64,000 bases of DNA from Paramacrobiotus metropolitanus (taxonomy: Eukaryota > Tardigrada > Eutardigrada > Parachela > Macrobiotidae): NCBI RefSeq assembly GCF_019649055.1, contig NW_026570378.1, positions 124,001 to 188,000 of the forward strand. Reading direction: 5' to 3'. Position numbers and translations under genes: made by a program. A model generated the notes under the pieces. That model did no database searches. It was not told where the DNA came from and was given only the letters and a program-made list of their open reading frames with translations. This document shows positions 1 to 64,000 of this stretch, one piece after another (position 1 is the first letter of the stretch; each line of letters starts with the position of its first letter).

Positions 1-238
1 CGTCGGCAATCTTGCAGATGCCGGTGGATTTCTCCGACATGTGCGTGGTAAACATGGTGGCAAAAACTGCCGATTGGGCAGCGAGGATGGCGCGATGTAC
101 AGCAAATTCTACATTGTCCGAAGAAATTATCTTAAAGTCAGCAAAGTTTTCCGACTGGAGGATATTGCCAAGTTTGTCGGCCAAGCTTTGCGGTCTGCCT
201 AACGCTGCCGGTGGTGTATGAACCAACAACTCGATGGA
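1..238 (-). CDS. BTB/POZ domain fragment, cut by window edge
   Basis: The minus strand is open from 238 to the left edge; a TGA at 239-241 closes the frame upstream, so the true exon start must lie inside. The translation has a typical BTB N-terminal half: a helix ending LADKLGNIL, then ENFADFKIIS, EFAVHRAILAAQSAVFATMF and HMSEKS. This matches the D-(h)-x-F-x-V-H-(K/R)-x-x-L-A-A-x-S core of POZ domains in SPOP/TD-POZ-like proteins. The C-terminal half would lie left of position 1. Related but broken copies occur at 6100-6330 and 10363-10704, each next to a BTB-like/Ubl gene or its end, so this is one half of a duplicated pair. BTB identity is fairly sure; gene boundaries, any MATH domain and whether the gene is functional are unknown. 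Confidence 0.6.
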
Positions 239-2129
239 TCATGGAACACCGGGTGTCACCGGTTAAAGCGTTCTCAGTGAATACTGGCGCAACACAAGGA
301 ACCGTCAAGATTCCTGGGTTACATTTGCACTCTTTACTGTTCGGTTGAAAAGTAACATCGCCTCGAGTTGACTGGATCGCCTCGCCTGAACCAGCACGAA
401 GACTGTAATTGTTCAAACCTTAATTTATAACACTGCACTGACACAGCATTTTTTACTACTGTGTACAGTGTAATAAGTACACATGGTACTAAAACATGTT
501 CCCGTTAGTTTTCAAAACATCGCTCACCGGTACTGTAAAATGCGAGTACGAGGCTACTACGAGCACATATTCGCAGCCTCGCACTTACGTAAAGGTGAAA
601 TCCATCATAGTACCGGTATACGTGTTACGCTGAATTCCACATCTTTCGGTGATAAAACCAGTCCGTGGTTCGATCAATGCTTGAATGCTTATATCTCTTC
701 GTTCGGATGTACCATCCCACGTGTGCAGAATTCTTTGTATCGAAAACGTCCACAATCCAACAGGAAGGTCGGGATATTGTGGGGATGTATCATGCATCCA
801 TAGCAAGGTCCATTTTATATGTCAAAATGTGCTGGTCTACGCGAGGAATATACTTATAATCTCTCTTGGTCTCATGGTGCATGTGGAAATCGGAGGCAGC
901 GGCTTCGAACTTCACTCGGACCATGGCAACCGGTGCAGTGGCAGGATACGCGTGCCAATGTTTTTCGGCCATAGTAGAACACCAGTAGGAAAAAAGCTTT
1001 CAAAGTTATCACCGAAATGATTTCAAATTCCCGAATTTTTTATCGTGCTGTATTTGTTCTGCCGCCGACATGGAAGCATTCCATTAATATCGCTCCACAC
1101 CTGTGCTTGGGGCTAACAAAAATTCGACGGCGATAATAAGTACTTGTATCCTCTTCAAAACTGCACAGGAACGTAAAACACATTTGCGTTTTGCGAAAAC
1201 ACTAACCGGTAGTCCATGATGATATCTAACGTACGTGGCTGTGCATCAGCAAAATGTGCAACGGTATGCAACTCACCATGGTCAGTCACTTTTAAGAGAG
1301 CTTATTTTCATTATCATGTTCAATATCGCCCACAAAGGATGGCTCAAAACTGCAGCGAATCAACACACGCTTTAATCGATGAAGCAGCGGCCCTTGGCCT
1401 TCCATGGCTGATGGTCACCATCCTCGATCACTGCGATTGACGCCTTTTCAACGTGAAACCAAAATTACAGATAATATTACTAAAATTTACACACATTCAG
1501 TGCAATGTACCCGGTACTATGCATGAGTAGGTATGTAGTGACTATGTACTATTAGCACTCGTAGTAGCATGTACTCGTACTATGGCAATTATTGTAGTTA
1601 AACTGCAATGAACAGCCATTGTTCTACTTATCGCTGCAGTGTTACAGAGGAGTATGTAGAGATACCACGTATTAAATTTAATTTAAAGTCCCATCTATGG
1701 ACTGATGTTTTATCAGAGAAAATTGCTATTTACAATGAACTTCAGTTTTGGACGAAGTTATTCAAGTTTTGATTTTCTTTTTGGGCGTTGTGCCGTTCTT
1801 TATAAACGCGGGCAAACGTAATTGCCCTCTGGCGGCGTTCAGCCTGCGATAGTCTGATAAAATATTATGTTATGCCCAGCTGACTCGTTGACGGTTGATC
1901 AGCAATGTTTTACAGTACGTAGTGCGTACGAGGTACTTTTACTGTACAGCAATATCAGTTTAACTGACACTGTATTATGTCTGTATATCACCGTTATTTT
2001 TCAATAATTCTACCTATTCTGGGTGATGCTTGTTTACTATTACTCTTAGAGCTGATTTTGCAGTTATGATTTAGCGTCAGACTTTCGTTTTACTTGTTAG
2101 TTGTCAGCTCTCACTGAGTCACTTGTAGA
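239..2129. other. Non-coding upstream region of BTB-Ubl gene A
   Basis: No supportable gene was found. Short open frames here show no recognisable domain and are not conserved in the matching region of the second unit. The last part (about 1800-2129) is alignable with 7040-7247 and is probably promoter plus 5' UTR. A TGAGTCA (AP-1/bZIP-type) heptamer at 2115-2121, 9 bases before the ATG, is kept at 7233-7239 in copy B. Confidence 0.5.
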
Positions 2130-4641
2130 ATGTCCAGCTCAACCACCAGCGGTAAGACACTGAATTTCGCATGGAGAAACAGACAACTGGCTCTTGCTTA
2201 GTGTTCACACTCGACGCTAATATGTAGCGAGATTTTTGAATGTGCTTGATCACGTTAGCAGATTAGCATTTAGTTTTTTTTCCTTGTAGGCCAGAAACAG
2301 AAGCGAGCCCGTTCGGAAACATCGTCTGAAACAGGATCCAACATAAGTTTTGCGGATAAGGTGGCTGCAATGGAACACCAGTTTGTGAACATGCTGAAAA
2401 GCGTTCAGAAGCAGATCTTGGAATCGGGGAAAAGTCAAGGCGTCCTTATCACCTGTTGCGCCATGTATATCTTCCAGAAGGATGTCAAGGACATTCAAAG
2501 CCTCTTGATGAATGACTACGAGATGGGGAAACTGGAGCAGGTGCGGATGGTGGTTACGGGAGAGGAGATTCTGCCTTTGCCTGCGTGGATGGAAAGTGGT
2601 GTGGCTCTGCAGGCATACTGTAAGTAACAAGTGCGCAGGAGAGCTGATTGCGGATAGTTACAAGCGTGATTTCCGGAATGACTAGTTGAGGATATTTTCG
2701 TATTCTGTATAATATTTAGTCTGCTTTTAAAATTTTGGAAATGCATTAAAGTCAGAGCTGTAGAATTGGGGATTTCGGGTTAGCGAACGATACCGGGTAA
2801 GGTTTAGCCTTTAGGAAGGACTGTACGGAAGGAAGGATTGTGCTTACTATGGGAAAACGTATCTACTCTAGTGATGCATTTTCTGAATCCTTGGTATGTG
2901 TTGTAATGAATTCACCTCCAGTATTGGCGTGCTTTCCTGACTTACTGTCTTTGAGTCTGTAACAATTTTGTGCTGCTAGTGTAAAGCGTCCTAAAAATTT
3001 TGACCTGAATTGTATAAGTTTAGAGTTTTATTTCTGGAATGATGGAGTTAATACCGACAAAAAAACTGAACCAATCCTCGCCATGAATTGAAATAGTTGA
3101 ACCTTAAAACGCTGTAACTGCTCTGATTTTATGTGTTTTTTTTCAGTTGAGCGGAAAGTGGGTACTAACCGTTGCCATTCATCGGGTGATGCTCGTAAGC
3201 GTGGCTTCGAAGTGCCGTGGCGCGCCAGCGTGCAGCTGCAGAGCATCCCACCGGGTTGTTTCGTCGAGTCTGTCCAGTTGTCCTTCATCAATCCGGCCTC
3301 TGACGGCAGTCCCACCGTCAAGATGGACCTCTCGGCCGAAGGTGCCAGTAATCTGTACCTGATTAACGACAAACTGATGAACATCCGCGGTCAGACATAC
3401 TCCGAGTGCTGTCGCGAACTGGGTATCTTTCGCCAGGGATTCTGCTACGTCACGCTGCGCGTGCCGCTGCGACTGCTCATCCGCCAACAACTGAAGCAAT
3501 TGCGGATGGATTTGCCGCATCCTGCAGTGGCCGACTGCGAGGATTATTATTCCGCAGGGAATGGATGCGACAGTGTGACTTTGAAGTTTGGACGTTCCAC
3601 TGTGAAAGTGGATCGTCCGTTCTTGATGAATATTTCTGCGGAAACCCGCGCCATCTTCGGTACGAATAAGACTGCAGAAAGCCAAACTTTCAAGATTTCA
3701 TATCAAAATGACCCCAGAATTCCACAAGTCTTTACATTTTCATAACAATCTGAAATGGATAAAAGACATTTTTAAAAAAAATAAACAACAGCAAATTCCG
3801 GTAAAAATAATTTTAAGGAATTCAACGGAAATTTGTCGAAAGGTAATTGACTACATCTAGTCATGAAAGTTAAGAAGTGTGCTTAAAGTGTTGATTTTCG
3901 ACTGTACATGTAGGAACGAAGACGTCTGGGCAAGTGGGCGTGTATGAGATGGGTGTCAGTAAAGAAGCGACTATCGCTCTGTTGGACGCAGTGAAGACGG
4001 CCACCGACCATTTGGATACCGACCGAACCACACTTTCCGTTTTGTATGAACTGGTGGCGTTGTCCGTCGACTGGAATATCCCGTTAGTGAAACTGTGGAC
4101 GCAGTTAGCCTTGCTGGAGCGTCTGTGTGCGCCGGGCGTGAACCTGCAGCAGATCCCGATTGACAATTTGATCAAGGTGGTCCGTCAGGATTACGACGTG
4201 AATAGAGTGCAGACCGGAGCGAAAATGACGTTACTGGGCTTCATGTTTGCGCTGCGGGATATGTGTCTGGCAGACGTTCTGTCAACACCACTGAACGAGC
4301 TACTAGTTCGAGAATTTGATTGTATTTCTTCGCATCCAACGCTTGTGGATGCGTTTCAACCGGCAGAGTCAATGGCGAATCCGGCGACTAATACAAACGT
4401 TAAGCGGCAGTGCAAGACGCTAACCGTTCGTCAGGACGATAACTCCCTTCGCGTGCGAGTTCTGCAAACAACGAACATTGGACGAATCAAGGCCTTTGTT
4501 CAGAGTCACCTTGGAATTCCCATTTACCAGCAACGCATGGTGTTTGATGGCAGACAAATGGATGACTACAGACTGGTTGGGGATTTTGACTTTGAGGATG
4601 GAGATATGATAGAGATATTCACTGAGCAGTATGGTTGTTAG
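2130..4641 (+). CDS. BTB-like / ubiquitin-like domain protein, copy A
   Basis: Four exons: 2130-2151, 2290-2619, 3147-3659, 3914-4641, all GT-AG with consistent phase, giving 530 residues. Exon 2 codes a basic start (KQKRARSE) and a helical segment with a conserved QKQI-ESGKSQGV stretch. Exon 3 begins a domain I do not recognise (RASVQLQSIPPGC) and ends with a divergent BTB start (VTLKFGRSTVKVDRPFLMN, then TRAIFG). Exon 4 continues it (VYEMGVS...ALLDAV, VLYELVALSVDWNIPLVKLW). Residues ~455-530 are a ubiquitin-like fold with the GIP-x-x-QQR signature and an acidic EDGDMIEI strand. It ends in YGC, without Gly-Gly, so it is an integral Ubl rather than a conjugated modifier. The start was chosen because it gives a clean donor and is mirrored in copies B and C. 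A Cul3-adaptor or proteasome-linked role is only inference. Confidence 0.82.
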
Positions 4642-5381
4642 GGAAAACATTGATGAACACGTTCTCTGTCTTACTTTAACCTAATACGAGTAGCTTTGAC
4701 CAAAATTAGTGCGAGCACGGCTGTTGGTTTTTCAGTTTGAGAGATTAAATAGTCGGTATGTTTGGTTTTAGTCTTTAGAGGTAGTTAGTTGGTTGTATTG
4801 CGCGTGCTTATCTTTGAAAGAGCTGTCCAAATAATCCGTTTGCAATATTTTAAGAGAACATGGTGATTCATTGGCTGTAGTGGATTTCAGAGTGCTTGAA
4901 GTAAAATTATCTGAGTCTGCAGCCGCGGGAAGTGAAGTGTAAACCGAGCTTGTGTACGTATTTAATGCAGGTTCTTACTGGAGAATATTAGCTTTTATCA
5001 AATCAAAAAAGCAAAAGTCCATAAATTCTATACGAAGACATCAGATAATGGGTTCGGGTGGTTTGGCGTAGATCATACTGTGTCCTTTGTACTTCCTTTC
5101 GTTGGACCCATTTGGTATTCGAACCGAAAGAAAGCACTCCCAATCTGATACATAACGCACCGACGGCACCGTCATGCAGACTTACGAAGTGAGCGAATTT
5201 GGGCAATGTAGACATGATCCAAAACCGCGCAGGTCATTCAGGTAACAGAATTTTTTACGTTGGTTTAGTTTTTTTCGAGCAGACAAACCCTGCGGCACTC
5301 ACAAGTCCGGTCACTTTATATGTAGTGTAAACAACAACAAAATATGAAACACTGCAATAATGTGCAGAGGTTTACAACAGA
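4642..5381. other. Intergenic, 3' flank of copy A
   Basis: No gene seen. The first 250 bases are alignable with the 3' flank of copy B (AATAATC-GTTTGCA near 4830 and 10122) and are likely 3' UTR and duplicated flank. The remainder has no recognised feature. Confidence 0.4.
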
Positions 5382-6065
5382 TTATTTGATTGGAGTATCG
5401 ATAAGTAGAGTTTTAACAGAACCACAGCAATAAACTCCATCACCACTTTTCAGTATTTTAACAAACAAGCCCTTGAGCCTCACTGCCAGGGTCGTCCTTT
5501 CCAATGCATCTGCACGCCATGGATCCACACGCTCCTTCACACGGAGGGCGTATCGCGTGCTGGTTTCCTTGAAGGGAAGCAGGTCGCACATGTACGATGG
5601 AATGGGATAGGTTTCCCGGTTTCGTATCTTATATAGCCACACTCCTTCCTTTTGGCGCCATCTCGGTTCTGCCGGCGTAATCGCTAGCTGCCCGTACAGT
5701 TCTGGTGCTGCCGGTGATGGTCCGTAATGCCTCATGATGTCGTTTCATCAACTTCTCCCGCCCACCCGAGGACGCCGTTGACCGACCCAGTCCACACTCC
5801 ACAGTAATCTGTGAATGGCTCAACAAAGGCGTGATAAAGGGTAACGCGCTGGGGGATGCCGAGTCCGGGTTGCGCGCGCTTGATTTCTTTGAATGCCGTA
5901 ATTGATGTTCCTTCTTACTTTCTGAAACTGCTTGTGCCCGCCTACCTCGACGCCAAGGTACGTTACGTGCTGTTTTACAGCGAGTGGCTGACCAGTACCA
6001 CCGGTGGATTCACTTCCGCTATCTTTCGTGTTAAAATTAATGTTCCGATGCTGCGCCGCAACCAT
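5382..6065 (-). mobile_element. Decayed non-LTR retrotransposon (3' part of reverse transcriptase ORF)
   Basis: Read on the minus strand, three frames together give the end of a non-LTR ORF2. A VTYLGVEV segment with an upstream INFNTK (RT thumb-type K...YLGV motif) lies at about 6065-5900. Then comes LYHAFVEPFTDYCGVWTGSV, then EKLMKRHHEALRTITG, then a C-terminal YKIRN...P-SYMCDLL...RYALRVK segment. Frame changes occur near 5820 and 5740. This order is characteristic of the region after the catalytic RT core in CR1/Jockey-type elements. The endonuclease and the RT catalytic core are absent, so it is a 5'-truncated, dead copy. It sits between the two duplicated units and is absent from the start of unit 3. 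Confidence 0.6.
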
Positions 6066-6099
6066 ACAAAAAGTCTACAGCACGTTGCTTATTGAAGTA

Positions 6100-6330
6100 G
6101 TCGATGTCGTACTGGTAATTGTAAGAAATGCCGGCTGATTTCTCCGACATGCCGAGGTAAAAATGGTGCTCAAACGTGAGCAACAAAGACTGCACGAGGT
6201 ATCACATTGCCTATAGTATATAAAAATCAGCCAGTTGTCTCCGAATTTTTCCAATTAATTTTGAATTGGCAATGCTCGCAATTTTATTAACTCATATTTG
6301 ACCATCCCATGCAATGCGCCTGCTGTCCTA
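6100..6330 (-). pseudogene. Decayed BTB/POZ copy of unit 2
   Basis: This stretch is recognisably homologous to 1-238 and 10420-10625. Shared blocks include GATTTCTCCGACATG (6138; also 29-42) and the GACCATCCCATGCA / CTGCACGCAA segments aligned with 10580-10620. The protein frame is broken by stops and indels, so no intact POZ domain can be read. It marks the left end of the second unit. Confidence 0.45.
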
Positions 6331-7247
6331 AATTTTGCACGCAACACGGTGTTAATCGACCAGGTTCCATTTTAAGAGCATTGATCCAGTAAAATGTAAA
6401 GTATAAGCAACGATGTGACGTAAAATTGACTTTATTTTATTGGTGGACTTCCCTTCATTCCAAATTTCAGCACGTTACTGACATTAGTCTCTCCGGCAGC
6501 GCTTATAATTAAGACAACCACCATGGACTACAGGTACCTTCCGATCGGGTCCCAGGAACGTAAAATACATTTCCATGTTGCGAAAATAGTGACTACTAAC
6601 CGCTTACCGGTAGTCCACGATGATATTTCGCTTACGTGGCTCTGCATCAGCAAAATGTGCAAAGGTATGCAACATAGTCACTTTTAAGAAAACAGATTTT
6701 TATTAATCATATTCGATATCACCCACAAAATTAAAATCGCCCGAATCAACAGACGCTTAAAAAAGGAGGCAGCGGCGGGGCGGCCATCGACCTTTCATCG
6801 CTAACGATTGGCTTTTTTACGTGGAAGCAAAATTGCTAGTATTTCCAAAATACAAATGTCATGCAAGAAGTGTACCGTACTATTGTACGCATAATTATAA
6901 TAATGCCATAATTATAGTATTAGTATTACAGTATGTAATTATTATTCTCTGTATATGTTTAAAGAACTAAGAACTAATGGTAAGAACGTACTGTGCTCAG
7001 TGTGCTGTGTCAGTGTTCTGAGTGTTGCTCCATTCTCTGTCATCTTTGTGAGCGCGGGTCAACGTAATTGCCCTCTGGTAGCGTTCAGCTTTCGGTGGTC
7101 TGATACTGTTACACTGTTAAAGTATGGTTCTTGCTTGCTTACTTTTACAGTTTTACTTACAGCTTTTTTTGCCGTTTGTGATTTATTTTGGGATTTCGCT
7201 TTACGTTTTGCCGATCATTGGTCAACTCTCACTGAGTCACTAGTAAA
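6331..7247. other. Non-coding upstream region of BTB-Ubl gene B
   Basis: Partly alignable with 1000-2129. No gene is supported; open frames here have no domain and no conservation with unit 1. The TGAGTCA at 7233-7239 is conserved in position relative to the ATG. Confidence 0.4.
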
Positions 7248-9960
7248 ATGTCCAACTCATGTTACTCAGCTACTAATGGTAAGTCGCTAAAACTTCGCAC
7301 AGGAGAGACAGTGGGCTCTTGCTTGGAGTCTTGGCGTGTACATTCGACGCTAATCTGCAGTGGAGTTTTCGAACATACGACTTGGATACTGGATAATTGG
7401 ATCATAAATTATCTGATTGGGATATAACGTTTCGTTGTATGATTGTATCTGTAGGCCAGAAACGAAAGCGAGCCCGTTCGGAAACACCGTCTGAAAGAGG
7501 ATCCTCGATGGCTTTTGTGGATAGGGTGTCTGCAATGGAAGACCAGTTTGTCAGCATGCTGAAGAACTGCCAGAAGCAGATTGCGGAATCGGGGAAAAGT
7601 CAAGGCGTGCTCGTCACCTGTTGCGCCATGTATACTTTCCAGAAGGATATCAAAGATATTCAAAGCCTGGTGATGAACGACTACGGGAGTGGCAAATTGG
7701 AGCAGGTGCGGATGGTGGTCACGGGAGAGGAGATCATGCCTGCCTGGATGGAGAGTGGCGTGGCTCTGCAAGCGTACTGTAAGTGACATGTGTGCAAGGC
7801 AGTTGAGTACGGATTCCTACGAGTGCGATTATCGGAATGATTGGTCACAAATATTTTCGAGAACTTTTGTAGATAAAATGGTTGTCGAAATATGAAACGC
7901 TGTATGTCCACACAATAACAAAGTTAATTCAACTCTTAACTCTCTTGCCTTAACTCTTAGTGGGATTGCAGATAACTCTCATTACAATCTGATTTTGTAA
8001 TTTTTGAAAATGTAGTTGCGACTTGCTTTGGAATTGTCGACAATAGAGATATTTACAGATTTACTGTATTTGTGTGTTGCTTTTGCGAAAACTCCGGTAA
8101 CGCAGTCCATGGTATCTAAATTTAGTGTAGTTATGTTTCCCTGCCTTGGGCCTTGTATGGTTTTTTGTGCTTCTGGGCAGCTGGCAGCTAGAGTAAGCGC
8201 CCTAGAAATGTTGATGTAAATTGTATTATATCGAGTTGTATTTCTGGAATTAGTATCGATGAAAAACAAACAGTCATCTCCATCATTAATTTTCGAACTG
8301 TAAAGTAGACCTGATTTTGTGCGCGTTTTTTCAGTTGAGCGGAAAGTGGGTACTAACCGTCGCCATTCATCGGGTGATGCTCGTAAGCGTGGCTTCGAAG
8401 TTCCGTGGCGCGCCAGCGTGCAGCTGCAGAGCATCCCACCGGGTTGTTTCGTCGAGTCTGTCCAGTTGTCCTTCATCAATCCGGCCTCTGACGGCAGTCC
8501 CACCGTCAAGATGGACCTCTCGGCCGAAGGTGCCAGTAATCTGTACCTGATTAACGACAAACTGATGAACATCCGCGGTCAGACATACTCCGAGTGCTGT
8601 CGCGAACTGGGTATCTTTCGCCAGGGATTTTGTTACATCACCCTGCGAGTGCCGCTACGGCTGCTCATCCGCGACCAGCTGAAGCAGTTGCGGGCGGATT
8701 TACCGCATAATGCAGTGGCCGAGGACGAGCACGATTATTCTGCAGTGAGCGGCAACGACAACGTTACCTTGAAGTTTGGGCGCTCCAGTATGAAAGTGGG
8801 TCGCCAGGTCTTGTTGAATATTTCCACCGAGACCCACGCCATCTTCGGTATGAATTAAGCTGCAACCGAAATTTCGAGATCTGAAACTGCAAACTTCAAA
8901 TCACAGTTATTTACAGTTATTTAATAATCATGCAGGCCTAGCATGCTTAAAAGGACTTGTAATGCGAAATTTTTTATGTTTGCTACACATTTAGTAAATT
9001 CTGATGAAATTACGTTTTGCTTGGCGAAGAAAATGATGGAATTTGGTTGATGAAAGGCAAATTGACTGTAAATTGAAAACATTGACTGACTGACTTTTAA
9101 TTGGCTGCAGATTGAAAACGAACAATTTTATATTTTAACCTTTACAACAGTATCTAAAAATAAGTGCAAATAATTATTTCGCAAGTTATTTTAAACTTCA
9201 GTTTGTAGCGAATTTCTTTTCGACTCTAGGTGCGAAGACGGCGGGTCAGGTGAGCGTGTATGAAATGAGTGTCAGCAAAGAAGTGGCTACGGCTCTGTTA
9301 GGCGCAGTGAATTCCGCCGCCGACTATTTGCCACTGAATCCCGAACGAACCACTCTTTCCTTTCTGTACGAGCTGGTGGCGTTGTCCAGCGACTGGGACA
9401 TCCCGTCCGTGAAACTGTGGACACAACTAGTGATGCTGGAGCGTCTCTGTGCTCCGGGCGTTAATTTGCAGCAGATCCCGGTTGACAAGCTGATAAAGTT
9501 GATTCGACACGAATTTGATTGGAATGGAGGTGTGAAAATGGTGTTACTGGGCTTCACGTTTGCATTGCGGGATATGTGTCTAGTGGATATTCTGCCGGCG
9601 ACAATGAATGGGCGTGTTGTGGCGGAATTGGATCGGATTTCTGAAGATCCAACGCTTAAGGACGTGTTTCAACCGGCGGAGATGCAGCCAAGCGTTGCGA
9701 CCAGTGCGGATGCCGTTAAGGGAGAGTGCAAGACGCTGACCGTTCGTTTCCAGGATGGTAACAGTATGCGCGTGAGAGTCTCGGAGTCGGCTAACATTCA
9801 ACGGATTAAGGCCGCAGTTGGCAATTTCCTCGGGATCCCCATTTACCAGCAGCGAATGATCTTTAAGGATAGGCGATTGGATGACTTGATTCGGGTTTCG
9901 GAATGCGGCTTCGAGGATGGAGACGAGATAGAGATGTACACTGAGCAGTATGGTTGTTAA
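7248..9960 (+). CDS. BTB-like / ubiquitin-like domain protein, copy B
   Basis: Four exons: 7248-7278, 7455-7778, 8335-8847, 9230-9960, the same phases as copy A, 532 residues. The order is the same: a basic KRKRARSE start, a helical exon-2 region, an unrecognised exon-3 domain, a split BTB-like domain (VTLKFGRSSMKV, AIFG, then VYEMSVSKEV, FLYELVALSSDWDIP), and a C-terminal Ubl (KTLTVRFQDG, IQRIKAAVGNFLGIPIYQQR, ending EQYGC). Exon 3 is almost identical to copy A for its first ~280 bases and then diverges sharply, which suggests gene conversion. All four exons are open, so the gene looks functional. The paralogue comparison is the strongest evidence for these exon borders. Confidence 0.82.
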
Positions 9961-10362
9961 TAATTTATAAAACCATTCCCTCTCGTTAGTGCAACATGAC
10001 AAAGATGATAGGTTTCTCAGTTTATAACAGTTAGTTCTGGTGGCACTTGGATGTGGTTTTACGGATAAATAATGAACTATGCCATGCGTGCATGTTGCAC
10101 ATCTTGGAAAGTGTTGTGTAAATAATCTGTTTGCAGCATTTTAACTAAGTATGATGGTTACGTGGTATTGGTTTGATCAAATGCATGCATTTAACAATGA
10201 ATGATGCGGTAGTCACCGGAAGCGAATATTACTTAAATTGAATAGTACGAGTATATATTATATAGTTTAACTTAATAAATTCGAGGGACTTAATAAAGAA
10301 TGTCCTTTGATGGATAAATTTAACGACCCCCATTGCTTTAAAGCGAACCAAAAACACTGAAT
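9961..10362. other. 3' flank of copy B
   Basis: No gene seen. Likely 3' UTR and duplicated flank; an AATAAA lies near 10290. Confidence 0.4.
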
Positions 10363-10704
10363 TCAAATGACAGTGTTAAACAAATGCGTCCGATTAATCT
10401 GCGGTGACTGCCGGTTGACCTCCGACATATCTGCAGTTAACATGGTCATAAGAACTGCGCCTGGTTGAGCAGCCAGGACAAAACAATGGACTGGAAATTC
10501 CGCATCGCCAACTGAAATTACACTGTAATCCCGGGAATTTCTAGCTGTGGTAACGTTGGCGATTTTGTTGATTGTAGAGTATCTGACCAGCCCATGCATT
10601 TTGAATTCTGCTGCACGCAAGTCGATAGTATAACGATAATTATAACGTAAAAATGGCTGTATTTTCTTGCGGACCTGTGCAAATGAGCAATTCAAAAAAC
10701 ACAT
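10363..10704 (-). pseudogene. BTB/POZ remnant (start of a third unit)
   Basis: An open frame of 113 codons contains a BTB N-terminal half: NKIANVTTARNSRDYSVISV, DAEFPVHCFVLAAQPGAVL, MTMLTADMSE. It matches the fragment at 1-238 in place and spacing, then runs into unrelated residues and a stop before the second half of the domain. No partner BTB-Ubl gene follows. I read it as a truncated duplicate; the alternative is an exon spliced to something unseen. Confidence 0.5.
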
Positions 10705-11249
10705 TGAACTTTTCAGCCGAGTCGATGATTTTCCAATACCGGATGGGAGTCAATTAGCGCGTTAACCGGCCTATCGGTTGGCTGCGCCTAATTATGCCGG
10801 TTGCGCCAGAGAGCACTTAAGCAATCGCACACGATTAGTCTTAGCGCTTTCCACCGCCCCATCCGCCGCTAATCACTGACGAGAACACATGTCTTCTCCC
10901 CGGGCCGGAATTTCCAGCCTTCTATCAAAGCAATCCCGGACCGCCCGCAGCGGAAGTCAGTATCGCAGTGCAGCCAGATCACCAACACATTTCACCGGAT
11001 ATCTGAAACGCCGGCATGCAGTGTATCAACGGGAAGTTTCACATCACACGGCTCACTCCGGTGTCGGCTGATCAGGGATCTGTTATTCCACACGACTGTT
11101 TTGTATCTTTCGCTGTATAAATAAATCTCGGACGCGGGTGAGCGCATTTCATTGGTAAAGTTCATCTCGGGCGTAATTCCCTCGGTTACACGATTATGGT
11201 TTTTTATGCCTGTCTGATTTACGCTTAATGCCGAACTTCATCGCTAATC
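10705..11249. other. 5' region of the GPCR gene
   Basis: GC-richer than its surroundings. A TATA-like box lies at 11116-11125. The 60-codon open frame at 10889 has no domain and is taken as non-coding. Confidence 0.4.
11116..11125 (+). promoter_or_regulatory. TATA-like box of the GPCR gene
   Basis: TATAAATAAA lies 125 bases before the GPCR start codon, in a plain 5' region without other open frames in phase. The spacing fits a short 5' UTR. Inferred only. Confidence 0.4.
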
Positions 11250-14200
11250 ATGTACGTGTACTATCGCATTCCCAATGTGACGGACGAGACGGTGTACGCC
11301 CCTGGGGAGCCGCGTATCTACAGCCGCAATGACAGTCTATGGGACATTGCGGTCAACCATCACCGCAACGAATGGCTGGCCGATCCCTTTGCCCACTATG
11401 TCTACTGCATTTTCGTCTCCCTGCTCAGTGTAGTGGGAACCATCGGGAATATACTGGTAATTAGTCTAACTACGTAAATGTATGCCATTTGACCACACAT
11501 GATTACAAGTTTTACAACAATTTCCGATCAATGATTGCCGCTCATGTGAGCACAGTAATGTAACTCTAAACCATTACCGATAATCTTTCCTGTTATGTAA
11601 ATAAATAGGAATTTTATTTGCTGTTGCAGATTGTCCTTTCGCTGCTGCTCATGGATGCTCTGAAAAAAATCCAGCCGATATTTATTGTGAATTTGTCGTT
11701 GACAGACTTGGTCATCACCGCTTTCGTCATGCCCATTAATATTTTAGGTACACTCAAATATACATTGTGTGTCTATAAATTATAGGTAATATAAAATTAA
11801 TAAGTAAATAGTTTCGCAATTTTTAAAGGCAGAGTACATTCACCTAACCAGCTTGTACAGTATTTGAAGAATGGTACACGTGCTTGACGGCCAGTTGACG
11901 CACTTGCGGAAGTGTTATTTGCGCATAATTAATACGAGTGGAGAGTACGTACAACGAGTACAACAGCTCACATTCTTAACATCGATTATTTACTTATCCA
12001 GACATCCGCATTATGACAGGTGCTGTATTTTTAAACAAATTACTGAAAAAAAACTTATGTAGAATATGTTAATTTTATGTACTTTATAAAAAATTATGTA
12101 ATTATTTATTAAGTGATAATATAGAGGCATAAAATGTCCGCACCTATTAATGCGCAGCTGCCACTTTTCAGCTGCGCTCACGTACTGTACGATAACTGTA
12201 AAATGCTTCCATCAGAACCAGTTCATTACCGGTTCCGGGATGATATCCTGCCAGTTCTGACTGAACCCATCTGGCATCTGTAAAAGTGTTTTGTAGAACC
12301 ACATAATCCTCTACTCCTGATTAAGATTTTTTGGCAAGTCCATGTATTTCCCAAGAATCCCCTATCGTAAATAATCGATCATCCCACTCAAGAGCTTAGT
12401 GAATGACTTAATGCAGTGTCAGGCAAGTCGCGAGAGAATAAAAAAACGTTAACGTTCTAGGCCGGCTGTCGTGCAGCTGACCGGTAACACACGCCCAGTA
12501 ACCCGTCCCTTTACTTGCAGTTTAAAAAATTAGCTTGTAAATGCGGATTTAGATCAACCAATTATTCATGTGACTGACGTAATGTAATCGTGCACTTGCA
12601 GTTTACTCGTGCACATAAATGTGGCATAATTGTTTTGTATATGTGCATACTCAATTTTGCGAATTAAAGAAGTATTAGTTTTATTGTTACGGTACTACAT
12701 ATTACGAGTACAGATAGTTTCTCATTTGCTTTCTTATAACGCTTTTTTGGGTAATCTCACTCTACTGTAATTTTAGTGAATACATGATTTTATAAATAAT
12801 CTTGTGTGTGCAGATTTGGTTCTGTCATTCATATGTGGCTGCGCCGATCTGCTTGCTATAACTCTCATATTGTAAGTTTTTTAAAGAGGTGCAATGATCT
12901 TGCAAAATATTTTCGGATCTTTTTAAAAACATATTAAATTGTATTGTGTATAAAATATGGAAAATACCCATGCGCACGTTTGATTCAGCGGACATCGACT
13001 TATCATGTGCATTCATGTGATCAATAATACTGATACCTGATAGCGTTTTGTGACAATAAAATCTAGGCAGAACTTGAGTACACAGTTTTAGCTTACACTT
13101 TATTGTACAGTAATGCTACAAAAATACATCTTTAAACCAATATAGGCAGCATCGCGTTACAGGATCAAGTGCACATGAGCATGGCCGTTAGGCAATTTTT
13201 GCCGGCTGCGTACGTAATTAACTGGGACACCTTTTTCGCTACGGGATCCATTTTATTTAACGGGATCGATCGCGGTTGGAGAGCTGCACATTAATGGATT
13301 GGCCACCCGCTCATAGAATAACATTCATTGCTAATGCATGAAAAAACGTCAATAAACCGAATGAGCCGCGACTAAAAGGCGACATTGTACCGTGATTTCC
13401 ATAACACAATGGGACGGTTTGTGCTGGCCGTGGGCGACCGTTAATGAATTTATTATGTTAGGCATTGATCCGTATTATCTTCCCGGAAACGGTCGAGACG
13501 CACGCGTCCACTCGGCGTAGAGTATCGAGATGCATCTATTTTTTTTCCAAATGGTTGCTATCGATTTTATACGCCAGTATTTATACGCGTCGTGCATTTT
13601 AATTAGCTTAACGTTAACCGGCTAAATTTCGATATTAAATTCATTAATATCTGCACAGCGTCGGATGGACTTCCGATCGCAATGGGGAATGCAACGCGTC
13701 GGCTGCATAATCTGACAGTTCCGGTAAAACAAATACAAAATGGTTACCGAAATGGCGGGGCCATTGACGCCGAACTTCCGTCGCGGCAATCGGCGCCACG
13801 ATGGCTTCCGATTAAGAAAACATATCAGTGGCCGCGCTTGTGTCTGCATATACCTTGATCCCGACCCGTAGTAACGAGTAACGACTACACAAATTTTGAC
13901 AGAATGACCATCAACACAGCGCAAATCGGAAGTCATACATAGGAACTGCTGTCACTCGATCGTTTTGGATGTTGCTTGTTTTATTTTCTAGCCGCTTATC
14001 TGGAGTGAAAACATGGGCGTTGTCGTCATTACATGTTCACTCAATCAATTACAACCATAATAGCGTCAATACTTCATCAGATTTATACAAATTACAGGCG
14101 TCTACATTTCTCCGTTGAAACGTTACACTAATTTTGTATATCGTATCACCGACACGTGCCTTATGTGTTTCAAATACATTTTAATTAAATACGAGTAAAC

Positions 14201-16531
14201 CTTTTTTTTAAATCTCTGTTTAATTATGGAAAGTACTGTATTTTCACAAGTTTAAGGAACACGAAAATGCCCTAGGTCTGCTCGCAGCCACCCGGGGCCT
14301 GCAGGTACGTTCAATGCTGTTCACTGAGCTCTGAAATTAAAAAAATGCAGTTTAATAAGTTTTGAAATTACTACTGCTCATTACGAGGCCCCATTTTACA
14401 ACTCACAGAATCACATTACTTAATATTTTTTTCTAAATGTCACTTCAAGGGCCGTCACTTCAAGGTGCAAAGCGGTTGAACAGAGGCCGTGCAGATGTAT
14501 TACTCCAGGTTCTCCAGGATTTAAATTTTCATTCCGTTTTTTGTCCTGTTACTGACTGGATATCCGAGTTAAGAAACAATAAAATGGGGCCCCGTAATGA
14601 GCAACAGTAAATTCAAAAATGATTAAAACTGCAATTTTTTATTTCAGAACTCAGTGAGCAGCATTGAACGTAGCTGCAGGGCCCGGGTGGCGGCGAGCAG
14701 ACCTAGGGCATTTTCGTGTTCTTTAAAATTGTGAAAATACAGTATCTGTAGACTGAAAAATCTAGGCGCTGCACAAAGCAAGCTAGGTAAAATTACTTAA
14801 GACGTGAAGAAGCTTGTTTTTGGATACTGTATTCAAAGCAGTAATTATCTGACTTTCTTAACAACTGAGTTTGCAAGATGATTATACATCCGAACTTAGA
14901 ATCCCACCGGCATCTGCAAACAAAAGCGAAATGATGAAAGAATATTCACGAATTCTTGCTAATTAGCTACGTCGTGCCGGTGCCTGATTAAAAAGGACTG
15001 TAATCGTATTCCGACTAATCATAAAGTCAATACCGGGAATCAGCCAATTAGCAAGGCAAATATAGCGGATTAGTAACTACAACGTATACCACTTTCGCAC
15101 CTGTACAGGGTAATCGTTGTAAATTTGAAAATATGTATTCCTTGACACAAAAAATTGCATGTTTGATTATTTGCTTTAATTTCCAGGTGCGGTGCAGGGG
15201 CCTTATTACTGGCGCGGCAAAAGCTGGCTGTGTGATTTTGAAGGAGCTGTGTGCGCGACCGCCTGTACGGCATCGGTGTGGTGCATTATGGGTATTGCGG
15301 TGGAAAGGTAAAAATTATTTCATATACAATGGCATATAAATTAGCCATACGTATTTTGCGGAGTATTTTTCGGTATCACTAAAAATATTAAACATTATCA
15401 AACAGGCTCTAAAGGACCTACAGTAGCGATGTCCTTCCACAACGATGCCTGCATACTAGAGGGTCAAATGGCTTTTGGTTATAACGCCCAAGAAAATCGA
15501 CAGCTCTGTGCGAGCTTGTTGCAAACACGCTCCACAATACGATAGTGGAACGCAGCATTATATAGAATGAACGAGAAAATTAGAAGTCTTGCTTATCGTT
15601 ATAGGCATAGGAAAGTTTGATTATTAACTTTTTGCTTGATATACAGTAATAATAAACAGTGTAATGTACGTCGTCTCAGTTCACTTAGTGAACTTCACTA
15701 GAAGTTCTGATACTCTGCAGTCTGCAGTACCGTAGCTCTTATAGCCGTAATCTGGAAAATATTGTTAGGGCTTATTAGTTGAGCACATTTTAACTATAAT
15801 CTGAAGGTGGTTTAGGAACTGTTGATATGTACTGTTTGCGTTTAAAGCATCTGATCCAGAGCAATAAGCATTACCCTTACTGCAGGTATTTCTCCATTTG
15901 CCACATCTCCTGGTACCAGCGCATCTACACCCCGATGAACTCCATCCTGATGATGCTGACCATCTGGGTGGTGTCCTTCCTCATCTGGTCACCGCAACTC
16001 ATGGGGTGGGGCGTGGTCAACTACACGCCGGATTTCTACATCTGCACGGCGGATCTGCGCCGCTGGACCTACTCCCTCTTCTGGGCGGTCTGCAGTGTCA
16101 TCATCCCCACCAGTATCTGTTTCTACGCCTATCTGCAGATCTACCTGCGTATCCGCAATAGCACATCTGGCCGGCATCTGATCGCCGGCCGGCGGAAAGC
16201 CACCAACACCGGCGCAACTAATAACCGGCATGCATCGATCAGTGGCCTAGCAGAAGAGATCCGGCTGATTAAGGCCCTCTTCCGTATCTTTGTTATTTTC
16301 CTGGTATCGTGGACGCCGCTGGGATTACTCTTCAGCTTCCGCTCCATCTACCAGGCGCCCAAGTGGCTCAATCTGGCCGCGTTGATGCTGGCGCACGGGA
16401 ACAGTGCCACCAATGCCATGGTATACTTCTTTATGACGGATCATATTTACACCTCGGTGGCGGCCATTCGCAGAGTGGCACGAAAGTGCTGTCCAGGTAG
16501 GGCACGGCTCGTTAAAACAACGCTGCTGTGA
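11250..16531 (+). CDS. Rhodopsin-family GPCR, melatonin-receptor-like
   Basis: Four exons: 11250-11456, 11630-11747, 15187-15307, 15886-16531, 363 residues, phases 0/1/2. Exon 1 carries an extracellular N-terminus (N-V-T glycosylation site) and TM1 (VVGTIGNIL). Exon 2 has TM2 with NLSLTDL. Exon 3 has ECL1 (W-R-G-K-S-W-L-C, the TM3 disulphide Cys) and TM3 up to GIAVER, and exon 4 starts in the E-R-Y motif. TM4-7 follow, with SWTPLG in TM6 and NAMVYFF in TM7. The NAxxY in place of NPxxY, and E-R-Y-x-x-I-C-H, are features of melatonin receptors, and ICL3 is short, as in that group. A Moody/Tre1-type receptor is the main alternative. Splicing inside the ERY motif supports the model. Intron 2 (3.4 kb) carries a MITE. 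The ligand is unknown. Confidence 0.85.
11748..15186. other. Large second intron of the GPCR gene
   Basis: 3,439 bases between TM2 and TM3 exons. It contains no other gene that I can support; the 104-codon minus frame at 13622-13936 has no recognisable domain. The only structured feature is the MITE at 14236-14742. Confidence 0.6.
14236..14742. mobile_element. MITE with ~165-bp terminal inverted repeats, TA target site
   Basis: The ends are near-perfect inverted copies: CTGTATTTTCACAA at 14236 and its reverse complement ending at 14742. The match continues for about 165 bases per arm with few mismatches (for example GAACACGAAAATGCCCTAGG in both). A TA dinucleotide flanks each side (14234-14235, 14743-14744), fitting a Tc1/mariner-type target site. 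There is no coding capacity, so it would be a non-autonomous element. RNA from either strand would form a long hairpin inside the GPCR intron. Confidence 0.75.
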
Positions 16532-16535
16532 ATTG

Positions 16536-16541
16536 AATAAA
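16536..16541 (+). terminator. Polyadenylation signal of the GPCR gene
   Basis: AATAAA begins 5 bases after the stop codon. If used, the 3' UTR is very short. Confidence 0.45.
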
Positions 16542-18184
16542 GGTCATCATTAGGCAAAGAACCTTATTTTGCTGTTATCGATAAGCAAGAATGTTGACGT
16601 CATGCATACATGTTTTTGTTGTTAGCTAATTTGCCTACCTGAAAGGTCTGTGAGCTGTTACCTTTGCCGCTTTCTATTGCCACTCGTGATTCGTTATTCC
16701 TTTTGTGTTTATATGAAATTATGTACAGTACCTTTGAGTTTTTTTCAGTCATTTACGTTGCAGTTGCGCTTAGGTTTTGTTGCCGGTGTTTGTTTTCTTA
16801 TAGCGTAGTATGTTATTCATTTCTTCCGCTGTTATTGCGTCTGGTTTCTGTGTTTTCTTTTTTAGCTTGCGACAATTCCGTTGTGACAGTGTAGCACGGG
16901 CTGTGCTTTAGGTAACAATTTTTGTTACCTATTTTTCAGTTTTTTATTTTAATTTTTTTTAGTTTATTAGTTTTGTTTATGACGCTTTTAAATCCACAAA
17001 GTTTAGCATTTGTACGAGCTCAGTTTGGCATTTACGATTAGGATCGGCAGCAGCTACATTAGATGAGCATTCCATTTCCATATTCCGCCGCAACAGCAGC
17101 CTGCACCATTCCCAGAGCGGTAGCAAGAAGATCGCACCATCGCGTTTCGCCCGCCCCGGACCACGCGCTCCCAACACCGTCGCTGTCGACTGCAACCTTT
17201 CCCAGGAAAATCTTGGATTGCGAAACGTCCGTCCAATATTACCACTTATCACAAAGGTATCACCGGAACATGTCTGCCATCCGAAACCGGATGCTGACGC
17301 CTCGGCTACGCTTACCAACAATACGGGTTCAACTACGGCTGATAGTTGACCCGTACTCGTTTCGAGATCTTATTTACTAATTTCAGATTTCATTCAGTTG
17401 CACAAGAGTAATTGGATTGTCAGTCTGAATGAAGCACAATTGACATGTTCATGTTTTCTTCTTGCCTGGTCGTTTACACAGAATATGCCGTCATATCCTG
17501 TATTTTTATATTTTTTATTTTGTGCACCTAAACTCGCCACAATGTTGCTTGAACTGCCTGGCCATTCGCAGAGTCTGGTTGTAGTTATATTGTACATGTA
17601 ATTTAGATCGACTCAGGCATTTAAAATGCTCTTCTCAGATGACACCATGCATTAAAATTTGGTATAGCATTACAACTGCGCACTCTTGATATCCACTGAT
17701 CACTTTTATGTTTCATAAATATTGTACCATGATTCTAGGTCTATGACCATCATAAATCGACGACTGTTTTTTACTACAGATACTGTAAGTAGTTTACCAT
17801 GGCCACTGAATGCTCCAAGTCAATCTTAATTATTACGCAAGCATTACTAGTTAATTAGTAGACGCTCACTGCGAAACAAGAACAATGATAAGTCCAGCGA
17901 CACAACAACTACATATTACTGTTAAAAAAGCTGGTGGTTCGTGCAGGCCCACCTTGCCGCACAGTGCCTCGAAACCATGTAGATTACTCCAAGAGCACCA
18001 ATCCAACACTTGGAGTGCTCTAACAACAGAACAGCATCATAACAATTTCAGTTACAGATCGAAATTTTCCAGGTGAGTAAAATAACGAGGTAAACTGCAT
18101 TTTTCCATATGCAGTTCAATACAGAAAGCGTAAATTGTGAAAAACTTGAAACACACCCGTACTGGAGAAAGTGTTGGAAACTTG
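16542..18184. other. Intergenic between GPCR and SMYD-like gene
   Basis: No gene is supported. Several 60-110-codon frames overlap each other on both strands without a domain. Bases ~17370-17640 resemble 21880-22007 joined to 23263-23400 (shared CATGTTTTCTTCTTGCCT and TTTTGTGC-CC stretches), so this is a dispersed repeat fragment that lacks the inserted element present in the other copy. Confidence 0.4.
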
Positions 18185-20762
18185 CTATTCTTCCTGTTCA
18201 ACGTCCATGGTCGCAAGAAGAGCACGTGAGCGCACAGCTTGAGGACAATTCGGCCCGGACAGCTTAGTAAAGATATCTATAGCCTCTTCGCAGTAGCCGC
18301 GCCACACTGCACGCGTGGAGGGAAACATCTCATCGAACAACACAACCAGACGACGTCTTCCGGCGGGCCTCAAATCATCCACTCGCTTTCCCATAACACT
18401 TCTTGTAAAGCTTAATGGGCATCCCGCAGCATCAGCCAACATTGCTGCGCGATTAAGGTGGTACTTTGGGCAGATCTTGCTGGAAGAGCAATATAGTTAC
18501 GGTTGCATAGTCGGCAACAGATATCAGTCTATGACCAAACGCGATAATATGCTTGCAGATTGCTTTAGTGAAGTTCGTTATGCATGAAAACTGTAGAATG
18601 CCGATATCTTGCTTAAATTTAACAACAAGGAAATACCATACAATTACAAAGTATCGAACGTCTGCTCCAGATCGAGGAAGGTCGTGCGAGGAGGAAATCG
18701 TAGTTTTTGGCGGTAAAAGAACTGTTACACTATGTACGTACCGCACACAAACCATCAGTTCTTGGGACAACTTCCAGGCATCCGTAAATCGGTGTTGCTG
18801 ATTGTAGATCCCCATTTTAACAATTCCACAAACCAAACGAACATGCGCGTCAGGATGTACTAGATCGGCAGCTTCCAGTTCGTCAAACAGTGCCACTGAA
18901 TTGATGAACCCTTGTATCTGATTAGGAATCCGGACCGCGCACTTGTCCATAAAGACCATAAGCTTATTGCGGCGAGAACAGTTGACAGCACCACACTGCG
19001 GACACGGAGAACAAGCCCGGTCGTCGCTGGGAATGCGTTCCGTGTAGCCCGCTGTTATACACTTTAATGGGTTGAGTTCGGCTTCCTACATATAAGATTG
19101 CCAGAAGATAACAACAAAACAGCTCAACAAACACGGATGTTTTGCATTTTTTAACAGTTTTTAACGTGAATATCGATAAAGAGCGATTCCTTTGTATTTA
19201 CAGACGTTAAACATTAAAGCTGGAACGGGTTAAATAATTTTTCTGTAGACTGACTCACATATTCAGGACTGCATTTGCGGCAGTTGCACAAGTATCCGTA
19301 GATATTTCGAAAAGCTTGACGTCGGGCGGGGGCAATCACAAGGTACTGATTCTGCATGAGTTCACAGTATCGTAGCTAAAAAGTACCAACATCTCGTAAT
19401 CGGTTTTTTTTAACGGATAACAGTTACAGCATCTAACTACTCTGAACCAAATTTTTTTAAAAATTTATTAAGTTTAAGTTGATTTTCCCGTCTCTGATTT
19501 TATTCGTATTGCACTTTTCTACCATTGCATCGTGAACTTACATCGGACAGACCAGAGTACCCTGCAATGTCTTCAGTTGCACGCACGGATACTCGTCGTC
19601 CTGTGTAATCGAACGTGACGTTGACGTCCCAGCAGACCGGTTTCATGGCACGATGTGGTATGCTGGGAATCAGTGCCGATCCGATTATTATTTGCTTGGT
19701 GCGGTTGTTCGGTATGGGGAGCATGTGATAACGTATGATTTTGAGATAGTCCACAAAGGTCGCTGCAGATATTTCCAGCGCGGAAGCAATTTGGCATAAA
19801 ACCGGACACATGATGACGGGCCTCTTGAGCCTAGACGATTTAATAGTCATACTATTGCTGTGGTAACAAAACAAATTTGTGACTGACGCACAGCGGATCC
19901 ACTTGCTGAAGGTGCTCATCGGCAGGGAGCAATTTTAAGATATCGTTAGCTGATTTCTTCCCCAGCCCACCGATGTCGTCCAGTACGCCCCGCTAAAAAA
20001 GGCAAATGCAATTGTTTCTTTGATGATTGGATAACAGATGATTGTAGTCACGCTACTGTACTTTTGGAGTTCTGGCATTGCGGATCGAAAAGATTACAAC
20101 GATAAAAAGTGCTTTACTGAACCTACCTTGACCTTTTCCACCAGCTTTGCCATCAGAAATAAAAGATAGCATGGTAGTACGCGATCAGTCTTGTTGCAAT
20201 AGGAATTATTGCGAGAAATTGCCTCGACTGCTTCGGCGACTGGTTTCAGCATGGCACACTCCTTTTTGTGTTCCTTCTTCCAGTCTGCAGTCTGTGAGAA
20301 AGTGCGGGTAAATTATGTTTCTTAATAAACTAAGTAGCTCACTAACCACTATAGAATAGCTTTATATACGGTATATGATATATCTTACTATATATATTAT
20401 TTTAATTTTACTAATATATTTAGGCAGTAATCCCCAACCGGGTTTATTGTAGGCTCCACCCGCACTAAAGTGAGTAACTTAGCGTCAGTTAGCGAGTACT
20501 AAACTTGCACTAGGGAGTAATAAACGAGGCTCTCACGCTGTACACCCACCTGACACTGTACACTGCAATAGCGATGCAATTTGCAGCCCGAACAGGTTTG
20601 AAATTCCTTCCTGTCGTGGAAGCAGAAGGCGCACAGTTTACGGTATTCGGTCCGCTCGAAAGCCCAGATCCACGGATCGTCTGACAGTATGACGTCTCCC
20701 GCTGCAAAGGCGCGGCTAGAATTCTGCGGGACGGCGTGTGAATATGAGTGGGAATTATCCAT
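18185..20762 (-). CDS. SMYD-type MYND/SET protein, probably catalytically dead
   Basis: Seven exons on the minus strand: 20762-20550, 20291-20127, 19992-19892, 19830-19542, 19375-19259, 19085-18742, 18479-18185; about 507 residues. A complete MYND zinc finger is visible (Cys44, 47, 57, 60, 66, 70, His79, Cys83), with exon 1 ending between CSVQCQ and TADWKKEHKKEC. A SET-like part follows (PSIPHRAMKPVCWDV, then GRRVSVRATEDI), a post-SET LCNCRKC, and a helical C-terminal domain (KYHLNRAAMLADAAG) as in SMYD proteins. The usual NHSC motif is replaced and the N-terminal GxG turn is missing, so methyltransferase activity is doubtful. The 61-base intron at 19831-19891 is inferred to bridge a frame break; a one-base frameshift is the alternative. 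Confidence 0.72.
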
Positions 20763-22007
20763 TACTGAACGTCCTCCAAGGAAACATCAACCAAAGCCTT
20801 TCTGGTTTTTGATTACAAACGTTGACTTAACTTGACTAAGCACTTTTCGGGTGCTTTATCACTTATAAAAGCATTCAGTAATCTCCGTCTGACACTTTGA
20901 CAGCTTACAGAAAATCCCCAAAGATTTTGCTCACAGCTCAAATGCAAACTGTAAAATTGTAAAGGCAAACGTTGATAGGACATTAAAACTGTATGATCTC
21001 ATAATCAGCATGCAAAGGCGGATACTACTTACATCGGTCTACCTATTGCACATACCGTTTAGTTATTACTTATTCCGTATACTTTGTTGTCTGTTCTTTG
21101 TTAAACTGGATTCTCTTTATTAGCGCGTAACACATGCAGTCACGGACACACTGACATCCGCTTATTATACGAGTATCACCGATTTTGTCAATCACTTTTA
21201 CGTACTCGGAAGTCGTTGTACTGCGCACTATCTGTAGTGCTATAGCGCTGCACTGCAGGACCGCCACAGGGAGCGTCTCCATAAAGTCTCTTGTATACAA
21301 CGCTTGCAGTTGTCGATCAAACTGGATCTGCAACCCATTTACGAAAACGTTGATAGAACACCAAAACTGTTTCGCAGATTGCAAAAGTGTACGAGACTTC
21401 TCGCTGGCACATGTATTCAATAAACCATACAGGAACAGAACCGGTGCAGGAACAGAACCGGCAGTGTTTACGTAAACGTCGTAAAGTGATTTTGTTCGCG
21501 TTCAGCAAGTTGTATTATTGTTGAAGTGTTGGAGTTACAGCAGCCGAGCGCACATCTTCCTCCAGGCAATGAACTATCAATAATTATAAGGGCGCAATCA
21601 TTCTCATCCGGTGGCAAAAGCTCAGTGTATTCCGAAAACCAAACAAATCACGCTCTGAAACCGATTACAAGAAGCGCAAAGCAATATCGGCTAATATTTC
21701 AACTATTCCCGGCCAACAGCGATGCGCTATGAATTCTTTGACGCGAGAATTTTTTGACTGGCAGTTGCCGGTCCAGCATCTTGACAACACTACGGGGTCA
21801 ACTACGACGACTGATGCGTTAACCCGTACTGTACGTGGCCGGGTTCAAGGTGCTACGTGGTTGGTTGAAGGTGCTATAGTGAGTGCTATTATTTACTTGT
21901 TTCAGTTGGTTTCACTGGAGTAAGCGGATTGTAAGTCTGGACCGAAAACATGTTTTCTTCTTGCCTAGTATTGACCGTGCACACAGAACATGTACTACGC
22001 TGTACGA
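20763..22007. other. Intergenic, upstream of the SMYD-like gene
   Basis: No supported gene. A 116-codon minus frame at 21070-21420 is cysteine-containing but shows no family I recognise, and may be chance. The right end (21880-22007) is the dispersed-repeat copy into which the long-TIR element inserted. Confidence 0.35.
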
Positions 22008-23271
22008 GTAATTTTGGGCTAGGTAGTTACCTCATAATCATACTCTTAATCCTACTCATAATCAGTAAGTTATACTCATAATGTACATCATAATCATAAT
22101 CATACTTCGCTCCTACCGGTCATCATATTTCTGCTCATAATCATAACTCATATCCGTACCACTACTCATACCAGTGCTTAGTGTTTTCAGCGCGACTTTT
22201 TGATGGCATAAATTCATGCCGAAATAACATATTACAAGCTGCGCGCGGATAAATATTGGGCAGACCCAGTCTGGATGGCAAGAATTAAGCCGGCTCTGGA
22301 ATCGCGACGCAGTATCGGTCCCAATGCGGCCAGTGCCAATCTACCGGTGTCCTATAATATACCATTCCTTTACGAATTGAAAAGCAAATCCCAGTCTCCT
22401 CTTTTCACAAAAAAAAGTTTTGGCCGTTGTGCAGGAAGTGCATGATATACAGTGTTTAACTAACCGTCATCGCCGGCACGGATGTCGGCCGATCTCTTCG
22501 CCGTTGCCGGTGATGCCCAGTAGTCCAGCGCGGATGCTGAATGGTCATGCTCCGCGACCGCAGTCCATACATGACGGACACAGAACGGAAAGTATTACTA
22601 CTTTCGGAAATTCGGAGATACCTGTATTGGGGAAAAAACCGCCCCACTTTAATGAATATTACAATTTACTTCATAATAACAGCATTTTTAGATTTTGTTT
22701 CAGGCTTTCAGCATTGGCTTTTCTTGTTGTCGAACTGCTGTTTAACGGTCAGCTCATGGAAATCATCGTTTTACCACGACCCGCGTGAGATATTTATTAA
22801 AGAATTAGAAGGTGACTTCTATAACCTATGTACTTCGCACCATTCTCTCCGTTCACTACCTTTTTGTTTTCCTGCTTTCCATGTTCTCTCATGAATAGAA
22901 GTGGGATAAAACGTTGCGACTTTCGAAATTTTACGTTTTGATATAATAGAATATAAATGATGATAAATGAATATGAATATAAATGATAAAGAGATTTTTT
23001 TCGTGTCGAACGGATTTGGATGCTAGAAGCCCAAGTTTACGTAATTGTGAAATGATTTACCTCGAAGAGTGAACTTTGAAACGTTTGAAAGTTCAACCCT
23101 AGTATGAGGGTCTGTACGGGTATGAGTTATGATTATGAGCAGAAAGATGATGACCGGTAGGAGCGAAGTATAATTATGATATGCATTATGAGTATATCTT
23201 ATTGAATATGAGTAGGATTATGAGTATGAGGACGATTATGAGTATTAGGTAACTACCTAGCCGTAATTTTG
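22008..23271. mobile_element. Long-TIR (Mutator-like) element with 9-bp target duplication
   Basis: The element at 22017-23262 is bounded by inverted repeats of about 150 bases that begin GGCTAGGTAGTTACCT and are rich in CATAATC/GATTATG runs. It is flanked on both sides by the identical 9-mer GTAATTTTG (22008-22016 and 23263-23271). Long TIRs with 9-bp duplications are typical of Mutator-like transposons. The ~940-base interior has no transposase that I can see; the two overlapping frames at 22420-22894 (122 and 117 codons) are unrecognised. It is probably a non-autonomous copy. Confidence 0.8.
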
Positions 23272-24005
23272 TATTTTTTCAATTTTGTGCCCCCAGTTTC
23301 TCTTTCAAACTCTTGATTCTTAAGTAGTTAATGTCCATCGACCTCTTCAAATTAAAATTGTTCTTCTCGAATAGTCGAGACCTTATGTAGCACTTTTTTT
23401 ATATCCCCGGATCGCTGCTCATTTTCAAGCAATACCGGGTACATAATATGTAGAGTATATTTGTTTTCCACATCTACAATGCGAGATCCACTCAGCATCA
23501 AAGGAAGAATTTGTCTCAATTAGAACGAAACGGGACTGTGAATGACCTTTTTTGGTAATTAATTATTATGGGCTTCGTTGAATAACCAGTTGACCATCAT
23601 AAATTTAATTACGATAATCGTACTGAAGTACCAGTTTATGGCTTAATGGACCAAAGAAATCTTTATTTATCACGCAATCATCAACAACAACAAATCAGAC
23701 TATTATCATAATTACCTGCTCAACATCCACTGGAAAAGAAGAGCAGTAAAACGGACAAGGACTTTTACGTGTATTATCTCTACTCGAGTAAGACTCTAAG
23801 CCCACGAATTTAACCAACCAAAACAAACCAAATGATCGGTACCGTATCAATAATTTTTCCTACAGATCCGCAGAACAAACCACATAATCATTAATCAGAC
23901 TCATCAATTATTATGAACAATTACTTCATAAACGCAAGTAATTCCTTCATTCACAATTCCAAAAACTGTTTGTTACGCGCTATAAGTTACTGTCTCATTC
24001 CACCA
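23272..24005. other. Intergenic, 3' of BTB-Ubl copy C
   Basis: The first ~130 bases continue the dispersed repeat. The rest is AT-rich, with no gene seen; the last part is presumably the 3' UTR of the minus-strand gene. Confidence 0.35.
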
Positions 24006-25915
24006 TCAACAAACCAGCTTCTCCACAAGACGTACCCCACCCCCATCCGGAACGTTACAGTCGGCAATTGTTCTTTGGTCGTCATCCAGCCGCACACCAG
24101 CAAAGTATAAGCACTGCTGCTGGACAGGAATGGCATGCCGACTTTCAATCTCCGCCTTCATGTCTCGCACGCTATCGTGCTTGGAAATGGTCAAGAGAGA
24201 TATGGCTCCATTCATAAAACGAATGCTCACTCTTATGGAGTCGTTAGCGCTGGAATCTGCTTGCCGCCGCTCCCACTGCCAGTCCTTTAACACTTGCATA
24301 AACTCCTCCGGCTGAAAGATCTCCAATAACGCCGGATCGCTGGAGATCTCCCGGATGGCATACCGCAGTGGATAGCGGATCGTATCCGGCACCCTGACGC
24401 CCAGCATGTCCCTCAGCACAAAGGTGAAGCCCAACAACGCCATTCTAACGCCGGTCTGCGCGTGGTCAAAGTTGAAATCGCGCTGAATAAACTGCACCAC
24501 GTCCTCCATCGGGATGCACTGCAGATCGAAGCCGGGCATAGACAAGCGCTGCAGCAGCGCGATCTGTGTCCAGACTTTCAATGGTCGCACATTCCATTCC
24601 ATGGCCAAGGCGAATAACTCATACAGAAAGGTCGGTGCCGTTTCAAAAGGATCCAGTGGAAAATAGTCCGTTTTAGCTGTCGCCTGCTGCAGCAGCGTCT
24701 GTACGACTTCTTCGCCCACATCCAAAGCAAACACCCTCACTCGTCCCAGCTTTTTCCTGCCAAATAGCACCTCTGTCTCGGCGGACAAACTGTGCAAGAG
24801 CTGCCGATCCACTTTGATTCTGACCTTCTGACACTTCAGTGTGACGTTATCTTGGCCAGAGTAATCCGTCGGGGTGGTGGGCACGGCGTTAACTGGAAAA
24901 TCGTCCCATAACGGCTTCAGTTGCTGGCAGATCAGCAACCGCAAAGGCACACGTAGTTTGACACAGCAGACGGCCAAACGGAAAACCTCCAGCTCCGGAT
25001 CACACTCGGAGTACGCCTGTCCATGCATGTGCATCAGGTTGTCGTTGATGAAATACAGATTGCCGGCGTTCTCCGACCATACTTCTAACTTCGCCGTTGG
25101 ATGATCCTGCAGACCTTCCAACCCCGGTAGGATAAAGGCCAGCCGCACCGATTCCACCATGCAACCACTGGGAATGCTTTTCAGCTGCAGTCGGGCGCGC
25201 CACGGAATCTCAACACCATGTTTAGCGGGATCCCCTGACGAATGCGGTCGAGTCGACTGCATCTTTCCGTCAACTACAAAATCATTCACCGTAACCAACG
25301 AGTACAGTCAATGCCGGCCACGGTTGTGGTACTGGATTATTACCGATTATACAATACGAAGTTGATAGCATATACCATGGCAGTACTATACTATTAATGG
25401 TATAATACTGCCATGCATACTCGTACGAGGGAAGACAGATGGCCTACGAGTACACTTACAGGATGCCTTAAGAGTTACACCGCTGTCCATCCACGCCGGC
25501 AAAGGCAAGACCGTCTCGCCGGTAACGCTCACATCCACGCCCTCCAACTTCCCTATTCCATAGCAGTTCATCTCCGGGCTCCCGATGTCCTGCATATTTT
25601 TGCGAAAGGAATATCCTGCGCGGAACGAAATGCATGCCCCCACACTACGCTCCGCGTTGATAATGTGCTTCTGACAATTCTTCAACATTTCCACAAACTG
25701 GTCCTCAACAGCAGCCACCCTCTCCACGAAAGAAACGGTGCCCGCTGCCGGCTGAAGAGATGCTCCGGTTTCAGTACGTTTCCGTTTGCTACCTACACGC
25801 AGAAAACATCCGACCTGAACATATCCCAAAGGCTTAACAGACTAAACTGGCACTTGACAAGATCTCTCCAAAGGCTCTTCTTACCCGAATAAGCAGATGG
25901 GTAATGTCCGCTCAT
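24006..25915 (-). CDS. BTB-like / ubiquitin-like domain protein, copy C
   Basis: Three exons on the minus strand: 25915-25885, 25792-25460, 25273-24006; 543 residues. It has the same plan as copies A and B: a short first exon ending in a split Gly codon, a basic KRKRTE start with VEDQFVEMLKNCQKHI, the RARLQLKSIPSGC domain, and a BTB-like part (VTLKCQKVRIKVDRQLL, EVLFG, FLYELFALAMEWNV). The C-terminal Ubl (SIRVSIRFMNGA, VRDMKAEIESRHAIPVQQQ) ends in KLVC without Gly-Gly. The intron that splits the BTB-like domain in A and B is absent; the reading runs straight through. It is head-to-head with the glucosidase II gene, with about 970 bases between start codons. Function is not known. Confidence 0.8.
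25377..25414. repeat. Short hairpin in intron 2 of copy C
   Basis: A 15-base stem (ATGGCAGTACTATAC and its complement with one mismatch) closes a loop of about 8 bases, lying within the intron at 25274-25459. It could fold in the pre-mRNA; no family assigned. Confidence 0.5.
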
Positions 25916-26116
25916 TGTAGCTTTTCGTTAGGCCAACAGCAGCAATAAATAGTTAGAATATCATAAAAAAATTGTAAGTGAACATGGAAAGGTAACTGAA
26001 TACCAATATAACTGCAGTTAGAAAACAAAGAATTTTCTCAGTCAGATTGTAAGAACTCGAAAATCTTGAGCGATTCGTGATTCTCGCCGGGACTGAAGAC
26101 TGGCAGTGTGTCATTT

Positions 26117-26124
26117 TGACGTCA
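26117..26124. promoter_or_regulatory. CRE-like palindrome
   Basis: TGACGTCA, followed by C, is a perfect CREB/ATF consensus. It lies about 200 bases upstream of the copy C start codon and 765 bases upstream of the glucosidase II start. Binding is inferred only from the match. Confidence 0.35.
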
Positions 26125-26162
26125 CTAACTACAGGAATTTCGCAGAGCGCCAAAAGGGGAAA

Positions 26163-26173
26163 TGCGCATGCGC
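26163..26173. promoter_or_regulatory. NRF1-like palindrome
   Basis: TGCGCATGCGC matches the palindromic core bound by NRF1 in animals. It sits 38 bases after the CRE-like site, in the shared 5' region of two divergent genes, a common place for such sites. Confidence 0.35.
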
Positions 26174-26888
26174 CATGTAACACGCGAAAGCGGTTGCACG
26201 TGAGGCGTTCTGTAATACCACGGCCATCGGCATTGCCGCACAATTTACGGGGCACATTACACTTTTTTATCAGGCATGTGTCGCCCAATTGGTAGAGCTT
26301 AGTGTTTTATTAATTTTTATGTGATTGCCGCATTAGTTAGCAGAATGATGTGCGAACTCGCGCTGTTTAAACAATGCCTGGAAAAGTACGTGTTGCTATA
26401 TGGGCCTACGATGACTTCTGGGCGTAGCGTGGGAGTACGGCTCCCAACCGCCACGGGGCGCCATCCTGGCGAGAATCGTCAATTTGGAGTCGGGACAATG
26501 GGACTGGCTGGGGTATCGCTGGATGCCTAGTTGTTGCCTACTCGTACTAGTACAGTACTGTACTGCTTCAGAAATGCCTTGACGCAAGAGCGACCGCCGA
26601 TAAGTCCGCCGATAACAGGCTGGAGCCTCACTGCATACGATGATCGGCACGCTACTCTTCGAAACGCCACACTACGAGTTGGCTTGGCCAAAAATCAGAA
26701 TTTATTTGCATTTCTGATTTCTGCGAAGCCGAGCTCTCGTAGGGTTGTTAAATTTTTCACAGGGAGTTTGAACACTTTTCTTTTGTAAATTTCATTAATT
26801 CTGTGATAGAAAGCTGAAAACGTTTTAATTTTGCCCAGCATCCAGTTCGCGCATGCTCGTGTGACTGCGAGAAAGAACTCCCCCGACC

Positions 26889-29800
26889 ATGCTGCCAACG
26901 TGGAGGATCACGTTTGCCTTTATTTCATTTTCATTATTTTATTTTGTCTCCGCCGTGGATAGGGGGAATTTTAAAACCTGCAATGATGCACGGTTTTGCA
27001 GGTATTTTTTTACGCATTTTGCAGTTGACTTTCCTTGGAATAGCCGGATTTCTTTGCAGGAAACATCGAGCTTTGAAATCCGATGAATTTGTTCATGAAT
27101 TATTGATCGACACATTGCAGCTGTCGTCCGACGGCTCCACGGTGTCGGCCACCGTCAGGAATGTTCAAAATAATGAGGATTTATTATTGGAAATATTTGC
27201 CTTGAAAGATAGGAGTATGCGGTTTAAGATCAACGAGAAAACTCCCAGCCGAAAACGTTACGAAGTGGATATGAGTTTGGATCAAACACCTGCGTTATCA
27301 ACGTAAGCTATACGCGGTCGTTCACATCGTAACCCTGTGCGCTTGCGCTTTGTGTATACTGCTGGATAACAGGGTACTGTTGCCGCAAGGCTGTCTTGTT
27401 TGGAACCTTACGTGGCATTAAATGCAGCGTGTGAAATTAGAAATTGTGCTTTGCAGTACTAGAAATATATTTTGAGATCTGTAAAACCTTTATAAATTCA
27501 TGTCTAAAGTTCCACTGATATCGTAAATTTGGCTGTTATGTAGTTGTATTAATTTCCAAAAATTATATTCTGTTGGATTTATTATGTTTGAGTGTCCAGA
27601 TTTTTTCTGAATCAACATCAGCAGACGAAGTTGTCAATACGAGAAGCCCCAGCACTACGACTATCCTTAAAAACACACGCTCTTCAGCCTTCGGACAGGG
27701 GTACAATTATGTTCTCGGGGTCTGCCGTCGTCTTTTTGATTATTATTATAACTATATTATTATTGCATTTAATAGTATTATGGCTATGAGGTATACAAGC
27801 CGGGCAAAAATAACCACAAAGATTTTGTTCCATAAAAACATTTGTAAAAAATGCATTACCCGGTATTTGGTTATTATTTGGTGGGCGAATATTGTTGAAT
27901 TATTTTGAGGCACAAAAATATCGTGTTCAGAATTCTTTGAATTAAAGCTTGCATTTTGACATCGACGTTTCAATTTGTGTACCCAGGAAAGTGTAGTTTT
28001 CTGCGTGGCATAGCGCATTATTCGCTAGCCTGATCAAATTTTAATCCGAATTTTAATTTGAAAAATAATGACATCAGTTTTTTTGTGTAGGCTTAGCATG
28101 GCCCATAAACACGGACAGGTCCAGATCACCCTGCCGGATTCCCTCCATATAACTGTCACACCGAAACCCTTCCGAATTGATATTTATGAAGAAGGAACGA
28201 TTCTCGTCACACTGAATTCCGCCAATCTCTTCCTAATGGAAGCGATGAAACCGCGACCGAGGTAATTATGATGTCCTGCTTTATTACGTATTTGTGCGCG
28301 CCTTTGTAACATTTTTCATGCGTGTTTTGTGACATTGTGCGGGCTGCTGGTGCTTTCTCTCTCTTAGTGGGGTCTTTTCTTATTTTCTGTTGCAGTAAAT
28401 TTCACCGGTTTGTTTCTTGGATTTCTAGCTTAGTGCCTGAGCCGGATAAGCCGGTGGAGGAGCACGAAGAAGTGGATCAGGAGCATGAGAATCCTGATGA
28501 ACAGGCACAACAAGTAAACCTAGTTGAAATTTAATCTGAGGCTGTTTTTTTGAATTAGGAATTTTAGCAGGATTGTTGTTTTAAGTTTAACGTAGAAGTC
28601 GCGTTTTTTGTTCGAACGACCCATTGTATCGTATGCCAGATTTAGTGAAGCGGCTGTATGTGACACTATTGGTCTTAGAACAATTGATTCAGTATCCCAG
28701 TTGCAGAACTAAAGCTTATAATTATAATGTGTTTGAATTGAACGCGTTTATAGTTTTTTCTCTTTGTGGATTTGTCGAAATGAAAATTCGTTGTTTTTTA
28801 GCGTACTGGTGTATTATTTTGTTTGTTGTCAGTTTTTGATATTATTGTTTTTATTTGGTATTTTCAGTTTGACTGTTTTGTTTCGTGTTGGGTGTTTCGT
28901 TTTCATTATTAGTTTTTTTAATTGTTTTTTGTATTAATTTCAAGTATTTTTTGTATTAATTGTAAGTATTAATTTAAGTATTTTTAACTGCAGGCTGATG
29001 AGCATAAGGAAGAAGAGCCAAAAGAACAAAAACAGGATGAACCTTGGGAAGAAAGCTTCAAGGGCCACACCGACACTCGACCGTTCGGTACTCGTCGTTG
29101 CTACTTATTTTTAATTTCAGTTGTGGGATTTTTAAACGCTTCATTGATTTCGATTTAACCGAAATAAAAATATCTGTTTAATTTGTAGGGAAGTACCTGG
29201 AATAATAAAATTATTTAAATGTACAGAGAAAAGTGAAAACACTTGACATGTATCGAGATAAAATGTTTTGTATTATTTGTGAAAACAGATTATACGAATT
29301 TTGTTTTTACTTATTCAGGCGGACAGTCCCTGGGTATGGATATCTCTTTTATTGGTTTTGACAACCTGTATGGTGTTCCGGAACATGCTGATACGTTGCG
29401 GTTAAAATCGACGAAACAGAGTGGCGATCCGTATCGCCTATACAATTTGGATGTTTTTGAATATGAACTGTGGAACGGCATGGCGCTCTACGGAGCGATT
29501 CCGTTTATTATGGCTCACAAGTATGTCGGTTATTTTTACGAAATGGCTACGCGCGTGAGTACTCTCGCGCGTAGACCTGACCTTATTTTTAACAGCGTTT
29601 TTTTTAATTTTATGGGAATTCAGAAATTTGGGTGGCATTAAAATTAGTGCATGTTCGGAATTTTAAATCCCGTAACTAATAATTAAAATTGCAATAATGC
29701 AGGCATTTTTTAGCGGTGAAACGGTGAATGTTATCGGTATGTCTGTGTACCGAATTGTTTAATTGCGGAATGTTTTAGTGAGAAGAACACAGTGGGCGTA

Positions 29801-32800
29801 TTCTGGAATAACGCTGCGGAAACGTGGATAGATGTGGATTATACAACTGCGTCGGTATGTTTTTTTATCAGTGTTTCTGTCTGAAGTTCTGAACATTGTT
29901 GAAAACCTTAAGCACACTATCTATTCTTGTGTAAACGATTCTGGTTTGAAAACGGGTTGATCCGTTTTGATTTATTTTAATTGACTCTTTTAGTCCCAGT
30001 TCATAATCTCCCTTTTAAAAACTTCGAGCCGCTTTTAAATAATTATAATTCGGTGTATTGCCAATGTGATGCGCGTTATTATAAATGCACTGTTTTTCTC
30101 TGTATAAGATTTGTAACTTCACAGGAAAAAAGCGGCGGTGTATGCAGACTGTACCGATACGCCAGAACTTATCGTTAGTTTTTAGAATTGTTCGCAGTGT
30201 AATGGCAGTGTTGTCTGTAGTTGTGATCTTGTAGCGCTAGTGTTACCATCAAAAGCTTCACTCTTTCCCAGTCATTAACATTTTTAACTGGCAGTGTTAA
30301 TATTTATTAAACACTGTAGCTCTGTTACGTTGTTTTTTGTAGAATGAAAATCGATAGGTGAGATATTCAGTTGATCTTATTTATTGCGTTGTACGATTAA
30401 TAAATCAAATTATTATGCTTACAATCCGTATCGCAGTTAATCATATTATCGATTTTTTATCGTTAGTTACTATACTTGTGTAGTTGAATTATGAAACGTC
30501 TTTAAGTTTTACATTGGGAATTATTTGATTAACTTACGAAGGATTGTAAATGTTACCTAGCTGTTTTTCATCTAACACTGGCGGTGTATGTATATTAATT
30601 GTGTTTCGCTTTTTCTGGAAATTTCAGCATGGCGGCTCAACACTGTTCGGTGCCGCATCGACGCCCAAGGCCGACACCCACTGGATCTCGGAAGCGGGCA
30701 TCGTGGATTTGTTTGTGTTTATGGGTCCGCGGCCGGCGGATGTGTCGCGGCAGTTCACGCAGATTGTCGGTCATCCCTTCCTTCCGCCCTTTGCGACGCT
30801 GGGCTACCATCAGAGTCGCTGGAATTATAACGATCAAAAGGATGTTCATCAGGTGGGGAATAAGTCCCGCTCTTAGCGTTGAGTAGTAATAATTTGATGC
30901 GTTACTGCGTTATCACTTGCGACTTGTCGGCTGCATTAATGCACTGCATCGTAGAACAATGCCACCCTTTCCTTTCGAACATCTCGAGGGGTGTCGCGTA
31001 CCACACGTTATCAGTTTGATAATATATTAACTGTGTGCTTATAAATTTTTTCCTATGATTGTTGGTCTTTTTTCTGGATAAGACATAGGTTAACTTAAAA
31101 ACTGCAATGCTTTATTCTTTAGATGAACCAGTACTTTATTCAATAAAGGCTTCATAATTTACTTCGTAATTTTACGTCATGATTTACTCCATAATTACTT
31201 CTTAATTTGTGGTTATAGTAACAGGTTTTATTTTTATATGGTAATATTTTTAGAAACATAGTCACAAATTTAATATCTTTTTAGATCTTTTAACTCACAT
31301 TTACATAATCTTGTTTGTAATAATTTAGAAATATTTACGCAATCTTGTTCTGTGCTGTGGGCATTTGATGTTGACACTTGAATTACTGCACATTGAAAAC
31401 GAGATAGTTGTGACACTATTGCGGGTAATTTGGATGAAATTTGTCAGCCGTGTTAAATTCGGTAATGTTAAGTTATTGGTACAGGAAGTGTCATTTTGTG
31501 ACTGACAGTATTCGTATCCGTTTAAAAATTCGTCTTTATATAAGAAAATCGTTTTAAAAGGGAAATTTGTCGAATAGGTCCACGAGAACTTTGACGAGAA
31601 CGACATCCCCATGGACGTGATCTGGCTGGACATTGAGTACACGGACGGCAAACGCTACTTCACCTGGGATTCCCCGAAATTTCCCAATCCCACGGAAATG
31701 TTCAAAAATTTGACCGCTAAGGGCCGCCATTTGGTCCTCATCTCCGATCCGCATTTCAAGAAGGACGACGACTATTTCGCCTACAAGGAGATGTTGAATA
31801 AGGACTTCTACGTGAAAACCAAGGATAAACGCCCATACGAAGGATGGTGTTGGCCGGGGGCGTCCTATTACCCGGACTTTTTGAACCCGGAGGTGCGCGA
31901 ATACTACGCCGGTCTGTACAGCCGGGAGACGTTCAAGGACGCCTGGACGTGGAACGATATGAATGAGCCGTCGGTGTTCAACGGACCGGAAGTGACTATG
32001 TTCAAGGATAATCTACATTATGAAGATCGCGAGCACCGGGAGATTCATAATATCTATGGCATGTCGCATGTAGGTTTTCAGTGTTTTGGAAAATAATTCC
32101 CCACAAATTGACGGTTGCGATTGTTTGGATATAGTTGCTGGCCACATTTGACGGGCATTTGAAGCGGTCGGATTTTAAGTTGCGGCCCTTCATTCTGACG
32201 CGGTCGTTTTTTGCTGGAGCGCAGAGACTAGGTAAAGTGCCATCATTTAACTGAAAACTGCAGCCAGAGAATACTATAAGGAACGAACAGGTTTCTTTAA
32301 TTTTTTGTTAGCGGTAAAAACTATATTTTTAAGATGTGAAGGATTATTCCATTTGTATTGATTTGTGTAATACTGTATTTATTACGCAGTAGCTCTGCAA
32401 TATTTTTTAGAATTTTGACTGTTTCGTTTGTGAAACGTTTCTGCAAAGCCGTACAGTAGGCGTGACAGCTCTGTTTTTGTGGGGAAAAACGTAGTACAGA
32501 GGCTGTTGGTTTGAAACTGTTAACTAGTGCCGCAGCGGTCATAATTTATTAATGCTTTGTGAAATTTGCTGCTGGAGCTTACTAAAGTATTTTGTTGCAT
32601 ACTTTTTTTGATTTTTGTGGTAATGGGACATAGCCATGGAAAATATGATTATCTTGGGAGGATAGTAATATGCAGCGATAGAGTTTTTTTACAAAGTCGA
32701 CATGGAATTGTTACTTGCAGCCGCTGCTTGGACGGGCGACAACACGGCGGATTGGGGCCATTTGAAGGTCACCAACCCGATGCTGTTGTCGTTATCCTTG

Positions 32801-35342
32801 TCCGGAATGACGTTTGTCGGTGCCGATGTGGGAGGATTTTTCCGCAATCCGGAAGCGCATCTGTTGGTTCGCTGGTATCAGGTAAGGATAAATTTTTATG
32901 CAGAAATAATTTTCCGATTTAGTTACTAGATTGTGACAGTGAATTTTTACTATCGAATACCTTTTAATTTATGCAAATAAATTATTTCTTGGCTATTTTA
33001 TTGCGTAGCTTCTTTTGGCTAACCGTCAGTTGATTATTCGGCCTATTTGTCCCGTGTTAAAGCAATAGTCATTATACAAATTTAGAATATTAATAAAGAA
33101 TATCTGACTAAGATTTTGTTTTTGATTTTCGTTGCTTAGGCGGCAGCATTCCAGCCGTTTTTCCGCGCGCATGCCCACATTGACACGCGCCGACGCGAGC
33201 CGTGGCTGTTTGAACAGCAGTCCATGCTGATGATCCGCGACGCCATCCGGGCGCGCTACACCTTTCTGCCCTACTGGTATACTCTCTTCTATCAGGCCAA
33301 CCAGACGGGGTTACCACCGATGCGACCGCTCTTCTATGAATTTCCTGCCGATCATAGTACTTTTGCCATGGAAAATGAATATTTAATCGGTACGTACACA
33401 ATGATGAGGTATTGTAACAAATTAACAATTGACCGTTGATTGTAGTGTAATGACTCGAAATTTCGCAGGCATGTCACTTTGGAAAGTCCTGTAAAATACT
33501 TCTGCTTAAAGCCGTGATGGTGATTTGTATCATTTAAGATAAAAAAACATGCAAAATGTTTTCTTATGTTTCAGATTGTTCTTTGTTCGTTTATTTTAGT
33601 TTTTAAACGCTTGCAATCTTTTTTTCTAGGTGATGCTTTGCTTGTCCACCCGGTAACCGAAGAGAATGCCAAGTCTGTGGAAATGTATTTCCCTGGCGAT
33701 AAGACTGAAGTATGTGTGAATTTTGTTTTTATTTTCACGCCCGGGGATGACAATTTGTCGGGCTTCTTTTTAATAATCTTTTCGATAATAATTGTGATGC
33801 CGTTGCAGGTATGGTACGATATCACATCTCTGGAAACGTATCGTGGCGGAATGAAAGTCAATCTGGATACCCCTATGCATAAAGTTAGTTGCTCATTTTT
33901 GCTTTAGACCATCAAAAAAGTTAGGGAATCTTTGCGAGCACACAATAAATATAATTCTGATATTATTGATATAAAATTTTTCACTATTCTCGTTACATCC
34001 GTTATGTGGTGTAAGTTGTGGTTATTATTTGATCTAGAGTTCTGGGAAATTTTGTACCAGTAATTTAATTTTTTTTATTTTGGCTGCTTATGTTTTGTGA
34101 TTAATATTTGATGTAATTTCTTTTTGGAAATCAGTATTCAGTTTTTTAATATGCTGACTGCATGTTGTAAATTTACGACCTGTTTTGAAGTTTTTAGTTG
34201 CGAAAATGAATGTTTAACACATTTTCCAAGTCTCGCAGGAAGTTCGGCGGTTATGTTGGCTTGTGGAAGAGAAATTAACGGAAATAACTGTTTTAAATTC
34301 GTTGTCCGTGATTAAAAGGAGTGGAAATAATCTAGATCTTGCTGTAATATTGGTTTATTTATCTTCAGGTGCCGCTGTTTCAACGCGGTGGAACAATAAT
34401 TCCCCGGCGTTTCCGTACCCGTCGCAGTGCCATTCTGGCCATCGAAGATCCCATCACATTATCCATTGCGATGAATGATAAAGTGCGTTCTGATTGCGTG
34501 TTTTTGACGCTCGTTGGTTTACTTTACTGGGAAAAAGTTAACGAATGTTGTCCTTACATTAGAATACTGGAAAAGGATTGTTGTACTTGGATGACGGGAC
34601 CACACGCGACCATCTGCAAGGCGAATTCGTGTATATGGAATTCACACTGGAGAATAACATTCTCAAATCCAAGTGAGTTTGTAGAGCAGTGGCATCTTAC
34701 TGTGCCTTAATTTGGGGATGGTTCTACTTCGTCTGGCCTACCTAGGTATACGTGCGCCAATCGAATAGTAGCTGCTGTCTTTCAACAATTTTGGAATTTG
34801 GATTATCATTTTTTTAAATTTTGTTTTTGTTTAAAAAGCGTATTATAATAAAAAATTAATTTTTGTTTTTTGTTTAAATTTGATCTTTGTTAGATAAACT
34901 GGTTGTAAATAACTCAGAACTTGATGAGGTTAAATTAAAAAGAGATGAGGGTCATTTGATGAGATTGTTTTTTTTTTAATTCAGCAATTCAAAAAATATT
35001 GTAAAAGCAGGTTTAGGCGTAGCATTTGATAGGCATAATAAATCAAATAACTGGTTAACTGTAGCATGCGAAGTTGGAAGTTTGTTGGGCGTGTTATCGT
35101 ATTATTCTGTTAATTTTTGTAGGATTTTGCACTCTGCGAACAAGTACAAGACACGTGTCTGGCTGGAGCGTGTCTTCATAACCGGCTGGAAATTCCGTCC
35201 CAGTAGTATCGAAATCCACGAGCTGCCGCGCGGCGAAAAGAGCCAGCTGGAGTTCTTCTTTGACGAGAAGCACAACATTTTGACCGTGCGCAAACCGGCC
35301 GTTAATTTATCCAAAGAATGGGCCATGGTCATTCGGCCGTGA
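26889..35342 (+). CDS. GANAB: Glucosidase II alpha subunit (GH31), ER N-glycan trimming
   Basis: Seventeen exons: 26889-27001, 27060-27302, 28091-28261, 28396-28513, 28994-29087, 29319-29520, 29779-29854, 30628-30852, 31578-32069, 32135-32231, 32721-32881, 33140-33389, 33630-33709, 33809-33883, 34369-34482, 34563-34672, 35123-35342. All phases agree, giving 946 residues, the usual length of the family. A ~22-residue signal peptide precedes VDRGNFKTC, the family's conserved mature start. An acidic linker (residues ~195-240) follows the N-terminal domain. GH31 motifs: [30 protein letters not shown] with the nucleophile Asp541, WTGDNTADW with the acid/base Asp617, and [17 protein letters not shown]. 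The enzyme removes the two inner alpha-1,3-glucoses from N-glycans in the ER lumen, with a beta subunit providing retention. The early exon with the linker is the least conserved part. Confidence 0.96.
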
Positions 35343-35599
35343 GACCCGGACAGTGTTTCGCAATGAATACTGGAATGTGCCACAGGGAGCACAGGGATCT
35401 GTATTGGTTGTTGCAGTTATTCGGACGCGGTGTTTTTCAGGCATTTTCTTTGATTCGCTTTCTCATTTTGTGATCACAGCGTTGGATTTGCGACCGTTGT
35501 TTGTTCGTCGCTGTCGTTTTGAGGTTCTTGATCGGACTGTTCACGATTCCATGGAGATGTGTTTGGTTTCTGGTTTTTGATTTTGTATCTTTTAACTTA

Positions 35600-35605
35600 A
35601 ATAAA
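35600..35605 (+). terminator. Polyadenylation signal of GANAB
   Basis: AATAAA lies about 255 bases after the stop codon in a T/G-rich 3' region; the following TTGTTTGTTG is a plausible downstream element. Confidence 0.5.
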
Positions 35606-36825
35606 ACGTTGTTTGTTGCTCGGAGTATGCACTGGCATCAGTATTAAACACTCGTTTGTGTCTTGGCGATTTATCCCAACTTTTTTAACGCGGCGCCGTT
35701 AATTACGGTCATACTGATTGACTTTGAATTACTGAATTACTAATCAAATAATTATTAATAATATTAAAAATATGACAATAAATTTTTAATTATGTATTCT
35801 GAATTGCAGAAAATTTTACTGTTTTAATGTCAACAGTGTGGTTTAGGTTTGTGGTGCAATTGGAGAGTTTTGTGGTGTACAAATAGTAATTTATTCGTTG
35901 CATGATAATAATTGATACGGTAAATTAGAAACAATTTATAAAAGACTTTTAAAATCCTGTTTGCAGTCTCGATTTGTCAGAATTAAAATCAAACACTCAT
36001 TTGTACCCCAAATTAAGAAAATCACCAAAAAATAATAGAGAAACCATAAATAAACGGCTTCGAAATCAGCGTTTTATTCTCGAAAAGCGAAAAATAAAAA
36101 TTATAGAAACTGACGAAAGTAGGTAATTGCTATTGATGTCGACACTGATGTCAGAGAGACTATGTACTGACCATGGTATCTGAAAGCCACAACACTACAT
36201 TTTACATTATATTTTTAATTTTTTGTCGTCTTCGGCGCCGACAAGGGATGAGCAGAATAATCCTCCGGGTGGAAATTAAATGCAAAAACGTTAATTAAAA
36301 TGCAACTTTGCATCTTGATTTAGCTAAAAGAGAAACATTAAAATAATATAAGCAACTCATTTTTTGGAAAAGGTCAATTCTTTAAGTGGCTCAGTCAATC
36401 AGTTTAAGATATGGTCAAACAACCAACACTTATTCGGTTACTGGCCAATGATACGAAAAGAATCATTGCTTAGTTTTGTATTTAACCTCATCTACCAAAA
36501 CTGACCCCAGTGATTTTTAAAATTTTCTAATTATTTCTAAAATTGTTTGACATACAAAAAAATTATAATGACATATCCGAGATGTGGTTTAACGCAGATT
36601 TTTCAGAATTTTATCTAGAAATTAATCAGTAATTCCAGGGAATAAATAATATCTAATAATGCGATCAACGCAATGCAAACATGCGAACGCAGCACAAATG
36701 ATCGATGAACTGGAACCAGACGACTTCAGAAATTCATTTCAAATGAAAACGGGCTTCGATCCCGCAGTTAAAATGGTCAGAATTTTGAAATACATATGTA
36801 GCAAAATTTGTTGGAAACCGTTATA
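35606..36825. other. Intergenic, AT-rich
   Basis: No gene or clear repeat recognised. Base composition is strongly AT-rich. Confidence 0.4.
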
Positions 36826-37783
36826 GGCACCCCTAAAACCCCCGTTTATTATAGGCACCCATTTTGAATTTATATCGTACATACTACATAGTACTATATG
36901 ACCCGAGATATTCAAGCTCTGGAGCCTTCCGTTAGTATAAAAGTCTTACGAATGTGTGCGCTCTTGCACTCTAGAGAAAACGGAAAGAACGGCTCCGGGG
37001 CTCGTATGTTCACTTATACGCGACGACACCAGTGCCCAGCTCGCATCAGGCTTGCAGCCAGCATTCGCGGCCACGTCCTACGAAATCATACGAATATTAG
37101 GTAGAACAACAAATTGACCATAACCATCCACTGATAGAAGGTGGAAAATGGGAATCTTCGCCCTGCCAGGGCACTTGAGCGACAGATTGCTAGAGACCGG
37201 GAAGGGTGTCACATCCCAAGGTATACAAAACCCGCAATAAGGCGGAAAAAGTGGATAGTGGATAACGTACGGAAGAGGTAATCGTTAATCACCTTTTAAA
37301 CGAATTTACTTGTTAAAGATCCGAATGCATTCGTCAATGTGGTGCTGTCTAACGCGGGAAGCGGGAACACTGACGTACTCCGGCGTCGCCGCATGTCCAA
37401 CTGCAGCTTACCTTGCTGTACGGTGGCGAACAGAAGCCGGTCACTGTAGCATTCTAATTGTCGAGCTTCTGTTGCCAGGGTCCAATCAGTGCGGCCCGAT
37501 GGTTTTTTCTTACATTGCTGAAATGATCTTTGCAGTATCGCCCGCGAACATCGTATTCACAAAAGCCGCGGCTCGACCGTACAGCCGTACAGTACTTAGC
37601 TCGACGCTAGAGAAAAATTATTGTAAAAATTTACTGAAAAATTGAATTATTATCTGAATAAAGCTGTATTATTACCTAAGAACACTGAAACTATTATATA
37701 TTATATTTAGCAAAAAAAGGTGCCTATAACAAACGGGGTGCGAAAAGGGGTGCCTATAATATACGGGGGTTTTAGGTGGTGCC
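36826..37783. mobile_element. Inverted-repeat element with GGCACC ends
   Basis: The left end reads GGCACCCCTAAAACCCCCGT and the right end is its near reverse complement, ending GGTGCC at 37783. A sub-terminal TTATAGGCACC motif recurs on both sides, doubled at the right end (37703-37760). The ~900-base interior contains a 111-codon frame (37310-37645) and a 68-codon frame (36898-37104) without recognisable domains. No clear target duplication. Probably a non-autonomous DNA transposon. Confidence 0.6.
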
Positions 37784-38296
37784 GATAAGGGTACCCAAAT
37801 TTGTTTCCTAAATTATTTTAGAAAATAATAATGTCAGATGAAGAAATCAAGCAAAATTAAATGCCGAAGTTCTGAACATCTGAAAAAATACCGATATACC
37901 TTATGACAATAATAATGTATCCCAAAATATTTTGAAAACAGTTAAATCAGTTGAAATGACATAAAATTTTCGGAAGAGTAATTATTGCAATTAGCACCAT
38001 AATCTTATTATAAATTGTTATTTTTCATGCACGTTTTAGCACTTTGAGATCGACCGAGAGATTGACATTCTGCTCAGCCACCCAGTATGTGCGTATAAGT
38101 TTTAGCCAATATATTGCTATGGAGGCATTAGTGAAGGTTATAACTGATAATTAACTTCATAGGATTGCACAAATCAAAAAACAAAATCATCCTTCAGCTC
38201 AGTACAAATTTCAAATGGTTATCAGAGTTTTGATTGCATTAAACTTGATTTTACGGAGCAGCATGGTATCCCGTACTTCTCTTTTGCAGCACAGTT
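37784..38296. other. Intergenic, 3' of GR gene 1
   Basis: AT-rich; no gene or repeat recognised. Confidence 0.35.
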
Positions 38297-39798
38297 TTAG
38301 CGGTGCTTGTCACTCAGTTCCGCGAGGACGAGCACATATCCAAACACGCCGCAGACAATCTACAGAATATTAGCACCGTATAGATCAGCTAGAGATATAT
38401 TATTGCTTTCCAATATATTAAAGGCTCAGAATACAATATAAGAACAACAAGAATATTGTTTGGCATATTTAATAATATTTAATGATAATTCCGCATTGCT
38501 AGTTATTGATTTGACAGATTGTAACTCACGCCAGTAAACCTGTCACGGTTGACAGGTAGTCCAGCTAAAGTTACTTGTGGTTCCAAAGCGGAAATACGAT
38601 CCAAATGAAGGGTGATAACGGCAGATACATCAGACGATGGTTTGTCAAAGGCTAGAATGTGCTCCAGTAAATTAATTACCTTTTCTTCCTGCAAAAGTAT
38701 TTCGACACATCTCGCCCGAATACTTGCTAAATTTACGAAAAGGTTTCACGCTGTTTCTCTTAATACAGAATTGGTTAAAATTGTTACAACAACTGTCCAC
38801 CAGCATACCGTTTCATTGACATATAACGAGGACAGTAACTGCATTAACACGACGATGGCACTGGATAGCAGGTACAGCACTCCGGCCACATCAAACGGGT
38901 TTGGTACTTGCTCCATAACGTTATCTAAAAACTCCTGGAGATATCCCATATTAATCAGCAGCGTCTCGGTAAAGGTCATTAGGTTCAGCCACGAGAAGTG
39001 CTGATCGTATGCGCACAGTCGTTGGCAAATTAGCAAATGTATACTCAAAAGACTCTTCAGCTTGCCGGCATCAAGAGCTCTAATAGAGTAAGATTCAATT
39101 TTCTTCCTAATCGCCGCTAACTGCAGCTCTTCGATGAAAGGAAACAAAATAAGAGTACATTGCAACGCTAGGTACCCCATCCAGCAAATCTCATGCAGCA
39201 GTTCAACGCACACCGCCAGCGGTGTGGCGTTGCGAGCCAAAGCCATGTACTGTTGGAGCAATCCCGTTAGGTTAGCGGTATCCCTGTTTAATTCGAGTAT
39301 AAGGCCAGCTACATTTGTCCCGGGATAAACCAAGAAAAGTGTCACCGAGCAGATGGCTATTTTGACCGTATGATGAGGTTGCAGAAAAGCCTTGAAGGTG
39401 ATCACCATCGATGCGGAGTACGCTGCTAAGAAGCCCTCCAATCGCCAAATCTGCACGGCATAGATCAGTCTGGTCAGGGGATAGGTCGCCTGTATCGGGG
39501 TTTTAATCAGCCGCCGCGACATATTCGTGATCAAAGAGGAAAGCCGTAGAGTTTCGGAAGCTTTGATGATGTTGGCGAAGAGCTGTAGCATAACGTATGC
39601 GGCCATGATGCAGTGCGCACAGTAGATTGACAACCGCGAATTAGTGAATGCTCGGGCTTGAAAACAAAAGTACCCGCATAAATGCATGATGCAAAACCAA
39701 AAGTAGTTGTGGATTTTTAGATAGCCGTAAGAATTTCGGTGGCGTTGTGTGGTACCCATTTTAACCATGCGAGTATGTTTAATGTTCACAACGAACAA
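38297..39798 (-). CDS. Gustatory-receptor-like 7TM protein 1
   Basis: Three exons on the minus strand: 39798-38809, 38688-38530, 38359-38297; 403 residues, both introns phase 0. Exon 1 has a short N-terminus, KIHNYFWFCIMHLCGYF (TM1), PLTRLIYAVQIWRLEGFL, and further hydrophobic segments ending SSLYVNET. Exon 2 has the ICL3-like LLEHILAFDKP and EPQVTLAGLPVNRDRFTG. Exon 3 is the last TM, IVCGVFGYVLVLAEL, then SDKHR. The C-terminal pattern P-x-h-T-x-x-G-(L)-x-(V)-N-R followed by a TM after a phase-0 intron is that of invertebrate GRs, but the usual TYxxxxxQF is not present. The start could instead be the Met at 39759. GRs are ligand-gated cation channels in sensory cells; the ligand here is unknown. 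Confidence 0.78.
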
Positions 39799-41067
39799 CT
39801 GATGTTCGACAGAGAAGTAACGTGGTGCTAGTATTTAAAAAATTGGCACGACAAGCGATGCGTTCCTTCGGTGTGGTAAACAAAAACTATCGAACGCTTC
39901 GGCCTATCAATCATTTGGCTTGCGTAATGCATCCCGAATATATGTAGAGTACGTGTTGTTCCAGTTGTGTTTACTTGTGATAGAATATTCTAGCTGTATA
40001 AATTTTATAGAAAACGCGTCAGCGCCCATAATTCGGGAATTTTCTAGAGTGTGCAACTTGTTCTTATTGCCCATTTTACCGGCATACAGAAATGTTTCGC
40101 TAGAACAGATTATTAACAGGTCACGCCAGGTGGCCTTGAAATACAAAATCTACGGAAACGGATCAAACTATAAACAGTGCTGCAGTGCACTTGCACTGTT
40201 CATTAGTAATTTAGGTATGCATAGACAGCGTAGTTAGCGGCAATTGTGGAAAAGCCCGCCTTTCTTAAAATTCTTTGCACCAGAGTTCTTGATGGTCTTG
40301 CAAGTTGCAAGCAAATTTACTAGTTTGTCACCGACTGTGCACTTACTGTAGGACCTGGCGTGCACGAATCCGATTTATCACAACGGAACGGTAATGCACG
40401 CTATATCTAAGGGTTTCTGCATAACGTTATGAAACAACGCCCTTTGGACTTGGACATTTTAGGAACACGAACTTGGGCTACCACCTCGCAAACTTCAATT
40501 AAAAAGATAGTCTGCTACGTGCTACAAAAACTGACGCGACCGTACATATTGTAGCTGTTGTTTTTAAAGTAAAGAAAACATTTATACTGCAGCTATGCGT
40601 AAGTACTGCCCTATAAAGTGCACACTTTTATACCGGCACGATATGGGAAACCCGTTATTACTAATAAACACCAATTACGTATTATTACTACTCGGCTAAT
40701 TACTACTAGTAAGTACTTCGCTAATGAAGTTCTGCTTAAAGCGCGGCTCACTCACTCACTCACATTCACATTGTATAGTACGAGTACTAATGCTGCAAAT
40801 AAGTCTGCTGAAAATCCCCTTGTACGATCAAGCATTTGTAAACGACTTAGGTAATTCAAGCCAAAAGCATAATCAAAGTATCACGCTTCATTTATAGCTA
40901 AAGCTCCATTCAAATAATTACGAGTGGGAGCAGCATTCCCACGCACCGTTTTTCGGGTCGTGGGCGTCTTCTAATGCACATCATAGTCTGCAAGACCATG
41001 CAAAATTTCGAGTCCTTTCGCCCAGATACTTCGAATTAAGGTATTACGGAATTCCAGAAATACAGTT
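39799..41067. other. Intergenic between GR 1 and GR 2
   Basis: The 5' flank of GR 1 (39840-39930) resembles that of GR 2 (42600-42730), consistent with tandem duplication. The 105-codon frame at 39920-40237 is not recognised and is not conserved next to the other GRs. Confidence 0.4.
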
Positions 41068-42538
41068 TTAGCGGTGCTTGTCACTAAGTTCCGCGAGGAC
41101 CAGCACGTATCCAGACACACCACAGAGAATCTGAAAGACGTGATAATGATGATTAAATATCGTAGTCAGCCAACAGCAACGAAACAGTCTGTATGTCCAT
41201 TGTGACGCACTTATATACTGTATAAACGCCCTAATAAGCATTATTCTCTGCATATTTGGACATGCACAGTGTCGGCAATCTGATCAGCGGACAGCAACTC
41301 ACAGCGATGAACCTATCGCGGTTGACAGGCAGTCCAGCTAAAGTTACTTGTGGTTCCATGACCGCAATATGATGTAAATGGCGATGGATAACGCTAGCAA
41401 CACTGGTCGACGGTGCATCAAAGGCCAAAATGCGTTCCAACGAGTTGATTACGCTTTCTTCCTGCAAAAATATTCCAACTATATTTATACAAAAAAGGTT
41501 TTGCACTCCCATCATTAACGGTTTACAGAATTTATTGTTATTAAGCGAAACCGGAAAAAATACATCTTGCATTATTTGTACCGTTTCATTGACATACAAC
41601 AAGGACAAGAGCTGGATCAGAACAACGACGGCACTGGATACAAGGTACAATAACGTTGACTTATCCAAGGGGCGCTGCGCCTTAACATCATCAAGAAACT
41701 CTTGGAGAACTCCCATGTTAATTAGCAATATCTCGGTAAAGGTCATCAGGTTCAGCCAGGACAGGTGTTGATCATAAGCGCGCAGTCGTTGACAAACTTG
41801 TAAATGTAAATGCAAAACATTTTGCAGTTTTGAAGGTTCAACAATGCTGGAAGAAATCTTCTCTCTAATAGCCGCTAGCTGTAGGTGCTCGATGGACGGA
41901 AATGTAATTAGAACACACTGCAACGCTAGATATCCCATCCAACAGAGCTCATATAGCAATTCAATAACCACAGAAATCGGTGTGGCTCTGCGACCTAACA
42001 CCGTGTACTGCTGGAATAATCGTGTTAGGTTAACGGTATCCGTGGATAGTTCCAGCACAACAGATGCATAATTTGTACCGGGATAAACCAGAAAAAGTAG
42101 CAATGAACAGACAGCTATTTTGATCGCATGACGAGGTTGCATAAGAGCCTTAAAGGTGGTCATTATCGATTTGGAATATGCTGCTAAGAAGCCCCCCATT
42201 CGCCAGATCTGCACCGCATAAATCAGTCTCGTCAATGGTGAAGCCACTCGATTCGGGATTTTAATCAGCCGTTCCGCCATGTTGGGGATCAGGTAGGTAA
42301 GCCGCAGGGCTTCTGAAGCTTTGATGAGATTGGCGATGAACTGAAGGACCACGTATAAGCCCATAATGCAATGCGCAGAGCAGATCAACAATCGTGAATT
42401 CGTAAATGCTCGTACTGGAAAACAGAAGAACCCGCACACATGCATGATGCAAAACCAAAAATAATTATGCACTTTTAGAAACCCAAAGCACAGCCTGTAC
42501 CGTTGCATGCTGTTGATTTCTATCTGACGACTGCACAT
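41068..42538 (-). CDS. Gustatory-receptor-like 7TM protein 2
   Basis: Three exons: 42538-41582, 41461-41303, 41130-41068; 392 residues, the same phase-0 introns as GR 1. Key segments: KVHNYFWFCIMHVCGFF, PLTRLIYAVQIWRMGGFL, DQHLSWLNLMTFTEILLINM, SLLYVNET at the first splice, EPQVTLAGLPVNRDRF in exon 2, and ILCGVSGYVLVLAELSDKHR in exon 3. Read-through of the first intron also stays open, so an unspliced form could be translated, but exon homology to GR 1, 3 and 4 favours splicing. The nearest relative in the window is GR 1. The start may be the internal Met at 42505. Confidence 0.78.
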
Positions 42539-43460
42539 ATTTTTAATGTTAACAATGGAAACCCGATTTCGGACAGATGATTTACGCTTGGATCATATAT
42601 GTGGACTTAAACTAGCAAAAGTTGCGCTCCTTCGATACTTCGATACTGAAGTACAAGTATGGCAAACGAAACGCTTGAATAGCGCTTCAGTTTGCCATTC
42701 AATTGGCATGCATATGCATAATTGCGCATTATAATGTGACACCAGTGTGTATTTTGCCAGCTGTATTTACTGGTGGCTGTTCTACATTTACTTATAATTA
42801 CAGCAGTGTACCAATATGTGACAGTTAATTCCCTGCTGGATTCGCAAATGTTCCATGTACATACCCTACTCCTAATTATACTTGTACCGGCGTGTGAAGT
42901 ATTTCAACACAACCAGTAGCTAAAGGTCACAGCACAAACTGTAATGACATTGATGAAGAATTATAAATTAACTGATATTCAGCGATTAAAAGAAGCAGTC
43001 GAACTGGGTGAAAAAGAAATAGAACAAGGTTTTAATAGACTGCGAAAAGAAGAGGGTGATCTTGTCATTCGATGCTCGTGAATGATGGCCTCTAGTGCGG
43101 CAAGAGCTGCGCTACTTTGAGGGGTCACCCGAAAAACGAAATCGTCGTCTCGCGGCAGCCGAGATGTAAAAGAATACAGTTTTTATTACGTCTTTGTTTC
43201 CCTTTTACAATAGTTCTTATTGGAAATTAAAGACGCGCAGGCCTGTGGTATACGGTAATTACGAAAAGATGTACTGTTGCGACTTGCGAGTATATGAATA
43301 CTGTGAGCTAACAACAGTGACAGTAATCAGAATAATGTCTACGGGAAAGACACTCAACGCATTGTGCCACTGTTTTGGAAATCATTTGCAGTTATCACAT
43401 AAAAACTGCAAACTATGCAGACTGAAGTATTGAGTCACTGTACCATCATCGGCAATGACT
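42539..43460. other. Upstream of GR 2
   Basis: 5' flank of GR 2 and unassigned sequence. The only item noted is the 45-codon frame at 42944-43081. Confidence 0.35.
42944..43081 (+). CDS. Small open frame, 45 codons, unknown
   Basis: The peptide starts MTLMKNYKLTDIQRLKEAVE and continues as one charged, lysine/glutamate-rich predicted helix. It stands out from the surrounding sequence because of its regular amphipathic composition. No family can be assigned; chance is quite possible. No splice partner or promoter was identified. Confidence 0.2.
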   Translation: MTLMKNYKLTDIQRLKEAVELGEKEIEQGFNRLRKEEGDLVIRCS

Positions 43461-43812
43461 TTGTACAAGCCCGTCCGGATGATGAGCACGATAGAGAACT
43501 GCGATAAATGTAATTTCATGGGTTACGCCAAACGAGATACCACGCAACGCCACGCCACACTGTTCAACCACGTCACATGCGATTGGCTGGCTGTGGCCTG
43601 GTGCACGCCATATATTTCAATGGGAATAATGGTAGTTGCCTGGCGGCAGGTGGTCAGAAAACGGTCGGTGCAGTAAGGCACAATCTAACTGCGGAGCGCA
43701 TTTGCGCATTGTGGCAAACGTAGTGCAGTGGCCATCGTGCTAGGCGCTAACATCGCGCTTAATATGCGTTAGCTGTATCTTTACGTGGTCATCATCCGGA
43801 CGGGCTTGTACA
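43461..43812. repeat. Inverted repeat pair, ~25-bp arms
   Basis: GTACAAGCCCGTCCGGATGA at 43461 recurs inverted at the right end (to 43812), with about 300 bases between. The arms are short and no target duplication was found; perhaps a small MITE. Confidence 0.45.
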
Positions 43813-43979
43813 TGTACTTGTACCGCGTATCAACTACTGCAGAGTGCAGAGTCGTGGCTGCTAACCCGTAACGTCGACGTGGCCACCAAACGTTCTCCTA
43901 TACTTACTTTACATGATTACTGCAAAAAAATTGAAAAATACAAACTTCATCAAAATACTGCACATTGTATCCTACTCAC

Positions 43980-44418
43980 CAGGGCCCGGTCACCGGCTCC
44001 GGGCTCCGAAAATTTTCATTTTTTGCAGGAAGACAGGGTAACCCTTAGGCATACTTAAAAAAATATTTTCATCGGCCGTGGTTACCTGGGTGTGGCTAAA
44101 CTTAATTCCAGTGCATTAATACATACAGCACTATGTGTTGGGCATACCGTAATGTTGTAGCTTACAATGTCAAAGGCTTGCAACAGATACGTGTTATCTG
44201 TAGTCCGATCCTTTCTAATTCTTCTAAAAATTTCTGCTGTTAATAATCGAGAAGAATTTAACAAGACTTGTGAAACTAGTGAGTTGTGGTAACGCGAATT
44301 AGCCACGCCCACTTAACCATGGCCGATGAAAATATTTTTTCAAGTATATCCAAGGGTTACTCTGTCTTCCTGCAAAAAACGAAATTTTTCGGAGCCGGGA
44401 GCCGGTGACCGGGCCCTG
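43980..44418. mobile_element. MITE with ~115-bp TIRs, CAGGGCCCGG ends
   Basis: The left end CAGGGCCCGGTCACCGGCTC and the right end are inverted copies over roughly 115 bases (including GGAAGACAGGGTAACCC and AAATATTTTCATCGGCC blocks). CAGGG termini are common in hAT-type elements, but the flanks do not show an 8-bp duplication, so the superfamily is unproven. No coding capacity. Confidence 0.65.
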
Positions 44419-45342
44419 GTCAGTGACATAAGTCTCATATTGTGGTGATTATATTTAGGTATGCGACCAAATCGACGTTACTGGCCAGCTACTCAGAACC
44501 GGTATTGACAATGTAACATGCCGTACCTAAATTATGCAACACTGCGCAGTGATCAATGTTAATGCAGTGATCAATGTGATGGTCCGCGTAAGAAATCTAT
44601 TCGTTTATATAAATTACGAGTTGCGCAACTATGCGGTGATTTGCATGTGCTCTGTACGTCTATGAGTCTGGTACACTGCATGGAATTTTTACATTGTATT
44701 GGACTGCCAATGCAAGTGCGTACACACACTGGTGTCCATGTACGTATGACTGTAGAACGTACATGTTGTGTACTTATGATTGTAGAATTAGTTGAGGTAC
44801 TGCTAATTGGTAGGCCGTATGCAGTATGTAAGATGCAGTATGTAAGTGAGTTGCCGGAAGATGAATTTTCCATGGTGCAGGTATGTGTATGGATATCAAT
44901 AACAAACTTCTAATTGGTTGTCGTTTTATGGCTAAATTACTTCCTGGAAATATTCTTCTGGGATCATTAATAAGTCAGTATCCATGCCATTCCGCAGTCA
45001 AACTTTCAATTGGATTAATTTTCTTTAGCACTGATATGCGGAACAAACAAGCGCAAAAAATATGGACCCGAATCCTGCCGCTTGCTGATGAAGGCTAATG
45101 GGTGCTGACCCGGTGAGTTGCCGCTGTGGCGCACATAATGTCCGCGCCACCGGAAACTTTTCGAAGAATTATGATTGATGGGCCCAGAAGAAGTGCGAAA
45201 TAATTTTCCCAAGAAGTCATTTACCAAAAAGTGAATACTTGTATAATCATTCTAGTTCTACCCGGAAAGCCAGCTTAAGCCACTCGCAGAACCAATATCA
45301 CTGGCAAGTGGCAGACTACCTACGTAGGCTTTTCCTTCCGCT
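44419..45342. other. Intergenic, upstream of lectin gene 1
   Basis: No gene supported; two opposite ~90-100-codon frames at 44571-44913 overlap and have no domain. From ~45100 on it is alignable with 50560-50930, the flank of lectin gene 2. Confidence 0.35.
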
Positions 45343-45350
45343 TATAAATA
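45343..45350 (+). promoter_or_regulatory. TATA box of lectin gene 1
   Basis: TATAAATA lies 95 bases before the start codon. A CTCAGGCAGTC initiator-like sequence follows about 40 bases later. Lectin gene 2 has a weaker match (CATATAAGTATC near 50878) at the equivalent place. Confidence 0.4.
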
Positions 45351-45437
45351 TTATATATTAACGAGAAGACTTGTGAAACCAACTCAGGCAGTCATTTTAT
45401 TCAAATCTTATTATTATTAAAACATTCTAATCGAACA

Positions 45438-47512
45438 ATGTTATCTTTTCTTGGTTCCAGCTTGCGTGCGCTGCATTTAGATATCATTATTCTGAGTGTT
45501 GTCTCTTGTTATACAAGCGTTGCAAACCCGATCGATCAGGGAAAACAAGATTTCGTTAAAACAGCCGCCCGCAATGGATTCCAAAATTCCGGCACGCTTA
45601 GAGCGAATTCCAGCGTTTCAGGTAGAAATTATTCAGTAAATTTAAATTCCGAAGGAGACACCCAGCGAGATTTCTTTGGGAGAAGAATGGATAGTGGCGG
45701 CGCTACTGGATTGGATAGTGTCAATTTTGCCTTTAGTCTGGGACGTGATATTAGAACCATTCTGGAAAAACTTGATAAAGTCGCCAGCAGCTCCTTGAGT
45801 GGTTATTTAGCATTAACAGCCCGCGTGGCATCATTGGAAAATTCAGTGAAAGCAGATTTTACCAACAATTCAGCAAACATTTCCGAAGGGCTGCAAAATC
45901 TTCGGTTGGCGTTGACCAACCGACTAGCTCTATTGGAAAATGGTGTGGCCATCACCGCGCGCACTTCCATGAAGTGTTCGTTAAAGAAAAGAAGTAAACC
46001 GGTTCCTGGTAAGTCTAATCTTATAAATTTATCATCAATTGATATCACTATATATATTTTGTATTTTAGTTTTTAGGCAGCGTATTATTCTTGAACGTCA
46101 AGTACTTTTCCTAATCTTAAGACAGTATCCGTACACGGTAGCATAATAATAAATGTAAATACACTTAGTACGCCCTGAGTTAGGATCGAGCATTCCACAA
46201 GAAGTTAATTTTTTCAGCCGGGACCATGAAAGCCGGAGATGAATTATATACCGAAGAACAGTTTTGTGCCACCGATCTTCAAACATGTCTGTACCTGCAG
46301 AGCAACGGAAATATGGTGCTCTACCGGACGATGACAAAAAAACACAGCCGGTACTTTGCGATTGCTTTATGCGGCTAGTTGTTTCGAAAACGGCTCGGTT
46401 TACATGTTCAGCAATGCATTAATCAGGTGACAGACAGAACATTCTGTGCAAAGTACGGTAATTCATTCACGCAGCGTTACAATGGAGGCTATAACACTGC
46501 AACAGACAGATCGTATGCAGCAGCTCGCAAACGCGAGCGCCAGCTTTTATTTTAACGCGCAATGGCGCTAACCGGCTCGGGCAGAGCAAGACGTTCAACA
46601 GAACCAGACTAAGAGAATTCTAAACAGGTAGACAGCAAGCACATCTCTAGGGAAGGCGCCAATCCTCTGCTTCGACTGATCTCCCTGTCTCCTTCCATTT
46701 GGCACGATTGGTGCTGCGGACATCACAGGCCTTTCAGTCCAAGCCGTCACTGAGTAGCCAGGGTGGTATTGTGATCCTCCATCTCCCGTGCCCGTCTCCT
46801 TGGTGGTAATGCTGCCTCAGCCAAGCACTTCGCACACAGGCCTTGCGGGCCGTGCACTCGCAGCCTGAACTCAGAGTGGTCACCCATCTAAGTCCAAACC
46901 GCGCTCGATGTAGACTATCTTTCAAAACCCGAAGGTTTATCCATCTAGCCACAACGAGTGACTGCAGGTTATTTGGACCTCGTACACTGGAGTGGGTGAC
47001 TGCCGGTCGCTTCTCAAAATGCAAGACGACGGCCGTCTTGCGGTGTATCATTTCCCAACAACGGTCGCCAGATGGGCAACACCTTTAGCCGCAGGTCAGG
47101 CACTGAGCTGGATAAATTTCATGCATTTGTTAATCACTGTGACAAAGACTACATCATGATGTACTCGTAGTGTTTCTGCCGTAGAATGCAGCATAACTAG
47201 TAATACGAGCGTACATACATCACAGGGCGCATGCAAAAATCACGAATTGATGTAATTGTGGAAATGTTTTCCATTACTTTACGTTTCTGTTTATTCCGTA
47301 TCCGTACGTAAGTCTCCGTACATTTTCATCGTTCTGATTTTCTGTGTATCAACACAATATAGCCAATTATTTTCGTAGGCGCCGAGCTGGGATTTCGAGC
47401 GAATGGCCACTTGTGCCTAAGGTCTCCTGGTGCCGCTGACAATTCTGACTGTTTATGGTCCACGGATTTTATTGATCCGGCTTGGGAATCTCAGATATAC
47501 TACCAGAAGTGA
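45438..47512 (+). pseudogene. Secreted coiled-coil / bulb-type lectin gene 1, split by an insertion
   Basis: Three exons by comparison with gene 2: 45438-46008, 46218-47094 (interrupted), 47379-47512. Exon 1 (571 bases, the same length as gene 2) has a signal-peptide-like start, FAFSLGRDIRTILEKLDKV, and a coiled-coil segment (RVASLENSVKADF, LALLENGV), ending KCSLKKRSKPVP. Exon 2 starts GTMKAGDELYTEEQF and the lectin motif YLQSNGNMVLY, then is broken after RTMT by a ~627-base insertion that brings a stop at 46376. Lectin sequence resumes at 46963 (VIWTSYTGVGDCRSLLKMQ) in the right frame and exon 3 (ELGFRANGHLCLR...IYYQK) is undamaged, so the insertion is probably young. Splicing out of the insert is possible but I found no in-frame pair. 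Confidence 0.75.
46336..46962 (-). mobile_element. SINE-like insertion in lectin gene 1
   Basis: Its limits are set by comparison with the uninterrupted exon 2 of gene 2. Flanks are imperfect duplicates, ACGATGAC (46328-46335) and ACGAGTGAC (46954-46962). On the minus strand the start resembles a tRNA head: TGGCTAGATGG fits the polymerase III A box, and GGTTTGGACTT about 45 bases later is a weak B box. The other end is a run of seven T on that strand. The length (~627) is long for a SINE, so the class is tentative; the insertion itself is clear. Confidence 0.65.
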
Positions 47513-48143
47513 AAACAACCTGCGATTATTTAATCGAAGTTGGTGTATTTGCTAAGTAGCATCGTAAAATCAATGAAATCATGCTAGGCTGGGCTGTGCA
47601 TTTAACTCTGAAACAATCCAAACCAGACATCTTGTCTTTTACTCCAAACATTCGCTACAACTATTTTCGGTATTCACATGATGGCAATTTTTAAAGAATG
47701 TACGAGCATGTAAAGCATGCTGTCTTTTTATCAGCGGGGAAAAAATGTTCTTAAAATTGGTTCCAAAATAATGTGCAATCGGCATTCAGAACACTTCATT
47801 TATTTACCCTGATATTCTGTTTCGAGTTTTGGCATAGTCGTAGCTCAGAAGAGTGACGTTATTCGCCAGCATAGGCGGGGCTGACATTGAGCGGTCCTTT
47901 AGGTGGCCATTTGGTCAAACACTTAAGTCTTTGGCAACGATAACCAGACAATCGAAAATTTAAAACAATGTAGCGGAACACATACGAATAATATGTTACC
48001 GTTAAAACACAGCATCATAACATTTTGTAAATTAACTGAGGTAATAATTTATGCGGCTCTGTTTGACGCAGATATACAAACACTTGATGCACATTTTCAT
48101 GATGACATCTGTCGTTGTCATTTCGATGCTCTATTGGTGAGTT
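47513..48143. other. Spacer between lectin 1 and GR 3
   Basis: Contains the 3' flanks of both convergent genes. It is alignable with 52450-53012 in unit 2. No gene. Confidence 0.4.
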
Positions 48144-49688
48144 CTACCGATGCTTGTCGCTCAGTTCCGCTAAGACCAAAACATAGCCAAACACGCCACA
48201 AATTATCTGTAAAGCAGCAATAATTTTTAAGCTAGCATACTCATACGTCTGCATTGATGCCATAGATCGATATGGTATTGTTTAGATGCTTCGTGCATTT
48301 GTATTCATCATTTACTTGTTTGCTGTTTGGTCCAACTGACTAACGCGTGTTTCAGTATTTACCTTTATAGATTACGTGAATCAGTCCCAATATACATATA
48401 ATGACAACAAGGTGACACTTACTCCGACAACGCGGTCACGATCGACAGGCAGGCCAGCTAGAGTTACTTGAGGCTCCATGGCAGAAATACGATTTAAGTG
48501 GTGGCTCACTATGACATGATTGCTGGACGATGGCTTACCAAAGGCTAGAATCCGCTCCAGTGAATTGGCTAGGCTCTCATTCTACAAATGCCAGTGAAAA
48601 ATTTTAATAATGTAATCACTGATTAAGATGACGAAAAAACTTTAATGACGGCACTAAAATCGTTACTGTTTATCGTCGTGTTAAAAACGAAAGGTTCGTG
48701 GGTGTTTGGTGTTAACGATTAGTTGCTATTAGCAACTTGCTAATACCGTTATCGACGTACCATTTCGTTGACATACAACGACGCAAAAAACTGCAGCGCC
48801 ACAATAAACGCACTGGAAGCTAAAAATAACAGTGTAGGTATATCCATATAACGCTGGTCCATAAGGTCATCGAGGACATACTGCAGGTGCCCCAAGTTAA
48901 TCAAAAGCGTTTCAATAAAGGTCATTAAACTTAGCCACGATAGGTGCTGATCATACGTGCACAATCGTTGACAAACCACTAAGTGTGTTTCCAGTACACT
49001 TCCCAGCTTGGCTGAATCAGCAGCATTATCCGAAAAAGCGTCAATGCTGTCTCGCAGCGCCGCTATCTGTAGCCCTTCGATAAAGGGAAACACAACAAGA
49101 GCACACTGTAGACATTGGTAGCCCATCCAGCAAGCAGCAAACACCAGTTCAGCAAAAACAGCAGTCGGTCCGGCGCTGCGCCCCAAAACGCTGTACTTGG
49201 CCAACACATCCGCAAAGTTAAATATCCCGGTATTCCACTCCATTACTCTAATCACTAAATTTGAACCCGGAAACACGACGAACAGAAATGCTGAAAAAGG
49301 GAATATTTTGTTTATGTGATTTTGTTGTAGAAATGGTACAAAGGTCGTCACCAGTGACGTGGAATAGGCCGTTAAGAAGCCCTCCAATCGCCAAATCTGA
49401 ATGACATAAATTAGCCTGGTCAGAGGAAATGTCACTTGCATGGGGGTTAGAATGATCTTTCTCGCCATGTTTGTGAGCGCGGAAGTTATTAGCTCTAACG
49501 ACGTTGGTAATGAACTGCAGAATGACGTATGCTCCCATTATACAGTACGTAAAGTTACGCAACAAACGCGAGCTGATCAAGGTTTTTACCGGCAAGCAGA
49601 AGTAGCCACAAATGTGCATGATGCCAAACCAGAAGTAATTATGCAGTTTCAAACAACCTGGTAAGCACCATCTTGATTTGCTGTTCAT
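48144..49688 (-). pseudogene. Gustatory-receptor-like gene 3, frameshifted
   Basis: Three exons as in its paralogues: 49688-48761, 48581-48423, 48206-48144. The start (CLKLHNYFWFGIMHICGYFC) and everything after MARKIILTPMQVTFPLTRLI are well preserved, including DQHLSWLSLMTFIETLLIN, YVNEM, PQVTLAGLPVDRDR and the last exon GVFGYVLVLAELSDKHR. Between them, near 49489-49495, comparison with GR 4 shows a 14-base deletion that shifts the frame after FITNVVRA. The two halves lie in different frames. No other damage is seen, so inactivation is recent or reflects an assembly error; a truncated protein starting at 49468 would lack TM1-2. Confidence 0.72.
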
Positions 49689-50956
49689 TTTGAATCATGC
49701 ACCGCTTGAGCTGCTGAATGACACAAGCGGAGAACACTGTCTGAAATTCCAGCTTCACGCTGTTAGTAAGTACATACCAAGGGAATGACATTATCCACTA
49801 CTCGGAAGTTGCGCACAAAACACTTACTAGCTTTGATAGCAAAAACTCTTTATCGTTCTAAGAATTGGCAACTGGCCACTCAGCCGAAATACGCCATGAA
49901 ACAGGTGTGCGGTCAGATGCAAGCGTACTTCGGCATACACCGCAGCGTTATTTACCAAGGTCGGTACCGTTACCAAACATATCGGATTCTAAATCGCAAA
50001 CTATCAGATTCCGGGATTGTGTAATGAAAGGCGAAGCCGAAAGTTGGGAACTGTTTTGTGATCAGCTTCCTGTTTTGGACTTTATTGCCCGGCTCGCACG
50101 TAGCTCTACCATCGAATTATTCAAGAAGTGGAGCGAATACGTATGCGCGGCGGAAACATACGGCAGTGTGAAGTTTTAATGCGATTAACGGAGTATTTAT
50201 AATTAGTTTTAATAGTTTGTGATGAAGTTATCGGTGCACTGAAAACTGATGGCCGTATTTAAGACTTTGTTGTTTTGCGAAGGCTTTATACACAGTCCAA
50301 AGGAAGTGCTGTCCGAGGAATGTTAACGCCAACAGTAAACGCCTTACGGCTTAACACATATACCGGTACTAAAAAGTGTGCTCTCCAAACGGATGCGTCT
50401 ATATACGTAGTAAATATTTTTGGCGGTAGCGTAACAAGAAATTTCTCGAGCTCGAGGCTGCTTTATACAGTAACGGAATGCTGCTTCCTGTTCCCCCTGT
50501 GTTTTGAGCCGGAACCGAAATTTTAGACGATGACACACGTTATTTAGTCGCGCTGATTTACAAGTACTTTATGCTCCATCCGGGCCAGGTGGGTGGGAAA
50601 ACGTGAACCAGAATCTTGCCGCCCACTAAATGACTGCTAATAAGTAGTGGGCCTAATGGCCTAAACGGCCGCCTAGACCTGCTTAAAGCCGACGTCGTCG
50701 GATCTTTTTTGAAGAAAAACTTATCACCGATCACGGAAGAACTGCAATAATTTTTCCAGGAATTCATTTAACCAAAAAATGACTATTCTCAGTTTTCCCG
50801 TTTGTCTACTTACAGATAAGTCGCTTGCAGAACTAACGTGACTGGCAGACTTTTTTCCCGTAGGCTTTAATTTTTTGCATATAAGTATCAAACGATGAGG
50901 TCTATGAAAACCAGCGATACGATGGAATGTGATTATTGATACAATTTCCTTAAAGA
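49689..50956. other. Spacer between GR 3 and lectin 2
   Basis: Alignable in parts with 54640-55700. Short frames (up to 104 codons) are not conserved in the duplicate and are taken as chance. Confidence 0.4.
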
Positions 50957-52331
50957 ATGTTGTATTTTACCAGTTTCATTTTGCGAGCGTTTCATTTACA
51001 CGTTGGTATTCTGATTGTTGATTCTGCTCATGCAAGTTTTGCAAACCCGATCGAACACGGAACACATGATTTCGTTAAAAGAGCCGCTCGAGATGGATTC
51101 CAAATTTCCAATACATTTAGAGCGAATTCAACCCCATCAGGTAGAAATGATTCGGTAAATTCCAATTTGGGAGGGAACACCCACCTGTATTCCTTTGGGA
51201 GAGGAAAGGATGGTGGTAGGGCTTATGGATTCGATAGCGTTAATTTTGCCTTCAGTCTGGGCCGCGATATCAAGGCAATTCTGGAGAAGCTCGATAAGGT
51301 CATGGCCAACTCCATGGGTGGTTATTTAGCATTGAAAACCCGCGTTGAGTCTCTGGAAAATTTGCTAAAAGGAGATTATGTTAAAAAGTCTGAAAATATC
51401 TCCGAAGAGCTACGGAATCTCCGACTTACCGTCACCAACCGCCTAGCTCTACTGCAAAATGGTGCAGACATTGCCGCGCGTACTTCAATGAAGTGTTTGT
51501 TGAAGAAAAGAGACAAGCCTGTTCCAGGTAAGTTTGATTTTAATACAGGCAGTAGGTACAGTAATACTTGGAAATTTGAACTACTCATAATATAGAACTA
51601 CTTTTTATCTTTGCATTGAACACGAGGTGATGCCAGTTAAGGTCCCAGCATTATTATACAGCATGTGTGTGCTTATGCAAGCACTTGTTTCTGTATGCGT
51701 TCGTATCCTCTTCACAAAACTAGTGTTTTAGTGGGAACCATGAAAGCAGGAGATGAACTGTATGCCGAAGAACAGTTTTGCTCCACCGACAACCAGACAT
51801 GCCTGTACCTGCAGAGCAACGGGAATATGGTGCTCTACCGGACGATGACATTGCAGGTTATTTGGACATCATACACCGGTGTGGGTGACTGCCGGTCGCT
51901 TCTCAGGATGCAATACGATGGCCGCCTTGCGCTGTATCATTTCCCAACTAAGGAAGCCAAAGGGGCGACAGCATTAGCTCACGGTTAGGCGATTGGATTT
52001 GATAAATTGCAGTGACTTGTTAATCACTGTAATTAGTGTTTCAGCCGTAGAGCACAACCGGTATAATCACAGTAGCTGTGCGTCACAAGGCGCATGCGAA
52101 AAGAAAAAATTAACATACTGGGTTATTTACTTGTGAATTTCCGTATATCTATTTCGCTTAATGCCAGTTTCTTTGGTATCCTGCAAGCAAGTACAGCGAA
52201 TACTCTTTTTAGGTGCCAAGCTGGTATTTCGAACCAATCTGTGTCTGAAGCTATATGACGATTCCGACTGTTTTTGGTCAACTGATTTCATTGATTCGGC
52301 GTGGGACTCTCAGATATATTATCAGAAATGA
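50957..52331 (+). CDS. Secreted coiled-coil / bulb-type lectin 2
   Basis: Three exons: 50957-51527, 51732-51983, 52213-52331; 313 residues, phase 1 at both introns. The protein has a hydrophobic start (secretion signal, ending near HASFA), a low-complexity N-terminal part, FAFSLGRDIKAILEKLDKV, and one coiled-coil segment (RVESLENLLKGDY, SEELRNLRL). A basic KCLLKKRDKPVPG linker follows, then a three-part lectin region: YLQSNGNMVLY and MQYDGRLALYHF in exon 2, and KLVFRTNLCLK in exon 3, ending SQIYYQK. The Q-x-(D/N)-x-N-x-V-x-Y pattern is that of bulb-type mannose-binding lectins, whose domain is a three-fold beta-prism. Not every sugar-binding residue is kept, so binding is uncertain. Likely a secreted oligomer; function unknown. 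Confidence 0.8.
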
Positions 52332-53012
52332 GAGCAGCGTACCATTTACCCAAAGGTTCTGTTTTTGCTAAATAGTTTCGAAAAATTTTCGTAATCATGT
52401 GCTGTGTACTAAACTTTAAAACAATCGTGGTTCTCTGAAATTCGCAAGAATTATTTTATGAACTGCAATTACAAGATGATAATGTGTGTTGAGAGAACGT
52501 TACTCGTAAACGTGCCGCTTTTTCGTCAGTCTCGCAAAAATGTTCTGATGTTTAAGTATTTATGTAAATGATGTTTAATTATCAACACTCCGGCACCGAA
52601 ATCTCCGTTTGCACATTTTCTGTTGCAAATTTCGGTGTGGTCGCAAAGCTTACTGATTTTACCATCAGTCCAGCCGACGAACCAGTTTATTAGACAATGA
52701 GACACCAGTCCAGCCGACGTTAGGACAGTCTGGCATGCACTTTCCGCTGATCCACAATATCCATAGGTCCTTTTTGGTGACCATTTGGTCCAACAATAAA
52801 ATTTTTGGCAGTGATAATGAAACTATTGAACATGAAAACAATGTACCGGAAACATATTCCGAGAAAAATCCAGCACCGATTATTTTGTAGTACTAAGCTA
52901 ATAACTGAAGGGAATTACGTTCTGCGGATCTATTTGACACAAATAAACAAACACGTTGGTACAGTTTTATAGCGTAATCTACCGGTGTCATTTCAGTTTT
53001 CGTTGGCAGTTT
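52332..53012. other. Spacer between lectin 2 and GR 4
   Basis: 3' flanks of convergent genes; duplicated counterpart of 47513-48143. A repeated CACCAGTCCAGCCGACG phrase occurs near 52665-52720. No gene. Confidence 0.4.
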
Positions 53013-54632
53013 TTAACGATGCTTGTCGCTCAGTTCCGCTAAGACCAGAACGTAGCCAAATACTCCACAAATTATCTGTAAAACAGCAAGAAGTTTTTAT
53101 CATGATCCAATAATCGCACGCTTAAAAACTGCATCAGTGCCTTAAATAGCTGTATTATTTTTATTTAAAGCTTCGTACCACAGGTCCACACATGTGTACA
53201 TTTGTATTTTTGATTAATTTAGTGTTTTGTCAACATGGAATAAGGACTTGTTGTAAGCATCTTTGCATACTACGCGAAACAGTCAGACTGTATTTACCGT
53301 ACGTACACATAACAGCGTGGGCTTGCACTTACTCCAACTACGCGATCCCGATTGACAGGTAGGCCAGCAAGGGTTAGTTGAGGCTCCATGGCTGATATTC
53401 GGTCTAAATGGCGGCTTACAATTCCAGTGTTGTCAGATGACGGCATATCAAAGGCTAAACTGCGTTCCAATAAACTGACTAGGCTCTCGTTCTACAAAAA
53501 TGTCAGCCGATGAACTTTTATGACGTAATAATTAAACAAACATCGATAATGTCTTGGTCAAAACGAGAATTACGATGGGAATTACCAACAGCCAATGCTG
53601 TAATCGTACCATCTCGTTGACGTATAAGGACGAAAACAGCTGCAGTGCTACAATGAACGCACTGGATGCCAGATATAACAATGTAAGTATATCGAGGTCA
53701 CGCTGGTCCAAAAAGTCATCGAGAACAAATTGCAGGTGCCCCATGTTAATCAAGAGCGTTTCCGTAAAGGTCATCATATTTATCCAAGACAGGTGGTGAT
53801 CATACGTGCACAATCGTTGACAAACCACTAAGTGTGTGTCCAGTACACTCTTCAGTTTGACGGAATCACCAACGTTCCTCGAAAAAGCGTTAATGGCGTC
53901 CCGACACGCGGCTATCTGTAGTCCTTCTATAAACGAAAACATAATCGAAGCGCACTGAAGAGATTGATAGCCCGTCCAGCATGCAGCGAACAGTAGTTCA
54001 GCACAAATAGCAACCGGTCCGGCACTGCGCCCCAAAACGGTGTAATTGGTAAACATATCACCAAAGTTCAATATTCCCGTATTCCATTCCATTAAACTCG
54101 ACACTACGTTCGAAGCAGGATACACGATAAAAAGGAATATTGATAAAGCTGCTATTTTGATTATGTGATTAGATTTTATAAAAGGCTTAAAGGTGTTTAG
54201 TACTGATGCAGTATAAACCGATAAAAAACCTTCCAATCGCCAAATCTGGACGGCATAAATTAGTCTCGTCAGGGGAAAGGTTACTTGTATTGGAGTTAAC
54301 ACTATCTTTCTTGACATGTTTGTGACTAAAGAAGTTACTTGCATTATTTTGACGGCCCTGACGAGATTTGCGGTAAACTGCAGAATAATGTACGCTCCCA
54401 TTATACAATAAACAAAGACACGCAGCAAACGCGAGCTGATTAGTTTTCGTACCGGTAAACAGAAGTAGCCGCAAATGTGCATAATACAAAACCAGAAATA
54501 ATTATGCAGTTTCAAACAGCGGATCACAAACAATCCTGATGTTCGTTTCATGTTTAACTGCACACTGTTCCGAGGTAATAAAATATCTCCATTAGTATTA
54601 CACCGAGTCAAACTGCAAAAACGACGACTCAA
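53013..54632 (-). CDS. Gustatory-receptor-like 7TM protein 4
   Basis: Three exons: 54632-53610, 53491-53333, 53075-53013; 414 residues from the first Met, about 387 if the Met at 54551 (MKRTSGLFVIRCLKLHNYF) is used, which matches GR 2 better. Segments: NYFWFCIMHICGYFC, NMSRKIVLTPIQVTFPLTRL, IWRLEGFLSVY, DHHLSWINMMTFTETLLINM, YVNEM at the splice, EPQLTLAGLPVNRDR, and the final TM IICGVFGYVLVLAEL. Both introns are phase 0 in the same places as GR 1-3. It is the intact sister of the GR 3 pseudogene and is convergent with lectin 2. Confidence 0.78.
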
Positions 54633-56084
54633 CCAAAGTACAGATACACCGTATCATGAACCACAAACCGGGCATCCTAAATATACGCCATAAAACAAGT
54701 GTCAAATGTCTTGGTCCAGCTGCAACTTCACCGTGCATCCGTATTTAGTATAGGGTGGCTGACTAGAGTACTTGTACACCAAACATATCGAATTCTAAAG
54801 GGGTAAACATTGTGTGTACTGTGTAGCAATATGAAGAAGGACTATAGCTACCCCGTCACCAACGGTTAGGCTTAAGTTTCAATGCACGGTACAAACGCAG
54901 CTAGTCAATTACAAATGAAAAAACCGTAAAACAATTAATTATGCTTTGTGGAACCGTGTACGTATAGCGGTTATATTAACCCGAACCCGGGCGGTTAACT
55001 TTTAATCTTCAGATTTTTACTGCCAAGGACTTCGTCCACTCAATAAAAAAGCTCTTGTCACACTGTGGCTTTGAAAAATTGTGGCTGTCATTCATTTCAC
55101 GCCACATCTGCTGTACAGGTGCATGCCGGTATGCGTACCGTGTACAGTGTACTTATTTCCAGATCTACACCTATGTACCGGAATTATATGTATATAGAAG
55201 ACTATATTTTGTAATAATTTTAACATACGAAGTGCTGTGTGGATGTTTTTATTTTTAATACGTAAGGACCTGTACTATAACAGATGTCTGTAAGACTAAA
55301 AGTATAGTATAGTATATTGCAGCGCTTATAGTAAATTAACGTACTGTAACGAACATACTGCTTATGTTCAAGGATAACTGCACATCTAAAGCAGTTTACA
55401 AAATGCTGTTGTGCGAAGTTGTTACGTTATGCAGAAAAATGCATGGTGTCAGAGAAATCTTAACGTCAACAAATCTTAATCTTAACGTCTTAACGGTGAA
55501 AGCCTTAAGGCGTAAGAAATATACCCGTACTTGTAAACGTGCTTTCCGAACGGAAGCGGTTATTTACGTGGAATGTGAAAATTTTTGGCGGTTAAATAAC
55601 TAGAAATTACACGTGCTCGAGGCCACTTTGAAGGGTGATGGAATGCGGTTTCCTGTGGTCTTTAGGCTTTGAGCCGGAATCCACGTTTAACGGATTGCTT
55701 AATGAAGCCTATACCAGGTAAAAGGAAATAACTATACAGGTGGGAGGTACGGATGCAATGTTTAGACAAAACGTTTATTGCATGCCTCCGTTAACTTCAC
55801 GTAGTCGACCTTGATTAAAATTAAGGCATTTTGTATCCTGCATTTATGACCGGAAGATACCTTAAATAAGAACGTCACGTACAACCGGAAGCAATGGAAA
55901 AATGCGATGCGAGTATATATATACTCGTATATATATATATATATATATATATAACGCTACGAAACCGATGTATAACCGATATATAGCCATTTCGTTACGA
56001 AGAACGCAGTTTTATACAATATATACGGAACAGAGCTTTTAGCTACAGTGTAGACTACAGTTAAACGATTGTCGTGTCAGGAAA
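54633..56084. other. Spacer between GR 4 and lectin 3
   Basis: Bases 55440-55970 recur at 63190-63660 (shared TGCATTTATGACCGGAAGA and ATGGAATGCGG) and partly at 50260-50530. An AT microsatellite occupies 55913-55953. No gene is supported. Confidence 0.45.
55913..55953. repeat. AT microsatellite
   Basis: About 40 bases of TA/AT dinucleotides broken by CTCG, just before the promoter of lectin gene 3; a likely length-variable site. Confidence 0.8.
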
Positions 56085-57391
56085 ATGTCATTGATAACAG
56101 TTATCGTTCTTAGCTTTCTGGCCCTAGCTTGTGAATCGGAAGCGGTGTCCAGTGAGTGGAACCTATTCGAGGATCGCGGATTCGGATCGAACGACTCCTT
56201 AGTGGCTAAAAACATTTCAAACAGCAGCAGTGTACTGCTTGATACGCCTTCCGTGGAGAATAGCCAGTTGTCCATGTTTACCGGCACTACACAGAAACCA
56301 AATATTGGCCAAGGTTCAACAAACCAGTTTAACGGATGGTTTGTCACCACGGGCTATGCGTTTACGCTTGGTCGCGATATTGCTGCCCTAGCGCAGAAAC
56401 TGGAAAAGGTCCAAGCCAGCTGTTCGAGTGGATATCTGGCACTGACTACACGCGTTCAATCCTTGGAAGAGTCCATGAAAAACCAGCTGGCCAATACAAC
56501 AACACAATTCAACCAAGCCTTGTCCGATCGTGTTCATTCCTTAGAACAGTCTATAAAAAACGAGTTGACCAACACAACAACCCAGTCCAACTTGGCATTG
56601 TCGGCTCGCGTGCAATCGTTAGAGCAGTCCATAAAAAATGAGTTTACCACTGCAACAGCTCAATTCTCTAACGACATACAGAATCTGCGACTGATGCTAG
56701 TTAGCCGCCTCACTCCATTGGCATTCGGCGTGGACATCGCCGCACATGCTTCCATGAAGTGCTCTCTGAAGAAACGCGATCGACCACTTCCAGGTGAGTT
56801 AGCAACGTCATTCCTAATTCTTTTCAGAGTGATGTGCGTAACACATGTGATTTTTAGTGGAGACCATGAAAATAGACGATTATCTGTATGCTGAGGAGCA
56901 ATTCTGCTCTACCGACAACGCAACATGCCTGTACTTACAGAGCAACGGTAATCTTGTTCTGTATCAGACCAGTACGCTGCAAGTTATTTGGACAACGAAT
57001 TCCGGCGGCGGTGACTGCCGCTCCTTCGTCAAGATGCAAGGCGATGGACGTGTTGGACTGTATCATTATCCGTATGGGGTGGCTGAATGGGTGACACCTG
57101 TATTCAGAGGTACAACATGTGATCTAGCAAAACATAATAACAACCGCATTTGCAGGGACATAGCTGTATGTGCAGTACTCGTTTAGAAATCGCCATTAAG
57201 GCCTGAGCTACTGCATGATTCAGCGTTTAAATATACCAAGTTACGAACAAAATGTTTTCTGTCACGATTTAGGTGCCGAGCTAACGTTTCAGAAAAATGG
57301 ACATCTTTGTCTGAAGATGCAGTCGAAGATTGCAGAAGGGCAAGATGGGAACTGCCTTTGGACTACGGATCTCATTGCTGCGCCAGTATAG
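56085..57391 (+). CDS. Secreted coiled-coil / bulb-type lectin 3
   Basis: Three exons: 56085-56793, 56858-57109, 57273-57391; 359 residues. The signal peptide (SLITVIVLSFLALACESEA) is the clearest of the family. After a Ser/Asn-rich part comes FTLGRDIAALAQKLEKV and a coiled coil made of three 26-residue repeats (RVQSLEESMKNQ, RVHSLEQSIKNE, RVQSLEQSIKNE), where genes 1 and 2 have one. The lectin part has YLQSNGNLVLYQ, KMQGDGRVGLYHY and, in exon 3, ELTFQKNGHLCLK with NCLWTTDL; exon 2 and 3 lengths equal those of gene 2. No GR gene follows it. Probably secreted and trimeric or otherwise oligomeric through the coiled coil (inference). Confidence 0.82.
56439..56672 (+). repeat. Three tandem 78-bp coding repeats in lectin 3
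   Basis: Units at 56439-56516, 56517-56594 and 56595-56672 each code 26 residues beginning A-L-(S/T)-x-R-V-x-S-L-E. They extend the coiled coil in frame. The paralogues carry a single unit. Confidence 0.85.
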
Positions 57392-57811
57392 TTAATTTAT
57401 TTATTTATTAATTATTTATTAGTATCTCTGTATTTGCACTGTTTTAAATCAGCTCTGAAGAACTGACTAAATTTAATGTGTACAGTAAAATTAAAACGTC
57501 CAGGCGGCTGACATCCGATATCACCAACGCATAAGCCGATCAGCAAAGTTTTTTTGGACGTTTTAATTTGTTTCGGTTTCTAAACCGCTTTTATGTTTGC
57601 TAGTGCAGACAAACAGTCTTTTCATACATTCGCTTTGCGCGGTAAAAGTTTCTTTAAACTATTGACAGCACAGAATTAACAGGAAAATGCATCTAGACAG
57701 ACGATTTTCATGTACCGATGATGTACGTCATGATGGACAATGGCGAAACACATTGAAGTAACGCTTATTTTATGCATAACCAACTCAGGGACACACGAGT
57801 TAACAACTTAA
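57392..57811. other. 3' flank of lectin 3
   Basis: No gene. A small imperfect inverted pair (AAAACGTCC at 57495 and GGACGTTTT at 57555) is the only structure seen. Confidence 0.35.
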
Positions 57812-58148
57812 GGATTTGGCCCGGTACATAGCACCAAATTTATATACATCCACGGCAACTTTCGCTGTCGCGCACTCCCAAACACTTTTTTGCATTGCTT
57901 TATGATATTAATTTTTGTAGCCAAAGGATTTGTATACATAGGCGAAAAAACCGTTTGTGCGCGCCACATCCGGTTCGGGAGATATTAGTGAAATAAAATT
58001 CCAAAAGTTTAAACGCCGGAGGTGTACCAAAAGTCTCATTATGGCTACAAAATGTCATAAAGCAATGCAAAAAAGTGTTTGGGAGTGCGCGACAGCGAAA
58101 GTTGCCGTGGATGTATACAAATTTGGTGCTATGTACCGGGCCAAATCC
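57812..58148. mobile_element. Fold-back MITE, ~95-bp arms
   Basis: The left arm begins GGATTTGGCCCGGTACATAG and the right arm ends with its reverse complement. The arms match almost perfectly for ~95 bases and weaker pairing continues inward. No coding capacity; no convincing target duplication. The open frames on both strands here are by-products of the palindrome. Confidence 0.7.
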
Positions 58149-58609
58149 CATTCATTCATTTCAGGCAAGCCATTCATTGTTGCGGTCGCTATTCCCGACC
58201 TTCCATTTAAGTAATTTGGAGATGATCAACAGTCGGCCACTGTCGACGAGTTATCAACGCACACAATACCGGCGCCGTCTCGGAGCAGACAAAGGTCCTT
58301 TGAAGCTGACTGAGTGCTCGACAGAATCAGCTACGCTATTCCGACTGTTCAGATGACATTATTGCAAATTATCCTAATGCGCAAAATAAGAGCAGTTGTG
58401 CTACCACAGCACCGCTTGTACAGAGTAGACTGTATAATGCATAGTTGAATCAAGGTGGATTATGGATATGATCCACCTTGGCTGAATATTGGATCGTATC
58501 TAATGTATAAAGTATGTGAATAAGCCAAGATCGAACAAAGAAAATTTTGTGTTATATTAGAAGAGCTGCTTGTTTCAGTTAGCTTCTGGCCGTTTTCTGC
58601 TATCCAAAC

Positions 58610-59650
58610 ATGATTACTCTACGTATTATTATCTTAGTTTGTATATTCTCTACATTCACGGTATTTGGTTATTTGGATCCGAATTTCAATAATCTTCCGG
58701 ATTGGCGTAATAATTTCTATCCCACGGATTATGGAGGCAGTTATCATAGTCCGAATGGAAAGACCTGTCCAAGCCGAAGCGCACGATTCTGGACAATCCA
58801 CTGACGGAACCGGCTATGGAACCTTTGGTTACAGTCCAAATGTAATTACTGCCCAAGATAATGCTCAAAATTCCACGCCACTCAGAGTCGGAGAACTAGT
58901 CGATGTACCATCAAGCCTGATGTTACCGCCATTCCGGACAAGCTCGATAAGGTCATGTATCAATGTCTGAACGGTTATACAGCACTCTCGGCCCGTCTGC
59001 AATCTTTGGAGCAAGCTATGAAGGCAGCATTCGGTTATTTGGGCACGCAATCAAACAATATTTAGGAGGAGATTAAGAGTCTCCGAGCCGAACTGGTCAA
59101 TCGTATCGCTCCTTTAGAAAACATCGCTGATATTGCCACACGGGCTGCTATGAAGTGCTCTTTAAAACAAAGAAACGGTCCTTTCCTGGAAAGTTTTGGT
59201 TCACTGCGACAATTAAATTAGCCGACAAAATAATGTTATATTTGAAGTTCGGTCCTCACAAGGACGGTACATATTATCGTGTACGGAAGTATAGATGATA
59301 CCTTGTAAACCTATAATTGTTTTACATGAATGCTAATAGTTTACCAACAGTAGAAGTGATTAATTGTTGTAGTTGGAATAATGAAAGCCGGAGATGAATT
59401 GTATCCCGAAGAGCAATTCTGTGCCACCGACAATCAGACCTGCCTGTACCTGCAGAGCAACGGAAATATGGTGCTCTACCGCACAAAATCGTACGAGGTT
59501 ATCTGGACATCATACACTGGGGTGGGTAACTGTCGGTCACTTTTAAAAGGCAGGACGATGGACGCCTCGTGCTCTACCAATTACCATTACCCATTGACGG
59601 TTGCCACATGGGCAACGGAGCAGTTTGATTACCCTTATCGCGTGTCATAC
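58610..59650 (+). pseudogene. Decayed coiled-coil / bulb-type lectin gene 4
   Basis: Exon 1 starts with a good signal peptide (ITLRIIILVCIFSTFTVFG) but changes frame at ~58770 and again near 58930. The coiled-coil part (LDKVMYQCLNGYTALSARLQ, SLEQAMKAAFGYLG) has an in-frame TAG at 59063-59065 and no clean donor at its end. Exon 2 (from 59373) keeps GIMKAGDELYPEEQFC and YLQSNGNMVLYR, then shifts frame after SLLK (near 59550) and again soon after. No exon 3 is found. A dead copy, older than gene 1. Confidence 0.75.
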
Positions 59651-60363
59651 GAGTCCTGTTCGTACAGTTTGGTAATACTAGTACTGAAAATGGCTATCGT
59701 TCGTGACTGATTTTTATTCACGAGAGGAATTCGCAAATTCGGCAAATTTATCTACGCAGAAGCACCACTGTAATTTTCTACTGTTAAAGCAGTTTGTCCG
59801 AAGAACAGGGACTGTGTATTATTGTAAAGATAGATACAGATTTTGGAGTGTTAAGCACTTAGTTTTGAAACAATATTGGCTCTGAAAACTAACGATGTTC
59901 CAATTTATCTTTAGGTTGCTTGAAAAATGTTTAAAGACAAAAATGTGTAAATGTATGTACGGCATATAAACGGCTGTTAGCAAGTAGTAAATTTTTAAAA
60001 ATCATGGCGATCGGTCTTCTCGACCTGAACTAACTGCTTGCCGATATATGTAATTTTCCAATACTATAATATGCGTTTACTTGGTAATGTGGATTTAAAA
60101 ACGGTTTTTTAACTGGCAAGGCCAGTCTTCCTTTAAACTGCTTGGAAATTATCCTGTCATGATCGAGCGGTTGGTCTTGCATTTCCATTACACGTCACAC
60201 ACCCGGCTCGGTATTTCAATAATACACAACGTATAAGAGAGATTTATCAAACGTTGCGGAATATTGTCCAGCTAAAGTTAATGTTACATAATTTTCAAAT
60301 GCGGTTAACTTATTAATTGACCGGAGCGAAGCGAAGGTCTTCCTAATTCAGCTCCAATGCTTA

Positions 60364-60575
60364 GCTTCACTTGTGTCCGTTACGGAAGTCCAGCTATGAC
60401 GTCATCCTGGATACGTCAGATGACGTCACGGCTCTATACAGTAGTTTTGCAGTGCTTCACTTGTGTCCGTTACGAAAGTCCCAAATATGACTTTACCGCG
60501 GACTAGCCCGATAACGCCATGAGACTGTAGAACAGTTTTGCACTGCTTATCTTGTGTCTGTTGGGGAAGCACCGT
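60364..60575. repeat. ~90-bp tandem repeat, 2.3 copies, with CRE-like sites
   Basis: GCTTCACTTGTGTCCGTTAC begins copies at 60364 and 60454; a diverged third starts at 60545. TGACGTCA occurs twice inside (60397-60404 and 60421-60428). Confidence 0.7.
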
Positions 60576-61180
60576 TGATGGTAACGTGGTGTTTCCTGTA
60601 TGCTTAAAACGCTAATGAAGAACATAGGGCACTTCAAATAGCAACCTTTCCCAATGTCGCATTCGAATAAAACGTGACTTACTTTTAGAAGAAGCTCGAC
60701 AAGTAAGGGCACCCTGGCTTAGATAATGAAGACCCATGCCAACCCTGGCTTAGGCAGTTGTAAGAAGTAACTGGGGTGATCACCCATTTTAACAGTGCCG
60801 GCAATAATTCAAAAAGGTCACCCAGAGCTGGGTAAAATCGACTGGCAAATAGACACTCCATTGTTTGCGTAAAATTCCGTTGTTTGTTACAACATTTATT
60901 TAGAGAAGCGGGCTTGTGATACCTAAACGGTTTCTAAACTAATTACCTTCAACTCTGGCAACAACTAAAAACGAATTTTTAATGGGAGGAGGTGCTTTAG
61001 GGACCCTGGGTTTAACTGCTTCAAACCGGCAACGTCTGCTAGTATAGTTCGCCAATTTTTACAACACCAGGACTATTGTTATTGCCTGGGTTACATATGC
61101 GTTAGATTAGATAGAGCAAAGATAGTGTGTTTTAGTTGCATAGTGTACCCTAAAAAACCTACATGGCTTAAAACCCACTG

Positions 61181-61507
61181 AAAAAATAACGTAAAGTACT
61201 ACGAAGTGTATCTAAATCGGCTGTTATGGTAATAATTTGGGATTAAATTGGTGATACACTCCATATGAGTATCTCACAATTTCAGTATTATACAAAAGTC
61301 TGCAGCTCTTTTGAAAAAACTGTGAATTTACACTGAAAAACAGAAACAACTCAAAAAATAACGTTAAGTTCTACGAAGTGTATCTAAATCGGCTGTTATG
61401 GTAAAAATTTGGGATTAAATTGGTGATAACTTCATATGAGCATCTCACAATTTCAGTATCCCACAAAAGTCTGCAGCACCTATGTAAAAAAAAAACTGTG
61501 AATTTTC
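61181..61507. repeat. 172-bp tandem repeat, two copies
   Basis: Copies start at 61181 and 61353 and share long blocks such as CTACGAAGTGTATCTAAATC and TTTGGGATTAAATTGGTGAT, with about 90% identity by eye. Confidence 0.8.
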
Positions 61508-63040
61508 AAAAACAGCTGGTGGAAATTCCACCGCTTGGGCATTGGCGTAGGACAGTAACAGGCTGCCTGAACAGGCACAATAACCAGAGCCGCACACATC
61601 ATATGATTCAGCCGCTGCGTACTAAGAGAGTAGCTAAACCATAACACTGTCAGCTAACTGAAAATATCAAACAAATAAGGACATCTCAGTGCTTTTATAA
61701 TAGCATAAATGCTAATAAAACATTTTTCTTATCATATCACAATATTTTCTTCGACTGCAATAGGAAAAAGAACAATAGAACGACGTTGTGATCGAAGCAG
61801 CCAACAATAAATATGGCTGGCTATGATCAGTGTTATGCTCATGTAAACTGGCGCTGCCCACCATTACCCTGTTGCATACTGACCGGAAATCAAACATTTT
61901 TTGATTATAAATTCAACCATGAACCTTTTCATGATGAATTAAATTGCACAAGCTAACTATTGAAAAGTGTAAGCAGCTACCACAGCCAGGTTGATTCGAG
62001 TAGATCAAGTAGCCATAATGTTGTGTACAACGGAATTTGTGTGTTGTCGCACCGGCAACCACCGTGCCCACTGCCCACACCGCCCGTATTGTATATCGTT
62101 AATGCCCAAGCGGTGCCACCTACCCACCTCCCCTTCAAATTCTAAACTACTACTTCTAAACAAATTCTATTCTAGCAAAAATTTACTGCAGCAAAAATTT
62201 TGAAAAAAATAGTTCAGGGTAATTTATTGTTATTCTATGGTATGAATTTGCAACTTCGACAAAAAATTCCTTGATACCTCGGGCATTGCCGGGTTAAGCA
62301 GATTTGCCGTAGTTTTAATTTCGCTGTAATCACGGTTTAGTGTCAGAAATAACTTGAAACTACTCGCAAAAGATACTGGACATACGATGATAACTTAAAA
62401 ATGATCAATTTGTATTTGTTGACGGGTGATATGTGGCAAATTATGGGAACAACTGCTCTAAGCTTGCTTAACTACAAAGTGAAAAAACTAAAACTGAAAG
62501 AAGAAAGAAAGAACAGAAATGAAAGAAGAACGGTGGCAAAAAAGTTTAGTCTGGTTTTCAGTTTTTCCCACATGTTGTCCGAGAATGATTTACAAAAAAT
62601 GTCAATGAATTTTTGTCGGCGGGCCATACAACAAAGCTTCTTGACCAAGCTGTGAAATCGCTTCGCTCCGGTCTGTTAAGGCACGCCAACGTGCATTTTT
62701 CTAGTTATAAATTTTTGCAGTATTTTGGTGGGTCCGGCAGTGCACGGTATAAGAAAATGATGGCACACCTACTCTAGGGCTCTTTAAAAGTTTCTGATCT
62801 CATTCTTATGACAGGTCCATTGCAAGAAAGATCTACAGGAGTTTATTCAAACAAGTAAGTACTGTTTTGTCTTGCGTACATTATACATGCGCTTGTGTAT
62901 CAAATGTTTTTAGCTTACGATTAGAACCTATTGTAACCGTGTCATCGTTGTATCGTACCCCATAAATACATATACAAAGATCGGAAAGACTGGCTAACAT
63001 AACTGCAGCAGAAGCAGTTACGAGTGCATCAAGACAGTAG

Positions 63041-63094
63041 TAAGCATTAAGCATACGGCTTAAGCATTAAGCATACGGCATTAAGCATAAGCAC
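63041..63094. repeat. 20-bp tandem repeat
   Basis: Two full copies of TAAGCATTAAGCATACGGC(T/A) at 63041 and 63061 and a partial third. Confidence 0.85.
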
Positions 63095-63179
63095 TGCTTA
63101 CTGCGCATTTATTGAACAATACAACTAATACGCTACGCCGTTATGATAAGCTTTTATATGCATTGAAATAAATGTTGTC

Positions 63180-63665
63180 AGAGGTGTGCTAACGGTAAAA
63201 GCTTTAGGGCGTCAAGAATTTATCGGTAGTAGTAAGCGTGCTTTCCAGACGGATGCGAACATATACGTGGAATGTAGGAAATTTTGGCGGTAAACTTACT
63301 AGAAGTTACACGAGCTCGCGGCTACATTGAAGGGTGATGGAATGCGGCTTCTTTTGATCTGTGGTTTTAAGCCGGAACCAAACTTTAACGGAATGACGCG
63401 TTGTTGGGGAGCATAACGACCATGTTAAAAAAGCTAGCATTACAGTTTGGAGATACGGATACGATGCTTACACAAAACTTTTACTGCATGCCTCCAATAA
63501 TTACCTTGATAAAATTAAGAAACTTTGCATCCTGCATTTATGACCGGAAGACGCTTTAAATAATAGTGTCGGGTACAACCGCAAGCAATGCAAATACTCG
63601 TAATATATAGTAGTATGCTCTATATATAACGCTACAATTTACAAACCGGTGTACAATGCGAGCAA
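63180..63665. repeat. Further copy of the lectin/GR unit tail
   Basis: Aligns with 55490-55975 (for example GGGTGATGGAATGCGG and TGCATTTATGACCGGAAGA), which precedes lectin gene 3, so another family member could follow beyond the window. Confidence 0.7.
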
Positions 63666-64000
63666 GAAAGGAAGCTACGGGTTTAGGGTATGCGTTGTAG
63701 CGAAGACAGCGAAAACCGGTTTGTACAGCTAGTACGCGCACAGACAGCCACACTCATACGTGTGTAAGTGAATGCGAGCGGATTTACCCACTCACACACA
63801 CATGTGCGCGATTGATCGATACAGCAAGGCAGCACTCCGCTTGCGCTTTTTGGCAGCACCGGAATGCGCTGTCTTCAGTCTATTTATAGTCACAACAGAG
63901 AGGCTGCATTGATCAACCAGCCTCAGAGGGCAAAAAGGCTGTTCGCTGGCTTTTTAACATAGACCGTAGCCTCCTCATTTAGTCAGATTGTATGCAGTGT
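63666..64000. other. Window end, possible promoter
   Basis: No gene. CTATTTATAG near 63880 could be a TATA box for a gene beyond the edge; weak. Confidence 0.2.

Follow-up and report, generated by a model that had tools for sequence, protein, structure and literature searches.

A clustered tardigrade gene family joining putative MATH-like and BTB-like domains to a C-terminal ubiquitin relative that mostly ends in cysteine

Introduction

In the adaptor SPOP, the MATH domain binds the substrate and the BTB domain binds Cul3, and a basic segment is found at the C-terminus of the protein. Ubiquitin-like domains (Ubls) that are integral parts of larger proteins, of the Rad23 and ubiquilin type, dock to the proteasome; and a BTB fold and a Ubl pack together, as two separate proteins, in Elongin C and Elongin B. 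The conjugation of ubiquitin through its own tail needs the C-terminal Gly-Gly. In Bacteroides fragilis, a ubiquitin homologue (BfUbb) has been described in which a C-terminal cysteine replaces Gly-Gly; according to the available excerpts of that paper, this bacterial protein has a signal sequence, is present in culture supernatants and binds human E1 covalently, in a complex that its authors saw under non-reducing and not under reducing conditions (PMC3352274). In Brassica, the accessible parts of the source describe class VI proteins that carry MATH, UBQ and a peptidase in one chain, with no BTB described, and class II proteins that carry MATH with BTB, in some cases with BACK, and not with UBQ (PMC3664471).

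The proteins described here share with Brassica class VI, as far as the excerpted text goes, the presence of MATH(-like) and ubiquitin-type domains in one chain, and differ from it in the peptidase and in the BTB-like part. Like integral Ubl proteins, they hold a Ubl within a larger protein and without a usable Gly-Gly; unlike them, the Ubl is C-terminal and mostly ends at the position of the ubiquitin terminus with Gly-Cys. BfUbb is the closest precedent found for such an ending, although the family unit sits inside a MATH-BTB-like animal protein (PMC3352274). No description of a MATH/BTB protein with a C-terminal ubiquitin and a Cys end was found in open-access text, the nearest case being that of Brassica (PMC3664471). 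In a comparison of tardigrade genomes, a BTB orthogroup is listed, and the word ubiquitin is absent from the available portion of the text (PMC5531438). Positive selection on nematode MATH-BTB proteins with Cul3 was also looked for in open-access text, and nothing was found.

Genes of the window and their family

The window is the whole stretch of 64,000 nucleotides of Paramacrobiotus metropolitanus DNA analysed here, on the contig labelled C158. It holds three genes of the family: gene 1 at 2130-4641 on the plus strand (4 exons, 530 amino acids), gene 2 at 7248-9960 on the plus strand (4 exons, 532 amino acids), and gene 3 at 25915-24006 on the minus strand (3 exons, 543 amino acids), the coordinates given by the original prediction being exact to the base in all three. 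Every internal junction of these genes is GT-AG, and the introns in the models of genes 1 and 2 are of phase 1 (after codon base 1). The features, with predicted domain limits, are as follows.

2130..2151, plus strand: gene 1 exon 1, with the ATG start codon, a GT donor and a phase-1 intron
2290..2619, plus strand: gene 1 exon 2 (gene model; fold from a related copy), with the basic segment KQKRAR, a helix and the first MATH-like strands (from about 2442); dN/dS 0.27 against gene 2
3147..3659, plus strand: gene 1 exon 3 (gene model, predicted folds), with the remaining MATH-like domain (to about 3469), the linking helix and BTB strands 1-2 (from about 3569)
3914..4641, plus strand: gene 1 exon 4 (gene model, Pfam, predicted fold, profile comparison), with the remaining BTB core (to about 4125), the helical region (about 4126-4380), the Ubl (about 4414-4638) and the stop
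4633..4638, plus strand: gene 1 terminal Gly-Cys codons, GGT TGT, read from the sequence
7248..7278, plus strand: gene 2 exon 1 (gene model)
7455..7778, plus strand: gene 2 exon 2 (gene model), with KRKRAR, a helix and the first MATH-like strands
8335..8847, plus strand: gene 2 exon 3 (gene model, base comparison), with the MATH-like part and the BTB start; its first 295 bases are near-identical to gene 1
9230..9960, plus strand: gene 2 exon 4 (gene model, Pfam), with the BTB-like part, helices, the Ubl from about 9736 and the terminal Gly-Cys at 9952-9957
25885..25915, minus strand: gene 3 exon 1 (gene model)
25460..25792, minus strand: gene 3 exon 2 (gene model), with KRKR, a helix and the first MATH-like strands
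24006..25273, minus strand: gene 3 exon 3, a single open frame (predicted fold), with the remaining MATH-like domain (about 25271-24951), the BTB core (24848-24543), helices (24509-24258), the Ubl (about 24239-24009), a Val-Cys end and the stop

In gene 3, exon 2 has no more than the initial strands of the MATH-like domain. A single uninterrupted exon of 421 codons encodes the greater part of this domain and everything from the BTB-like domain through the helices to the Ubl, so that the joining of these domains is independent of any gene model. The basic start that had been proposed for the proteins is present as an N-terminal basic segment in the window genes, and the helical region proposed to follow it is matched by a helix predicted before the MATH-like domain in a related copy. 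Between 3147-3441 and 8335-8629, only 2 of 295 bases distinguish genes 1 and 2, and 47 of the next 218 do so; the confinement of this near-identity to the MATH-like part of exon 3 may be read as a sign of recent gene conversion. Elsewhere in the window, four related long open frames on the minus strand (38746-54653) resemble, by eye, multi-pass membrane proteins of the chemoreceptor type, and repeated genes on the plus strand (45348-59710) have, also by eye, a bulb-lectin-like part.

A search of the 169.8 Mb assembly (533 contigs) with the BTB-Ubl part of gene 1 (E<=5e-8, this one genome) gives 35 copies on 12 contigs. The three paralogues that had been noted as a possible new family therefore belong to a family that is real and large, of 35 copies instead of three. 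The copies are clustered, with five, for example, on the contig of the window, three of them inside it. The part of gene 1 that precedes BTB-Ubl gives 43 matches in total in the same genome, counted per exon, and other copies have stop-to-stop open frames of 392-496 amino acids. Among bacterial and archaeal genome contigs, no relative of the single exon of gene 3 was found. In one family member, L031 (3-983; G000:C63:284902-285882), the exon 2 open frame opens on a match to Hsp70 (PF00012, E 1.7e-11, over profile 394-491, which we take to be the substrate-binding part of Hsp70), and this copy may be fused to Hsp70.

The coding parts appear to be under constraint in the comparisons made: dN/dS is 0.23-0.39 in 12 of 12 pairs drawn from the window genes and eight other copies, the pairs being hand-chosen and non-independent, two of them with dS > 1.4. 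One intron of the three in genes 1 and 2 gives a match, 69 bases long, and the other two give none. Some copies are apparently damaged, with an in-frame stop at C83:715 (L012), C63:627091 and C228:98469 (L032), and with a frame apparently shifted between the two pieces of L021 (C83:513361-514586). Gene decay, as a general reading of the family, is nevertheless rejected on the dN/dS values, although these copies look broken.

The ubiquitin-like domain

The C-terminal domain is a relative of ubiquitin. The Pfam profile PF00240 matches above its curated cut-off in all three window proteins and in 10 of 10 further copies (13/13 tested), and a structure model of the gene 3 exon (421 residues, predicted from 47 aligned rows, with a mean pLDDT of 86.1 and a pTM of 0.69) has a Ubl that overlays ubiquitin with a best VIA Z of 16.2 and an rmsd of 1.1 over 78 residues. 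Comparisons across the family were made on 33 Ubls, which are those of the 65 PF00240 matches of the genome judged to sit at family loci; two polyubiquitin ends (used for comparison), C3:256092 (an open frame of 42 amino acids with a stop) and 29 others taken as polyubiquitin or other genes were left out. One of the 33, C63:601025, has no assigned BTB copy, and it and C63:635767 are partial exons that give short Ubl alignments. Identity to ubiquitin over 74 positions goes from 59% (44/74 in the best near-full copy) down to about 22%.

The hydrophobic patch of ubiquitin, L8-I44-H68-V70, is retained in part. Of the 33 Ubls, 28 have I, V, L or M at position 44 and 26 retain Gly47; H68 is found in 13/33 and V70 in 14/33. 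The first two values favor a reading in which the Ubl, as in integral-Ubl shuttle proteins, would chiefly dock the adaptor to the proteasome, with Gly-Cys as a by-product of lost conjugation. In genes 1 and 2, on the other hand, position 8 is Q, 68 is E and 70 is F or Y, only position 44 being kept as hydrophobic, so that for these two genes docking through the usual patch is in doubt; as judged from their residues, this partial patch weakens a simple docking role. Moreover, any residue in place of the last glycine would block the tail, yet it is Cys in 22 of 33 copies despite a median Ubl identity of only 33% among the Cys-ending ones. We consider the shuttle reading somewhat unlikely.

In fact, the ending is the most distinctive trait of these Ubls. 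Read to the stop, none of the 33 ends in Gly-Gly, 21 end in Gly-Cys and 22 in Cys, the one Cys ending of another type being the Val-Cys of gene 3; two more copies have Cys followed by one extra residue. The original prediction was right that a Ubl without Gly-Gly closes these proteins, and it overlooked the recurring Gly-Cys replacement. Two ends of polyubiquitin genes of the same genome were read, and both give Arg-Gly-Gly followed by the stop, so that the Cys of the Ubl replaces Gly76 itself instead of being added after it. Since Gly-Gly is missing, the fused ubiquitin should escape conjugation through its own tail. The Gly-Cys codons vary (GGT TGT, GGA TGC, GGA TGT, GGC TGC and GGT TGC), and over Ubl positions 1-74 of the 22 Cys-ending copies 100 of 231 pairs are below 30% identity. 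Of the eight copies on C158, on C37 and at the edge of C83, seven keep the Cys. On the other hand, its absence from 11 of the 33 copies argues against a strict need for it, and in a ranking of conservation over all 33 Ubls, which is led by K27, Q41, Q40 and P37, G75 is tenth and the terminal Cys column falls outside the top 14.

The history of the terminal Cys was followed on a tree of 20 BTB copies, 14 of them with the Cys, in which 11 of 17 inner branches are open. All four main groups have members with terminal Cys, as has gene 3; L031 and L040, which form a weakly placed pair, lack it. The label needs a minimum of 5 changes, at least 4 of them forced by supported branches; a count as low comes from 261 of 500 label shuffles, which means that the Cys is unclustered and that the tree gives no demonstration of a single origin. 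One early change to Cys with scattered losses would be the simplest account, repeated gains being also possible.

The retained Cys hints at a different job for the ubiquitin tail. The Ubl might mimic ubiquitin at E1 or E2 and form, through its terminal Cys, a disulphide or thioester with the catalytic cysteine, so that the adaptor would hold or inhibit this machinery, perhaps only under oxidation such as drying. We regard this as improbable: the cytosol is a reducing environment, and the LRLR tail of ubiquitin is retained only in some ubiquitin-near copies, genes 1 and 2 ending in TEQYGC. The retention of the terminal Cys across copies speaks in its favor, as does the E1 complex of Cys-ended BfUbb under non-reducing conditions, in the excerpts available (PMC3352274).

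The BTB-like region

Evidence for the divergent BTB-like fold that had been proposed comes from profile comparisons and predicted secondary structure. In hhalign, 19 rows of the family and 23 BTBs from this genome align collinearly over 93 columns, with a score of 30.9 and a P of 4.9e-4 for this single comparison, and a probability of only 32%; as controls, the best of 60 column shuffles scores 18.3, the reversed profile 12.7, the MATH-region profile 14.3 and the exon 2 profile 14.1. When PDB sequences were searched by hmmsearch with a profile of the MATH and BTB regions, two matches at E<=10 were obtained, both with the BTB of ZBTB7A (E 0.09 and 0.12) and both aligned on the BTB part. With a BTB-only profile, three of four matches are BTBs, namely ZBTB7A (0.025 and 0.033) and ZBTB5 (0.75), the fourth being the unrelated cGAS-like receptor 1 (E 1.9). 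Finally, residues 142-243 of the gene 3 exon model are predicted as strand-strand-helix-helix-strand-helix-helix-helix, which is the order of the BTB core. The BTB-like domain call is thus supported by sequence profiles and by the model.

Pfam is silent on this region. At E<=10, neither PF00651 BTB nor BACK is matched by the whole proteins of the window, by 10 other copies or by 20 isolated BTB regions. The helices that follow the BTB core in the gene 3 exon model, at the place where a SPOP-type protein has its BACK or 3-box helices, are thus likewise without a BACK match. As a positive control, in three canonical MATH-BTB genes of the genome Pfam finds BTB in 3/3 and MATH_2 over the cut-off in 2/3. 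Of the checks that the original prediction had suggested, the Pfam profile search for BTB, BACK and ubiquitin found ubiquitin only, and structure prediction gave the ubiquitin overlay and the elements in BTB order, while a structure search with the same gene 3 exon model, which contains the BTB part, gave only ubiquitin among the matches listed. The genome also has canonical BTB genes, with 150 canonical BTB matches scored genome-wide; one of them is at the left edge of the window (G000:C158:123858-124163, overlapping window 1-163, minus strand, PF00651 E 4.2e-16), and two more are on the same contig.

Alternatively, the BTB-like part may no longer bind Cul3, the proteins being scaffolds or decoys of a fast-duplicating family in which the Ubl is structural. 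A BTB too divergent for Pfam would fit, and so would the abundance of clustered copies, of which some have stops or frames that appear shifted; on the other hand, dN/dS well below 1 in all 12 comparisons runs against this explanation, which we judge unlikely. Since the BTB fold and the Ubl are the two folds combined in Elongin C and Elongin B, they might also pack together here in a single chain that serves another cullin. A helical region of about 85 residues, predicted at 255-338 of the gene 3 exon model, separates the two, and we find such an arrangement scarcely plausible.

The MATH-like domain

The remaining domain had been described as an unrecognised one of about 140 residues. It extends across exons 2 and 3, and it is indeed blank in Pfam, with MATH unmatched at E<=10 in the whole window proteins, another 10 copies and 13 MATH-region members; by fold, on the other hand, it most resembles MATH/TRAF. 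This resemblance comes from a model of copy L026, which was read through a 102-base intron and includes 34 translated intron residues (mean pLDDT 80.7, pTM 0.76, residues 93-121 of the intron stretch being below 50). In VIA, rows 1-41 of the 50 listed are MATH/TRAF chains, which represent four proteins only: 31 chains of SPOP, eight of USP7, one of KLP-6 (presumably through its MATH domain) and one of meprin. The best of these has a Z of 7.0, with an rmsd of 3.9 over 124 aligned residues. The alignments run mostly over model residues about 28-227, and the SPOP MATH domain is covered from 26 to 166. The last nine of the 50 listed rows are four SIAH chains, which we take to have a TRAF-like fold, 2an6, which has no telling label, and four unrelated chains (Z 3.6 to 4.8). 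None of 995 chains reaches Z 8, below which, according to the tool, a match may mean merely a common arrangement.

Other comparisons of this region gave no match. Foldseek returned none at E<=0.001 for the L026 model, its first rows mixing KLP-6, SPOP and unrelated bacterial and viral chains, and viral predicted structures gave none at the same threshold. By hhalign, 17 joined MATH-region rows score 10.0 against five canonical MATH sequences of the genome, below at least 10 of 60 shuffles (best 24.8). The MATH-region profile A5, made of 13 of these 17 joined regions (19 were tried, two of which could not be cut), has 0 matches among PDB sequences; in the joining all introns were forced to phase 1 and several second junctions on C3 and C63 are unreliable, A5 using first junctions only. 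In the genome, PF22486 matches the canonical MATH genes and no member of the Ubl-tailed family; PF00917 and PF21355 give no matches, and their controls were silent too. Taken from the predicted fold, a MATH-like nature of the domain seems quite likely, and since MATH is what the domain most resembles by fold, the proteins would be SPOP-like.

A SPOP-like layout with a fused ubiquitin

The proteins run from a basic segment and a helix through a MATH-like domain, a second helix, a BTB-like domain and further helices to a Ubl with, mostly, a Gly-Cys end. Given the order of the MATH-like and BTB-like parts, this layout resembles that of SPOP plus ubiquitin. In SPOP and the MATH-BTB Cul3 adaptors the same order is found of MATH, linking helix, BTB and helical region, and SPOP MATH chains are the top structural matches listed; the basic segment is also shared, but here it is N-terminal. 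The family is unlike SPOP in that its MATH and BTB parts are missed by Pfam and in the terminal fused ubiquitin. Since recognisable MATH-BTB genes are also found in the genome, the Ubl-tailed genes would be a separate branch or have a separate origin.

The reading that we favor, with moderate confidence, is that the family consists of divergent SPOP-type proteins (MATH-BTB-helical), expanded in this lineage, each with a complete ubiquitin fused C-terminally, whose final Gly76 has changed to Cys and which is therefore non-conjugatable by its own tail. The change of Gly76 to Cys would probably have happened early in the family, leaving a fused unit without conjugation by its own tail. In such a protein, the MATH-like domain would catch the substrate, the BTB part would dimerise and recruit Cul3, and the tethered ubiquitin surface would act as a permanent ubiquitin signal for a reader, be it the proteasome, a segregase or another ubiquitin-binding protein. 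The Cys tail may have been retained for a thiol-based contact or modification. A bolder version makes the terminal thiol the working part of the protein: it would either enter into a reversible reaction with E1 or E2 at their catalytic cysteine or accept ubiquitin from these enzymes, giving a thiol-gated and possibly drying- or oxidation-sensitive adaptor; we hold it to be very improbable, and to our knowledge a thiol-gated fused-ubiquitin adaptor has no animal counterpart.

If the domain calls hold, a substrate catcher, a ligase contact and a ubiquitin surface of the degradation pathway would be united in a single chain. Ranging from 59% to about 22% identity to ubiquitin, and with Cys last in 22 of 33, the copies provide a natural series that makes the use of a non-conjugatable ubiquitin tail directly testable.
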